From Rhynchopus sp. YZ270_cl-10 (Eukaryota; Euglenozoa; Diplonemea; Diplonemida; Diplonemidae), in the NCBI GenBank assembly GCA_964035575.1, contig OZ037838.1, forward strand, positions 1,798,001 through 1,862,000: a stretch of DNA of 64,000 bases, in the 5' to 3' direction. Made by a program: the position numbers and the translations under genes. Position 1 is the stretch's first letter. The number at the start of each line of letters is the position of its first letter. A model generated the notes under the pieces. That model made no database searches. It saw only the letters and a list, made by a program, of their open reading frames with translations, and was not told the origin of the DNA. Shown here piece by piece: positions 1 to 64,000 of this stretch.

Positions 1-696
1 GCGGGGTACACACCTGTGGACATCCCTGAACGGTACCCTGCGTTTATTGGGCTGCACAAGTCTCCTTCCCCTTACACATACTTGCGTGGCTCTGGAGGTA
101 GTGCAGGTGGATGGTACAACCCCGTGGGTGCAGTTCGGGTATGGGGTACAGGAGCTCGCGCGGGCATTCCTGTAGCGACAATTGGTTCAGTGGACCTCGT
201 CGCAACAAGCCAAAAGCTATACATATACGAGCCGGAGCAGCTGAAGATCCTCTCAGGAAGCGGCACGTTCCCAAGCTACATCTCCAACAGCGGTGTCGTG
301 AACCCGGCAGACCCTGACGCACATCAGTACAGCATCATCGGGAAGCTGGACAAGGACAAATTCGTTCACGCAGGTGGCTTCTACAAGTTCAAGCTGCACT
401 ACGAAATGTCAGGTGGAACGGAACAGGTGTACGTGTGGACACAGACGTCGTGGTTGACGGATCCCACCGTTACAGGATTTGTCTTAATCGTGGGTCCGCC
501 CGGATCTGCGTCCCCTGCGTTTACTGGGTTGGGATTATCCGGCACCCCTGACAAAACCTACTTGGACACTAACGGGGGTGTTTCGCATTATTACCACGCT
601 ATTGGCATAATACAGCTTTGGAACGGCGGTATCCCTGTCACCACCACAACAGTTGCTGTGAGTCAGACATTGTATGTGTTCCCTCCTCAGGAATGA
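1..696 (+). CDS. C-terminal end of a giant secreted protein (upstream tandem copy, cut by window start)
   Basis: The frame is open from base 1 (Ala-Gly-Tyr-Thr-Pro) to a TGA at 694-696, so this is the 3' end of a gene that starts before the window. It is almost identical to the last ~230 residues of the 3421-aa protein at 2558-12823. It covers the end of that protein's second C-terminal repeat and all of its third. The copies differ mainly in a short patch after 'SPYTYLR' (GSGGSAGG here, CSGGGSTW there) and in the loss of a few residues before 'GSGTFPS'. The 3' flank also matches the downstream copy, so the unit was duplicated in tandem. The function is unknown. I see no membrane segment in this part, which agrees with a secreted protein. 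The first in-frame Met is at 16, but it is internal and not a start. Confidence 0.85.
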   Translation, partial: AGYTPVDIPERYPAFIGLHKSPSPYTYLRGSGGSAGGWYNPVGAVRVWGTGARAGIPVATIGSVDLVATSQKLYIYEPEQLKILSGSGTFPSYISNSGVVNPADPDAHQYSIIGKLDKDKFVHAGGFYKFKLHYEMSGGTEQVYVWTQTSWLTDPTVTGFVLIVGPPGSASPAFTGLGLSGTPDKTYLDTNGGVSHYYHAIGIIQLWNGGIPVTTTTVAVSQTLYVFPPQE

Positions 697-732
697 CACT
701 GTCCTGTGTGTTGAGAGCAGTATGCAAAGGCA

Positions 733-772
733 GTTGTTGTTGTTGTTGTTTTTGTTTTTGTTTTTGTTTCTT
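733..772 (+). repeat. TTG/TTTTTG microsatellite in 3' UTR
   Basis: Short TTG and GTTTTT repeats lie about 35 nt after the stop codon. The duplicate copy at 12862-12930 is longer and almost pure TTTTTG, so the tract has changed length since the duplication. Confidence 0.8.
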
Positions 773-1497
773 TTCAATTTTATCAAAATCCGTTTTTTTT
801 TTTGTTCCTTTTCCCCCTATTTCTGAACACGCCACCCCTCCCTGGGTGACCCCTCCTCCCCCAGCTCTATTTTTAAAAGTATAATTTTGTGTGCTTCTGA
901 CAGCTTCTGATGCAGCAATGCTGTGTTGTTTAGAGATGTGCACTTTTGGTGGCGAGTGTCTGCATCCGAAAGATATGTCTGCATTTCGTTTCCGACTTCA
1001 CCTTTGTTTCTGGTTCGGGTTCGGTGTTTGTATCCCTTTTTGGTGTGATTTTTCTAAAAATTAGATGTAGGGCACACACCCCAGCCCTATACAGCCACAC
1101 CAACTTTTGTTTTTATTATCAGGACAAATGCAGGTACTTTGTGGTGGGAAATGATAAACGTCTTAGACTTGTTATTTACCTCCTCCTCCCTCTCCGTTTG
1201 TGTCCCTGTTCCCCTTTTGTTTGCCCTCCCATCCGTGTGTAAAGTATGTTTATAATGTGACAGTACGATTCGTCACCCACAAGGCACTGGCCTGAATTGT
1301 TGGTTCGCATTTCAGGGATTTTACGAACTCAGCAAAGCACGTAAAATACTTAAGCTGCACAGTTTTCCTGAAACCTTAGCTCAGAGTCTCTCCGCTAGTT
1401 TTATGTGAATTGTTTTATGCGGACTGCAGACACAGAGGTGCACGTGTGTTTGTGCCCACCCCTTCGCGGCTGTACGCGACTGTGTTCTCTTTTCTCC

Positions 1498-1545
1498 ATT
1501 CCACTCCACCCCACTCCACTCCACTCCACCCCACTCCACCTTCAT
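1498..1545 (+). repeat. CCACT pentamer tract
   Basis: About nine CCACT/CCACC units. The equivalent tract is at 13581-13626 in the duplicated spacer. Confidence 0.8.
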
Positions 1546-2096
1546 CCAACCTTGCCTGGTTCACAGCAACCCAGGGAAGGTGTAGCGATAGTATCATACA
1601 TTGTTTGCGACGGAACAAAGCTGTCTCTTCCATGCACCACGTCCTTCGATGCATCGCAGATGTGTTTAGCATGGAAGCAGAGACGAGCACGGTTCTCGTT
1701 GCTCGCATGTTGAGCACTCCAACCATTATCAGCAACCTTGTTTCCTTTCATTGTTTATGTTTAGATGTTGATGAGATGTGCAAAATAGCAAACGATGCAA
1801 CACAAAGCTATAGAAAATACAAACTGGAACGAAAACCACACAAACAGATGCATTTTTGCACGAACATCAAGTCAGCATGTGACTAGGATGCTTGTAACGC
1901 TTCATATCACAGTGATGCGTCCCACCACTGTGAAGGAGTTGCAACACTCTGTTTTGCACTTCACTCTCATATTCGTATTAGCCCTGATTTGCCAACAACG
2001 TTTTGTTGTCCACACTCTTCTGCTCCACTTCGAACACAACGCTGTTTTTTTTTTTATTCTTTGTTCATTTTTGCAAAGAAGGTGTTGTGTCCCCTG

Positions 2097-2213
2097 CTCC
2101 TTCCCTCCCTCCCTCCCTCCCTCCCTCCCTCCCTCACTCCCTCACTCCCTCACTCCCTCACTCCCTCACTCCCTCACTCCCTCACTCCCTCACTCCCTCC
2201 CTCCCTCCCTCCC
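2097..2213 (+). repeat. CCCT/CACT polypyrimidine microsatellite
   Basis: CCCT and CACTCCCT repeats, about 115 bp, ending directly in CCCAG before the conserved block at 2213. The duplicate at 14176-14220 is only about 45 bp. Its position makes it a natural polypyrimidine tract for a splice acceptor. Confidence 0.8.
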
Positions 2214-2262
2214 AGCTCCACTCTTGTGGCTCATGTTGTGGTCTTCATATCTTCCTCCGTGC
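2213..2262 (+). promoter_or_regulatory. Conserved leader block (pyrimidine-CAG plus ~48 nt)
   Basis: A CAG followed by CTCCACT, GTGGCTCATGTT, then TCTTCATAT and CTCCGTGC. The block recurs at 14218, 32725, 39740 and 48999. Each copy is preceded by a pyrimidine-rich stretch. Four of the five lie 350-750 bp upstream of a gene start. It is likely an acceptor site plus a conserved 5' leader; a promoter element is the alternative. Confidence 0.55.
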
Positions 2263-2557
2263 ACCGCACCTGTCGAGGTCAGATGTTCTCTCTGACTCAA
2301 GAACCACCAAAGATGCTAATCCCACGCAATCTTTGAACATTTCCTCCCACCCCTCCCCCCATGCGCTCCGACAAAGGAACGAGAAGCAATAGTATCAGAG
2401 ATGAGGTTTTTGTGTATCAGTAAAAACGACGTGACGCATTTTCATTTTCTCAGACCACCCCTTTCCACCACTCCCCAAATACAGTCACCTAACAGGAGCG
2501 GGTGTTACGCTATTCGTAGAGGATTTCAGGAGAGTTGTTGCGGTTGGGTGAGCTTCG

Positions 2558-5500
2558 ATGTCTGTGCTTGGGACAGTGCTGGCTTTGTGTCTGTCTTCCG
2601 CTCCCATTAAATGCAAAGTTGGCTCCATCGTCGGAGACCCAGATGCGCTGAAAAAAGAGTGCAATGAGAGGGCGACTCTTGCGTGCCTATCGTATCTTCC
2701 TGGCACCGATACCTCTGACTGCAAAGTGTCAAAGGACGGCAACTGCGTTCCTGTGTGTGATACTCCGATGTTTTGCGCTGGCACAAAACCCGGTGCGGCA
2801 GGAGTGTGCGAGAGTGTGTTTTTCGCCTACCAGTTCGGGTCGGCGGAAACAAATGCACAGATTGCCGATTTGCTTCCCAAAGCGACGGAATATGCGAAAC
2901 AATTTACACGCACGAAAAACTATTTCAACTTAGGGCTTGATTACCACTTTGTTAGGATCACCCCACAAAATAATAAAGGATTTATATTGGAGGCCACGCT
3001 GAAGACGACAGTTGAGACGGATGAACTTGTTTGCGCTGAACCAGAGAATATGCCAAAGGGTTTTATTTCGTGTACGACCATCGCCACCAGAGATGCGGGA
3101 GTAAGAACCATCAGGATGGTGGTGCAGATGTCGAATAAGATGACATTGCGACCATTTAGAGGGCTTTGGCTTGCAACCCAGAAGGATGACAAAGACGCTG
3201 CCGTACGAGTTTTCTCCACCACTGTTGACGGCATGAGCCGCGATGGGATGAGTAAGGTACCAGCAGAACCGTTCGATTTCACACACGAGGTGACGGAGGA
3301 GAACCCAGGTGTCATTCTTTGGCCCGTTGTGGACACTGCCGGAGAAGACGGAGAGAAAGCGATTTACTATTCAAGCTACGAACTTTCTACTACTGAATAC
3401 GTCGGCGTTTCGATGAAGCTGCTCCACGCCATCGCCACTGCGGCGGTAGACGAGGAGCCGCTTTTGGCTGCAGCAGAAAAAGCGCTCGGCATAACCTCTA
3501 AGACTAATGATAAGAAGGGATGCTACGTGATAAAATATATAAAGCGCGCTAATGTAGAGTACTGTAATGTGAGGCCCTTCGCAGTCACAGAAAAAGGGTG
3601 TCTTTACGAGAGCGTGCTTAAGGATCTTCTTGAGAGCATGGCCACGGCCGCACCACCGCGACACGACTCTCTGAACCCCCTCGGACGATTTGCAACTGAT
3701 GTCAACATTCAGGTGCATTTCACATCAGGAGATGCAGCAAAAGATACAAACCTTAAAGACAGATTGACAGACCGGATCCAGGAAAAATTTGACGAATTGA
3801 TTTCAAAAGACATATGGGAATGCGGGTTTGAATTCGTTCCCAATCCACCATCAATAGATGAGTGGTTTCTCACGTTTCGGTCCAGGGCAGAGAACTACAA
3901 GCTGGACATCTACCAAAAAAAGAGTCACAATACTGGAAAGTATCAAGACCTGATGAAGCGGACGTACGTTGACAGCACTGAAGATGACAGGAAATCTCTC
4001 GACTGGTCCTCCTCCACAGAGCCGTGCCCAAGTACGAAAAACGCAATTGAATCTGCAGTGACGGCTGCTGGCTCCATAGATGATCTCATGGAGAAACTAC
4101 ATACGATGAAAGATCCCGGGAGTACAGCTCGTGTATCTCCTGCAACGCTTATGGCGAATACACCAGCCAACGCAGCTGCAAAAGCCTGTTCGGGCCTTGA
4201 TCCTAAGCAGCACTACGAGTGGCTGCACCGTGTGGCGCACAGCATCGCAGACAGAGCAGCAGACGACCCGAGGAACCTGATGTTTGGAACAAACCACGCC
4301 AACTCGCAGATGATGACCTACGAGCACGTAGCGAGGAATCTGCCTAACAACATCCTTTCCACAAGTATAAAGTATGAAAAAGATGGAGATCCGGTCTTTG
4401 CGCCCTTATACCTCACGTACGATGTGGTATGCGGCGGTGACCCGTGGTTTCTATTAACCTTCAATCTGCGGTCCCCCCGCCGCCCGTCTGTCCTGAACAA
4501 CCTTGTGGCATACCAACTGGTGGCGATGCAGAAGGAGGAGCTACTCACGAAGTGCGAGGCCTTAAGCCCTAAGATCAAAAAGCATAAAGCGTCAACGCGC
4601 AAGGCAGCTGTGCTTGCAGAGGGGTCTGAAGCACTCCGCATCCAGCTGGGATTGATCCAGCTGGAACTGAGCCCGCTTGTCTCGGAACCAACGCAAGCTA
4701 TTTCGGACAGGTACGAAGAGCTGAAGAAGCACTTCTCGGAAACCATGGACTTTGATGAGGAGTTTGCGAACGCAGTTGTGAAGGTAGGGACGGCAGCGAC
4801 AGCTGAACATGCGTTTACGATCATCAGCTACGTGGTGGAGCAGACGACACCGGTGGTGCACTTTTCGATGCTGACGACGGCAGACGGCACAGATTTGGTG
4901 ACGACGACACTGGGGTTCGGTCTGTCAGACCAGAGTCTTCTGATTGCAACGGGCTCTGTGGGCACGACGGAGGTCATGGTATCGGGGAAGGCGGCGCTGA
5001 AGACGACCTTTGACTTTATCCCTACCATCGCGCTGGCTGAGTCTGATGTGGTTGTTTTGGCGGTGTTCCAGGATGTGTACACTCTTGAAGGTCTGCAGGA
5101 CAGCAGCAAATTGCGTTATGTCGAGTACATCCACGAGCTGAGTACAGGCGGAACTGACGTGTATGTGCCTACAACAACAGAGGAGGCTGCACAGCGGTCC
5201 ACCACCGGGCTTATGATACACAGTCCTCTTACATTGGCGGTGGGTGTGTCAGCGTTGCCGGATGACGGAGGGACACTTCATTACAATCTGCACCCGTTCT
5301 TCAGGGCAAGCGGGACACTTGCATGGAAGCGTCCTGGACAGGATGTGCAGTCTGTCGATTTGTCTGCGTACGGTGCCTACAGCACCGGGGGCCCTGCAGT
5401 GTTTGGCGGGGGTATGTACAACCTGAACCTGAAAGAGCTGTTTGACGTAAACGTGATTGTCCGTTCGCTGACCTTCCAGGTCACAATGGCACCGTTGTCT

Positions 5501-8500
5501 GCGATGGTGTCTGCAGACATTGACCTCGGGAACGGCCACGATGTGATTGTGGCGGGCGAGTATATTGATGGGCAGATCTTTGCGTACGGATCTGCGGTGG
5601 TTGACGTGACGTTGCGGGACCTGCAGAAGTGGTTCAACGACCAGAGCGACACAACCGATGATGATGTGCAGGATGTGCCCAGCGGCGTGCCGGAGCTGCA
5701 CATCACGGAGCTTGGCGTCTCGCTGTGTCAAGAGTCACATCTGTTTGCTTCGGGGCACAGCTGTCCGAAGGGCGTTGCCCTGCGCGCTGGTGCTGTGTAC
5801 GAAGACGGCAAGGCGTCTGCGCTTCTCGTGTTCGACGAGACAAGCCTGTACGTTGCGGTGACGCTGGCGAACTTCCGCATCGGGTCAGCGCTCCTGCGAG
5901 AGGCGTTCCTCTTCTTCACACTGACGACGAGCGGAGACATCACGCTTGAGATCTTCGCCTTTGTGGAGCTGTCTCAGGCAACGTTCTCTGTGGGTGGCGT
6001 CTTCTCCACAGGCAGCGCGGAGGCAGGGCCGTGGGTGTACGTCCACGGCGAACTCGGGGGCATGACTGCAGACGACATTGCAGCGGCTCTTTCCTACCTC
6101 ACGGGTGTGGAGTACGAACCCCTAGCTGCGCTCTCGAGTATCGAATTGAAGGAGGCATCCCTCTCCATTTGTACGTACCCTGCAGAGGATGACAGCGTCT
6201 GCACACAAGGTGTGCACCTGGCCGGGGACGTAGGCTTTGGAGAAGAAGGGTGGGTGCAAAACGCCAAGGGTACGTTCAGTGTGTCGTGGACGGATGCTGT
6301 AGATGACACCCCGTCAACGGTGTCTGTGAAGGCCTTTGTGGAAATCAAGTTCAACGAACACACCCTCATCCTGGACAGCACCTACACCACCGAAGGCGGA
6401 CTCACTCTTAAGGGTAACCTTGTAGGTGACGTCACTGCCGCCGACCTTGTGGCGCTGTACCGCCAATTTACATCTTCGGAAAGGATTGACGACAGCCAGA
6501 TCCCCGAAGTGACGGTTCGCAACGTCGGGGTGTCATTTTCGTGGTCTGAACAGGAAGGGGCGAGCTTCACCGCAACTGGAGAGGTGCAGATCACAGACAA
6601 GCTTATTATCAACCCGCTGAACATAACGATATCGAAAACGGGGCTTGAGTTTTTGTGCCACATGGACGAAATTGCGACGTTTGGGATCCTGGAGGTGACT
6701 GATTTCAACTTCTTATTTATCCTCAATACAGCCACCCCGACCAACCCCGTGCTCAAAGCAGACGCGCAACTGGATGTGGTCACTTCGGACTCAACTATAA
6801 CATTTGAAGTATCGTACGTTCTCTTTGGGGCAGCCAGACTGGAAGCTCACGGACTTAACGCAAATTTCAGGGACTTGATTGGCTTTGTGGAGAAAATGTT
6901 GGGTACGGAGATCGTTACGGACACGACCCTACTGAGCGGCATTGCTATTACCGATGTGGTGATCGAGTACACCCCTGAGTCGGAGGATGTTGTGCGTTCG
7001 GGTGTCGTACTCACGGTGACATACACGCTCTTTGGCGCGGAGCACGTCATGCACGTCTCAGGTGTGGGTGCTCGGTTCGACTACTGCTTTGGGCATTGCT
7101 CAGCAGCGGTGAGAGATCCCTACACAACCATCTGGGGCAACGTCACCATCGGCCCCGCAGCCAAAGGCATTGGCGTGAAGCTTGACTTCACGGCCGAGCT
7201 TCTCACGCTCGAAGGCATCATGTACGTCGCTTCGAGTGTGTTCAAAACCAAAGACGACGCCGACAGCGTACGGGACGATTTTAATGAGGATCCGTCAGTG
7301 TCCTCCTTTGGGGTAGCAGGTGCTACCTTGAGTGTGTCGCTGTCTTCCAAGGAAGTGGCCTTCGGGGTGGAGGGGACGATACAAAAGCGGAACGACCAAG
7401 GTACGTTTGAGGATACGGAGATAGTTACGCTCGCAACTAGCATCAGCTACACGTTCGCGACAGGTTGGTTTACTTTTGAGATTAGAGGTTACTTCTCTCC
7501 GTACCCGCTGATCGATGGGGTTGTGGACGAGAATGCGAACTTCCAGATCCTCAGCCTCAGTGAGCCCCTCACGCCAACCTCCGTCGGACCGAACTATGAG
7601 TCCGACACGAAGACGAAAGGTGGCTTCCTCTACTTCAGCCTGAGCAGGACTCCTCTGCTGAGCTTCGAGGTGGGGGGCGAGCTTTCAATGAGGATTTGCG
7701 TCGACGATTGCAAGGCGCTCAGCGCAGACGATAAGGAGTGGCTGGTGATGCATGGCAATCTAGCGCTGCGGCTTCGCAATGGTGGCATCTTTGTGCACGG
7801 GAGACTTGTTCTCGACGCGACGTTCACGCCAAGCCTGTTTGGACTACAGTTCATCACCATCAGCAACCTCATTGTGGGCGTGGACCTGGACCTGGAAGCG
7901 GAAGGCTTACCCACAGGGATGGAGTTTGGCGGGAGTGTGTGTCTGGGACCACCTACCAACTGCGAAAACAATACTTCTCCACGTATCGATGGATATATCT
8001 ACGTGGGCTACAACATCGCCAAGTTGGATGAAAACTACTTGTTAATGGCTGTGAACGATCTGACTGTCTCAAACCTGATCGACGTCGTTGGCACGTACTT
8101 CAAGGAGGGAACCAGCGAACGGTTGAAGGACCTTCTGCCAGAGAAGCTGCTTGATTCGGGCTTGTCCGCAGTTGAGACTGACTGCAACACTGCTGTAAAA
8201 CCCCCAAACCTCCCGCTCGTCTGCCACGGCACAAGCACCGAACAGAGCAAGGAGTGCACAGATGCACTGAAGCAGCACTTCAACAAGAAGTGCTACGCGT
8301 ACTTTTCGTTCGCGGCGATGCAGAAGACGCTTACGTTCCAAAGTGAGATCATTACAATCGAACAGGGCCTCTCCTTCTCTGGGAAGCTGAATTTTTTTGG
8401 GTGGGAAGGAGAGCAGACTTTCACCTTCGCTCCAAGCGGGTTCGAGATCGGAGGGGAGTTTCAAAACGTAGACCTGACGATTGGTGACTCGACCATTCTG

Positions 8501-11500
8501 CAAATTGGAGAAAGGTTTGATGCAAACGGGGAAGTGACAGGCAACCCGAGATTGTACGCAGCGATCAACGTGGATGGTCTCAACATCAGTGTTCACGGTG
8601 CCTGCTCCATCCCGATGCTGGGTGCCACTGCGCAGGTGCGTGTTGATATCGACAACGTAGGGTTCTATGCGTCTGCAAGCCTGCAGCTGGGCGAATTTCT
8701 CACCATTGATGACGCTACACTGCAGTGGAACTGGGACAGAACGTATTTCAAGGCGAGTTTGAGCCGGTTCGACTTTGCGAATGTGCTGGCGGAGAACGTG
8801 CTTCTGGAGTACACAGCGGCAGGCGACGATGCAGCAGACGACGTGCCCGATAACACAATTATCTTCTCTGGCAAATTCACAATCACGAATATGTGGGCGG
8901 ACACATTTCTGCAGTTGACGTGGGACTCTGACGAGGATGTGGAGTTTATGGACGCCTCCTACTCCTTTGAAATCGACTACTCTCCGTTCGGTGTCAGTAC
9001 GGTGCAAGGCGAGGGTAAGGTGGAGAAGTTTCAATTCTTTGCGCTGGAATTTGTAAACGAGATCGTGGTCCCTGCGGCGAAGCTTATGGGGGGCTTTATA
9101 GGTACTGTGCTGTGGGAGGCTGCGACGCTGGTTTTTAGCATCGTTTCGCGCGCTGTGGAGACCGTCGTGAAGATATGGGAGGATCTCAAAAGAGGTGAAG
9201 CGTTTGGGATTATTCTGGAACTGGGGACCTATCTGTCCGACAACCTCATGGCCGTTGGCGATGCGCTGGAGAACATTGGCATCCCATTTATAGGCGAGTT
9301 GTATAAATTCGCCTCCAACGTCGTGTCTGCTGTGGTGGGGTTCTTTTCCTTCCTGTGGACCGGTGGCAAGAGTGATGAAATAATGGACTTCCCTCTTGCC
9401 CACCTACCTGTAGACCCTGACTATAATTGCGGCCAGGTGCAGACGATGAGACTTCACTACTCTTGGTTTGGCCTGGTTGCAACGTGGATCCCTGTAGGTG
9501 TCCCGCACAGCGATCCTGTGTGTGTTCAGAAGACGGAAGAGGCACTTCAGGAAGTGGAGCTTGAACGCAAGCGGGTGGCTGGTTTGGACGCATCCATCAA
9601 AAAAGCGAAGGGGGCGAACCCCTGGTACCAGGGCTACATCGACGGGGAGGTAGATGCAGGGCTTGTTGTGGAGGACCCCACGCTCACCTTCTCGCTGGAT
9701 ACTGAGGAAGTGCAGACGAGGACCGTCCGCACGAGGCTGACAGCGTTCGCAGGAGAGAACGGCGCTGCCACCGAGGAGAATGCCGATATTGTTGTGAGCG
9801 CAAGGTTTGGGGAGACTTTCGAAGTGTCTGCAGGCGAGGAGGCTGTAACGTCCGCAGCGCTTCGTCACCAGGTAGGTGTGTCGCACAACACCGAGCTTCA
9901 AGGGCTTGCGCGCGAGGTCTATGAAAGCAACGGTATGGGTGACGGGAATATGGCGCCGTTCACCAGACCGACCCTCCATATGCCTGAAGGCGCCAACCCG
10001 CTACCAGTGTTCAGGTGCAATGTTGACGACGAAGACCAGGAGGTGGGCTTCGATACGCCTTACATCACAACTGACGACCGCTGCAGCACTGATACGATAG
10101 TGACCCGCCTCAAAACCCGCCGCCTGCCTCCTTCGTGTGTGAATCGGGACCACCCAACCTGTGTCTGCGGGTCCGAATTCATCGAGGTGTCCTGGAGTGG
10201 GCGCGACTCCCCAAGGTGCGGCGGTGTGACCGCAGTGCTGAAGACGGTGTTAAAGCTCGAGCCACGGATGGACTACGATACGTTTACCTTTCCCGAGGAC
10301 AGGACAATCACCACAGCTGAGCTATTGGATTCTGATGAGCTTGGGTTTCCGGTGGCAAACACCTTGTGTTCGAAGAGTGTGACCATGGTCAAGACTGACA
10401 CCATCATTGCAGGCACGGGCTGTGAGTGGACAGTGAAACGTGTGTGGGGCCTGTCGCACTCTGTCCCTGCTACCATGAACTGCACCGACACCAACTCACA
10501 CCTCCCATCTTTGGAGTACGTTCAAATCATCACCGTACGCGATGAGACGGCACCCGTGTGGATACACCTTCCGGACTCGCTCCTGTATTTGCCGTTCAAC
10601 TTCCACTCGTCCACAGAAACAGGAGTACCCATCGCGGAGGAGCAGACCCACATGAACACGATGCTGTCCTTTGCGTCGTACCCAACAACGCTGGAAGTGG
10701 TGGATGGCCCGCTCGAGCGTCAGGTACCGGACCTTGACGACGACTTGTGGTGCCGTTCACATGGCCTCGCGCGTATGCAGCGTACGTGGACGGCAACTGA
10801 CAGCTGTGGGAACAGCAGGCTGTTCGAACAGACGCTTGTGTTTGAGCACTACATTTCAGGGAGTAACACCATTCAAGGCCCCCTGCAGCACGGACAGTAC
10901 TCAATCGCCACTGGTGTTCAGGAGATGGGCAGTGTGTGTGACCAGCACCACTTGGTCCGCATGTACGATGGACCACGCTTCTTCGACCCACTCGACGGGG
11001 CACCACACGGCACGCACCACATCTGCGCAGACACGGAGTGGGACGGTGACGGCTGCCGTCTGCTCACGGGTGCAGCATTGTCCGAAGAATACGTTCATGT
11101 GACAAAGCCTCAGTTCACATCAGCTGTTTCCCCCGTCACCGTCACGTCCTCAGAAGCGTCGAAGTGGTGGGAGACAGCGCCAGACTGGGAGGAGGCTTAC
11201 TGCGAAGGTAAGCATCTTCGTGTCCATTCCGATGTGTCGTACGCTGTGCCCGACGTCGCAGACAGGTGTGAGGTGCGCAGGATTGAACGTGAATGGTCCC
11301 TTCGTGACGTGGACACAGGGTGTAACGATGCGCAATTCGTGCAGACAGTTGAAGTCGTCCCCGCATACCCTCTTGGCCACGCTTGCGAGTGCGACTTTGC
11401 GTGTGTGTCGAACGTGTGTGTTGATCACTCCTGTGTTGTCTGCAGGGCAGATGCCGACTGCGCACACGACGCACTCTTCTCTGTGTGCGACACCGAACTG

Positions 11501-12823
11501 TGGTCATGTCGCCCCAGAAGCATGGTCAAGATCATCTCCCTTAAGAACGTGGTCGATGGTGCCTTCCCGAGTGACATCATTGCCCAAGGCGTGGTGAACC
11601 CAGAAAACCCTGACGCAGACACGCACAGCATTGTTGGGAACCTGGACAAGGACGACTTTGCGTTGTCCGACGGCCGCTACCAGTTTGAGCTGCGCTTCAC
11701 ATACCAGTCAGGGGAAGAGTCTGTATTTGTGTGGACGCAGACTTCATGGTTGACAAATCCTGTAATCACAGGGTTTGTACCTGCGAACATGGCCACGCTG
11801 CTGTGGTTCAACAGAAAGGCTTGGGGCACAGGGGAAGGCACACTGCACCAAACGCTGTACATTCACAAGCCGTCCCAGGTGATCCTCTCTCTGAAGGACG
11901 TGGCGGATGGCCTGTTCACAAGTGGAATGCTTGCCACCGGTCTGGAGAACGAAAACAACCCTGAGGCAAACGCGCACAGCATCATCGGGACGCTGCACAG
12001 GGGGGACCTCATGCATGGGAGTGGCTACTACATGTTCAAGATGCACTACAAACTGCTCAGTGGTGAGGAACAGTTGTACACTTGGAGGCAGTCGTCGTGG
12101 ATGACGGACAGCACGGTTGCGGGGTACACACCTGTGGACATCCCTGACCTGTACCCTGCGTTTATTGGGCTGCACTATGCCATTTCCCCTTACACATACT
12201 TGCGTTGCTCGGGAGGGGGCTCAACTTGGTGGTACACGGGTATGGGTGCAGTTCGGGTATGGGGTACAGGAGCTCGCGCGGGCATTCCTGTAGCGACAAT
12301 TGGTTCAGTGGACCTCGTCGCAACAAGCCAAAAGCTATACATATACGAGCCGGAGCAGCTGAAGATCCTCTCGCTGAAGAAAGGCAGCGGCACGTTCCCA
12401 AGCGACATCTCCAACAGCGGTGTCGTGAACCCGGCAGACCCTGACGCACATCAGTACAGCATCATCGGGAAGCTGGACAAGGACAAATTCGTTCACGCAG
12501 GTGGCTTCTACAAGTTCAAGCTGCACTACGAAATGTCAGGTGGAACGGAACAGGTGTACGTGTGGACACAGACGTCGTGGTTGACGGATCCCACCGTTAC
12601 AGGATTTGTCTTAATCGTGGGTCCGCCCGGATCTGCGTCCCCTGCGTTTACTGGGTTGGGATTATCCGGCACCCCTGACAAAACCTACTTGGACACTAAC
12701 GGGGGTGTTTCGCATTATTACCACGCTATTGGCATAATACAGCTTTGGAACGGCGGTATCCCTGTCACCACCACAACAGTTGCTGTGAGTCAGACATTGT
12801 ATGTGTTCCCTCCTCAGGAATGA
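2558..12823 (+). CDS. Giant secreted, β-rich repeat protein (3421 aa)
   Basis: A single intronless ORF. The chosen ATG is followed by a good signal peptide (residues ~1-18, VLALCLSS core, before the first Cys). A Cys-containing N-terminal part follows (~19-95). The long middle (~500-2150) holds repeated modules ending in patterns like 'VPELHITELGVSL' and 'IPEVTVRNVGVSF', which look like serial β-modules of no family I can name. Residues ~2168-2265 are hydrophobic or amphipathic. Residues ~2321-2355 look helical and charged. A HYR-like module spans ~2660-2750 (DETAPVW, then WTATDSCGNS). A Cys-rich knot lies at ~2942-2980. Three tandem C-terminal repeats begin near 2988, 3107 and 3267, each with a 'WxQxSWxT' motif. 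There is no C-terminal anchor, so secretion or surface association is likely. The role is unknown; adhesion or extracellular coat is only a guess. The C-terminus is duplicated at 1-696. Confidence 0.9.
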   Translation: MSVLGTVLALCLSSAPIKCKVGSIVGDPDALKKECNERATLACLSYLPGTDTSDCKVSKDGNCVPVCDTPMFCAGTKPGAAGVCESVFFAYQFGSAETNAQIADLLPKATEYAKQFTRTKNYFNLGLDYHFVRITPQNNKGFILEATLKTTVETDELVCAEPENMPKGFISCTTIATRDAGVRTIRMVVQMSNKMTLRPFRGLWLATQKDDKDAAVRVFSTTVDGMSRDGMSKVPAEPFDFTHEVTEENPGVILWPVVDTAGEDGEKAIYYSSYELSTTEYVGVSMKLLHAIATAAVDEEPLLAAAEKALGITSKTNDKKGCYVIKYIKRANVEYCNVRPFAVTEKGCLYESVLKDLLESMATAAPPRHDSLNPLGRFATDVNIQVHFTSGDAAKDTNLKDRLTDRIQEKFDELISKDIWECGFEFVPNPPSIDEWFLTFRSRAENYKLDIYQKKSHNTGKYQDLMKRTYVDSTEDDRKSLDWSSSTEPCPSTKNAIESAVTAAGSIDDLMEKLHTMKDPGSTARVSPATLMANTPANAAAKACSGLDPKQHYEWLHRVAHSIADRAADDPRNLMFGTNHANSQMMTYEHVARNLPNNILSTSIKYEKDGDPVFAPLYLTYDVVCGGDPWFLLTFNLRSPRRPSVLNNLVAYQLVAMQKEELLTKCEALSPKIKKHKASTRKAAVLAEGSEALRIQLGLIQLELSPLVSEPTQAISDRYEELKKHFSETMDFDEEFANAVVKVGTAATAEHAFTIISYVVEQTTPVVHFSMLTTADGTDLVTTTLGFGLSDQSLLIATGSVGTTEVMVSGKAALKTTFDFIPTIALAESDVVVLAVFQDVYTLEGLQDSSKLRYVEYIHELSTGGTDVYVPTTTEEAAQRSTTGLMIHSPLTLAVGVSALPDDGGTLHYNLHPFFRASGTLAWKRPGQDVQSVDLSAYGAYSTGGPAVFGGGMYNLNLKELFDVNVIVRSLTFQVTMAPLSAMVSADIDLGNGHDVIVAGEYIDGQIFAYGSAVVDVTLRDLQKWFNDQSDTTDDDVQDVPSGVPELHITELGVSLCQESHLFASGHSCPKGVALRAGAVYEDGKASALLVFDETSLYVAVTLANFRIGSALLREAFLFFTLTTSGDITLEIFAFVELSQATFSVGGVFSTGSAEAGPWVYVHGELGGMTADDIAAALSYLTGVEYEPLAALSSIELKEASLSICTYPAEDDSVCTQGVHLAGDVGFGEEGWVQNAKGTFSVSWTDAVDDTPSTVSVKAFVEIKFNEHTLILDSTYTTEGGLTLKGNLVGDVTAADLVALYRQFTSSERIDDSQIPEVTVRNVGVSFSWSEQEGASFTATGEVQITDKLIINPLNITISKTGLEFLCHMDEIATFGILEVTDFNFLFILNTATPTNPVLKADAQLDVVTSDSTITFEVSYVLFGAARLEAHGLNANFRDLIGFVEKMLGTEIVTDTTLLSGIAITDVVIEYTPESEDVVRSGVVLTVTYTLFGAEHVMHVSGVGARFDYCFGHCSAAVRDPYTTIWGNVTIGPAAKGIGVKLDFTAELLTLEGIMYVASSVFKTKDDADSVRDDFNEDPSVSSFGVAGATLSVSLSSKEVAFGVEGTIQKRNDQGTFEDTEIVTLATSISYTFATGWFTFEIRGYFSPYPLIDGVVDENANFQILSLSEPLTPTSVGPNYESDTKTKGGFLYFSLSRTPLLSFEVGGELSMRICVDDCKALSADDKEWLVMHGNLALRLRNGGIFVHGRLVLDATFTPSLFGLQFITISNLIVGVDLDLEAEGLPTGMEFGGSVCLGPPTNCENNTSPRIDGYIYVGYNIAKLDENYLLMAVNDLTVSNLIDVVGTYFKEGTSERLKDLLPEKLLDSGLSAVETDCNTAVKPPNLPLVCHGTSTEQSKECTDALKQHFNKKCYAYFSFAAMQKTLTFQSEIITIEQGLSFSGKLNFFGWEGEQTFTFAPSGFEIGGEFQNVDLTIGDSTILQIGERFDANGEVTGNPRLYAAINVDGLNISVHGACSIPMLGATAQVRVDIDNVGFYASASLQLGEFLTIDDATLQWNWDRTYFKASLSRFDFANVLAENVLLEYTAAGDDAADDVPDNTIIFSGKFTITNMWADTFLQLTWDSDEDVEFMDASYSFEIDYSPFGVSTVQGEGKVEKFQFFALEFVNEIVVPAAKLMGGFIGTVLWEAATLVFSIVSRAVETVVKIWEDLKRGEAFGIILELGTYLSDNLMAVGDALENIGIPFIGELYKFASNVVSAVVGFFSFLWTGGKSDEIMDFPLAHLPVDPDYNCGQVQTMRLHYSWFGLVATWIPVGVPHSDPVCVQKTEEALQEVELERKRVAGLDASIKKAKGANPWYQGYIDGEVDAGLVVEDPTLTFSLDTEEVQTRTVRTRLTAFAGENGAATEENADIVVSARFGETFEVSAGEEAVTSAALRHQVGVSHNTELQGLAREVYESNGMGDGNMAPFTRPTLHMPEGANPLPVFRCNVDDEDQEVGFDTPYITTDDRCSTDTIVTRLKTRRLPPSCVNRDHPTCVCGSEFIEVSWSGRDSPRCGGVTAVLKTVLKLEPRMDYDTFTFPEDRTITTAELLDSDELGFPVANTLCSKSVTMVKTDTIIAGTGCEWTVKRVWGLSHSVPATMNCTDTNSHLPSLEYVQIITVRDETAPVWIHLPDSLLYLPFNFHSSTETGVPIAEEQTHMNTMLSFASYPTTLEVVDGPLERQVPDLDDDLWCRSHGLARMQRTWTATDSCGNSRLFEQTLVFEHYISGSNTIQGPLQHGQYSIATGVQEMGSVCDQHHLVRMYDGPRFFDPLDGAPHGTHHICADTEWDGDGCRLLTGAALSEEYVHVTKPQFTSAVSPVTVTSSEASKWWETAPDWEEAYCEGKHLRVHSDVSYAVPDVADRCEVRRIEREWSLRDVDTGCNDAQFVQTVEVVPAYPLGHACECDFACVSNVCVDHSCVVCRADADCAHDALFSVCDTELWSCRPRSMVKIISLKNVVDGAFPSDIIAQGVVNPENPDADTHSIVGNLDKDDFALSDGRYQFELRFTYQSGEESVFVWTQTSWLTNPVITGFVPANMATLLWFNRKAWGTGEGTLHQTLYIHKPSQVILSLKDVADGLFTSGMLATGLENENNPEANAHSIIGTLHRGDLMHGSGYYMFKMHYKLLSGEEQLYTWRQSSWMTDSTVAGYTPVDIPDLYPAFIGLHYAISPYTYLRCSGGGSTWWYTGMGAVRVWGTGARAGIPVATIGSVDLVATSQKLYIYEPEQLKILSLKKGSGTFPSDISNSGVVNPADPDAHQYSIIGKLDKDKFVHAGGFYKFKLHYEMSGGTEQVYVWTQTSWLTDPTVTGFVLIVGPPGSASPAFTGLGLSGTPDKTYLDTNGGVSHYYHAIGIIQLWNGGIPVTTTTVAVSQTLYVFPPQE

Positions 12824-12861
12824 CACTGTCCTGTGTGTTGAGAGCAGTGTGCAAAGGTAGT

Positions 12862-12930
12862 TGTTGTTTTTGTTTTTGTTTTTGTTTTTGTTTTTGTTTT
12901 TGTTTTTGTTTTTGTTTTTGTTTTTTGTTT
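12862..12930 (+). repeat. TTTTTG microsatellite in 3' UTR
   Basis: About eleven TTTTTG units, 38 nt after the stop codon of the giant gene. It is an expanded version of the tract at 733-772. Confidence 0.85.
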
Positions 12931-14217
12931 CTTTTTCAATTTTATCAAAATCCGTTTTTTTTTTTGTTCCTTTTCCCCCTATTTCTGAACACGCCACCCC
13001 TCCCTGGGTGACCCCTCCTCCCCCAGCTCTATTTTTAAAAGTATAATTTTGTGTGCTTCTGATGCAGCAATGCTGCGTCGTTTAGAGATGTGCACTTTTG
13101 GTGGCGAGTGTCTGCATCCGAAAGATGTCTGCATTTCGTTTCCGACTTCACCTTTGTTTCTGGTTCGGGGTCGGTGTTTTTTTGTATCCCTTTTTGTTTT
13201 TTTTACCAGGACAAATGCAGGTACTTTGTGGTGGGAAATGATAAACGTCTTAGACTTGTTATTTACCTCCTCCTCCCTCTCCGTTTGTGTCCCTGTTCCC
13301 CTTTTGTTTGCCCTCCCATCCGTGTGTAAAGTATGTTTATAATGTGACAGTACGATTCGTCACCCACAAGGCACTGGCCTGAATTGTCGGTTCGCATTTC
13401 AGGGATTTTACGAACTCAGCAAAGCACGTAAAATACTTAAGCTGCACAGTTTTCCTGAAACCTTAGCTCAGAGTCTCTCCGCTAGTTTTATGTGAATTGT
13501 TTTATGCGGACTGCAGACACAGAGGTGCACGTGTGTTTGTGCCCACCCCTTCGCGGCTGTACGCGACTGTGTTCTCTTTTCTCCATTCCACTCCACTCCA
13601 CTCCACTCCACTCCACCCCACTCCACCTTCATCCAACCTTGCCTGGTTCACAGCAACCCAGGGAAGGTGTAGCGATACATTGTTTGCGAAAGGAACAAAG
13701 CTGTCTCTCCATGCACCACGTCCTTCGATGCATCGCAGATGTGTTTAGCATGGAAGCAGAGACGAGCACGGTTCTCGTTGCTCGCATGTTGAGCACTCCA
13801 ACCACTATCAGCAACCTTGTTTCCTTTCATTGTTTATGTTTAAATGTTGATGAGATGTGCAAAATAGCAAACGATGCAACACAAAGCGATAGAAAATACA
13901 AACTGGAACGAAAACCACACAAACAGATGCATTTTTGCACGAACATCAAGTCAGCACGTGACTAGGATGCTTGTAACGCTTCATATCACAGTGATGCGTC
14001 CCACCACTGTGAAGGAGTTGCAACACTCTGTTTTGTACTTCACTCTCATATTCGTATTAGCCCTGCTTTGCCAACAACGTTTTGTTGTCCACACTCTTCT
14101 GCTCCACTTCGAACACAACGCTGTTTTTTTAAATTCTTTGTTCATTTTTGCAAAGAAGGTGTTGTGTCCCCTGCTCCTTCCCTCCCTCACTCCCTCACTC
14201 CCTCCCTCCCTCCCTCC

Positions 14218-14267
14218 CAGCTCCACTCTTGTGGCTCATGTTGTGGTCTTCATATCTTCCTCCGTGC
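14218..14267 (+). promoter_or_regulatory. Conserved leader block, copy 2
   Basis: Nearly identical to 2213-2262, preceded by a CCCT tract ending in CAG and lying 428 bp before the first receptor start. Confidence 0.55.
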
Positions 14268-14608
14268 ACCGCACCTATCGAGGTCAGATGTTCTCTCTGA
14301 CTCAAGAACCACCAAAGATGCTAATCCCACGCAATCTTTGAACATTTCCTCCCACCCCTCCCCCATGCGCTCCAACAAAGGAACGAGAAGCAATAGTATC
14401 AGAGATGAGGTTTTGTGTATCAGTTTTGAGAAGCAAAAAGAATGTATAGGGGTGTATTGAAATATTTTTATTGTTTTTTTTGTTATCTTGAAAATGGTGC
14501 ACCAGAGCCAGTACACAGTGATATTGCGTGCCATGTGGCAGGCCATTTGACCCACCGCAGGAAGGCTGCTCTTTCATCAGTGCTGTCGCAGTAGTGCTTC
14601 TGCCACAC

Positions 14609-14631
14609 ACCTTTCCCACCCCACCCTGCAG
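14609..14631 (+). promoter_or_regulatory. Polypyrimidine-AG acceptor before receptor gene 1
   Basis: CCTTTCCCACCCCACCCTGC then AG, followed 14 nt later by ATG in the context ACCATGG. The site is conserved before all four receptor genes. It fits a spliced-leader or 5'-UTR intron acceptor. Confidence 0.6.
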
Positions 14632-14645
14632 ACACACACACCACC

Positions 14646-17078
14646 ATGGAAATACGTAAGTTCAAACCGACATGCACAATCAATCTGACATGGCTTATTG
14701 CCATGGCGACAGCATTCTCCACGTGTGCGTCGATTGCCGGCGGGATGATCATGTACTTCGAGTCTGTCGCAGCGCTGGAGAAGACGATCGAAGAAGTGTC
14801 CGGTGCTGAATGTTCGGGGATCCAGCTTGAGCTCTTGAAGAGTATTGAGGAGACAGAGTCCATTGTGTACAAGACTCATAAGTTTTTGTATACACCTGTG
14901 ATCAAGTCCCAAGGTCCTATCGTGGCAGACGAAAATGGGTTCCTGAATGTCTCGAAGTCGGACAGCACTGACTGGGTTGAGATGCTTCGGCGCTACAAGT
15001 TTGGCACAATCCGGCGCAGCAATTACCTTTACTCCATCGGTGTTGTGCTGGTGCCTCACGTGAGGACGGACTCGGCTGGCATCTACACGAACGTGTGGTA
15101 CGATCTCACCGCGCGTCAGGAACGTGAGTTTGTTTGGGGCCGCTCTGGGAACATGATTGAAGGATCAAACAACACACATCTGACACTGGCACGAACAGAC
15201 AAGCTGGACGAGGAGTCTGGCGAGATTACTGGGTTTGCGTACAACTTCCCTGCCATCGGACGGTTCATTGACTACGAAAAAAACTGGTCTCCCAATGGGT
15301 CCAATGAAGTCGACTTCTCCACGTGGCCTGCAGACTACGCGCCACGTGGCTGGTCGCAGGGCACCTATGACTCACAAATCCAGCGCTGGCGCCAGCCCCT
15401 TCCTTGGTACGCCTCGGACAACAACCCTTACGTGTACAGCTCATATGACGTTGTCTTCGCACCCCCACCCCCACCACACCCGTGGTCGGCTTACAAGTAC
15501 ATCTACATCAGCGGCTTCTTCATCTTCACGTCTTGGGAGGAGGCTGTTGCCCAGTACGGACAGGACCACCCGGGAACAGAAGTAATCGTCTTCGACGCGA
15601 CCACCGAGTTCGTGTATGCTACTTCAGACAATAGAACTATGATCGACAAGTCATGCATTGCGGGTGGGCGCACGGACACGCCACTGGATGATTGTGTTGT
15701 GACTATTTCGCACATGCCCAAGGTGATGCAGGACGCGTGGAAGGAAGTCAAAGACGAGGAGGACACCTTTCGCATCACTGATCTCGACGGCGAGAAGCAC
15801 TTCGTGCGCAGGGCACCCCTCTTCCGCTTCACGCCCGAGGGAGGCAAAGACGAGAGCATCCCTGCACCCATGAACGCCTGCATCCTCTGGGTGCGCCCGT
15901 ACTCCTCTGTCGAGGGTGAGGTGAAGAACGCGCTGTACCTCTTGATCGGCTTCTCTGCCGCAGTGTTGATCCTGGACGTGGTGCTTGCAGTGTGTGAGGT
16001 GCTTGTGGTCGGTGTGCCGCTGATAAAGCTCTCTGCTGCGATGACACACCTGCACGACATGGACCTCGTCAACGCACTGCGGTGCACAGATGCCGCACGC
16101 ACACAGGCCATTGCTGTCACGCAGATCCGCAACGTGATCAACGGCCTTCTCTTCGCTGTGCGGAACCTTGAGCAGTACAAAGCGTTCCTCCCGTCGTCTC
16201 TTTTCCAGGAGGAGGACACCGACAACGATGGGTCGAGCGAGACTTCCGACACAAAGGATATTGTCAGCAGGGTAAGCAGCGTCTCCCGCCCACCTTCTGC
16301 ACACACAGGTGCGTCCCGCAGCAGTGCCGTTGTGCGCACAGGGAACGTGACGCAGCTGCAGACTGTGTCTGCCAAGGGTGCGCTGCTTGCGGTGCGTGTT
16401 GTTGCTGCGGAGGTGGGGCACGCGGAGTACACAACACTGATCGGATACCTGCAGGACGTTGTCTCAGCAAGGCGTGGGATGCTGCACGGTATCCAGGCTG
16501 TGGAGCACACTCTGTTCCACATCTCGTGGGGGCTGACAGCACGCTGCACGCTGTCCTCCTGTGTGAAGTACGCAAGCGAAGTCGCCTCGTTGCTGCCGAA
16601 TGCACCCACACGCGTGTCCTCTGCTATCGTGTCGGGCTCGTTCCATGTCGGCAACGTCGGGAACAGCACTCTGCGTGGTGTTGCTGTGTGCGGTACTGAA
16701 ACCTCAAAGCTGGCCGCCTTCCAAGCCTTCTCCGCACACTGCATGGTGCTGTCCAAGTCAGCTTCGGTGACAGTACTCAGCAGGAGGGCGGCTTCTGTTC
16801 TGGAGGGACAGTTCCTCACGCACTACCTGTGCAAATCCGACTCAGGTGACAGGATGTGCGAGCTTGGCGAACTGAACGTCCAGAGGAACGAGGAATGGAT
16901 GTACACACTGCAACACGACTTGTCCACAAGGGACCCCATACAGAGGCACGTAGAAGGTGCGATTGCCTTTGAGGATATGGCGAAGCAGCACATGACAGAT
17001 CTGCAACAACTTCTCTTCGAGTCAGCTGAAGACGTGAACATGGTGTGGTCTGTCGCCGGAAGGCTGGGCCCAGCATAA
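14646..17078 (+). CDS. Receptor-like membrane protein with degenerate class III cyclase domain (subtype A, 810 aa)
   Basis: Order of parts: N-terminal membrane anchor (~13-37), a large ectodomain (~40-425) that resembles Cache-type sensor domains only loosely, a second membrane segment (~430-456), a HAMP/helical stretch ending in 'YKAFLPSSLF' (~511-520), a Ser-rich linker, then a cyclase-homology domain (~566-728) and a tail ending in GRLGPA. 'KGALLAVRV' aligns with the first catalytic strand, but the metal-binding Asp is Arg. 'AVEHTLFHISWG' replaces the second Asp motif. 'GNVGNSTLRGVAVCGTETS' matches the late core but lacks the Asn/Arg pair. It is therefore probably enzymatically dead and may act as a dimerising sensor. 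The start is fixed by ACCATGG 14 nt after the acceptor and by four-way conservation. The tail 'SDSGDRMCELGELNVQ' marks it as subtype A with the copy at 49494. Confidence 0.85.
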   Translation: MEIRKFKPTCTINLTWLIAMATAFSTCASIAGGMIMYFESVAALEKTIEEVSGAECSGIQLELLKSIEETESIVYKTHKFLYTPVIKSQGPIVADENGFLNVSKSDSTDWVEMLRRYKFGTIRRSNYLYSIGVVLVPHVRTDSAGIYTNVWYDLTARQEREFVWGRSGNMIEGSNNTHLTLARTDKLDEESGEITGFAYNFPAIGRFIDYEKNWSPNGSNEVDFSTWPADYAPRGWSQGTYDSQIQRWRQPLPWYASDNNPYVYSSYDVVFAPPPPPHPWSAYKYIYISGFFIFTSWEEAVAQYGQDHPGTEVIVFDATTEFVYATSDNRTMIDKSCIAGGRTDTPLDDCVVTISHMPKVMQDAWKEVKDEEDTFRITDLDGEKHFVRRAPLFRFTPEGGKDESIPAPMNACILWVRPYSSVEGEVKNALYLLIGFSAAVLILDVVLAVCEVLVVGVPLIKLSAAMTHLHDMDLVNALRCTDAARTQAIAVTQIRNVINGLLFAVRNLEQYKAFLPSSLFQEEDTDNDGSSETSDTKDIVSRVSSVSRPPSAHTGASRSSAVVRTGNVTQLQTVSAKGALLAVRVVAAEVGHAEYTTLIGYLQDVVSARRGMLHGIQAVEHTLFHISWGLTARCTLSSCVKYASEVASLLPNAPTRVSSAIVSGSFHVGNVGNSTLRGVAVCGTETSKLAAFQAFSAHCMVLSKSASVTVLSRRAASVLEGQFLTHYLCKSDSGDRMCELGELNVQRNEEWMYTLQHDLSTRDPIQRHVEGAIAFEDMAKQHMTDLQQLLFESAEDVNMVWSVAGRLGPA

Positions 17079-17264
17079 ATCCAACGTTTTTTTTTTCATG
17101 TCATATAGAAGGCAAAGTACCATATGTTGTGGGCAGCAAGAAAGCAGTTCATAATATATAATGTGGCACCGTCTGCTTATATTGTTTTCTTGCGTTTTTC
17201 ATCATTATTTTTTACGATTATATGTTCTAGTCTTATTTTCTGTTACTCTTGATTATTCATTTTT
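17079..17264. other. 3' flank of receptor gene 1
   Basis: AT-rich, with TTTTTTTT just after the stop. It differs from the 3' flanks of the other three receptor genes after the first ~15 nt, which suggests replacement of this flank. Confidence 0.5.
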
Positions 17265-19070
17265 GGGGTAAGGACATTCTGGTACCCCCAAGTTTGACTT
17301 TTGGACAATTCAGACCCACAAGGTTTCGATAAAGACAATTCAGACCCACAAGGTTTACGATAAAGACAGTTCAGACCCACAAGGTTTACGATAAAGACAC
17401 TTCAGAACCACAAGGTTTGCATTTTGGACAGTTCAACCCCACAAGGTTTGCACTTTGGACAGTTCAGACCTTGTGGGTCTGAACTGTCCAAAATGCAAAC
17501 CTTGTGGTCTGAAGTGTCCAAAATGCAAACCTTGTGGTTCTGAACTGTCCAAAAGTCAAACCTTGTACGTGTTTTCTTCTTCTAAGGTGCTTGCTCTCCA
17601 TACCTAGACCCTCGAATTTTTTTTCTTGACCCCATACATATGGGTGCATTTCGACGATTTGAGGCCATTCAAAGCAAAAGTTGGCACTTTTGAGCATCTG
17701 CGGGGGTCTAAAACACGGTTTTGCGTACACCACGCTGGATGATAGGGGTCACATGATAGGTCACATCATGTGGCCATATATCAAGTTACACCGCAAAAAT
17801 CTACCAGACCCTGTCTTCGTACAACGCCGCAGACAGGCCAAACATGCGTTGGACTCAGAGGAATGCCTGCTGTGCAGGTATCAAACATGAGAACCAACTC
17901 CCAGCAACAAGGGGCGCCTTTTGGCGGGCGTTGTTGAGGGTGTTTGGGGTGCAAAGTTTTCCACAATTTTGATGCGCGGGTACAGAAGCGTTGTCTTGTT
18001 CTTTCATCTCTCGGAATTTAAATGTTCAATCGCGTTTAACTACCACTAGTCTAGGGCTTGTTCAGTGAACCCACGAGGGGTCGAAGGGGGTTGGTTATCC
18101 CATATCTATCAAAGGTTGTGTCGACCAGGCGAATCCACTATGTTACGCTGTATGATGATAAATCCGAAGAAATAACAACAGTGCATATGGCAGCGTCCGC
18201 AAACCACCCCCCCTTAAAGGTTATTATCAACTGCAGGAAGTTTGTTAAAAAGAGTGCCTCACGCTACACAAACCACCACCCGCGATTGACTTAGATGATA
18301 ACTAGAGAATTCAGAACAAAACAAACCCGCAAACCCGTAAACCCGCAAACCCGGGTTTACAGACTTTCCGGAAGTTTACAAAGGTCGAATTTCTTGCACT
18401 AGCTATGCTCCCTGGGTTAAATGGCAATAGCAGTGACTGACTTCTGAGAGAAACAGGGTACTTGAAACCCAATTTTCATTATTTTGGTGTAATCCTATGA
18501 GGGATGGGTGGGGAGGTGTGGGTGTGGGTGGGTGAAAAAAGGTGCACGAAGACAGGGTCTGGTAGATTTTTGCGGTGTAACTTGATATATGGCCACATGA
18601 TGTGACCTATCATGTGACCCCTATCATCCAGCGTGGTGTACGCAAAACCGTGTTTTAGACCCCCGCAGATGCTCAAAAGTGCCAACTTTTGCTTTGAATG
18701 GCCTCAAATCGTCGAAATGCACCCATATGTATGGGGTCAAGAAAAAAAATTCGAGGGTCTAGGTATGGAGAGCAAGCACCTTAGAAGAAGAAAACACGTA
18801 CAAGGTTTGACTTTTGGACAGTTCAGAACCACAAGGTTTGCATTTTGGACACTTCAGACCACAAGGTTTGCATTTTGGACAGTTCAGACCCACAAGGTTT
18901 GCATTTTGGACAGTTCAGACCCACAAGGTCTGAACTGTCCAAAGTGCAAACCTTGTGGTTCTGAAGTGTCTTTATCGTAAACCTTGTGGGTCTGAATTGT
19001 CTTTATCGAAACCTTGTGGGTCTGAATTGTCCAAAAGTCAAACTTGGGGGTACCAGAATGTCCTTACCCC
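17265..19070. mobile_element. Foldback / Mutator-like non-autonomous DNA transposon, 1.8 kb
   Basis: The ends are perfect inverted copies of GGGGTAAGGACATTCTGG. The inverted arms run 17265-17820 and 18547-19070. They contain tandem ~30-bp units of the type TTTGGACAGTTCAGACC/CACAAGGTTTGC. The element is flanked by a 9-bp direct repeat, TTCATTTTT, at 17256-17264 and 19071-19079. Long terminal inverted repeats with a 9-bp target duplication are typical of Mutator-like (MULE) foldback elements. The ~726-bp centre has no transposase. Part of it (17820-18050) is homologous, inverted, to 26500-26695, and a diverged form lies at 41190-41350. It is presumably moved by a transposase encoded elsewhere. 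Confidence 0.8.
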
Positions 19071-20379
19071 TTCATTTTTTATGTCCTGTTGCTTTTTCAG
19101 AAGGCGACCAAGCAAAGGGAATACCCCGGGAAAGAAGCAATATAGCAATTGAGTTTTTCCCTGATCTTTCCCCTCTTTTAATGTTTATTCATGGGTGTAC
19201 AAAGTACTCGAGCACTCGAGCACTCGAGCACTCGAGCACTCGAAACTGAAAAAAATGGGCACGTACTCCGAGTACTCGCCCACCTATTTTTTTATTTTTG
19301 AAAAATAAAAAATACTCGTTCTCGGTTCTTCGGTACTTTTTGAGTACTCGATTTTGTGGGAAAAGTGGGAAAAAAACTCAAACAGCGCTTTTTTTTCTCC
19401 CATGATATTGAGCACTTGAAAACAACAGAAAAGAGTACCCGAGTATTTTGTACATCCATGTCATCATTAGGCCTTTGTATGAATTTCTCTTCATTGCCTC
19501 TTAAACATAAAAGCTGCCTTATGCACTGTGTCGAGCTCCGTTCGCTTTTTCTAAGATGTGTGTGCACGAGAGGAGACACTCATCTTACAAAAAAATTTCT
19601 CTTTCAGCACTCTCGTTTTTTGTACTCTTCGCTGATCCTTTTTTCTCAATGTGTATTTTTCTTCCTCCCCCGCGCTCTCTCTTTCACCATGTTCCTCTCT
19701 TCACCTTCCCAGCTACCTACCCTTTACTTTCCCATTCCCATCCACAGAATATTTGTTTTTTAGTTACCACGCCGTATTTGGCAACAATGCTCGATAAAAG
19801 ACCCTCGTGAAAAAGTCGCGGGTCTGCGTGTCCCTTGTGTTCCTCCTCTGTTTTTTTTTTGTGCTCCACAACACTTTCTGTACTTCAGGCAAACACATAC
19901 ATTTTGGCTTTCACCGTACTTATTTTTTATTAGTACCTGGTGTTCTGGTGGTGTTTTGCATATTTCAACTTTTTAACGATCACCAGTTGTGATCAATCAA
20001 GGTGACTCAGCACTTGGGGCTTAGGTTCATCTTATTAACTTTCCTTTATTACTCACCCCGACTTTGAGTTCACATTTTTATTTTATTTTCTCGGTTTTTG
20101 GTTTTTGCTCTCGAAATAAAACGTTTCGAAAGCTCCTACACACGGGACAGTGCCCTGCTCTCTGCTCTCTCCCCAGCCGCGTTGTGCAAAGCTGCACTTA
20201 TCTCTATTTGAATTTCTCTATTTTTCTCCACTTTTGTTATTTTGTTCTTTTCTTCGCGGATGTATCGTTTTTTTTTGAACGTCCTTTGCGTACTTTCTCT
20301 TCTTTGTCCACTATTTGGCTGGTAGCCCACCGCAACCCAACACCGCCAAACTCGGGTCAAAAAAAAGCAGAGAGTTTGT
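19071..20379. other. AT-rich spacer without supported gene
   Basis: Contains a short GAGCACTC tandem (19198-19238), long T runs, and 19800-19905, which is a diverged copy of 31785-31890 (shared text around GTCTGCGT and ACACTTTCTGTACTTCAGG). Confidence 0.5.
19198..19238 (+). repeat. CGAGCACT short tandem repeat
   Basis: About five units of GAGCACTC before a poly-A stretch. Confidence 0.7.
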
Positions 20380-20435
20380 GGTGTGGCTGAAGGGGGTGTG
20401 ATTCGCACTTCTTCGCGCCCCCATTCAGCCATACC
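20380..20435. repeat. Short hairpin with GGTGTGGCTG ends, copy 1
   Basis: Starts GGTGTGGCTGAA, ends TTCAGCCATACC, with GGGGG/CCCCC extending the stem. About 56 bp. A tiny MITE or a structured RNA are both possible. Confidence 0.55.
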
Positions 20436-20572
20436 AGTTCGATTTTTTATTTTCTCTCTTTTGGATGGATGTGCACACCGAGGCACCATCAGTTCTTGTA
20501 CACAATGTCTTTCTTCTTTCAAGGTGAGGCAGACTCATCTTTCAACTTTCTGTTGTGTACAATGCTTGAAAT

Positions 20573-20663
20573 GGTGTGGCTGGAACGACCCAAAAATAGT
20601 AGTTAACAGAGGGGTACAAAAGAATGTACTAAAGTTACGCTTTATTTTCGGCCCAGCCACACC
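20573..20663. repeat. Short hairpin with GGTGTGGCTG ends, copy 2
   Basis: GGTGTGGCTGG at one end and CCCAGCCACACC at the other, 91 bp. The interior is unrelated to copies 1 and 3. Confidence 0.55.
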
Positions 20664-22104
20664 ACGAAAAGCAGCACTAATTTATGAACTTTTTTTTTCA
20701 AGTGACCAACGCACGTTAGTCGTAGGTTCATCTCATCGTTTTTTTTGCCACAACGGCCCAATGAAATAAAACCCTTATAATTCTCCTTTTGTGGTCTGAG
20801 GGGGGCATTTGGCCGATATCTTTTTACGTGCCTGCATCCACCTTTGGAGGTGTCTGTCACGTGAATCCACTTTTTTCTTTCTCTCAGGTGGTCAGGGTTT
20901 TTTCTAGGATTTTTTTTTTCTGATCTGGGGGGGGACGCAAAAAACCCACCCAAAAAATTTTTTTTTTCGCAGGTGCAAGCAGGGTTTCCGCTTATCTTCA
21001 TGGAATTTTTTTCCAAAACCGTGAAGATATGTCCAAAAAGGGGTCAAAATTTTTCCGGCTCCGCGCAAAAAAGTCCGTTCATTTCACGTAAATACGTGAT
21101 AACGTGGATGGTAACGTACATCAAGAACCAAACCAACCCTTTTTCTCATGTTCCACGGAACCTTCCCTCAATACAAGAAGAAACGGCGGTCATGATATCA
21201 GAACTTTTTGACGAAGCCACGGTACGCAACATTTCAAAAAATTGTGACCTAAAATTGAACATTTTTACAGCCAAACTATGGTAGAGGGCTGTGGTATTCC
21301 GCTCATAAGTTTTGAGCTGCGCCGCAGGCGCACGGTACGCTACTTTTTTTATTTTTGCCGATCCCTTATTCTCACTCTTTGTTCGGTACGTCAAATGGTG
21401 CAAAGATTGAGTGAATTGGGGGCACGGTCTGAAACTTCACCTCGCTATATCCTCTTCACAATGATGCCAGGAAGGGGATAAGACGCGCTCGACTCCCTGC
21501 CCCCCCTTTTTTTTTCTGGTGCAGGTTACGTACGTGGTGTCCCAAATGGGGGTCTGTGCGGGTGACCCCCAACCACCCCCCATATCCTTTTTTCCCAAGT
21601 CAAAATTCGTCCCCCCCCGGGGGGGGGACGAATTTCCCCCCAAAATCTGGGGGGGGACGCCGTCCCCCCCCGCTCCCCCTAGAAAAAACCCTGGGTGGTA
21701 TTTCAGTAGTTCCCTTGGGAAGACGTACCGAGGACAGCTCTATACATGCCCGAACTGTCTTAGTGTGGTGTGTGGTTGGAATTCTCGTTTATTGGTTTTT
21801 TTTTTCTTATTCTTCTTCACAAGACGGTATCGTTTCTGAACGTCCTTTGTGCTTTCTCTTCTTCTGAACGGAAAGTGTCGTACAGTAATTAGCAAAATTT
21901 CCGCCAAGAAAAAGTCCCGCCATCGAATTCCGATCCGTCCCTTTGATATGCGGGACTTTGCTACTTATTGTATAAAAAATGTTGGACCGGAAAAATTACT
22001 AATTTGGCCCAAAATTTTCGTCCCAAACTTTTTTTTGGGTCCAGCTTTTTCTAGTCCAGCTTTTTTTTTTTATAATTACGGTGGTCTCTGAAATTAGTAT
22101 TCTT

Positions 22105-22196
22105 GGTGTGGCTGAATAGTGGGCGGCGCAAATGGTGCGCTGGAGACCCAGAAAAAAAGTGCACAAGAAGTGCGAATGACACTACTTCAGCCACAC
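22105..22196. repeat. Short hairpin with GGTGTGGCTG ends, copy 3
   Basis: GGTGTGGCTGAA at the left, TTCAGCCACAC at the right, 92 bp. The centre shares 'AAGTGCG' text with copy 1 in inverted sense. Confidence 0.55.
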
Positions 22197-22670
22197 ACAA
22201 CTTCTTATTTTCTTCTTTTTTTTGATATGAACCGTCAATTGCCTGCTATACAAATGCAGTGCAGTCACCTGACCAATTTCATTTTTTTTTGGAAGGTTCT
22301 TAATAACGAAAATACGTTCTCTAGTATACAGCAAGGGTGCTGTCCCAACCACTGGGGGTTCACCACTCAAGGTAGTGGGGAATTTCCCTTTCTTTTTGGT
22401 AAAAGGGGGCAGAGACAACAGAAAAAAAATATTGCTTTTCTTAATTTCTTTCTTCAAGATGTGTATGCACAGTGAGGCATATTCATCTACAACTTTTCTT
22501 TCTTTGTTCGTGATTTTCTGTTTTTAGTAAAGCATCTGGAGCTGGGGGGTCGGGGGGAGGGGAAAACAATTATTGTATTTTATAACAAACTAAATGCGAG
22601 AACAAAATTCTAACACTATTTATTTTGAATGTGTGTTTTTGGGTTTAAATAGCCGTTTAGGGGGGTTCTA

Positions 22671-22716
22671 CTCCACTAAATAAATCGAGCAAAAATATGG
22701 TGAACTCAGAGGAGGG
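22671..22716 (+). repeat. 45-bp dispersed motif, copy 1
   Basis: A block starting CTCCACTAAATAAATCGAGC and ending GGTGAACTCAG. It recurs at 36663-36709 and, with a few changes, at 53736-53779. Between the three sites the flanks do not match. Confidence 0.65.
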
Positions 22717-23022
22717 GGTCATTCGGTTCGAAAAACACAATTTTGGGCAATTAGAGCCAAAACAACACCCTAAAATACAAGAATCAGTTTTGGAAAATCC
22801 CACTTTTTGGCTGAGTGGGTAAAGTAACCAGACCAGGTTGTGAAAAATAGCTATTGGTTTTTTTTTGATTGGGAAGATCGAGCGCGAAAACGTCCAAATA
22901 CGTCATTTTTTTTGGAAAAAAATTACCCAGCAATTTTTCTAAATACAAGGTCCCCGACCCCCATTTTCACAAAAAAAATTGGCCTATTTCTACAGCCATA
23001 TTTGTACGGCAAATCTCTTTAG
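22717..23022. other. AT-rich spacer
   Basis: No gene or clear repeat seen; homopolymer-rich. Confidence 0.4.
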
Positions 23023-24241
23023 CCACCCCAAAAATGATTTTCTGGGGGGTTTTGGGTGGTTTTGGGGCGAAATGCACCCTTTTTGACCATTTTTATGGTA
23101 TTTTTAGGCTATTTTGGGTCATTTTCAGGCTATTTTGGCCTATTTTCACTGTATGACCGGTTTTTTGGGTTTTATGACGTTTGAGCACCAACAGGTGCCA
23201 CGAAACACCCCAGTACCGGTTTTGTGGGTCTCCTGTGGGGTTTTGGGGGTGAAATATACCTTTTGCTTTATGTTCTGGGCCATATTGGGGTGTTTTTTGG
23301 CCGTGTAGGCCTGGTATGTGCCACCTACAGTGCATGGGCCAATTTGGGTGTTTTGGGGGGTAGAGGGCCATGGTGGTGGGTTCCTTACTCGCTGGCGGCG
23401 ACGCTTATTGCTCACTGTTCTGGCCCCATTTCCCCCATTTCACCCCTCCCCGACCCTTTTCTGACGAAGATCTGTGAAGTGCTGGGTCCTGTCGCAAATG
23501 TTCTTTGTGAACGTTCTTACACAGAATAGGGGAGTATGAGGGGGGTCAAAATAGCCATTTTTGACCAAAAACACAATTTATTTGACGCCATGAGGCCTCC
23601 GTTGGCCCAAAAATGCCCCAAAAATGGGCTGTGAGCCCATTCCGACCTGTTTTGGACACATTTGACACTTTTATTGGTGCTTTTTTGGTGTTGTTTGGTC
23701 AAAAATGGCTATTTTGACCCCCCTCATACTCCCCTATTCTGTGTAAGAACGTTCACAAAGAACATTTGCGACAGGACCCAGCACTTCACAGATCTTCGTC
23801 AGAAAAGGGTCGGGGAGGGGTGAAATGGGGGAAATGGGGCCAGAACAGTGAGCAATAAGCGTCGCCGCCAGCGAGTAAGGAACCCACCACCATGGCCCTC
23901 TACCCCCCAAAACACCCAAATTGGCCCATGCACTGTAGGTGGCACATACCAGGCCTACACGGCCAAAAAACACCCCAATATGGCCCAGAACATAAAGCAA
24001 AAGGTATATTTCACCCCCAAAACCCCACAGGAGACCCACAAAACCGGTACTGGGGTGTTTCGTGGCACCTGTTGGTGCTCAAACGTCATAAAACCCAAAA
24101 AACCGGTCATACAGTGAAAATAGGCCAAAATAGCCTGAAAATGACCCAAAATAGCCTAAAAATACCATAAAAATGGTCAAAAAGGGTGCATTTCGCCCCA
24201 AAACCACCCAAAACCCCCCAGAAAATCATTTTTGGGGTGGT
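23023..24241. repeat. Near-perfect inverted repeat, ~548-bp arms, ~123-bp loop
   Basis: The left arm 23023-23570 and right arm 23694-24241 mirror each other about 23632 with essentially no mismatch; reading frames on opposite strands give identical peptides. The ends are CCACCCC/GGGGTGG. I see no convincing target duplication and no coding capacity. It is either a young foldback element or a recombination palindrome. Confidence 0.85.
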
Positions 24242-24349
24242 TCCGGACCTCAGACTGCAAAAAAACTGCCTAAATCATGAAAAAAACACTTTTGAACTTT
24301 TGAGGGGGGGGGGGGGGGGGTTTTTGAAATCGACCCATATTAGGGGTAT

Positions 24350-24698
24350 GGACAGTCTGGTAACCCCAGGTTTTGACTTTTGGACAGTTTTGGACGGTGC
24401 AAAAGGTTTGCGATAAAGAATCACAATCCATAACCACAAGGTTTGCATTTGGGACAATTCAGCTGAACACTTACCCAGGTACCGCGTGTACAACCTATAT
24501 ATCCTAGTATACAGTGGCACACGCCCCTACTAAATTGCCATTCTTCAAGATCATGCACTGGGCCAAAATTGCGCTGACAAAACCACCCACAAGGAGTGTG
24601 AATTGTGCGCTCTGCATGGCTCTGAACTGTCTTTATCGCAAACCTTTTTTGTACCGAAATAACTGTCCAAAAGTCAAACCTGGGGGTACCAGACTGTC
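24350..24698. mobile_element. Short foldback element related to 17265-19070
   Basis: Terminal inverted GACAGTCTGG/CCAGACTGTC followed by TTTGACTTTTGGACA and AGGTTTGCGATAAAGA on both sides. These are the same end modules as the 1.8 kb element, but the internal part is ~200 bp. No clear target duplication. Confidence 0.65.
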
Positions 24699-25310
24699 GT
24701 TGTCTCTAGTATTCCCCCATGGAACCTCCCTAGGCATCCTCCCACCCACACTTTTATCTTCACATTCACCTTATTTTTTGTAAAAAATACATCCAGAGAA
24801 ATCTGGAAAAATAAAAGCAACACAAAAAAAAAAATCACTGGATTCAAAAAGCTGTTGTGTCCTAAAATGAACAATTTAAATCGGCTCTTCTTTTTTGAGG
24901 TTCAGAGGAAAACGTCTGATGTTCTTTCTGCAAAACTCTTTTGTTGAATGCATCATATCGTCCTTGTGGTCTGATTGATCTTTGGGTCGACACTAACGCT
25001 CAACACTCCAGCGAAACAGAGAATACACGGCGGACTGGCCATGGTCATCACTAGTACTTTACCTGGTCCATTTTTGACCGGTTCATCTGAGATAACGTAC
25101 TAATATTTTGTACTGGCTACATTACAGAAAATAGAGAATAACGTTTTATTTCGAAATACTCTCACGCTTGAAACATAATGCCAAATGCAGCGACCTTGTG
25201 TGTTCTATTAAAAAGTAATTGCATAGGGTTGAAGCATGTTACTTGACGCATATTTCCCTTTGAAATTCATTTTTTGCCTTTTCGGGTGACTTTGTTTGTT
25301 CAGAGCCACG
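24695..25310 (+). repeat. Orphan copy of a receptor 3' flank (partner 52100-52810)
   Basis: From the CCCCCATGG stretch through the 'CACTGG...AAAAGCTGTTGTGTCCT' and 'GTCGACACTAACGCTCAACA' text to 'CCTTGTGTGTTCTATT', this matches the DNA after the receptor gene at 49494-51932. No receptor gene precedes it here, so a gene copy may have been lost or replaced. Confidence 0.75.
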
Positions 25311-25444
25311 AAACGTACGTTCCATGATGTACCATTCTTACCAAAATATCTTTATATTTTTCCCCCACAACAGGTCCTGTCGGTCAACAAACTTACGTAC
25401 AAAAGCTTTTTTGCCCGAAACGTGTCCAATCCACAATCTTTTTT

Positions 25445-27240
25445 AAATTTTATACATAGCGCTCCAATTAGACTCTAACTAGATAATTAGAGTCGGCAGT
25501 TCGAGTATAATTAGAGTCTTTAAAACTCTAACTGAACTCTAATACTCTAACTGGACTCTAATTAGAGTCTAATTAGAGTCCTATAAGAGGGTCAATAAAG
25601 AGGGGCACATCAATCAATGCTATAGCCATCAACCCAGGGGGCATAGCTAGTGCAAGAAATTCGACTTTGTAATCCAGAAAGTCTGTTCTCTGCTTGCAGA
25701 GAACCAGACACAAGAAAATATTGTTTGTTCCCCCAGAAAACCAGTGCACAATTCACACTCCTTGTGGGTGGTCTTATTGCCTTTCCCTCCCTCCCTAGCA
25801 CTTTCCCTCCCTCCCTGGCCGGACCCCAGGGAGTTTACTTTCCGCAAAAAAATTTTTTTTTGGCAAAGACAATTTTCAGCCAAAAAAAAATTTTTTTTTT
25901 GGGCTCACATGGGCCCAAAAATGCAACAAACCGAAAAATTTTGATGTTTTGAGCACCACATATTTACCAACTGGTTACTTTCCCTTTGGGAAAGTGATCT
26001 CCCCGGGAAATCACTTTCCGGGGGGGGAAAATAGCACTTTTTTGCATTTTAACGCTCGGGAAAGTGCCTAGTCGGGAGGTAAAGCCTCATCCCTCCCTCC
26101 CAAGGCCCCTCGGGAACCCCTCGGGAAAACAAAAAATGCCTCGGGCCTTCGGCCCTCGCTGCATTTTTTATTTTCCCTCTGGGATCCCTCGGGACCTATG
26201 GGAGGGAGGGAAATAGCTATTTTAGCACAGGCATTTTGGCCCAGGGGCATGCACTTGAAGCATGGCTATTTAGTGTGTATGGGGCAGTGTTGTTTTGTTA
26301 TGAATTCTCTTTGGTATTGTCGATCGCGGGTAGTTGTTCAACGCGAGGCTTGGATCTCTCCTGGGTTCATAAGTAGTATTTCTTCGGATGAAATGAACGT
26401 ATGCTCGCTATAGATTTCCCGTCAACACAGCCTTTGATACTGGGATTACCCCTTCGACCCCTTAGTGGTAGTTAAATTCGATTGATATTTACATTCCTAC
26501 AGATGAAAGAACAAGACACCACTTCTGTACCCGCGCATCAACATTTGTAGAAAATTTTGCACCCCAAACACCTTCAATAATGCCCGCCAAAAGGCGCCCC
26601 TTGTTGCTGGGAGTTTCTCATGTTTGATACCTGCACAGCAGGCATTCCTCTGAGTCCAACGCTGCTTGGCCTGTCTGCGGCGTTGCACCGAAGGTGCACA
26701 TAGAGTTTTTGCATCGCATTCCCTAATGTATGGGGCACTCACACTTGAGGGCATGTGCCACTGCGCGGGTCTGAGTACCTGGGTACCCATAGCTGAGAAT
26801 AAGCCGAGTCCCGGTACTGGGTACTAGGTACAGTAGGACTAGGACTAGGCCCCCACCCTCCCGCGACCGGGTCCCCGACCCGCTTTCAGGCGGACCACAG
26901 CGCCTTCACATATTGTGTCCCAGTCCGGCTGAGAACTCGGTTCCCCAAGTCTTATTTTCAGCTATGTGGGTATCTGGGCACCTGGGTCCTACAGAGGAAC
27001 CTTAGGGGAACCGGTTCCTTACGGCGTTTGCACCTACAAGAAGCCTGTTGTTTTACTCTAATTAGACTATAATTAGAGTGTAGTTAGAGTCTAATTATGC
27101 TCTAACTGCACTCTAATTATAGTCTAATTGAAGAAAAGCGACTCTAATTATACTCTAACTGGACTCTAACTGACTTGGCCCAAAATCCCAGACTCTAATT
27201 ATACCCTAATACTCTAATTAGAGCGCTATGTATAAAATTT
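25445..27240. mobile_element. 1.8 kb inverted-repeat element with TCTAATTAGAG-rich ends
   Basis: Ends AAATTTTATACATAGCGCTC and its inverse at 27221-27240, followed on both sides by TCTAATTAGAG/TCTAACT clusters (25460-25590 and 27055-27225). The flanks CAATCTTTTT (25434) and CAATATTTTT (27241) could be an imperfect 10-bp target duplication. The interior shares 26500-26695 (inverted) with the foldback element centre, and 26860-26945 with 43110-43200. No transposase. Confidence 0.6.
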
Positions 27241-28504
27241 CAATATTTTTACAACGTGACCACAACACTACTGAACTTTGGTTCAATCATCCAACCCTTT
27301 AAAGCAAAGGAGCACCGTGCTCGGGTACCCCTTTATGTAACGCTCTTCAGTCTTTTCCCCTTTTAGGGCTTCATGCCTTTGAACGGTTCACAATTCTCAG
27401 GGTTCCTGGATGGTGAGGCCTATCAGCCGAGAAGTCTTCCAACAAGACTTCGTTGTCGTGATGAAGCATGAGTGGCTTTTATTGACACTGCCCTGGACGC
27501 GTCTACAATGAAGTGCCAACTGGGAACTGTTACGAACAAGAGGAATCCAACTGGTTCCATGTCATGAATCCTGTGTCAACTCTTCTGAATTAGTTATGAA
27601 AAGACGCTCGAACCCTCTGCCAAAACCAGTACCACATCTGGGACACTGCAGCTCTGATTCGTGTGCAAAGAACTGTTGAATGAATGTTTAATTTTGGTGT
27701 AATAAGTGATAGTGGTCTTAGCCAGCCATAGACATCTTGCCAACTTTACTCTTTTGTTTTTTCTCTTATTTTGCATCCTCAAACCAATCCCTCTGTTATT
27801 AGCACTATTTTTTTTACGACATACAGTAAGCTTCAGCTTCAGGGTTTTCGATCTGAATTGAGTCAGGATTTTTGGTCCATTCAGCCCTGACTCGACGATC
27901 GACCCTGATTTTCCGACTTAGGTTCATCTTACAGATTTTTCATATTGTTTCATTTAATTTGGTCCAACGTGGCACTGCTCCTCGCACAGCTTCTTTTTCC
28001 CCAGTGCCTGCGCATACTATAACATGAGTCTTAAAACAACGCCTTTTTTTGGCCATTTTTCAGTTTTTTCTTCCAATTCTTACATCATATCCTGCCCTCG
28101 CGGAAGGAACTGGAAAAATGGTTGGTAGGGAAGTCTGGTAATAGTAGGAACCCATCCCCGAAAATGTTTGGGACCTTTGAGTAACTACTTGACAACTAGA
28201 TTGGGACTTTTTCCAGTTCAATCTTTTTCCGGTCAGGACTAAGTGCTGGATGTGCACTGTGACGGCGTGCTCCATGATTGGTTCACGTCGTGTTGGCGTC
28301 GTGAGGCTCTTGGCAGCTATATTATAATAAGCGTGTCATGCTTTTTTTATAATTTCATTTCACTCCATCGTGGTGCGTATCTCGTAAGGTTTGTGGAGGA
28401 TTCTGAAGAATATTCGCTGCACCAGTATGATGTGGCGACCATGTCCTGTGTGCGTGAGTTCTCCGACGACTCTGACGTGTCATGATTTCTGGTAGGTTTG
28501 TTAC
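27241..28504. other. Spacer without supported gene
   Basis: More complex sequence than its neighbours, but every reading frame is short. An 80-codon frame at 28243-28485 has no recognisable features. The tract contains a TTAGGTTCATCTTA segment (27917) also seen near 20023. Confidence 0.4.
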
Positions 28505-28779
28505 TATTGTTTTTTGAACGTTTCCTCCCACCCCTCCCCCCATGCGCTCCGACAAAGGAACGAGAAGCAATAGTATCAGAGATGAGGTTTTGTGTATCAG
28601 TTTTGAGAAGCAAAAAGAATGTATTGGGGTGTATTGTTGGTTCTTTTCTGTTTTATCTTGTAAATGGTGCACCAGAGACAGTAATATCACAGTGATAGTG
28701 CGTGCCATGCAGGCCATTTGACCCACCGCAGGAAGGCTGCTCTTTCATCAGTGCTGTTGCAATAGTGCTGCTGACACAC
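28505..28779 (+). promoter_or_regulatory. Leader shared with the other receptor and giant genes
   Basis: The region from 28513 matches 2337-2410 and 14338-14460, then continues as the conserved 'CCACCGCAGGAAGGCTGC' stretch found before all four receptor genes. The CTCCACT leader block of the other copies is absent upstream, so the homology starts inside the leader. Confidence 0.5.
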
Positions 28780-28802
28780 ACCTTTCCCACCCCACCCTGC
28801 AG
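28780..28802 (+). promoter_or_regulatory. Polypyrimidine-AG acceptor before receptor gene 2
   Basis: Identical to the site before receptor gene 1, with ATG 14 nt downstream. Confidence 0.6.
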
Positions 28803-28816
28803 ACACACACACCACC

Positions 28817-31228
28817 ATGGAAATACGTAAGTTCAAACCAACTTGCACAATCAATCTGACATGGCTGATTGCCATGGCGACAGCATTCTCCACGTGTGCG
28901 TCGATTGCCGGCGGGATGATCATGTACTTCGAGTCTGTCGCAGCGCTGGAGAAGACGATTGAAGAAGTGTCTCGTGCTGAGTGTTCTAGTGTCCAGTTGG
29001 ACCTCTTGAAGAGCGTAGAGGAGGCAGAGTCCATTGTGTACAAGACTGAGAGGTTTTTGTTTACGTCCGTGATCAAGTCCCAAGGTCCTATCGTGGCTGA
29101 CGAAAATGGGTTCCTGAATGTCTCGAAGTCGGACAGCACTGACTGGGTTGAGATGATTCGGCGCTACAAGTTTGGCGCAATCCGGCGCAGCAAGCATCTC
29201 TACTCCATCGGTGTTGTGCTGATACCTCACGTGAGGACGGACTCGGCTGGCATCTACACGAACGTGTGGTTCGATCTGAAGGCGGGAAACGAGCGTGAGT
29301 TTGTTTGGGGCCGCTCTGGGAACATGATTGAAGGGGCGAACAACACACATCTGACACTGGCACGAACAGACAAGCTGGACGAGGAGTCTGGCGAGATTAC
29401 TGGGTTTGCGTACAACTTCCCTGCCATCGGACGGTTCATTAACTACGCAACCTATACATTCGCTGACGGCACAGAGCTCAACTTAACGAATTGGCCTGCA
29501 GACTACGCACCACGTGGCTGGTCGCAGGGCACCTATGGCGCACAGGCCCAGCGCTGGCGCTACCCTTCCACATGGTACGCCTCGGACAACAACCCTTACG
29601 TGTACAACTCATATGACGTTGTCTTCGCACCCCCACCCCCACCACACCCGTGGTCGGCTTACAAGTACATCTACATCAGCGGCTTCTTCATCTTCACGCC
29701 TTGGGAGGAGGCCATGGCCCAGTACGGACGGGACCACCCGGGAACAGAGGTAATCGTCTTCGACGCGACCACCGAGTTCGTGTATGCTACTTCAGACAAC
29801 AGAGCCATGATTGACAAGTCGTGCGTCGCGGGTGGGCGCACGGACACGCCACTGGAGGACTGTGTTGTGATGATTTCGCACATGCCCAAGGTGATTCGGG
29901 ACGCGTGGAAGGAAGTCAAAGACGAGGAGGACACCTTTCGCATCACTGATCTCGACGGCGAGAAGCACTTCGTGCGCAGGGCACCCCTCTTCCGCTTCAC
30001 GCCCGAGGGAGGCAAAGACGAGAGCATCCCTGCACCCATGAACGCCTGCATCCTCTGGGTGCGCCCGTACTCTTCTGTCGAGGGTGAGGTGAAGAACGCG
30101 CTGTACCTCTTGATCGGCTTCTCTGCCGCAGTGTTGCTCCTGGACGTGGTGCTTGCAGTGTGTGAGGTGCTTGTGGTCGGTGTGCCGCTGATAAAGCTAT
30201 CTGCTGCGATGACACACCTGCACGACATGGACCTCGTCAACGCACTGCGGTGCACAGACGCCGCACGCACACAGGCCATTGCTGTCACGCAAATCCGCAA
30301 CGTGATCAACGGCCTTCTCTTCGCTGTGCGGAACCTTGGGCAGTACAAAGCGTTCCTCCCGTCGTCGCTTTTTCAGGAGGAGGACACCGCCGATGATGGG
30401 TCGAGCGAGACTTCCGTCACAAAGGATACTGGCAGTAAGGGCAGCGGTGACTCCAGCACATCACCTGCGTCCCGCTGCAGTGCCGTTGTGCGCGCAAACG
30501 TGACTCAGCTGCAGACTGTGTCTGCCAAGGGTGCGCTGCTTGCGGTGCGTGTTGTTGCTGCAGAGGTGGGGCACGCGGAGTACACAACACTGATCGGATA
30601 CCTGCAGGACGTTGTCTCAGCAAGGCGTGGGATGCTGCACGGTATCCAGGCTGTAGAGCACACTCTGTTCCACATCTCGTGGGGGCTGACAGCACGCTGC
30701 ACGCTGTCCTCCTGTGTGAAGTACGCAAGCGAAGTCGCCTCGTTGCTGCCGAATGCACCCACACGCGTGTCCTCTGCTATCGTGTCGGGCTCGTTCCATG
30801 TCGGCAACGTCGGGAACAGCACTCTGCGTGGTGTTGCTGTGTGCGGTACTGAAACCTCAAAGCTGGCCGCCTTCCAAGCCTTCTCCGCACACTGCATGGT
30901 GCTGTCCAAGTCAGCTTCGGTGACAGTACTCAGCAGAAGGGCGGCTTCTGTTCTGGAGGGACAGTTCCTCACCCACTACCTGTGCAAAGCCTTAGGTGAC
31001 AGGATGTGCGAGCTTGGTGCACAAAGCGTCCAGAAGAACGAGGAATGGATGTACACAGTGGACCGCGACCAGTCCACAAGGGACCCCATACAGAGGCACG
31101 TAGATGATGGACTTCCCTTCAAAGATGTGTCGAAGCAGCACATGACAGATCTGCAACAACTTCTCTTCGAGTCAGCTGAAGACGTGAACATGGTGTGGTC
31201 TGTCGCCGGAAGGCTGGGCCCAGCATAA
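28817..31228 (+). CDS. Receptor-like membrane protein with degenerate cyclase domain (subtype B, 803 aa)
   Basis: Same architecture as the gene at 14646: N-terminal anchor, ectodomain, second membrane segment, helical stretch, linker and catalytically degenerate class III cyclase-like domain. Subtype B markers are 'LDLLKSVEEAESIVYKTERF' near residue 62 and the tail 'ALGDRMCELGAQSVQ'. The ectodomain patch near residues 206-222 reads INYATYTFADGTELNLTN, unlike subtype A. The linker is shorter than in its near-twin at 33468 ('SPASRCSAVVRANVTQ'), which explains the 9-residue length difference. The remaining protein is almost identical to the twin. The gene sits in a segmental duplication covering ~28690-31444 and ~33340-36121. 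Confidence 0.85.
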   Translation: MEIRKFKPTCTINLTWLIAMATAFSTCASIAGGMIMYFESVAALEKTIEEVSRAECSSVQLDLLKSVEEAESIVYKTERFLFTSVIKSQGPIVADENGFLNVSKSDSTDWVEMIRRYKFGAIRRSKHLYSIGVVLIPHVRTDSAGIYTNVWFDLKAGNEREFVWGRSGNMIEGANNTHLTLARTDKLDEESGEITGFAYNFPAIGRFINYATYTFADGTELNLTNWPADYAPRGWSQGTYGAQAQRWRYPSTWYASDNNPYVYNSYDVVFAPPPPPHPWSAYKYIYISGFFIFTPWEEAMAQYGRDHPGTEVIVFDATTEFVYATSDNRAMIDKSCVAGGRTDTPLEDCVVMISHMPKVIRDAWKEVKDEEDTFRITDLDGEKHFVRRAPLFRFTPEGGKDESIPAPMNACILWVRPYSSVEGEVKNALYLLIGFSAAVLLLDVVLAVCEVLVVGVPLIKLSAAMTHLHDMDLVNALRCTDAARTQAIAVTQIRNVINGLLFAVRNLGQYKAFLPSSLFQEEDTADDGSSETSVTKDTGSKGSGDSSTSPASRCSAVVRANVTQLQTVSAKGALLAVRVVAAEVGHAEYTTLIGYLQDVVSARRGMLHGIQAVEHTLFHISWGLTARCTLSSCVKYASEVASLLPNAPTRVSSAIVSGSFHVGNVGNSTLRGVAVCGTETSKLAAFQAFSAHCMVLSKSASVTVLSRRAASVLEGQFLTHYLCKALGDRMCELGAQSVQKNEEWMYTVDRDQSTRDPIQRHVDDGLPFKDVSKQHMTDLQQLLFESAEDVNMVWSVAGRLGPA

Positions 31229-31444
31229 ATCCAATGTTTTTTTAGTGTACGTGTGGTGTGTGGTTGTGATGGGCCGAATTAATTTTTTTTGGTCGACCAC
31301 AGTTGACAGGGGGTAACGCTACGGATGCTCTAACTGTTTCCATCCACTCATTTTTATTCCTCCCTTCTTACACGTCCCCCGTTTGTACCCCTTTTGTCAG
31401 TTGTGCACGCGTTTAGGAAGGCAACTTCCTCCACGCAACGACTT
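31229..31444 (+). repeat. Duplicated 3' flank of subtype B gene (partner 35907-36121)
   Basis: Identical apart from one base near the end, and stopping at ACGCAACGACTT in both copies. This marks the right edge of the ~2.75 kb segmental duplication. Confidence 0.9.
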
Positions 31445-31474
31445 GTCCTAAAATACCCCATTTAACATAAGTGA

Positions 31475-31582
31475 TGTGATCGCAGATATGATTCTCCACC
31501 CCGCAGGGGGTCTGGCGAGTAGTTCCGAGGGGTTTTGGACACTTCTGTGATTATCTGAGCACTTTTTTTTAGGTGAAAAAGC
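31475..31582. repeat. Solo arm fragment of the 45352-46168 palindrome family
   Basis: Contains GATCGCA, ATTCTCCACCCCGCAGGGGG, GGCGAGTAGTTCCGAGGGG and ACACTTCTGTG in the order found in the palindrome's right arm (45832-45935), with a few substitutions. Confidence 0.75.
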
Positions 31583-32266
31583 TTATATAAGTTAACGGTG
31601 CTTGGTCTTGCGCCTTGCGTACACTAACCTGTACAAAGCCCGGACGGTTGGATTGCTTTGAAATGAAAATGGTCAAATTTTTGCAACTTGAGTTAAGTTT
31701 CATTTTTGGCTGCACAATGCAGGGGAATCTCCTTAGACCTTATCAAATAGCACCGTAGGCAAGGAAGAAAATAGCGTCCAGCGAGAAACGTGAAAAGTCG
31801 CGCGTCTGCGTATCCGCTTCCCGCTTGTTTTCCCCCTCTATTCCCCCCTGTGCTCCACGACACTTTCTGTACTTCAGGCAAACACAACCATATCGTAAAT
31901 CAAGTCGAAGAAAAAGAAAAGAAAAGAAGAAGAAAAAAAAGTCCACACCCACGAGGCGAGCGTTTTGGCAGGCGCTTGTTAGGACAGCCAAAAGACTTGG
32001 ATCTGAGTGCAGAAGTGGTGTGGAAGCGAACAACAAACAACCTTAATTTTCCCCCCCCCCGTTTATAGTCTTTTGAGCAACAAAGCAAAGAGGAACGAGT
32101 CTCTCGAGCATTTTTGAGGTATACCTCCGCGAGCGCAGCGAGCAGATAATTTTTTAGGTGCCATCATGCCATCATGCCATCTGGGGGGGAAATCCCCAGG
32201 TGATGGATAGCGAAAGCCCTGCCCCACCACCCACACTTTTGTGGATGGACTATCGACGTCTATCGT
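31583..32266. other. Spacer without supported gene
   Basis: Includes 31785-31890, a diverged copy of 19800-19905, and the GAGCGCAGCGAG sequence near 32130, similar in form to the GCGAAGC hairpins at 54.4-55.0 kb. Confidence 0.4.
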
Positions 32267-32755
32267 GCACCAAGCGTTGGGTGCAGCGAACTGCAGTAAG
32301 CTCACAACGGAAGGTGGGCCTCAGGCTGACGAGCGGTTGTGTCCCGCCCTCGTTCTCTTACGGGAAGGTCTACTTAGCTTTCTTTTACATCTGTTGTTAT
32401 AGGCCGCAGGGTACTTATGCTTTCATCCGGGGCTGGCATCGTACGTGGGTCAGTCGGAGGTGCCTGCATCAATAACTTCACTTTTTTGTCAGGGGGAGAA
32501 GCTTGTGAGCAGCGCAGGTTGCGCAGGTTTTTTTCCAGAACGTATCGTATTATGTGTATTATAACGCGATACGTGGGATAGTCATGTATTTGCCAATACA
32601 GACGGTGTGTGCAGGTTTGAACAGGAGGGTTGTCCTGGGTGGGTAACATTGTAACTCTCATTGCACCTATTTTCAGTGCAGGCGCTATGTTGGGAACTGC
32701 TGAATAAATTATAGCTTTATATTTCAGCTCCACTTTCGTGGCTCATGTTTGTGTT
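32267..32755 (+). repeat. Leader-region duplication, long copy (partner 39324-39773)
   Basis: Shared blocks include GCACCAAGCGTTGGGTGCAG, GGCCGCAGGGTACTTATGC, CATCCGGGGCTGGCATCG and GAAGCTTGTGAGCAGCGC, then the conserved leader block. The partner lacks ~60 bp near 32300-32360. The stem-forming GCACCAAGCGTTGGGTGC start could belong to a structured RNA, but no known RNA family was recognised. Confidence 0.75.
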
Positions 32756-32776
32756 CTTCATATTTTTCTCCGTGCC
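32725..32776 (+). promoter_or_regulatory. Conserved leader block, copy 3
   Basis: TTTATATTTCAG then CTCCACTTTCGTGGCTCATG and the rest of the block, 743 bp before the receptor start at 33468. The ~90 bp after it are shared with 49050-49140. Confidence 0.55.
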
Positions 32777-32957
32777 TAAGCGATTCTACACATCATCGTG
32801 ACATCGTCATAACATAAGAGCATAGCATGAGAAGCGCATGTCATTATGACGTGTACCACGTGTCAATCTGTACAGGACTGTACGGTTTTTCTATTTAATT
32901 AAAATCAGTTTTGCGAATTAAACAAAATGTATCTGTATTCAAATCTTTGTGTTCTTA

Positions 32958-33228
32958 CTTCTATGTTAGATTCTCCCCTCCGCTTCTCATCCTCGTCGCC
33001 CAAACCTTCCTTGCTCGCAGTATGGCATCAGAGCAGACCATATCTATATATTCCGTTTCCTCCTCCATCTCGCGGGCCTTCCGTGTGGCCTACTCCACGT
33101 CTGGAAGGACCTGTAATATCTCTGCAATCTCCAGCAGCCTGCAGCGTCACGTGCTCCGCATCACGTTTCGCCAGCGCTGGCTGCTCCTCCTTCTCGATCC
33201 TCATCAGATCCAAGCACTCCAACTAGAC
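32958..33228 (-). pseudogene. Possible inserted gene fragment (coiled-coil-like, minus strand)
   Basis: The leader of the receptor at 49494 reads straight from 'GTGTTCTTACTTCT' to 'AGACAGAACTATTCC' with ~20 bp between. Here ~265 bp of more GC-rich DNA lies between the same flanks. On the minus strand it reads as charged, helix-like peptide in two frames: 'LMRIEKEEQPALAKRDAEHV' and, shifted, 'KAREMEEETEYIDMVCSDA'. It may be a captured, frame-broken exon. The plus strand has a 153-aa frame with no features, and its pyrimidine-CAG at ~33019 could instead be another acceptor. I am unsure. Confidence 0.3.
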
Positions 33229-33430
33229 AGAACTATTCCTCGCTGTTACATGTGTCGCTCTCATGAAGGAGGTACAAGGAGCTATCTCCGCGCCGTTTTC
33301 AATCACAATACTTTTTATGCGGCTCATAGCCCGTACACAGTGATATTTCGTGCCATGTGGCAGGCCATTTGACCCACCGCAGGAAGGCTGCTCTTTCATC
33401 AGTGCTGTTGCAATAGTGCTGCTGACACAC

Positions 33431-33453
33431 ACCTTTCCCACCCCACCCTGCAG
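33431..33453 (+). promoter_or_regulatory. Polypyrimidine-AG acceptor before receptor gene 3
   Basis: Same sequence as at 14609 and 28780, ATG 14 nt downstream. Confidence 0.6.
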
Positions 33454-33467
33454 ACACACACACCACC

Positions 33468-35906
33468 ATGGAAATACGTAAGTTCAAACCAACTTGCACA
33501 ATCAATCTGACATGGCTTATTGCCATGGCGACAGCATTCTCCACGTGTGCGTCGATTGCCGGCGGGATGATCATGTACTTCGAGTCTGTCGCAGCACTGG
33601 AGAAGACGATTGAGGAGGTGTCTCTCGCTGAGTGTTCTAGTATCCAGCTGGACCTCTTGAAGAGCGTAGAGGAGGCAGAGTCCATTGTGTACAAGACTGA
33701 GAGGTTTTTGTTTACGTCCGTGATCAAGTCCCAAGGTCCTATCGTGGCTGACGAAAATGGGTTCCTGAATGTCTCGAAGTCGGACAGCACTGACTGGGTT
33801 GAGATGATTCGGCGCTACAAGTTTGGCGCAATCCGGCGCAGCAAGCATCTCTACTCCATCGGTGTTGTGCTGATACCTCACGTGAGGACGGACTCGGCTG
33901 GCATCTACACGAACGTGTGGTTCGATCTGAAGGCGGGAAACGAGCGTGAGTTTGTTTGGGGCCGCTCTGGGAACATGATTGAAGGGGCGAACAACACACA
34001 TCTGACACTGGCACGAACAGACAAGCTGGACGAGGAGTCTGGCGAGATTACTGGGTTTGCGTACAACTTCCCTGCCATCGGACGGTTCATTAACTACGCA
34101 ACCTATACATTCGCTGACGGCACAGAGCTCAACTTAACGAATTGGCCTGCAGACTACGCACCACGTGGCTGGTCGCAGGGCACCTATGGCGCACAGGCCC
34201 AGCGCTGGCGCTACCCTTCCACATGGTACGCCTCGGACAACAACCCTTACGTGTACAACTCATATGACGTTGTCTTCGCACCCCCACCCCCACCACACCC
34301 GTGGTCGGCTTACAAGTACATCTACATCAGCGGCTTCTTCATCTTCACGCCTTGGGAGGAGGCCATGGCCCAGTACGGACGGGACCACCCGGGAACAGAG
34401 GTAATCGTCTTCGACGCGACCACCGAGTTCGTGTATGCTACTTCAGACAACAGAGCCATGATTGACAAGTCGTGCGTCGCGGGTGGGCGCACGGACACGC
34501 CACTGGAGGACTGTGTTGTGATGATTTCGCACATGCCCAAGGTGATTCGGGACGCGTGGAAGGAAGTCAAAGACGAGGAGGACACCTTTCGCATCACTGA
34601 TCTCGACGGCGAGAAGCACTTCGTGCGCAGGGCACCCCTCTTCCGCTTCACGCCCGAGGGAGGCAAAGACGAGAGCATCCCTGCACCCATGAACGCCTGC
34701 ATCCTCTGGGTGCGCCCGTACTCTTCTGTCGAGGGTGAGGTGAAGAACGCGCTGTACCTCTTGATCGGCTTCTCTGCCGCAGTGTTGCTCCTGGACGTGG
34801 TGCTTGCAGTGTGTGAGGTGCTTGTGGTCGGTGTGCCGCTGATAAAGCTATCTGCTGCGATGACACACCTGCACGACATGGACCTCGTCAACGCGCTGCG
34901 GTGCACAGACGCCGCACGTACACAGGCCATTGCTGTCACGCAGATCCGCAACGTGATCAACGGCCTTCTCTTCGCTGTGCGGAACCTTGGGCAGTACAAA
35001 GCGTTCCTCCCGTCGTCGCTTTTTCAGGAGGAGGACACCGCCGATGATGGGTCGAGCGAGACTTCCGTCACAAAGGATACTGGCAGTAAGGGCAGCGGTG
35101 ACTCCAGCACATCACCTGCGGCCCGCAGACACTCTGCAGCTGCGTCCCGCAGCAGTGCCGTTGTGCGCACAGGGAACGTGACGCAGCTTCAGACTGTGTC
35201 TGCCAAGGGTGCGCTGCTTGCGGTGCGTGTTGTTGCTGCAGAGGTGGGGCATGCGGAGTACACAACACTGATCGGATACCTGCAGGACATTGTCTCAGCA
35301 AGGCGTGGGATGCTGCACGGTATCCAGGCTGTGGAGCACACTCTGTTCCACATCTCGTGGGGGCTGACAGCACGCTGCACGCTGTCCTCCTGTGTGAAGT
35401 ACGCAAGCGAAGTCGCCTCGTTGCTGCCGAATGCACCCACACGCGTGTCCTCTGCTATCGTGTCGGGCTCGTTCCATGTCGGCAACGTCGGGAACAGCAC
35501 TCTGCGTGGTGTTGCTGTGTGCGGTACTGAAACCTCAAAGCTGGCCGCCTTCCAAGCCTTCTCCGCACACTGCATGGTGCTGTCCAAGTCAGCTTCGGTG
35601 ACAGTACTCAGCAGAAGGGCGGCTTCTGTTCTGGAGGGACAGTTCCTCACCCACTACCTGTGCAAAGCCTTAGGTGACAGGATGTGCGAGCTTGGTGCAC
35701 AAAGCGTCCAGAAGAACGAGGAATGGATGTACACAGTGGACCGCGACCAGTCCACAAGGGACCCCATACAGAGGCACGTAGATGATGGACTTCCCTTCAA
35801 AGATGTGTCGAAGCAGCACATGACAGATCTGCAACAACTTCTCTTCGAGTCAGCTGAAGACGTGAACATGGTGTGGTCTGTCGCCGGAAGGCTGGGCCCA
35901 GCATAA
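33468..35906 (+). CDS. Receptor-like membrane protein with degenerate cyclase domain (subtype B, 812 aa)
   Basis: A near-twin of 28817-31228, with the same subtype B ectodomain patch and C-terminal tail. The N-terminal region differs at single residues (LAECSSIQ versus RAECSSVQ). The linker after 'SSTSPA' continues 'ARRHSAAASRSSAVVRTGNV', and its second half matches subtype A rather than the twin, so the gene is a mosaic. The cyclase-like domain differs from the others by one residue (QDIVSARRG). The catalytic Asp, Asn and Arg positions are missing as in all copies. The two near-identical twins point to a recent duplication. Function as for the paralogues: a presumed non-enzymatic membrane sensor. 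Confidence 0.85.
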   Translation: MEIRKFKPTCTINLTWLIAMATAFSTCASIAGGMIMYFESVAALEKTIEEVSLAECSSIQLDLLKSVEEAESIVYKTERFLFTSVIKSQGPIVADENGFLNVSKSDSTDWVEMIRRYKFGAIRRSKHLYSIGVVLIPHVRTDSAGIYTNVWFDLKAGNEREFVWGRSGNMIEGANNTHLTLARTDKLDEESGEITGFAYNFPAIGRFINYATYTFADGTELNLTNWPADYAPRGWSQGTYGAQAQRWRYPSTWYASDNNPYVYNSYDVVFAPPPPPHPWSAYKYIYISGFFIFTPWEEAMAQYGRDHPGTEVIVFDATTEFVYATSDNRAMIDKSCVAGGRTDTPLEDCVVMISHMPKVIRDAWKEVKDEEDTFRITDLDGEKHFVRRAPLFRFTPEGGKDESIPAPMNACILWVRPYSSVEGEVKNALYLLIGFSAAVLLLDVVLAVCEVLVVGVPLIKLSAAMTHLHDMDLVNALRCTDAARTQAIAVTQIRNVINGLLFAVRNLGQYKAFLPSSLFQEEDTADDGSSETSVTKDTGSKGSGDSSTSPAARRHSAAASRSSAVVRTGNVTQLQTVSAKGALLAVRVVAAEVGHAEYTTLIGYLQDIVSARRGMLHGIQAVEHTLFHISWGLTARCTLSSCVKYASEVASLLPNAPTRVSSAIVSGSFHVGNVGNSTLRGVAVCGTETSKLAAFQAFSAHCMVLSKSASVTVLSRRAASVLEGQFLTHYLCKALGDRMCELGAQSVQKNEEWMYTVDRDQSTRDPIQRHVDDGLPFKDVSKQHMTDLQQLLFESAEDVNMVWSVAGRLGPA

Positions 35907-36121
35907 ATCCAATGTTTTTTTAGTGTACGTGTGGTGTGTGGTTGTGATGGGCCGAATTAATTTTTTTTGGTCGACCACAGTTGACAGGGGGTAACGCTAC
36001 GGATGCTCTAACTGTTTCCATCCACTCATTTTTATTCCTCCCTTCTTACACGTCCCCCGTTTGTACCCCTTTTGTCAGTTGTGCACGCGTTTAGGAAGGC
36101 AACTTCCTTCACGCAACGACT
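35907..36121 (+). repeat. Duplicated 3' flank of subtype B gene (partner 31229-31444)
   Basis: See 31229-31444. After 36121 the sequences part; here a short CATTGTCCAGAGAA segment resembles the 3' flank at 52205. Confidence 0.9.
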
Positions 36122-38451
36122 TCGCTAATGATTAAGTTGTCGAATAAATAAATTCAAAATACATTGTCCAGAGAACTCTCGAAAAGAAAACCACCACGAC
36201 AGTGCTAACTTTCTCATTCTCTTCTGAGGATGTTACCCTCTAGGCCTACCCTCAGTCCACGGAGGGCGGGATGTAGCTTTGTTACCGACGCGCCACCTTT
36301 GCGAACCCAACCACACTCTATTGCGTGGCACTGGGCACGCTCCTGGTAGCCCACGCATGCGCGAATACGCAGTGGGCCCATGTTTTTTCGCCCCTGAGCA
36401 TAAATGGCCAGTGGTCAGGCCAGAGTCGTTTTGGTGGGGTCGCTCTGCTTCTGGTCGGAAAACCCCCAGATATGGGTCAGATACACCCTGTGACCCAAAA
36501 TTCATGATTAGGGCGACTCGAATATAATAATTTTAATCATAAATTTGCGCGTTTTACGTACGTACCAACATGTACCCTCATAGTAAAAATAATGTTTTTT
36601 CAAAAATAAATTAATAACGCTCCGTCCCAAATTTTTGTCCACACATACGATAAAGTAATAGTTACTCCACTAAATAAATCGAGCAAAAATATGGTGAACT
36701 CAGCGGAGCCCGGTTTTAAAAGTGCCAAAAACGACCTTTTCGTTTTGACGCATTGTGACTTCCTCAAATGCACTTTTCAAGGGTAAAAAATTCGGGTTTT
36801 CTAAGCACAACCAGTGTTAAGTCAAAAATTTTCGCGAAAAAAAAATAGATTTTTTTTGACTCTAGATGCCGGAACCCAGAAACGTCCATTCGAGCAATTT
36901 TTTTTTGGTTTTGACACCCCCTGTGCCCGCCAGGCATAGTCTGTACAAAGTGATTTTTACCTGGATTTTTGCCTGTATTTTCCTTAAGGAAAATACATAG
37001 GGAATTATCTTAAGTTTAAAAAAATGACCCAAAAGCAGGGCGTTCGCCCCGGGGCGAAAAATATTTTTTTTCGTTAAAAAAATCTTTTCCTGAAAAAATG
37101 ACATTTTATTTCGCCCCAGGGCTTCGCCCCACCGGGGCGAAACCCTGTATAAATAAATAAATAAATAAAAAAAAGGGGAAAAAAAAAAAAAAAAAAAAGA
37201 GAGAGAGAGATTTCTCCCCACCACCCTGTCGACCCCCCCGGAGGGGGGGTCGCAGAGGGGGTGTCCACTGTACTCAAAATCATCCGCAAACCCGCCTGCC
37301 GTGAAAGGAAGTTTCCCCAGCACTCCTGCTCGCTCCTCAATCCTGCAGTCTGCTGAAGGTGTCCAGTACCCCCTGGTATAGAAGGTGTCACTACTCGTGT
37401 CAACTCTACCTTCAACGGCAGAGAGACGTTTTAGTTTATTGAAAATAGTCAAAATAAGGATGAAGTCTCATATGACAGATGCCTCTCTCTTGTACATCTG
37501 TTTGATTAAACAGCACAAAGAGACCCTCAGTGAGGGGGGATTGATGAAATTCTCCATCGTTTTGCTGGTTTTAGTATCAGGAAAGTTCAGCTGTAATAGC
37601 ACTTGTGCTGGGGAAGGGATCACGCGCAAATCGCAAAATTTTTTTGACCACTCAGTACCAGGGATTCACCCCCACGAACTAGCTTCTCTCCGGCGGGAAA
37701 TTTTTTTTGACCTATTTTAAGCACTAGTAAAAAACCAAAAATTTCGGGTTTTTTGGCATTTCGCCACGATCAGGAAAAAACGATGGCGATAGCGAACGCC
37801 CTGCCCAAAAGTAACATTTTTTTTGTAACAATTTAATAAAATGTTTTATTCGTTTTTTTGCAGTTGGGCAAAAAGTAACAAATGTAACAAAGAAAAAATA
37901 AAAAGTACATGGTTGAAGCACGGGAGTACCATAGGGAACTGGGTTGCTGACCACACCATACAGGCTGTACCTCAATTTTTTTTTGCCTGCGGCGCCATTT
38001 TCCCTTTTTTGCTCCGCAAAAAAGGGTTCGTTGAGTGACTCTGTGTAAAAAGCTAGATTTTTACACCATGGGTTTCCGCGCTGTATGCTTTATTAGCCCC
38101 CCCAGTAACATTTTTGTTACGCCTGCGGCGTAACAAAAATGTTACAAAAAAATAAAATCCAAAAAATGAAAAAAGTAACAAAATGCAAAAATGTTATAAA
38201 AAATAATAAAAAACGCCGAAATAATTTATTTGTAACAATAACATAATTTATACTATGAGGGTATTAAAAATGCAAAAAAAAAATAGTGAAAAAGTGGCTT
38301 TTTGACGGTTTTGGCCATGTTGGCGAAATGCCATTCCGACACACTTTAGGGACTTTTTTTGGGCGTTTATTGGTGTTTTTGTGGTAAAAAATCGTCCTCT
38401 GCTGGTCCAGTGGCGGGTTGGCTGTAGTTGCCCTTTCACGACTTTTTTCCT
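36122..38451. other. AT-rich repeat tract without supported gene
   Basis: Includes 36400-36510, an inverted diverged copy of 39100-39190 (GACCCATTTCTGG, TTTTCCGACCAG). A GGGGCGAA/TTCGCCCC palindromic patch lies at 37045-37140 and an A/GA run at 37150-37210. 37965-38035 is related to the GCGCCGCAGGCAAA repeat at 46638 and 58300. Scattered TAACATTTTTGTTAC palindromes lie at 38105-38145. Confidence 0.45.
36663..36709 (+). repeat. 45-bp dispersed motif, copy 2
   Basis: Same block as 22671-22716, here ending CTCAGCGGAG so that both termini read CTCC/GGAG. Confidence 0.65.
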
Positions 38452-38545
38452 TGTACCTGTGTACCTGTGTACCTGTGTACCTGTGTACCTGTGTACCTGT
38501 GTACCTGTGTACCTGTGTACCTGTGTACCTGTGTACCTGTGTACC
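38452..38545 (-). repeat. 8-bp satellite (CAGGTACA), locus 1
   Basis: About eleven units, read as TGTACCTG on the + strand. Confidence 0.95.
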
Positions 38546-38945
38546 AGTACCCATAATACCCAAATAATTTAGGATAATACCCACTGGATATTATCCGAAA
38601 TGGGTACTAGAAATTTGGGCCCACCCTCTCCCTTTTTTCAATGCAGGTTTCACAACTGGTAGACTATCTAACGCCACTCATTACGTGCAGATATACAGTG
38701 TCACGGTGGTCATTTGACAGGGGGGTCTTGTCATGTAACTAGTCATGCACCTTGTCACATGACTAGTCATGGGTGGTAACTAGGTCGTGGTATATAGGAC
38801 TACTGGCCAAATAATTGCCGCATACCTAGAAGGCGAATTTCGTATTCGCCTATATTCGGATCCGAATGTAGGGCGAACCCACGAAGCCCACTCAAAACCC
38901 AATTCCAAGGGCACTTTTTTACCTCTCGACGTTAATTCATCTATC
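38546..38945. other. Spacer without supported gene
   Basis: Contains short GTCATGTGAC/ACTAGTCATG palindromic repeats near 38730-38785. No gene seen. Confidence 0.4.
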
Positions 38946-39042
38946 TTCTACTCGGACTTTTTGCTCGATTTTTCCTCCTGTGACCTCAGAAACGTCATTC
39001 TGAGTTCAAAGGAGCAAAAATCGAACAAAAAGTCCGAGTAGA
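38946..39042. repeat. Isolated long hairpin, ~43-nt arms
   Basis: TTCTACTCGGACTTTTTGCT at the left pairs with its inverse ending 39042, and the pairing continues inward to CTCAG/CTGAG with few mismatches and a ~10-nt loop. Confidence 0.7.
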
Positions 39043-39323
39043 AGTTATCTCATTGACACGTAAGTACAAAAGGTTACCTTTTTAGGGGGGGAGGTTTACG
39101 GACCATATTATATTATTCTGGGTCGCCCTAATCATGAATTTTCGGGTCACAGGGCGTTTCTGACCCATTTCTGGGGGGTTTTCCGACCAGAGGTGGCCTG
39201 GAAATGGCCAGAATTGTCGTAACAGGTTAACGACACACAATTTTACTAGGGAGTCGCTGACCTTAGATTCCTCCCTCCCCGCCCACCCCTTTTTCTGTTT
39301 TTGGGTTTCTGCTCTCTTGTGTA

Positions 39324-39773
39324 GCACCAAGCGTTGGGTGCAGCGAACTGCAGTGCCTGTTACGGGTAGGTCTACTTAGCTTTCTTTTACATCTGTTGTC
39401 ATAGGCCGCAGGGTACTTATGCTTTCATCCGGGGCTGGCATCGTACGTGGGTCAGTCGGAGGTGCCTGCATCAATAACTTCACTTTTTTGTCAGGGGAGA
39501 AGCTTGTGAGCAGCGCAGGTTGAGCAGGTTTTTTTCCAGAACGTATCGTATTATGTGTATTATAACGCGATACGTGGGATAGTCATGTATTTGCCAATAC
39601 AGACGGTGTGTGCAGCATCTAATGGCCGGTTTGAACAGGAGGGTTGTCCTGGGTGGGTAACATTGTAACTCTCATTGCACCTATTTTCAGAATCAGGAGC
39701 TATGTTGGGAACTGCTAAATGAATTATCGCTTTTTATTTCAGCTCCACTTTCGTGGCTCATGTTTGTGTTCTT
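39324..39773 (+). repeat. Leader-region duplication, short copy (partner 32267-32755)
   Basis: Same blocks as the partner with an internal deletion and a small insertion near 39617. It ends inside the conserved leader block, and no receptor gene follows. Confidence 0.75.
39740..39773 (+). promoter_or_regulatory. Conserved leader block, truncated orphan copy
   Basis: TTTTATTTCAG plus CTCCACTTTCGTGGCTCATG, lost after 'GTGTTCTT'. No gene follows. Confidence 0.5.
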
Positions 39774-39825
39774 TTTTGTTACCTTTTTCTACTTGTTTCA
39801 GGGTTTTATCTCCTTATATGTTAGT

Positions 39826-40330
39826 GGTCCCTAGACCGGGTAAAATAAAAAAAAAAAATATTTACCCGGTCTGGGAAAAAAAAAAAAAATCCACCCGGTC
39901 AGGCCAAAAAAAAAAAATCAAAAGGGGGGTCCGGCGAATATAGGTCCAGTCCCGTCCAGTCCGGTCAATATCGGTTTTTTTTCCAGGCTTGGAAAAGTAG
40001 TTGTCCAAAAAAAATTTTTCAAAAAAAAAAAAAAATTTTTTTGAAAACTTGGTTGTATTAGTGTAGCCACCCTAGAGTGTGCTCCACTAGTTTTTTTTTT
40101 TGACAACTACTTTTTCAAGCCTGAAAAAAAATTTTTTTTGGGCTGACCTTGGGACCTTGTGTACCGAAAAATTCAAAAAACGGCAAAATTTTGATGTTTT
40201 GAGCATCTGTGGGTGAATCATATGCACTGCTACAGTGGCCTATTATTGGGTGTTTTCCTTAGCAAATTCCTTCACAAAACTCATTTTTGATTTTGGCAAA
40301 GGCAAATTTCAGGCCAAAAAAAAGTCACCC
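39826..40330. repeat. Dispersed repeat shared with 44560-45150
   Basis: The blocks GGTCCGGCGAATATAGGTCC, CCAGGCTTGGAAAAGTAGTT and the 'GTGAATCATATGCACTGCTA' stretch occur in the same order as at 44800-45150. Here a ~55-bp unique stretch with CTTGGTTGTATTAGTG separates them. Confidence 0.75.
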
Positions 40331-40614
40331 CTGGTAGTGGGTCCTTGGGTGTCCAAACATGCCAAAAGCACAAAAAAATTGATGTTTTGGCCTTCTGTGG
40401 GCACCTAAAACGCACTTCTCTGCCCAAAAAATGAATCATTCACATTTCAGAGGTCCTGCATGAAAATGCCCATTTGAGCCCAAATTTTCGGTTTTTTTTC
40501 AACATTTCTTCAACACAGGCCCCGCCAGGTGGTCCGGGCGTCCAAAAAAAAAAAATTTTTTTTTTTTGCGAAAAATTTTTTTTTCGACAACTACACGGTG
40601 GCCCATTCCTACCC
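40331..40614. other. AT-rich spacer
   Basis: Homopolymer-rich, with AAAAATTTTT palindromes; no gene seen. Confidence 0.4.
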
Positions 40615-40755
40615 TTAGGGTAGGGTCCGCGGGGGGTACCCAAGGGGGTACCCCCCAGACTACCCCATGGGGTACCCCCCAAATCTGAGGGGTACCCCAT
40701 GGGGTACCCCCCAGACTACCCCCGGGGGTACCCCCCGGGGTACCCCGCGCGGACC
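40615..40755. repeat. GGGGTACCCC palindrome cluster
   Basis: Repeated GGGGTACCCC cores with GGTCCGCGG joints, directly beside the 8-bp satellite. A sister cluster lies at 44098-44350. Confidence 0.8.
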
Positions 40756-40770
40756 CTGACTGGCACTGGG

Positions 40771-40984
40771 GGTACACAGGTACACAGGTACACAGGTACA
40801 CAGGTACACAGGTACACAGGTACACAGGTACACAGGTACACAGGTACACAGGTACACAGGTACACAGGTACACAGGTACACAGGTACACAGGTACACAGG
40901 TACACAGGTACACAGGTACACAGGTACACAGGTACACAGGTACACAGGTACACAGGTACACAGGTACACAGGTACACAGGTACA
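40771..40984 (+). repeat. 8-bp satellite (CAGGTACA), locus 2
   Basis: About 26 units. It is bounded on both sides by inverted CGCGCGGACCCT (40746) and AGGGTCCGCGCG (41008) and by GTGCCAG-type text, so it lies in the loop of an inverted repeat. Confidence 0.95.
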
Positions 40985-41189
40985 GCCAGAGTGCCAGAGT
41001 GCCAGAGTCAAGGGTCCGCGCGGGGTCCGCCCCCCGATGACATAACGAAGTATCGCTTGAAAATACCGTTCAATATATGTTGCTTGGTGTGCATGAAGAA
41101 GGACACACAAGGTATATCAAACGATAAATCAATCAGATAAACGTTACATCATCGGAAAATTGTTGGCACCGCCCCCCTGTCTTCGTATT

Positions 41190-42000
41190 TATTACCCCGT
41201 CGACAGGCCAAACAGTGTTGGGCTCAGAAGAAGCAGTGCAAGACAGTCACTGGGGATCAACATGAGAACCAACTCCCAACAACACAGGCTACCGAAGTAG
41301 CAGGTGGGGTGTTGCGGGTGTTTGGGGTGAGAAAATCGATTTTGGTAAGTTGCAGCAGAACATTCTTAAGTTCGCACTAGTCGAGAGAGGCTTACCCGCT
41401 GCAGTGAAGCAGTGCACCCATTTAAGGGTGGAGAAGCGTGACACGCACATACAAGTATGTACGTTACTTCAACAAAGGCTGAATTCTGGTAATTCTAAGG
41501 GATGTGAATTCAGCCACCACGCAGGTAGTGTTTTAAGGTTCCTCGCTTTGTGCTGCACAGCGGACTAATGACACAAAGGAGTTGCCCCCGCTCTCTTTCG
41601 CGCAAACTTAAGAAAATTCTGAAGTAACTACAACCTGGCGTGCGGGTACAGATGCATTGCTTTGTTCTTTCCTCAAAGTCATATCTGATCTCTCGGGTCT
41701 GTTCTAAAGTCAGTGTTTAGATAAGCATCCACTTGACTCGTTCTAACAACCGTTGAAATCTAGAACAAAACAATACGCTGCCCCTTCTCACACCAAGCCG
41801 CCATGCTTCAAGAGCATGCCCTGGGCAAAAATTACTGTGACAAAAATTGGTTTTCTGGGGGAACGCGATATTTCTTGTGCCTGCTGTAGTCCTCCGCAAG
41901 AGCAGAGGACAGACTTTCCGGATCCCGAAGCCAAATTTTTTGCACTAGCTATGCTCCCTAATGGCTATAGCAGTGACTGACTAAGAGTTTCATAATAATT
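41190..42000. repeat. Diverged fragment of the transposon-interior family
   Basis: GACAGGCCAAACA, CATGAGAACCAACTCCCA and GGGTGTTTGGGGTG match the centre of the 17265 element. 'GCACTAGCTATGCTCCCT' and 'AGCAGTGACTGACT' match 18397-18445 and, inverted, 25640. No terminal inverted repeats remain. Confidence 0.6.
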
Positions 42001-42436
42001 GAGGTGGTCTATGGGGTGGGTTAATGGAAAAATTGGTTTAAAAACCCAACTTTTGCGGTCGCCACCTGGTTTGAAATAATTGCACCAGCTCTTCCATCGG
42101 CACTGTTTCGCTGTCACGATGAAGGGTCGTCGGTTCGGGTACCTGTTGAGAGAAATTGAGTGCAAAAGTAGAGACTACAACAAAAAAAATCAAACAAACA
42201 AACAAGAAGCCGCTCCGTACCTCTTCCATGCAAAAAAGAAAGTAAAAGACTGCCCTTCCTCAGTCCGGAAGTAGCACCTCATCCGGTTCCCTGACGTAAA
42301 AGAGTTGTAGAGGTTACGAGATGCCATGATAAAAAAGTAAAAGTGACAATTTTGACAATAAAAATATGCTTCGATTGACATCCGAGCGGGACAAAGGCGA
42401 AAAGGGGGAGCGGGGGGGCACAGCAGAGAATAAGCC
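42001..42436. other. Spacer without supported gene
   Basis: Segment 42225-42330 (CTGCCCTTCCTCAGTCCGGAAG and following) recurs at 55300-55400. No gene seen. Confidence 0.45.
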
Positions 42437-43240
42437 CGGTCCCCGGTCCCCGCTCCCCGGTCCCTGGCCCCGGTCCCGGTCCCTGGTCCTGGTACTGGTC
42501 CTGGTCCCGGTCCCAGTACTGGTCCCGGTCCTGGTCCCAGTCCCGGTCCTGGTATCGGTCCCAGTCCCGGTCCTGGTACTGGTCCCGGTCCCGGTCCCGG
42601 TCCCGGTCCCGGTCCCGGTCCCGGTCCCGGTCCCGGTCCCGGTCCCGGTCCCGGTCCCGGTCCCGGTCCCGGTCCCGGTACTGGTCCTGGTACTGGTCCC
42701 GGTCCTGGTCCCAGTCCCGGTCCTGGTATCGGTCCCAGTCCCGGTCTTGGTACCGGTCCCGGTCCCGGTCCCGGTCCCGGTCCCGGTCCCGGTCCCGGTC
42801 CCGGTCCCGGTCCCGGTCCCGGTCCCGGTCCCGGTCCCGGTCCCGGTCCCGGTCCCGGTCCCGGTACTGGTCCTGGTACTGGTACTGGTCCCGGTCCCAG
42901 TCCTGGTACTGGTCCCGGTCCTGGTCCCAGTCCCGGTCCTGGTATCGGTCCCAGTCCCGGTCTTGGTACTGGTCCCGGTCCCGGTCCCGGTACTGGTACT
43001 GGTCCCGGTCCTGGTCCCAGTCCCGGTCCTGGTATCGGTCCTGGTCCTGGTACTGGTCCTGGACCAGGACCGGGACAGAGACCGGGACCAGTACCTGGTC
43101 CTGGTCCCGGTCCCCCACCCTCCCGCGCCCGGGTCCCCTCCCACTTTCGGGCGTTTTCACCACTGTTTTCTACATATTGTGTCCCAGTCCGGCTGAGAAT
43201 AACCCGGTCCCCGGTCCCCGGTCCCCGGTCCCCCCTACCT
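42437..43240 (+). repeat. GGTCCC/GGTCCT/GGTACT hexamer array
   Basis: Roughly 700 bp of hexamers in higher-order blocks; the order GGTACT, GGTCCC, GGTCCT, GGTCCCAGTCCC recurs. Long open frames in it (276-294 codons) are pure repeat translation. Its right flank (43110-43200) matches 26860-26945. Confidence 0.95.
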
Positions 43241-44097
43241 TATTCTCTGCTGTGCGGGGGGGTGTAAAAACCGGGGCTTAAAAACATACCTTGCAGCACT
43301 CGCTCGGCCTACTCTCCAGGTACGAGAACATCACTGCACGAACAATCCCACTGATACTGATACCTGCATTCTATTTGTTGCCACATGGTAAAAATGACCA
43401 AAACTTCGACCAATTTTTTTTTCTTCACAATTTGCTCATTGAGACTTTGGATTTTTTGGGCCATTTATGACCTACCACGCCCGATTTTGGGCGAGAAGAA
43501 AAAAAAATTTGGGTCAAAAATCGAGGCGTCTTTGGTAAAATCACGACTTTTCGGGCGCGAAACCACGTTTTAGACCCCCACAGATGCTCAAAAGTGCCAA
43601 ATTTTGCTTTTAATGGCCTCAAAGGATCACGGGAGCACCCCTCGTAATTACGAGGGCTCCCCACGCCGTGACGTCGTCATTGCGCGCGTAATTTCCCACG
43701 TATGCGGGCGTGGTTGGTCATAAAATGGCCCAAAAACCCCAAACAAAACCTCAGATTGACCAAATCGAGGAAAAATTGTCAAGTCGAAATTTCAGCCAAA
43801 ATACGGTCATTTTGGTTATACCCCGCGGTGTATGCAGTAGCTAGAACACGTACACAGCTAAGTTCCTAAGCGATTTCCTTCACATTTTTCATGAAAAATT
43901 GGTCAAAAATCGACTTGTCTTTGGTAAAAAAACCACGAAAAATCGGCTGCGCAAAACCACGTTTTAGACCCCCACAGATGCTCAAAAGTGCCAATTTTTG
44001 CTTTTAATGGCCTCAAATCGTCGAAATTAGGCCTATATAGGGCAAAAAAAAATTTTTGAGAGTCCCTTTCCCTGGGAGGCAATAGCCACCGGGTGTG
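43241..44097. other. Spacer with two copies of a 'GAGCATCTGTGGGGGTCTA' module
   Basis: 43560-43625 and 43950-44030 each carry, in inverse, the module also found at 17660-17710, 18650-18720, 56380-56450 and 56900-56975. No gene seen. Confidence 0.5.
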
Positions 44098-44355
44098 CAG
44101 GGGGTACCCCGGGGGGTACCCCCCAGGGTCCGCGGGGGTACCCCATGGGGTACCCCCGCGGACCCTGGGGGGTACCCCTCGGGGTACCCCAAACCCCCCA
44201 AAGGGTACCCCGCGCGGACCCTACCCAACCCTGTGGGGTACCCCCTGGGGTAGCCCACGCGAGGGGGTACCCCCCGCGGACCCTACCCTGCGTGGTACCC
44301 TACCCTGCGGGGTACCCCTTTTGGGGGTACCCCCGGGGGTACCCCCAAAAGGGTC
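44098..44355. repeat. GGGGTACCCC palindrome cluster
   Basis: At least ten GGGGTACCCC-like cores joined by GGTCCGCGG and GCGGACCCT. Confidence 0.8.
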
Positions 44356-44488
44356 TGCTGGGCCACCGTGTACTTTTCCAAGCCTGAAACCGATATTGAC
44401 CGATATTGACCAACATTGGCTTTTACTCTACGACGGACTCTCTTCAGATACCGACTATTTTTACGTAGAAAAAAAAATTTTTTTTTTC

Positions 44489-44930
44489 GACAACTACTTT
44501 TTCAAGCCTGGAAAAATTTTTTTTTTTCGGGCCTGACCTTGGGACCTTGTGCACCGAAAAATTCAAAAAAAACCAAAATTTTGGGGGGTCCGGCGAATAT
44601 AGGTCCAGTCCCGTCCAGTCCGGTCAATATCGGTTTTTTTTCCAGGCTTGGAAAAGTAGTTGTCCAAAAAAAAATTTTCAAAAAAAAAAAAAAATTTTTT
44701 TTTTTCGACAACTACTTTTTCAAGCCTGGAAAAAATTTTTTTTTTCGGGCCTGACCTTGGGACCTTGTGCACCGAAAAATTCAAAAAAAACCAAAATTTT
44801 GGGGGGTCCGGCGAATATAGGTCCAGTCCCGTCCAGTCCGGTCAATATCGGTTTTTTTTCCAGGCTTGGAAAAGTAGTTGTCCAAAAAAAAATTTTCAAA
44901 AAAAAAAAAAAAATTTTTTTTTTTGACAAC
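44489..44930. repeat. ~217-bp tandem duplication
   Basis: Two head-to-tail units running from CGACAACTACTTTTTCAAGC to the A/T run, nearly identical. A third, diverged unit continues to ~45150 and matches 40100-40318. Confidence 0.85.
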
Positions 44931-45150
44931 TACTTTTTCAAGCCTGAAAAAAAATTTTTTTTGGGCTGACCTTGGGACCTTGTGTACCGAAAAATTCAAA
45001 AAACGGCAAAATTTTGATGTTTTGAGCATCTGTGGGTGAATCATATGCACTGCTACAGTGGCCTATTATTGGGTGTTTTCCTTAGCAAATTCCTTCACAA
45101 AACTCATTTTTGATTTTGGCAAAGGCAAATTTCAGGCCAAAAAAAATCGC

Positions 45151-45351
45151 CGGGGGGCTTTGCCCCCCAAACCCCCCAGACCACCCTAACAACATCACAT
45201 TTCAGAAAAACATTGTTTTTTCGTTTTTGTTCACTTTCTTTTCTTCTCCCTCACACCTGTTTGCTGTGAATTAAATTTTTTCGTTTTTTCGCCTGGTCGC
45301 ATACTGCGAGTTTTCCTGGAAGCGCAGGAAAAATGACTGGGGAGTGTTGAA
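45151..45351. other. AT-rich spacer
   Basis: A short CGCCGGGGGGCTTTGCCCCC hairpin at 45148-45170; otherwise nothing recognised. Confidence 0.4.
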
Positions 45352-46168
45352 TTGCGTAACGCTTGGGGACCAAAATTTAACACTTGCCAAGAAATTTTTC
45401 CAATCAGACAAAACTCCTTCTAAACACCCGAAAAACACTTCAGTCCACATCTTCTGGGGTCCCGGGGTGGAAATGTATGGTTTTTACAGCTTTTAGGGGT
45501 CCTGGGAGGGTCCCAGACGTATTCATGAGGGAGGGAACCGCTTAAAATGCCCGAATTTACCTCTTTTTTAGGGTGCTTTTTCACCTTAAAAATTCAAAAA
45601 AAAGTTCTCAGATAAGCACAGAAGTGTCCAAACCCCCTCGGAACTACTCGCCAGACCCCCTGCGGGGTGGAGAATTATATTTGCGATCACTTTTTGGGCT
45701 ATTTTGCCCAAAATAATCCCGTGTCCCACTTTTGTCCCACTTGTCCCAAAATAGCCTAAAATACCCTATTTTGGGACAAGTGTAACAAAAGTGTAACATG
45801 AGGTTATTTTGGGCAAAATAGCCCAAAAAGTGATCGCAAATATAATTCTCCACCCCGCAGGGGGTCTGGCGAGTAGTTCCGAGGGGGTTTGGACACTTCT
45901 GTGCTTATCTGAGAACTTTTTTTTGAATTTTTAAGGTGAAAAAGCACCCTAAAAAAGAGGTAAATTCGGGCATTTTAAGCGGTTCCCTCCCTCATGAATA
46001 CGTCTGGGACCCTCCCAGGACCCCTAAAAGCTGTAAAAACCATACATTTCCACCCCGGGACCCCAGAAGATGTGGACTGAAGTGTTTTTCGGGTGTTTAG
46101 AAGGAGTTTTGTCTGATTGGAAAAATTTCTTGGCAAGTGTTAAATTTTGGTCCCCAAGCGTTACGCAA
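45352..46168. repeat. ~817-bp palindrome with almost no loop
   Basis: Mirror symmetry about ~45760, starting TTGCGTAACGCTTGGGGACC and ending with its inverse. Mismatches are few and confined near the centre (for example CCCGTGTCCCAC versus TGTAACATGAGG). The terminal GCGTTACGCAA is repeated once at 46169. A solo arm piece lies at 31475-31582. No coding capacity. Confidence 0.85.
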
Positions 46169-46637
46169 GCGTTACGCAATTTTGGGGTCTTTTTTCACAA
46201 AAAATCGATTTTTTTTGGACAAGAAATGCTCTGTGAAGGTCGTCAGGTGGTTTATTGGGATATATGGGTGGTCCCCAGGGCGATTTGCGGCCAGGCACGC
46301 CCATTTTAGTGGGTTTCTTCACCGAAATTTCAAAAAAATGGGTTTTGGACAGCAAAACGCCCTTGGTGGAACCCCCTTGCCTATATATAGTATACTGATG
46401 AGGGCTGCCGAAGGGTAAAAAAAGAGTTGTCTAGGAGAGGCAGCTCGAAACCACTAAAACGAGAGTCAGCCCAGAATCTGTATTTCTACGGATAGGGAGA
46501 GTATTCAAAATTCCCGTTTTTCCCTTTTTCCGTTTTTCCATTTTTGACCTTTTTAGACACCCTCATAATGCATTTAATACTAGGAGAGGTAAAATGTACT
46601 GGCTGTATCCTTCTCCTTTTTTGTACTGTTAGCCCAT
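46169..46637. other. AT-rich spacer
   Basis: No gene or clear repeat seen. Confidence 0.4.
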
Positions 46638-46831
46638 ATAAAAATGGCGCCGCAGACAAAGAAATTGGGGGTACAGCCCTGGATGGTGCAGGATTTTGTT
46701 GTCAATTTTTTTTTTCTTGCCCCCTGAAAACTCTTGCTTTTGAGAGTTTCGACCATTTCACCACACTGGTGGTGTGTCACCTACAGTGAAACCCACCAGA
46801 AACCACAAGAAAGCCCCCTAAGGAAAAAAGG
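46638..46831. repeat. Dispersed repeat, inverted partner at 58115-58303
   Basis: From GGCGCCGCAG through CTGGATGGTGCAGGATTTTG and GGTGGTGTGTCACCTACAG to CCTAAGG. The partner is the reverse complement with few differences. Confidence 0.85.
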
Positions 46832-46859
46832 AAAAATAACTATTTATTACTGTAAAATA

Positions 46860-46985
46860 AAGTAGACTTTATTTTACACGATATTTCCAGGTGCACGAGT
46901 GTGTATTTTTTTCCCGAGCGAAGCGAGGGGGAAAAAAATACACGAGTGCACCTGGAAATATCGAGTAAAATAGTGAAGTCTACTT
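46860..46985. repeat. ~126-bp hairpin centred on GAGCGAAGCGAG
   Basis: AAAGTAGACTT...CCAGGTGCACGAGTGTGTATTT reads inward to CCCGAGCGAAGCGAGGGG and back out to AAGTCTACTTT. The TTTATTTTAC motif of its left arm recurs three times near 47690-47740. Confidence 0.8.
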
Positions 46986-47179
46986 TTTTTTGCAGTGATA
47001 AGTTGTTTTATTTGTCTAGTAAAAACACGATATACGCAATCCTTCTTTAAAACGAATAAAATGATGTTGACCAAAGAGTGGAGAGGGTGTGGGTGGACTA
47101 CTACAAAAAACAGGGGCGACATAAGGGCACTGTTTCTCATGCGAACAATGAACAATAAAGTTGGGAGTACCCATTTTCC

Positions 47180-47572
47180 CAGGTACACAGGTACGGGTAC
47201 ACGGATCCACCGGTACTCAGGTACAGGTACACAGGTACACAGGTACACAGGTACACAGGTACACAGGTACACAGGTACACAGGTACACAGGTACACAGGT
47301 ACACAGGTACACAGGTACACAGGTACACAGGTACACAGGTACACAGGTACACAGGTACACAGGTACACAGGTACACAGGTACACAGGTACACAGGTACAC
47401 AGGTACACAGGTACACAGGTACACAGGTACACAGGTACACAGGTACACAGGTACACAGGTACACAGGTACACAGGTACACAGGTACACAGGTACACAGGT
47501 ACACAGGTACACAGGTACACAGGTACACAGGTACACAGGTACACAGGTACACAGGTACACAGGTACACAGGT
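47180..47572 (+). repeat. 8-bp satellite (CAGGTACA), locus 3 (longest)
   Basis: About 45 clean units after a degenerate left edge (47180-47225) with GGTACGGG and GGATCCACC variants. Open frames in it are repeat translation only. Confidence 0.95.
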
Positions 47573-47849
47573 CCCATAATCTTCGTACAGCTCCTCCATT
47601 TTCCAGCATACTTTTTTTTACGTGTTTTTTCGTGGTCCCTGGTGAAAAAAGTAGGGGAAACCCTCTTCTCCAGTGTGAAAAACTTTATTTTACGGAGTAA
47701 AACTTTATTTTACGGAGTAAAACTTTATTTTACAGCTCCATAGAAAACCCTCGTGTGAGCTGTAAAATAAAGTCCACTTTATTTTATTCGTTTTATAGAG
47801 GGATTGCACTTATAAAGTTGGGTGATCTATGAACGGGGAGAGAGTTTTT

Positions 47850-48058
47850 CACTAGCTCTCAGTAAGCTCTCACAGGCTCTCACAGACTCTCACAAGCTCT
47901 CACAAGGTCTCACAGGCTCTCACAAGCTCTCACAGGCTCTCACAGACTCTCACAGACTCTCACAAGCTCTCACAGGCTCTCACAAGGTCTCACAGGCTCT
48001 CACAGCTCTCACTAACTCTCACTAAGCTCTCACAGGCTCTCACAGGCTCTCACTAATT
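47850..48058 (+). repeat. CTCTCACAGG/CTCTCACAAG array, left block
   Basis: About 20 units of 10-11 bp (CTCTCACAGG, CTCTCACAAG, CTCTCACTAA). Confidence 0.9.
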
Positions 48059-48211
48059 CTGAGGGGTTTTTTGTTAGTGGTGTGGTGTGGCTGGCAACAT
48101 GTATTCTGTGGTGGTTAAACGTGAAATATTCCTTCTTCAATGGATTTATTGGGTGTATGTTATACTGGGACAACGTGGTCAGATCACTCTTCAGACCACC
48201 TGGCGTTTGTA

Positions 48212-48395
48212 TTGTGTATACTGTGTATACTGTGTATACTGTGTATACTGTGTATACTGTGTATACTGTGTATACTGTGTATACTGTGTATACTGTGTAT
48301 ACTGTGTATACTGTGTATACTGTGTATACTGTGTATACTGTGTATACTGTGTATACTGTGTATACTGTGTATACTGTGTATACTGTGTATACTGT
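48212..48395 (+). repeat. 9-bp array (TATACTGTG)
   Basis: About twenty perfect 9-bp units between the two CTCTCACAGG blocks; all three frames are open because 9 is divisible by 3. Confidence 0.95.
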
Positions 48396-48400
48396 AGGTC

Positions 48401-48657
48401 ATCAGCTCTCAGTAAGCTCTCACAGCTCCCACTAGCTCCCGCTAGCTCCCACTAACTCTCACTAACTCCCAGTAAGCTCTCACTAGCTCTCAGTAAGCTC
48501 CCACAGCTCCCACTAGCTCTCACTAGCTCTCAGTATGCTCTCACAGGCTCTCACAAGCTCTCACAAGGTCTCACAGGCTCTCACAAGGTCTCACAAGCTC
48601 TCACAGGCTCTCACAGACTCTCACAAGGTCTCACAGGCTCTCACAAGCTCTCACAGC
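48401..48657 (+). repeat. CTCTCACAGG array, right block
   Basis: About 25 units, with more CTCCCACTAG variants near its left edge. Confidence 0.9.
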
Positions 48658-48998
48658 CTGTTACGTGTCCCACGGAGACGATCATAGATCACCCAAAAGT
48701 GTTTTTACTAGACATATAAAAAATCTAAAATCCAGAATTTCATGTTCTCGGTCCCACTTAGGAACTTCCCTGCTCCCAAGACCCCCCCCCTTTTTTTTCG
48801 GACTTTTGATTATCTGGTCACTTCTGGTCACTACTTTTGGTATTTTCGGGCCTCCAGGATGTTTTCCGGGAGGTCTTGGGTAGTGACTACAAATACCACA
48901 ACAAATATAAAATAGTCAAGGGTCCATTTTTAGCACCCTCTATCTTCTATACCTTCTTTTCGTCAGAAAAGAATGTACATGAAACAAGCTTTTTATTT
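48658..48998. other. Spacer without supported gene
   Basis: AAATTCATGTTCTCGGTCCCACTTAGGAACTTCC-type text here (48725-48775) recurs inverted at 58040-58085. No gene seen. Confidence 0.4.
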
Positions 48999-49051
48999 CA
49001 GCTCCACTTTCGTGGCTCATGTTTGTGTTCTTCATATTTTTCTCCGTGCAT
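48999..49051 (+). promoter_or_regulatory. Conserved leader block, copy 5
   Basis: TTTTATTTCAG plus the full block to CTCCGTGC, 495 bp before the receptor start at 49494. Confidence 0.55.
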
Positions 49052-49453
49052 AAGCGATTCTACACATCATCGTGACATCATCATAAGAAATAACGTTGAG
49101 AGGCGCATGTCATTATGACGTGGTACCACGTGTCAATCTGCTTGTACGGTTTTGCTATTAAATTTCTTTAAAATCAGTTTTGCGAAGTAAACATAATGTA
49201 TAGTGGTGTACTCAACTCTTTGTGTTCTTACTTCTTTCGAAACTCAATATGGTAGACAGAACTATTCCTCGCTGTTGCATGTGTCGCTCTCATGCAGGAG
49301 GTACAAGGAGCTATCTCCGCGCCGTTTTCAATCACAATACTTTTTGTGGCGCTCATAGCCAGTACACATTGCGTGCCATGTGGCAGGCCATTTGACCCAC
49401 CGCAGGAAGGCTGCTCTTTCATCAGTGCTGTTGCAATAGTGCTGCTGACACAC

Positions 49454-49476
49454 ACCTTTCCCACCCCACCCTGCAG
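49454..49476 (+). promoter_or_regulatory. Polypyrimidine-AG acceptor before receptor gene 4
   Basis: Same tract as the other three genes. The CA repeat after it is a few units longer, giving 17 nt to the ATG. Confidence 0.6.
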
Positions 49477-49493
49477 ACACACACACACACACC

Positions 49494-51932
49494 ATGGAAA
49501 TACGTAAGTTCAGGCCAACATGCACAATCAATTTGACATGGCTGATTGCCATGGCGACAGCATTCTCCACGTGTGCGTCGATTGCCGGCGGGATGATCAT
49601 GTACTTCGAGTCTGTCGCAGCACTGGAGAAGACGATCGAAGAAGTGTCCGGTGCTGAATGTTCGGGGATCCAGCTTGAGCTCTTGAAGAGCGTGGAGGAG
49701 ACGGAGTCCATTGTGTACAAGACTCATAAGTTTTTGTATACGCCGGTGATCAAGTCCCAAGGTCCTATCGTGGCTGATGAAAATGGGTTCCTGAATGTCT
49801 CGAAGTCGGACAGCACTGACTGGGTTGAGATGCTTCGGCGCTACAAGTTTGGCACAATCCGGCGCAGCAAGTATCTCTACTCGATGGGCGTTGTGTTGAT
49901 ACCTCACGTGAGGACGGACTCGGCTGGCATCTACACGAACGTGTGGTTCGATCTGAAGGCGGGAAACGAGCGTGAGTTTGTTTGGGGCCGCTCTGGGAAC
50001 ATGATTGAAGGAGCGAACAACACACATCTGACACTGGCACGAACAGACAAGCTGGACGAGGAGTCTGGCGAGATTACTGGGTTTGCGTACAACTTCCCTG
50101 CCATCGGACGGTTCATGAACTTCGAAAACTGGGATCCCAATGGGGGCAAAGACTTTAACTTCACGAATTGGCCTGCAGACTACGCGCCACGTGGCTGGTC
50201 GCAGGGCACCTATGGCTCACAAATCCAGCGCTGGCGCTACCCCTCCCCTTGGTACGCTTCGGACAACAACCCTTACGTGTACAACTCATATGACGTTGTC
50301 TTCGCACCCCCACCCTCACCACACCCGTGGTCGGCTTACAAGTACATCTACATCAGCGGTTTCTTCATCTTCACGTCTTGGGAGGAGGCTGTTGCCCAGT
50401 ACGGACAGGACCACCCGGGAACAGAGGTAATCGTTTTCGACGCGACCACCGAGTTCGTGTATGCTACTTCAGACAATAGAACGATGATCGACAAGTCGTG
50501 CAACGCGGCCGGGCGCACGGACACTCCACTGGAGGACTGTGTTGTGACGATTTCGCACATGCCCAAGGTGATGCAGGATGCATGGAAGGAAGTCAAAGAC
50601 GAGGAGGACACCTTTCGCATCACTGATCTCGACGGCGAGAAGCACTTCGTGCGCAGGGCACCCCTCTTCCGCTTCACGCCCGAGGGAGGCAAAGACGAGA
50701 GCATCCCTGCACCCATGAACGCCTGCATCCTCTGGGTGCGCCCGTACTCTTCTGTCGAGGGTGAGGTGAAGAACGCGCTGTACCTCTTGATCGGCTTCTC
50801 TGCCGCAGTGTTGATCCTGGACGTGGTGCTTGCAGTGTGTGAGGTGCTTGTGGTCGGTGTGCCGCTGATAAAGCTATCTGCTGCGATGACACACCTGCAC
50901 GACATGGACCTCGTCAACGCACTGCGGTGCACAGACGCCGCACGCACACAGGCCATTGCTGTCACGCAGATCCGCAACGTGATCAACGGCCTTCTCTTCG
51001 CTGTGCGGAACCTTGAGCAGTACAAAGCGTTCCTCCCGTCGTCGCTCTTCCAGGAGGAGGACACCGACAACGATGGGTCGAGCGAGACTTCCGACACAAA
51101 GGATATTGTCAGCAGGGTAAGCAGGGTCAGCAGCGTCTCCCGCCCACCTTCTGCACACACAGCTGCGTCCCGCAGCAGTGCCGTTGTGCGCACAGGGAAC
51201 GTGACTCAGCTTCAGACTGTGTCTGCCAAGGGTGCGCTGCTTGCGGTGCGTGTTGTTGCTGCAGAGGTGGGGCACGCGGAGTACACAACACTGATCGGAT
51301 ACCTGCAGGACGTTGTCTCAGCAAGGCGTGGGATGCTGCACGGTATCCAGGCTGTAGAGCACACTCTGTTCCACATCTCGTGGGGGCTGACAGCACGCTG
51401 CACGCTGTCCTCCTGTGTGAAGTACGCAAGCGAAGTCGCCTCGTTGCTGCCGAATGCACCCACACGCGTGTCCTCTGCTATCGTGTCGGGCTCGTTCCAT
51501 GTCGGCAACGTCGGGAACAGCACTCTGCGTGGTGTTGCTGTGTGCGGTACTGAAACCTCAAAGCTGGCCGCCTTCCAAGCCTTCTCCGCACACTGCATGG
51601 TGCTGTCCAAGTCAGCTTCGGTGACAGTACTCAGCAGAAGGGCGGCTTCTGTTCTGGAGGGACAGTTCCTCACGCACTACCTGTGCAAATCCGACTCAGG
51701 TGACAGGATGTGCGAACTTGGCGAACTGAACGTCCAGAAGAACGAGGAATGGATGTACACACTGCACCACGACTTGTCTACAAGGGATCCCATACAGAGG
51801 CACGTAGAAGGTGCTATTGCGTTTGAAGACATCTCGAAACAGGACATGACAGATCTGCAACAACTTCTCTTCAAGTCAGCTGAAGACGTGAACATGGTGT
51901 GGTCTGTCACGGGAAGGCTGGGCCCAGCATAA
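49494..51932 (+). CDS. Receptor-like membrane protein with degenerate cyclase domain (subtype A, 812 aa)
   Basis: Same architecture as the other three paralogues. Subtype A markers shared with 14646-17078 are 'GAECSGIQLELLKS' and the tail 'SDSGDRMCELGELNVQ'. The ectodomain patch is its own version (MNFENWDPNGGKDFNFTN). The linker has one extra 'VSR' unit (SRVSRVSSVSRPPSAHT). Near the C-terminus it has private changes (KQDMTDLQQLLFKS, SVTGRLGPA). The N-terminal anchor, second membrane segment and cyclase-like domain are nearly identical to the rest, and the metal-binding and transition-state residues are absent. The 3' flank is shared with the orphan segment at 24695-25310. It is presumed to be a membrane sensor without cyclase activity. 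Confidence 0.85.
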   Translation: MEIRKFRPTCTINLTWLIAMATAFSTCASIAGGMIMYFESVAALEKTIEEVSGAECSGIQLELLKSVEETESIVYKTHKFLYTPVIKSQGPIVADENGFLNVSKSDSTDWVEMLRRYKFGTIRRSKYLYSMGVVLIPHVRTDSAGIYTNVWFDLKAGNEREFVWGRSGNMIEGANNTHLTLARTDKLDEESGEITGFAYNFPAIGRFMNFENWDPNGGKDFNFTNWPADYAPRGWSQGTYGSQIQRWRYPSPWYASDNNPYVYNSYDVVFAPPPSPHPWSAYKYIYISGFFIFTSWEEAVAQYGQDHPGTEVIVFDATTEFVYATSDNRTMIDKSCNAAGRTDTPLEDCVVTISHMPKVMQDAWKEVKDEEDTFRITDLDGEKHFVRRAPLFRFTPEGGKDESIPAPMNACILWVRPYSSVEGEVKNALYLLIGFSAAVLILDVVLAVCEVLVVGVPLIKLSAAMTHLHDMDLVNALRCTDAARTQAIAVTQIRNVINGLLFAVRNLEQYKAFLPSSLFQEEDTDNDGSSETSDTKDIVSRVSRVSSVSRPPSAHTAASRSSAVVRTGNVTQLQTVSAKGALLAVRVVAAEVGHAEYTTLIGYLQDVVSARRGMLHGIQAVEHTLFHISWGLTARCTLSSCVKYASEVASLLPNAPTRVSSAIVSGSFHVGNVGNSTLRGVAVCGTETSKLAAFQAFSAHCMVLSKSASVTVLSRRAASVLEGQFLTHYLCKSDSGDRMCELGELNVQKNEEWMYTLHHDLSTRDPIQRHVEGAIAFEDISKQDMTDLQQLLFKSAEDVNMVWSVTGRLGPA

Positions 51933-52099
51933 ATCCATTGTTTTTTTAGTGTCCGTGTGGTGTGTGGTTGTAGTCGACTTCTTCTTCTTCGGCCGACGAT
52001 ATTGCTTACTATTTTTCAAGGCCAAATTGTCAAACTAAATGCGAGAACAAAATACAATTTTTGAAAATGTATTTTCTGGAAAAAAAAATTAAAGAAAAG
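51933..52099. other. 3' flank of receptor gene 4
   Basis: The first ~45 nt (TTTTTTTAGTG...GTGTGGTGTGTGGTTGT) match the subtype B 3' flanks; the rest is unrelated to them. Confidence 0.5.
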
Positions 52100-52810
52100 T
52101 AATTATTCCCCCATGGGGCCTCACCGCGTATCCTCATTTTTATGCACACCTTTCGCTCACCCACACTTTTATTTTCACATTCACCTTATTTTTTGTTAAA
52201 AAATACATTGTCCAGAGAAATCTGGAAAAATAAAAACAAAACACACAAAAAAAAATCACTGGAGTCGAAAAGCTGTTGTGTCCTGAAATGTTCTTAAATG
52301 AACAATTTAAATCGGCTCTTCTTTTTTGAGGTTCAGAGGAAAACGTCTGATGTTCTTTCTGCAAAACTCTTTTGTTGAATGCATCATATCGTCCTTGTGG
52401 TCTGATTGATCTTTGGGTCGACACTAACGCTCAACACTCCAGCGAAACAGAGAATACACGGTGGACTGGTCATGGTCATCACTAGTACTTTAACTGGTCC
52501 ATTTTTTACCAGACTAATTTTTTTGTACTGGTTACATTAGTCATTGGCGAGTCCACATTTGGGTGTGTCCGTAAAACCCTCCCAAAAAAGCAAACATTTT
52601 TTTGTTGAACTCTCACGCTTTTTGAAAGATAGGATCGAAAAATCAACAAAATAAAAAAGGGAAAAAGAGATTAGATCTTAAAAAAAAGCAAATTAGAAAA
52701 ATGCAGCAACCTTGTGTGTTCTATTAAAAGTAATTGCATAGGGTTGGATGTTCCGCATATTTTCCTTTGAAATTCATTTTTCGCCTTCGGGCTTTGTTTG
52801 TACAGAACCC
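52100..52810 (+). repeat. Receptor 3' flank repeat (partner 24695-25310)
   Basis: Shared from CCCCCATGG to 'GAAATTCATTTTTCGCC'. This copy has an extra ~100 bp near 52560-52680. Confidence 0.75.
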
Positions 52811-54296
52811 GTCCTCGGACAGGGTGATTGTCGATACTACAAAACAATAAAAAAAAATCAAAAAATCAGAATAAATACGTTCGAACGAACCCTCGGCAAA
52901 TCTGTGAATGTTGTCAAACCATTTCACTTGTCATGGTGATAAGTGAAATGACACAGTGAAAGCGATGGCAAATGGTCACTTGTCATGACAAGTGGTGCCT
53001 CTGGACCACGTCGTGTATACCCTCGGGGTGTTTTCTCCCCCTTTTTATTTTTTGACCGAGCTGCGCTTTAGCACATTTCAACTACTCTTTCCCCCCCCCC
53101 ACATAGGGGGGGTCAAAAGCCCCCAAAAAGCGATAACAAAATGATAAAAATCGAGTTTTGGTTTCTAAGTGCTAAAAAATGACCAAAACCAGAAAATACC
53201 ACCCTCAGATGTCCAAAAATCCATCTGCGCCCGGTTTTGAGCAGTTTTGAGCCTCAAGAAGCCCCGTATCTGCTTTTTTCAAAAATGTACACACAACTTG
53301 TACCTGCCCACCCCCTGTAGGTAGAGCAACTCACACATCCATCACGCCTCAGTGTGAGCCAGGGGCCAGAAAATCCCCCAAAGCCACATATTTTCACCCA
53401 AGAACCTATCCCGAGGGGTACCCAGGCTGTTTCGGGGTGTTTAGAGGGACTTGGTGGAACTTAGAACCATGTTTCTAAAAGTGTCAAGGAACTCGTACCA
53501 AGGGTTTTCCCACCCAAGGTACTTTAAGCCGTCAAAAAACGTGAAGTACGCAATAAATCAAAAAAATACCCCCCTGAGGTCAAAAAAACCACACCATAGG
53601 CCCATTTGGACCCAAAAAATCGAATTCCGCCCGGTTTTGGGCACTTTTGACCACTTCTGAGCGACTTTTTTGCATTTTTTTACACCGATTTTAGAAATTT
53701 TGTGTTTTTTTTTGGCAGTAAATCAACTTCCACTCCACTAATCTAATCGAGTAAAAATATGGTGGACTCAGCGGAGGTCAGTCCCGGCGGGGAAAATGCA
53801 GAAATCAGCACAATAGTGCCTTTGTGAGATGCTTAAATGCAAAAATGGACCCCATTTTTGGGTGTATTTTTTAGGGGTCCCACGGAGCACGTGATTTTGA
53901 TGTGAAAATTTTTGTCAAAAAAAATGTGAAAAATTACTATGTCGAGCTTTTGTGTGAAATAAAGCCAATGCAGAAATTTTTGAGTGTTTTTGACCATCTG
54001 TGGGTAGCGCATATTTTTTCTAGCAAAAGTGGATTTTTTGGGAATTTTTTGGGAATTTTGCACTTTTGTCGGAAATGGAAAAATAATACGACAGTGAAGT
54101 TATGGGTGGAGGATTTTTTTCGGGTTTTGTATTTGAACGATCTGGTGCAAATGAAGTGAATGCCTGAAATTTTGACGACTTTGGAGACAATTTTTCGAAC
54201 TCAGAAACAAATTGTCGGTGGGTGGATTTTGGGGATTTTTGACCGAGATCTGACTTTTTTGTAAGGTGGACTTGAAGAAAACCTTGAAAAATTTTC
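52811..54296. other. AT-rich spacer without supported gene
   Basis: Contains GTCATGGTGATAAG/CACTTGTCATGACAAGTG palindromic pieces near 52925-52990 and the third copy of the 45-bp motif at 53736. All frames are short. Confidence 0.45.
53736..53779 (+). repeat. 45-bp dispersed motif, copy 3
   Basis: CTCCACTAATCTAATCGAGT...CTCAGCGGAG, a diverged version of 22671 and 36663. Confidence 0.6.
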
Positions 54297-55090
54297 CGCT
54301 CGCTTCGCTCGCGGATGTAATTTTTTACTAATGCTTGGTATTGTGTAATTGTTTTTGTATTGTGTTCGCTCGCGAACACAATACAAAAACAATTACACAA
54401 TATTCCCGCGCGCGAAGCGCGCGGGAAAGAATTTTTACGGGTAGTTTTTCGGAGAGAGGAAAAGGTAAATTCCCGCGCGCGAAGCGCGCGAGAAAAATTT
54501 TTTCGAGTAGTAGCGAGCGGAAAAAGTTTATTCCCGCGCGCGAAGCGCGCGGGAAACATTTTTACGAGTAGTTTTTCCGCGAGCGAAGCGCGCGAGGAAA
54601 AATTTTTAGGGGTAGTTTTTCCGCGAGCGAAGCGAGCGGGGAAAAATTTTTACGGGTGGTTGTTCCGCGAGCGAAGCGAGCGGAAAAATTTTTACAAAAA
54701 AAATTAGGGGTAGTTTTTCCGCGAGCGAAGCGAGCGGAAAAAGTACATTTCCCGCGCGCGAAGCGCGCGGGGAAAAATTTTTACGGGTAGTTTTTCCGCG
54801 AGCGAAGCGAGCGGGGAAAAATTTTTACGGGTGGTTGTTCCGCGAGCGAAGCGAGCGGAAAAAGTTTATTCCCGCGCGCGAAGCGCGCGGGAAACATTGT
54901 TACGAGTAGTTTTTCCGCGAGCGAAGCGAGCGGTAAAAGTAAATTCCCGCGCGCGAAGCGCGCGGGAAAAATTTTTAGGGGTAGTTTTTCTGCGAGCGAA
55001 GCGAGCGGAAAAAGTACATTTCCCGCGCGCGAAGCGCGCGGGGAAAAATTTTTACGGGTAGTTTTTCCGCGAGTTTTTCAGCGAGCGGAT
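54297..55090. repeat. Array of GCGAAGC-centred hairpins
   Basis: Fifteen GCGAAGC cores lie between ~54409 and 55040, plus inverse-oriented GCTTCGC at ~54302. Cores are flanked either by CCGCGA/GAGCGG or by CCCGCGCGC/GCGCGCGGG, and are spaced by AAAAATTTTTACGGGTAG-type linkers. A perfect 62-bp hairpin (ATTGTGTAATTG, centre TTCGCTCGCGAA) lies at 54339-54400. Confidence 0.9.
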
Positions 55091-55400
55091 TTTTTTTTTT
55101 TTTTTTGCAATTTTTGGGCAAAGTTCAAAAATCCCAGCTAAAAAATTTATTTTATTTTTAGAATTAGAGTGTACAGCTAGGTAGGACCAGACGTCGTTAA
55201 CAGCTATGAACCAAAGAGGTTCTCAGTGTCGTCGGCCAAGCCCCTTCACCAAAAAAGACTACAACAAGAAAACAAACACACAGAAAAAAAAAAGTAAAAG
55301 AATGCCCTTCCTCAGTCCGGAAGTATCACCTCAACCGGTCACACCTGCCGTAAAATAGAGAGAGGTTACAGAATAAAAAGTCAAAAAATTAAAAAAAAAA
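55091..55400. other. AT-rich spacer
   Basis: 55290-55385 repeats 42225-42330 (CTGCCCTTCCTCAGTCCGGAAG). No gene seen. Confidence 0.45.
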
Positions 55401-55520
55401 GGGTAAATTGCGATAACACGTATACTTTTTTTTTCGATTTGCGATAACACGTACACAAAAAGTATACGTGTTATCGCGAAAAAGTGTACGTGTTTTCGTG
55501 AACAAAAACGTACGTGTTTT

Positions 55521-55669
55521 CCCAGGTACCCAGGTACCCAGGTACCCAGGTACCCAGGTACCCAGGTACCCAGGTACCCAGGTACCCAGGTACCCAGGTA
55601 CCCAGGTACCCAGGTACCCAGGTACCCAGGTACCCAGGTACCCAGGTACCCAGGTACCCAGGTACCTGG
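55521..55669 (+). repeat. 8-bp satellite variant (CAGGTACC), left palindrome arm
   Basis: About 18 units, all of the CAGGTACC form (C where the other loci have A). Confidence 0.95.
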
Positions 55670-57681
55670 TTTGTCAAGGAAACCAAACTTTTTGTCACGG
55701 AAAAAGTCGTGACAGGGCACTGGGTACTGGGTACACTGTGTACAAGGATAAAAGTCGTGAAAGAGCAACCACAGCTCCACATGACAAACACAAAAGTGTC
55801 CAGTCACGTGGGGCATTCATGCACTGAGGAGATAATGATCCAACAATTTACAAGAAAGATTACTTAACCTACTGCTGGAAGTTGCCAGGTCGTAGTAACA
55901 CACAAAGTGTGCCTCCGTTCGGGAATACCGGATATTCTAGAGACCAAAAAGGCCTCTTCCGCTAGTCAAGGTATAACCGAATGAACGGCCCAAGACCCCC
56001 GTGGAGAAGTTAAATGTTGTAATGCTATCAGGTACAAACTGCGACCACTGTCTTACCCTCCTCAATGCATGGTGGAAGATGTCTTTGACAACAAATATCC
56101 TGTACCCAGGTACCCATATTCCCAGACCCACGCAGTACCACGTCGCAGTACTACGCAAAATTTACCACCAGACCCTGTGTTCGTGCACCTTAAGTACGTA
56201 AGTCTGGTTCCCAGACCCACGCAGTGGCACATGACCGCAAGTGTGAGTGACCCACACAGAGGGATACGCAAAATTTACCACCAGACCCTGTCTTCTGAAT
56301 GTCACACGTACATTTTTTTGAACACTTTTCGCGATAACACGTACATATTTCGCTAAAAAAACGGGGTGCTCGCAACCGCGTTCTAGACCCCCACAGATGC
56401 TCAAAAGTGCCAAATTTTGCTTTGAATGGCCTCAAATCGTCGAAATTAGCCATTTTTGGGGCCCAAAAAAAAAAATTCGAGGGTCTAGGTATGGAGAGCG
56501 AGCACCTTAGAAGAAGGAAACACGTACATTTTTGTTCGCGATAACACGTATACTTTTTTGACCACTTTTCGCGATAACACGTACACTTTTTCGCGATAAC
56601 ACGTATACTTTTTGTGTACGTGTTATCGCAAATGGAAACAAAAAGTATACGTGTTATCGCAATTTGCCCAAAAAAAAAAAAGGGCAAATTGCGATAACAC
56701 GTATACTTTTTGTTTCCATTTGCGATAACACGTACACAAAAAGTATACGTGTTATCGCGAAAAAGTGTACGTGTTATCGCGAAAAGTGGTCAAAAAAGTA
56801 TACGTGTTATCGCGAACAAAAATGTACGTGTTTCCTTCTTCTAAGGTGCTCGCTCTCCATACCTAGACCCTCGAAATTTTTTTTTTTGGGCCCCAAAAAT
56901 GGCTAATTTCGACGATTTGAGGCCATTCAAAGCAAAATTTGGCACTTTTGAGCATCTGTGGGGGTCTAGAACGCGGTTGCGAGCACCCCGTTTTTTAGCG
57001 AAATATGTACGTGTTATCGCGAAAAGTGTTCAAAAAAATGTACGTGTGACATTCAGAAGACAGGGTCTGCTGGTAAATTTTGCGTATCCCTCTGTGTGGG
57101 TCACTCACACTTGCGGTCATGTGCCACTGCGTGGGTCTGGGAACCAGACTTACGTACTTAAGGTGCACGAACACAGGGTCTGGTGGTAAATTTTGCGTAG
57201 TACTGCGACGTGGTACTGCGTGGGTCTGGGAATATGGGTACCTGGGTACAGGATATTTGTTGTCAAAGACATCTTCCACCATGCATTGAGGAGGGTAAGA
57301 CAGTGGTCGCAGTTTGTACCTGATAGCATTACAACATTTAACTTCTCCACGGGGGTCTTGGGCCGTTCATTCGGTTATACCTTGACTAGCGGAAGAGGCC
57401 TTTTTGGTCTCTAGAATATCCGGTATTCCCGAACGGAGGCACACTTTGTGTGTTACTACGACCTGGCAACTTCCAGCAGTAGGTTAAGTAATCTTTCTTG
57501 TAAATTGTTGGATCATTATCTCCTCAGTGCATGAATGCCCCACGTGACTGGACACTTTTGTGTTTGTCATGTGGAGCTGTGGTTGCTCTTTCACGACTTT
57601 TATCCTTGTACACAGTGTACCCAGTACCCAGTGCCCTGTCACGACTTTTTCCGTGACAAAAAGTTTGGTTTCCTTGACAAA

Positions 57682-57886
57682 CCAGGTACCTGGGTACCTG
57701 GGTACCTGTGTACCTGTGTACCTGTGTACCTGTGTACCTGTGTACCTGTGTACCTGTGTACCTGTGTACCTGTGTACCTGTGTACCTGTGTACCTGTGTA
57801 CCTGTGTACCTGTGTACCTGTGTACCTGTGTACCTGTGTACCTGTGTACCTGTGTACCTGTGTACCTGTGTACCTGGGTACCTGGG
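57682..57886 (-). repeat. 8-bp satellite (CAGGTACA), right palindrome arm
   Basis: About 25 units. The outermost two units on each side are the GGGTACCT form matching the left arm; all inner units are the TGTGTACC form. Confidence 0.95.
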
Positions 57887-58114
57887 AAAACACGTACGTT
57901 TTTGTTCGCGAAAACACGTACACTTTTTCGCGATAACACGTATACTTTTTGTGTACGTGTTATCGCAAATCGAAAAAAAAAGTATACGTGTTATCGCAAT
58001 TTACCCAAAAAAAAAAAAAAAAAAAAAAATGGTCGGGAACAGGGAAGTTCCTAAGTGGGACCGAGAACATGAAATTCTGGATTTTAGTTTTTTTTTCCTT
58101 TTTTTTTTTCCTTT

Positions 58115-58303
58115 TTTCCTTAGGGAGCTTTGTTGTGGTTTCTGGTGGGTTTCACTGTAGGTGACACACCACCAGTGTGGTGAAATGGTCGAAACTCTCA
58201 AAAGCAAGAGTTTTCAGGGGGCAAGAAAAAAAAATTGACAACAAAATCCTGCACCGTCCAGGGCTGTACCCCCAATTTATTTTTGCCTGCGGCGCCATTT
58301 TTC
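58115..58303. repeat. Dispersed repeat, inverted partner of 46638-46831
   Basis: CCTTAGGGAGCTTTGTTGTG through TGCACCGTCCAGGGCTGTAC to GCGGCGCCAT. The last part (TGCCTGCGGCGCC) repeats again at ~58370. Confidence 0.85.
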
Positions 58304-58879
58304 ATTTTTTGCTCTTCAAAAAAGTGTTCGTCGAAGGCTAGATTTTTACGCCGTACTCAAATTTTTTTGCCTGCGGCGCCATTTATATTATTTTCTGCTC
58401 CGCAAAAAGAGAAGTGTAAACGCCTCACCGTTCATCGGCGGAAGCACTGGTTCCACGGGTTATCGAACCCCAGAGAGCACTTCATTGGCATGCACACGGT
58501 TACCACTAGGGAGCGTGTATGCAGGTACAAAATCACTGCCCCATCCAAATAATATTCCCAACGTCTTTGGGGATCCCCTTGCATTTTGCAGCCAAAAATG
58601 CAACTAGGCCAAAGCTGCAAAAAGTTCCGCGCCCGGGTTTGGGACCCCTTTTTGAATTTCGAGGGGCGGTTAAAGTGGGCCCAGAATCACAGTTCTGACA
58701 CTCATTTAGCATTGTGAGCAACTCACTAGTGGTCGTAACCAAAATTTGTATCAATCAAGAACTTGTCCATTTTTTCGAAATGACCCCACTACAGTGAGGG
58801 TAGAGCTCAGAAAGCCTGAAAAAGGGCAAAAAACCCCCACCCAAAAAAAGGAAAAAAACGGGAACATAAATCCAGAATT
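58304..58879. other. Spacer before the LINE
   Basis: Contains a GGTTATCGAACC sequence near 58458 that looks like an inverse B box, but no tRNA folds from it. No gene seen. Confidence 0.4.
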
Positions 58880-59902
58880 TTGCTGTTTTTTCCGAGAACA
58901 AGGAACAACCCTGGTCGGGAATGTTCTGCCGGGATTTTTGGACGATTCGTTTTTCCCGGACAAAAAACCCACACAAATTATAAAGTGACACCCCCTTGTG
59001 GGAAGCGCATCGCCAACGACATGCAAGGGAACTGCATGTACGTCTCCCTCATGGGCAAGATGGGCAGTTACCTGGACGTAGCCAACGAACGCAAAGAGCT
59101 GGCCAGGAGTGCGTTGACGACCGAGAAGAAGCGCGGCCTCAGAAGACACTTCGACACGGAGGCTGAATTCTCCACGTGGGTGGCAGGGGTGGAAGGAGAC
59201 GCTTGGGGTGACCTGCTGACGCTACACCACATAGCCATGACATGGTCGTTGACGATCCTGGTTGTGCAGCCGGGGGCGTGCCCCATGGTGGTGGTGAACA
59301 GGGAACGCCAGTCGAAGAAGAAGACACAAAAGAAGAAGCCACGGGAGGTGAGGGTGATATCGCTGATTGGGGAACACTACGAGCAGGTGCAGATGGACCC
59401 GGCACAGGCTTCCGCACTAGCCAATGCCGCCCCCATTGCAGAGCTCATCCCATCCCGGCTGGCGGTGTCTCCGATTCCCGGCATGACGAAGGACGCGACT
59501 TCTCCACTGGAAGGGGACTCCCCCCTCCTCTACTGCCCAGTACCGTGTTGCCAGGGAAGCCGGTTCCACCGGGACATCCCCTTATCCGGTCCAGGGCTAC
59601 GCGCACATATCGCTGGCCACCTAGCAGAGGGAGACCACATTCCGCACGACACTCTGCGGAAGTTCGGCCTGGGTCAATGTGGTGTGTGTGACGGCATCCG
59701 AGCAGCGAAGAACGAGACGTGCCTGCAATGCTCGAGGCTGGTACAGGCGGTGCCACGCCCGTCACCCACCATCCGCACACCGGCGCAGGAAGTGGACGAC
59801 CGCGACATGCCGGACTGGTATGAGATCGCGGCAGCACCCATCCCGACCCACGACACCGTGCCCAAAGCGATTGACCGGGCGGCGGCGGTGGAGTTCGCGA
59901 AA
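58880..59902 (+). CDS. LINE ORF, N-terminal part: OTU-like protease and zinc fingers
   Basis: The frame is open from an ATG at 58880, but real protein character starts near 58990 ('CGKRIANDMQGNCMYVSLMG'); the first ~35 codons are probably flanking DNA. 'GNCMYVSL' (Cys codon 59033-59035) and 'SLIGEHYEQV' (His codon 59374-59376) are the Cys and His boxes of an OTU-family cysteine protease. Gln takes the place of the usual Asp in the Asp-Gly-Asn-Cys motif. A finger follows: CPVPCC, then 'GLRAHIAGHLAEGDHIP', then 'QCGVCDG' and 'CLQC', as in N-termini of R2-like elements, where such fingers bind target DNA. From ~59902 the meaningful reading continues in the +1 frame. This frame itself stays open to 60169 but loses protein character. 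Confidence 0.8.
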
Positions 59903-62900
59903 GGTGTTGGAAGACGTAGCTGGCTGCAACGACGAGAACAGCTGGAAGAGGCTTTGCATGTTCGCAAAACTCGTGTTGTCCAGAAAACGGGGAGGTGCGA
60001 ACATCAACAAGAAGGTGGTGGCACAGCGGGAGGCGGAGGTGACAGAGTGGTCGCAGGGGGAAATTGCGGCGATGTGGTCTGCAGCGACTCGATCTCTTCC
60101 TGGGCGTGGGCCGGGCAAGGAGCGGAAGGAGCCGACGAAGGAGGAGAGGGAGAAAGCGTGTGTCACTGAAGTCCGGAACGGTAGGCTCGCAGCAGGGATG
60201 AGTCGTCTCCACAAAGGCGGTACTGCGCCCGTTACGACAGAGACGACAGCGAAGCTGAGGGCGAAGCACCCGGAGGAGGCCCCACAGGTGGCAAACACCA
60301 CTGCGCACGTTGCCCTCGAACCCCTGAAGCCCATCGACGCCCTGAAGGCCATCAAGAGCATGTCGAAGGGATCATCACCAGGCCCATTCGGTCTCAGGGG
60401 CGACCATTTGAAGGAATGGATGGTCAAACACCCTGACCTCAACCTCCTCCCCCTCATGACGCTAGTCCTGGACCTATTGCGAAGAGGCCAGGCCCCACCT
60501 GAGGCAGCAGAATTTCTTGCCGGAGCCACGCTCGTCGCCCTGAAGAAAGGTGAAACGGATGTCCGCCCCATATCTGCAGGCAACACACTTCGTCGGGTGG
60601 TGAGCAAGATTGAAGTGGGATCAGTCCGGACGCAGGCGCGGGACAAGCTTCTCCCTGGTCGCCAAGTAGGGGTGGCGGTGGATGGTGGACTGGAGGCTGC
60701 TACAATGGTGGTGGCGGATTACGTGAAACGCAACCTAGGGAAGAACAAGGTGATAGTCCTCGTGGACTATGAAAACGCTTTCAACAGCATCCACCGGTCC
60801 ACCTTCCTCGCGGCTACTCGAAAGTACCTCCCCACCATCTCCCCATGGATCGAGTGGTGTTACGGCAGGCCGACTTCCCTCCTGCACGGCGACGACCTCA
60901 TCCAGTCGCAACGAGGGGCACAGCAGGGTGACCCGGCAGGACCGCTTCTTTTCTCCCTAGGGATCAAGGAACTGACGGAGGAGGTGAAGGCGATGCCGGG
61001 GATTGATGCCAGCTTGTGGTACCTGGACGACGGGACCATCATGGGCCCACCCGAAGCAGTGGGACGGGCGTTGAAGCTGGTGCAGGAGCGGAGCCTGGAG
61101 ATGGGTCTGCGGGTGAAGCTGGCGAAATGCGAGGTGATTGCGCTAGGACAGCAGACGCCACGTGACCTAGCACAGGCGGGCTTGCCAGTGTGTGCCCATG
61201 GATACCCGGACGACGGTGCGTGCGCAGCATGTGAGGGCAAGGCCATGAAGGTGCAGTACGGTGGGTTCGCGTTCTTGGGGGCGCCTATCGGTGACGACGA
61301 GTTTTGCGAGTCCTACATGGACAAGCAGGTGAAGGAGTTCGCTGAGCAGCTCCGCCTCCTCAAGGACCTCAAGGACGTACAGGTCGGGTTGACGCTTCTT
61401 CGCCAGTGTGAAGGCTTCGCGAGGATGGTGTTTTACATGCGTGCTATCGGACATGCGTGTACTCATCAGTACCTCAAGGAGTACGACAAGGAGGTCGACG
61501 CTGCGCTCGCCTCGTTGATGGGTGACACGGAAGGGCTTCTCCCAGAGATGGCACGTCGTCAGGCAGCACTTCCCTGCAGAGCTGGAGGCATGGGAGTCCG
61601 TCGCATCCGTGACCACTGGACGGCCGCGGCGATGGGGTCGCGGAGCGGGCTACATGAGTTGTGTAAGGTGCTAGACCCGGAGTTCCAATGGGATGCGGAA
61701 GGGTGGAAAGAGACTGCGACGGAGCACAACCGACATGTAGCAGAAGCAGACAAAGTAGACCCTCTGGTGAGACCAGCCACCCCTGTGCGACAAAGGGAGC
61801 TATCGGCAGGAATCCTCGAAGAACAGCTGCGGCGACTGTACCTGGAGGGTGATGCGGCTGATCGGGCACGGATGAACTCCCTCTCCCTTCCGCATGCAGG
61901 CGCGTGGCTCATGGCGCCCCCAACGTGGGAACACCACATCCCCCCGGAGCAGTTCCAGGCGGTCTGCAGGATCCGCATGCACCTACCTCTCTTCGCAGAC
62001 GGGGTCCAGTGCAGGCAGTGTGGGCAGGCCATGGACGCGAGAGGCGACCACATTTTCGCCTGCAAGATGGGAGGACACCGCATTCTGAGGCACAACGCAG
62101 TACGCGACTTCGTCTACTCCGTTGCGAACGAAGCAGGTCTAGGCCCCACTCTCGAACCCCAACACCTGGTACTGGGGAACAAGAAGCCAGCAGACCTCTT
62201 CCTGTCCACGGGGGTGGGCGAGTCGCGGGGGCGGGCCATTGACGTGACAGTGTGGACCCCGACGTGCAAGTCGATGGTGCAGGGTGCTGCGGTGGCCAAG
62301 GGGTACACGGCAACGAAGGCGGAGGCGGCGAAGAGGGGGAAGCACCAGGCCGCCTGCATTGCTGCACGGATCACCTTCACTCCATTCGCATTGGAGACGA
62401 CGGGAGGGTTCGGGCCTGCGGCATCCACAATCTGGACGCAAATGCTACGCTTCGCAGCCGACAGGAAGCTGGGCAGCAAGCAGGAGATGTCGCGTCGTTG
62501 GGCGTGGGGGATGGGCACTACGCTGCAGCGGATGATTGGCAAGTCAGCGATGGACAGAGGGTGTCTGCGCGGGGACACAGCAGGCGCGCTCAGGGAGAGG
62601 ATAGAGGTGGACGTCGCGCCGTTGCCAGGTGAGGACGAACACTTCCGACTTCCTCCCGACCACCTGCCTCCCATAGATAATGCACCAGACGACGGTCTAT
62701 TCGATATCGACGTGTCCGCACTGAACCCCGAAGAGCCTGCGGAGCACCCTGACCCTCCACCTTGCCCTAACCCGGCGGATGGGAGCGCAACTCGACCACA
62801 GACGTTCCACGAAGAACGTTGGAACACCCTCGGGATGACAGTCCCAACGGTAACAGTGCCGTTCACTGTCGGGGACTGCGCCTTTGATGCAGTCAGGTGG

Positions 62901-64000
62901 CTGCTACGGGAGTGGAGGGACATCTCCTCTGGGGACCTGCGGAAGCTTGCAGTGACGAGGGTCAAGCAGGACAGGGACCTGGCGAACTCGGCGGAACCGA
63001 CTTTCGGGTCGTGGGTGCGCTGGATGAGCGTGGAGGGGAGTCCGGACACTCGTTCGTGGGCGGACGTGACGGCGTTGGCTGGTCTCTCCCGTGCATTACA
63101 GATAGTTGTGGCGGTGGTGCGGGCGGACAGCAAGACGACATTCCTGAGACCGGCGGCAGCCCCACGAGGTGCGATAGCCCTGCTACACGAAGGACCGGTG
63201 GGCGCCGGGCACTACTCCCCTCTAGTGGTAGGTGCAGTGGCGATGGAGATGATGATGAAGATGGAGCCACAAATCCCCCCTGTGGAGATGCAGTGCATGA
63301 ACACCGGAACGCTGTCGTACATGGGTGACAGGCAGGATAGAGACGGAGAGATGGTGACGTGTGAGGGCTGCGCTGCGGTATTCGAGGACAGCATTGCACA
63401 TTGGTTCTGTTCGGCGTGCCCACTCAAGTGGTGTACTAATGAGGCCTGCGCAGGGGAGGGCGCTAAATGTGCAGCACGCAGGCGCAGAGCCACCACCACT
63501 CCTTCAACATCGACCACCAGCCAGGGAGGTAGCTTTTACAACAACAGCAACCCAGCACCCCCACTGGCCGAGGTAGAGATTAAGGAAGAGGAGTTGGATG
63601 AGGCCTTCGAGTCCAGCCGCATGGAGATGGAAAGGCGCAGCAACAGCAACAGCAACAGCAACAACAACAACAACAGCAACAACAACAACGACACCAACAA
63701 CGACACCAACACTGACAACAACGACGACGACGTTGCCGACACCAACCACGACACTAACATGACCGAGAACGCCGCACCGACAATGACCGCAATGAGGACC
63801 AGCTTTCAACAACAAAAGCCATCAGCTATCCTGTGCGAATTAAAGGAGGGGTCGGCCAAAAAAGGTGCATGGAAGGAAGCATCCGCCAGGAAGAGGAGGG
63901 AACAGGCGGAGCAGCGCGTCGCCGAAAAACGCGCAGAGAAGGCTGCGGCCAAAAGGCGAGCACCCACCGCCCACCCAGCAGGATCTGACGCCCCTGTGGA
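58985..64000 (+). mobile_element. Non-LTR retrotransposon (LINE) with RT, restriction-like endonuclease and two OTU-like domains; 3' end beyond window
   Basis: The base composition changes from AT-rich to GC-rich near 58985-58995, where protein similarity starts abruptly, so the copy is probably 5'-truncated there. Protein order: OTU-like protease 1 (59012-59385), C2H2-type zinc finger plus CxxC knuckles (59531-59735), RT (~60300-61250), CCHC knuckle and restriction-like endonuclease (62010-62400), OTU-like protease 2 (62850-63235), a Cys-rich finger (63360-63486), an Asn/Ser/Asp tract and a basic tail. The RT-endonuclease order is that of the R2/NeSL/CRE-type branch. One frameshift lies near 59900. 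No 3' UTR, poly-A or target duplication can be seen because the window ends inside the ORF. Confidence 0.85.
59904..64000 (+). CDS. LINE ORF, main part: reverse transcriptase, endonuclease, second OTU-like domain (open to window end)
   Basis: Open in one frame from 59625 past the window end. It makes sense from ~59904 ('VLEDVAGCNDENSWKRLCMF'), in direct continuation of the upstream frame. RT motif A is 'VLVDYENAFNSI' (Asp 60765), motif B 'QRGAQQGDPAGPLLFS' (QGDP at 60924), motif C 'WYLDDGTIMG' (Asp pair 61026-61031) and motif D 'GLRVKLAKCEV'; all catalytic Asp residues are present. The endonuclease part has 'CRQC', then His and Cys (62010-62063), 'RHNAVRDF', 'KPADLF' and 'IDVTVW'. OTU-like domain 2 has 'VGDCAFDAVRWL' (Cys 62877-62879) and 'GAGHYSPLV' (His 63210-63212). 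Then come 'CEGC...CSAC...CTNEAC' and an Asn-rich tract. The product would copy RNA at a nicked target; the proteases' substrate is unknown. Confidence 0.85.
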   Translation, partial: MLEDVAGCNDENSWKRLCMFAKLVLSRKRGGANINKKVVAQREAEVTEWSQGEIAAMWSAATRSLPGRGPGKERKEPTKEEREKACVTEVRNGRLAAGMSRLHKGGTAPVTTETTAKLRAKHPEEAPQVANTTAHVALEPLKPIDALKAIKSMSKGSSPGPFGLRGDHLKEWMVKHPDLNLLPLMTLVLDLLRRGQAPPEAAEFLAGATLVALKKGETDVRPISAGNTLRRVVSKIEVGSVRTQARDKLLPGRQVGVAVDGGLEAATMVVADYVKRNLGKNKVIVLVDYENAFNSIHRSTFLAATRKYLPTISPWIEWCYGRPTSLLHGDDLIQSQRGAQQGDPAGPLLFSLGIKELTEEVKAMPGIDASLWYLDDGTIMGPPEAVGRALKLVQERSLEMGLRVKLAKCEVIALGQQTPRDLAQAGLPVCAHGYPDDGACAACEGKAMKVQYGGFAFLGAPIGDDEFCESYMDKQVKEFAEQLRLLKDLKDVQVGLTLLRQCEGFARMVFYMRAIGHACTHQYLKEYDKEVDAALASLMGDTEGLLPEMARRQAALPCRAGGMGVRRIRDHWTAAAMGSRSGLHELCKVLDPEFQWDAEGWKETATEHNRHVAEADKVDPLVRPATPVRQRELSAGILEEQLRRLYLEGDAADRARMNSLSLPHAGAWLMAPPTWEHHIPPEQFQAVCRIRMHLPLFADGVQCRQCGQAMDARGDHIFACKMGGHRILRHNAVRDFVYSVANEAGLGPTLEPQHLVLGNKKPADLFLSTGVGESRGRAIDVTVWTPTCKSMVQGAAVAKGYTATKAEAAKRGKHQAACIAARITFTPFALETTGGFGPAASTIWTQMLRFAADRKLGSKQEMSRRWAWGMGTTLQRMIGKSAMDRGCLRGDTAGALRERIEVDVAPLPGEDEHFRLPPDHLPPIDNAPDDGLFDIDVSALNPEEPAEHPDPPPCPNPADGSATRPQTFHEERWNTLGMTVPTVTVPFTVGDCAFDAVRWLLREWRDISSGDLRKLAVTRVKQDRDLANSAEPTFGSWVRWMSVEGSPDTRSWADVTALAGLSRALQIVVAVVRADSKTTFLRPAAAPRGAIALLHEGPVGAGHYSPLVVGAVAMEMMMKMEPQIPPVEMQCMNTGTLSYMGDRQDRDGEMVTCEGCAAVFEDSIAHWFCSACPLKWCTNEACAGEGAKCAARRRRATTTPSTSTTSQGGSFYNNSNPAPPLAEVEIKEEELDEAFESSRMEMERRSNSNSNSNNNNNSNNNNDTNNDTNTDNNDDDVADTNHDTNMTENAAPTMTAMRTSFQQQKPSAILCELKEGSAKKGAWKEASARKRREQAEQRVAEKRAEKAAAKRRAPTAHPAGSDAPV

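Follow-up and report, generated by a model that had tools for sequence, protein, structure and literature searches.

A broken RLE-type LINE copy in Rhynchopus with an OTU-like domain and a candidate second OTU fold on either side of its RT–RLE core

The sequence analysed, referred to below as the window, is a 64,000-nt stretch of the genome of Rhynchopus sp. YZ270_cl-10 (GCA_964035575.1, contig OZ037838.1, positions 1,798,001–1,862,000 of the forward strand). A single LINE copy on the + strand fills the final 5 kb of the window. The order of its encoded protein segments is an OTU-like domain (domain A), zinc fingers, a reverse transcriptase (RT), a CCHC knuckle, a restriction-like endonuclease (RLE), a second OTU-like domain (domain B) and a Cys-rich finger. 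Frame 2 encodes domain A (59000–59420) and two putative zinc fingers (CPVPCC...H...H and CGVC...CLQC; 59534–59740), which were recognised in the translation, are kept by the related proteins P0001 and P0002 described below, and gave no match in a family search. Near 59.9 kb (59885–59920) the coding sequence switches to frame 3, which encodes the RT, with a YLDD motif (60340–61170), a linker bearing the CCHC knuckle (62010–62063), the RLE (62064–62520), domain B (62799–63266) and a C-terminal Cys/His-rich putative zinc finger (C-x2-C...HW-x-C-x2-C-x4-C...C; 63360–63471). This last finger is found in the window, P0002 and P0003, and gave a weak Pfam match to TackOD1 (E 0.013, 15.5 bits, cut-off 32). 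A low-complexity Ser/Asn/Asp tail follows (63632–63760), and frame 3 is open, without a stop codon, to the end of the window.

Several other features were noted in the window. A single open frame of 3423 codons lies at 2552–12820 (+), and four similar + strand frames of 817–827 codons lie at 14595–17075, 28775–31225, 33426–35903 and 49449–51929, all with MEIRKF[KR]PTCTINLTWLIAMATAFSTC near their start. No Pfam family was found at E 0.01 in the 3423-codon frame or in the two of the four shorter frames that were scanned. Near-perfect arrays of related 8-base units (e.g. GTACCTGT) are numerous (38452–38545, 40771–40984, 47180–47572, 55521–55666, 57686–57884), and arrays of a 31-base unit occur in both orientations (17304–17566 and 18800–19031). 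The DNA upstream of the LINE consists in part of other repeats; for instance, 58102–58302 recurs at 46640–46839 with 95.5 % identity. Rfam gave no match at gathering score in the window.

A protein search in which 7995 candidates were scored yielded 10 proteins: P0001, P0002, P0003, six Cafeteria proteins (P0004–P0009) and P0010. P0001 is 99 % identical to the window over 74 % of the query part. Its match to the LINE starts at approximately 59000 and is preceded by about 24 extra N-terminal residues; past the RLE it departs from the window LINE, and it is without domain B. P0002, which represents a cluster of 72 sequences, is an unbroken protein of 2125 aa, 67 % identical to the window, in which both motif sets are present in one chain; it is the kind of full-length relative with both domains that the initial annotation had suggested should be sought. 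P0003 is one protein of a three-sequence cluster and lies on a 4.5-kb contig; its predicted protein starts near the RT, so that the region of domain A falls outside it, and it may be a decayed copy. As P0001 spans the frame switch and has some 24 more N-terminal residues, the window copy is considered to be broken, and 5′-truncated near 59000. The initial annotation had assigned both ends of the element to one polyprotein. For this copy that description does not hold, since frame 2 encodes domain A and frame 3 the remainder, and a single open polyprotein was accordingly ruled out. Programmed frameshifting was also set aside, because P0001 and P0002 cross the frame-switch zone uninterrupted, in one frame. 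No second copy of the LINE protein was found within the 64-kb window. Judged by its sequence, the element is a dead copy of an RLE-type (R2-like) LINE, 5′-truncated and with a broken frame.

The core was characterised with a profile built from P0001, P0002, P0003 and the frame-3 protein of the window, which was searched against the PDB. The best match was to R2 proteins (9nl3_A, E 2.2e–14), with a weaker match to LINE-1 ORF2p (2.4e–10). That the RT is of LINE type is also indicated by Pfam RVT_1 (E 2.5e–16), which matched protein residues 219–425, or about 60543–61163. The R2 match has a second stretch, covering the CCHC knuckle and, downstream of the RT, the RLE (KPAD...AIDVTV); taken alone, this stretch has an E value of 0.076 (14.0 bits). 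It is apparent that domains A and B bracket the RT and the endonuclease, as the initial annotation had maintained. The knuckle reads C-x2-C-x9-H-x3-C in both the window and P0003, and lies within the stretch aligned with R2; its His is displaced by one position relative to the spacing described for CCHC motifs preceding an RLE, C-x2-3-C-x7-8-H-x4-C (PMC5678591). Neither an APE nor an RNase H was found in P0002 with Pfam at E values up to 1.

The motif positions of domain A, in frame 2, are Cys 59033–59035, Trp 59204–59206 and His 59375–59377, and these three residues are invariant between P0001 and P0002. The curated cut-off of Pfam OTU (PF02338) is 23.3 bits. P0002 exceeds it, with matches of 30.1 and 25.5 bits; the window copy (E 0.0039, 18.1 bits) and P0001 (12.8 bits) fall below it. 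Beyond the RT, Pfam OTU was found among the 10 proteins only in P0001, below the cut-off, and in P0002. Domain A is therefore assigned to the OTU family by sequence profile, on the strength of the P0002 match, and probably functions as either a cysteine protease or a deubiquitinase. The structural model of domain A was poor, and no OTU appeared among its best 50 Foldseek matches; nor did PDB sequence searches with the domain A and domain B profiles return an OTU.

Domain B, in frame 3, has Cys at 62877–62879, Trp at 63057–63059 and His at 63210–63212. Pfam OTU scored 12.7–13.8 bits in the window and P0002, below the cut-off, and gave no match to domain B of P0003; in the window an unrelated Pfam family just outranks OTU. 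The model of domain B is of low confidence, but all 20 of its best PDB matches by Foldseek are OTU structures, and VIA matches to OTU structures were obtained as well. The Cys and His are present in the window and P0002 and absent in P0003. In the alignment made for this study, P0003 retains the Trp box and the Cys-rich finger, its Cys box is without Cys, and Tyr takes the place of the His. Domain B thus most likely has a divergent OTU fold, an assignment resting on the model that is supported but not proven, and it is possibly non-catalytic. Its action as a cysteine protease is doubtful, because it scores below the cut-off in every copy scanned and because P0003 lacks both the Cys and the His.

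All of the motifs quoted in the initial annotation (GNCMYVSL and EHYEQV at one end, GDCAFDAV and GHYSPLV at the other, with Trp-containing stretches between) were found in their places. Its reading of both regions as OTU-like, for which a profile search and structure predictions had been proposed, was borne out in part: domain A is recognised by profile in P0002 and domain B by the fold of its model, whereas the profile score of domain B reaches at most 13.8 bits and the model of domain A does not resemble an OTU. The further claim of two cysteine proteases agrees with the Cys and His found in both domains of the window and P0002, but not with domain B of P0003.

The usual OTU consensus comprises a DGxC box and an Asn or Asp two residues past the His. 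In neither domain is the Asp of the DGxC box present, and the residue two past the His is Glu in domain A and Ser in domain B. The protease of turnip yellow mosaic virus, TYMV PRO, is described as a divergent OTU that is active without a third catalytic residue (PMC3968130; PMC5695851). Enzymatic activity of domains A and B is considered possible.

The distribution of the element was also surveyed in genome contigs. Seven loci (L001–L007) were found, all in metagenome-assembled bacterial bins, and they probably represent eukaryotic contamination of those bins. L004 was partly masked and was not counted; in the other six (L001, L002, L003, L005, L006 and L007) the frame crosses the RLE region and ends at a stop codon. 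Domain A and B profiles gave no significant match to six-frame segments of L001–L007 (best E values 1.7 and 0.28, respectively). Domain B is thus absent from all six of the relatives with a complete C-terminus. The result for domain A says little, because in L001, L002, L003 and L007 the contig ends before the N-terminal side is complete. An RT tree was constructed with 15 rows (the window, P0002–P0007, P0009, P0010 and the six counted loci; P0001, P0008 and L004 were not included). The window, P0002 and P0003, which carry domain B, form one clade with support of 99/97; branches are long, and the deeper joins are unsure. A single gain of domain B is the simplest history suggested by these sequences. 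Viral contig scans with core, B and A patterns confirmed none of 89, 31 and 39 matches, respectively. Protein searches with the domains alone returned nothing at E 0.1 among 2023 candidates and P0001 alone among 7998; these searches do not prove absence, because P0002, which has both domains and an admissible length, was not returned.

Three of the loci have features of their own. The LINE-related protein of L006 (613–6135, +) has an N-terminal Cys box, NGNCLLHGWA, and a GNHYVYM motif; the Cys-box region matched nothing in Pfam or the PDB, and is possibly another divergent cysteine protease. In L003, frame 3 contains, near its start and upstream of the RT, the sequence GDVEANPGP, which we take to be 2A-like, in that it resembles ribosome-skipping peptides. 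Upstream of the LINE frame of L001 (1–600, +) there is a weak match to an RNase H1 N-terminal domain (Cauli_VI, E 0.0007, 20.2 bits, cut-off 21).

Identity between the window and P0002, determined in blocks of 50 residues, is 48–68 % in the frame-2 part with domain A and the fingers, 60–86 % from RT to RLE, 40–64 % in the blocks with domain B and 14–46 % behind it. Domains A and B are therefore less conserved than the core, and the weakest blocks of domain B overlap the best blocks of the tail.

The layouts of domains A and B are similar, with Cys-to-Trp distances of 57 and 60 residues and Cys-to-His distances of 114 and 111 residues, respectively. A small profile of domain A, built from P0001 and P0002, was aligned locally and with a free start to one of domain B, built from the window and P0002; the alignment is in register from the Cys box to past the Trp box, ending before the His boxes. 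Column shuffles scored as high in 0 of 150 and then in 3 of 2000 trials; together with the unbroken conservation of both motif sets in P0002, this places the shared layout above chance. The two domains are probably of one fold. The initial annotation had offered internal duplication or two acquisitions as the source of the pair. Recent duplication is unlikely and was rejected, since hhalign of A with B gave a probability of 0.16 % (E 0.37); an old duplication and two acquisitions are both compatible with the data. With so little sequence in common, any shared origin must be old. That the pair does derive from an old duplication of one domain, as the register and spacing might suggest, is nevertheless improbable: the relation is absent in hhalign, members of the same fold would be in register anyway, and when the B profile was compared with tiles of P0002, an unrelated tile (start 937, 35.0) slightly outscored the one containing A (32.5). 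For the A profile the tiles containing B are the best foreign ones (27.5 and 27.0), ahead of the next at 25.0. The view that domain B is not an OTU at all, its motifs and weak matches being coincidental, draws on its sub-threshold Pfam score, the unrelated family just above it and the poor model; it is judged distinctly improbable in light of the concentration of fold matches in OTU structures, the in-register alignment with A and the similar Cys–His spacing.

Taken together, the data are best explained by a dead copy of an RLE-type LINE, with P0002 as an intact relative that encodes one chain with an OTU-like domain A, an RT–RLE core and an OTU-fold domain B; this explanation is considered fairly probable overall. 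Within it, the order of the domains, the fact that P0002 has both and the assignment of A to the OTU profile can be read from the sequences themselves. By analogy with R2, the RLE would nick the target and the RT would prime on the nick. Domain A would be a deubiquitinase or protease; the likeliest of its uses, though a tentative one, would be to strip ubiquitin from the RNP of the element, or from host proteins present where the target is nicked. Self-cleavage of the chain by domain A is a rather unlikely alternative; ubiquitin removal is favoured by the nairovirus OTU precedent and because no cleavage site was identified. Domain B and its finger would have been gained once, in an ancestor of the window element, P0002 and P0003, and domain B may be either another OTU enzyme, of the dyad type, or a binding module for ubiquitin or substrate.

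The latter prospect, that A alone is an OTU enzyme and B an OTU fold turned, or turning, into a binding module with the finger behind it, is possible without being probable. The OTU scores of B are far below those of A, and P0003 keeps the Trp box and finger with the catalytic residues gone; the window and P0002, on the other hand, keep the Cys and His, and P0003, one protein of a small cluster on a short contig, may have decayed. It appears unlikely that A and B are both self-processing proteases, cutting the chain at both flanks of the core in the manner of tymovirus and arterivirus OTUs. The core is indeed flanked by both domains, and TYMV PRO is described as cutting its polyprotein without a third catalytic residue (PMC3968130; PMC5695851), but no cleavage site was identified, and the absence of Cys and His in P0003 and the nairovirus OTU, which is described as residing in a polymerase protein that it does not cut, also argue against it. 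An extension of the preferred explanation, in which both OTU-fold modules act on ubiquitin, A as an eraser and B with its zinc finger as a reader that has lost catalysis in some lineages, is speculative and quite unlikely; if true, it would couple target-primed reverse transcription to ubiquitin signalling where the target is nicked.

Proteases of Ulp1 or OTU type recur across unrelated mobile elements, and the reason for their retention is unsettled. Domain B, whose catalytic pair is kept in two lineages and missing from a third, provides natural enzyme and non-enzyme versions, with which one can ask whether such domains serve to cleave the protein of their element, to remove ubiquitin or just to bind it.

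Dualen LINEs are reported to carry a cysteine protease and share the RLE with the present element. They are described as defined by the combination of APE and RLE; the present element is not classed with Dualen, because Pfam finds no APE in P0002 at E values up to 1, and no RNase H either. The R2-group RLE LINEs, NeSL and Utopia-1_TSP in particular, resemble it in having zinc fingers, RT, CCHC and RLE in one protein, and R2 structures are the best PDB match. NeSL and Utopia-1_TSP are described, however, with one N-terminal protease that is Ulp1-like (PMC4640811), whereas that of the present element is OTU-like and is joined by a second OTU-like domain after the RLE. OTU domains are described in Ginger1 transposases and Helentrons (PMC2836005; PMC4067079), which are DNA transposons and not LINEs; Ginger1 is said to have a single such domain, OTU or Ulp1 but 'not both' (PMC2836005), and the roles suggested by the authors are in DNA repair signalling, in chromatin change or in processing the protein that the element encodes (PMC2836005; PMC4067079). 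Tymovirus PRO/DUB and other viral OTUs resemble the present case in being divergent OTUs within a replicase protein (PMC3968130), but belong to RNA viruses and, for PRO/DUB, have proven activity, whereas the present element is known from sequence and models. Two OTU domains in one protein also occur in bacterial LotA, whose pair of DUB domains is said to set it apart from all other OTU deubiquitinases (PMC9486567); both are characterised enzymes, and LotA is not a mobile-element protein. Among the open-licence PMC papers listed, none was recognised as describing an RLE LINE that has OTU domains at its two ends. Against this background of single Ulp1-like proteases in RLE LINEs and OTU domains in DNA transposons, an RLE LINE with OTU-like domains at both ends appears to be new.
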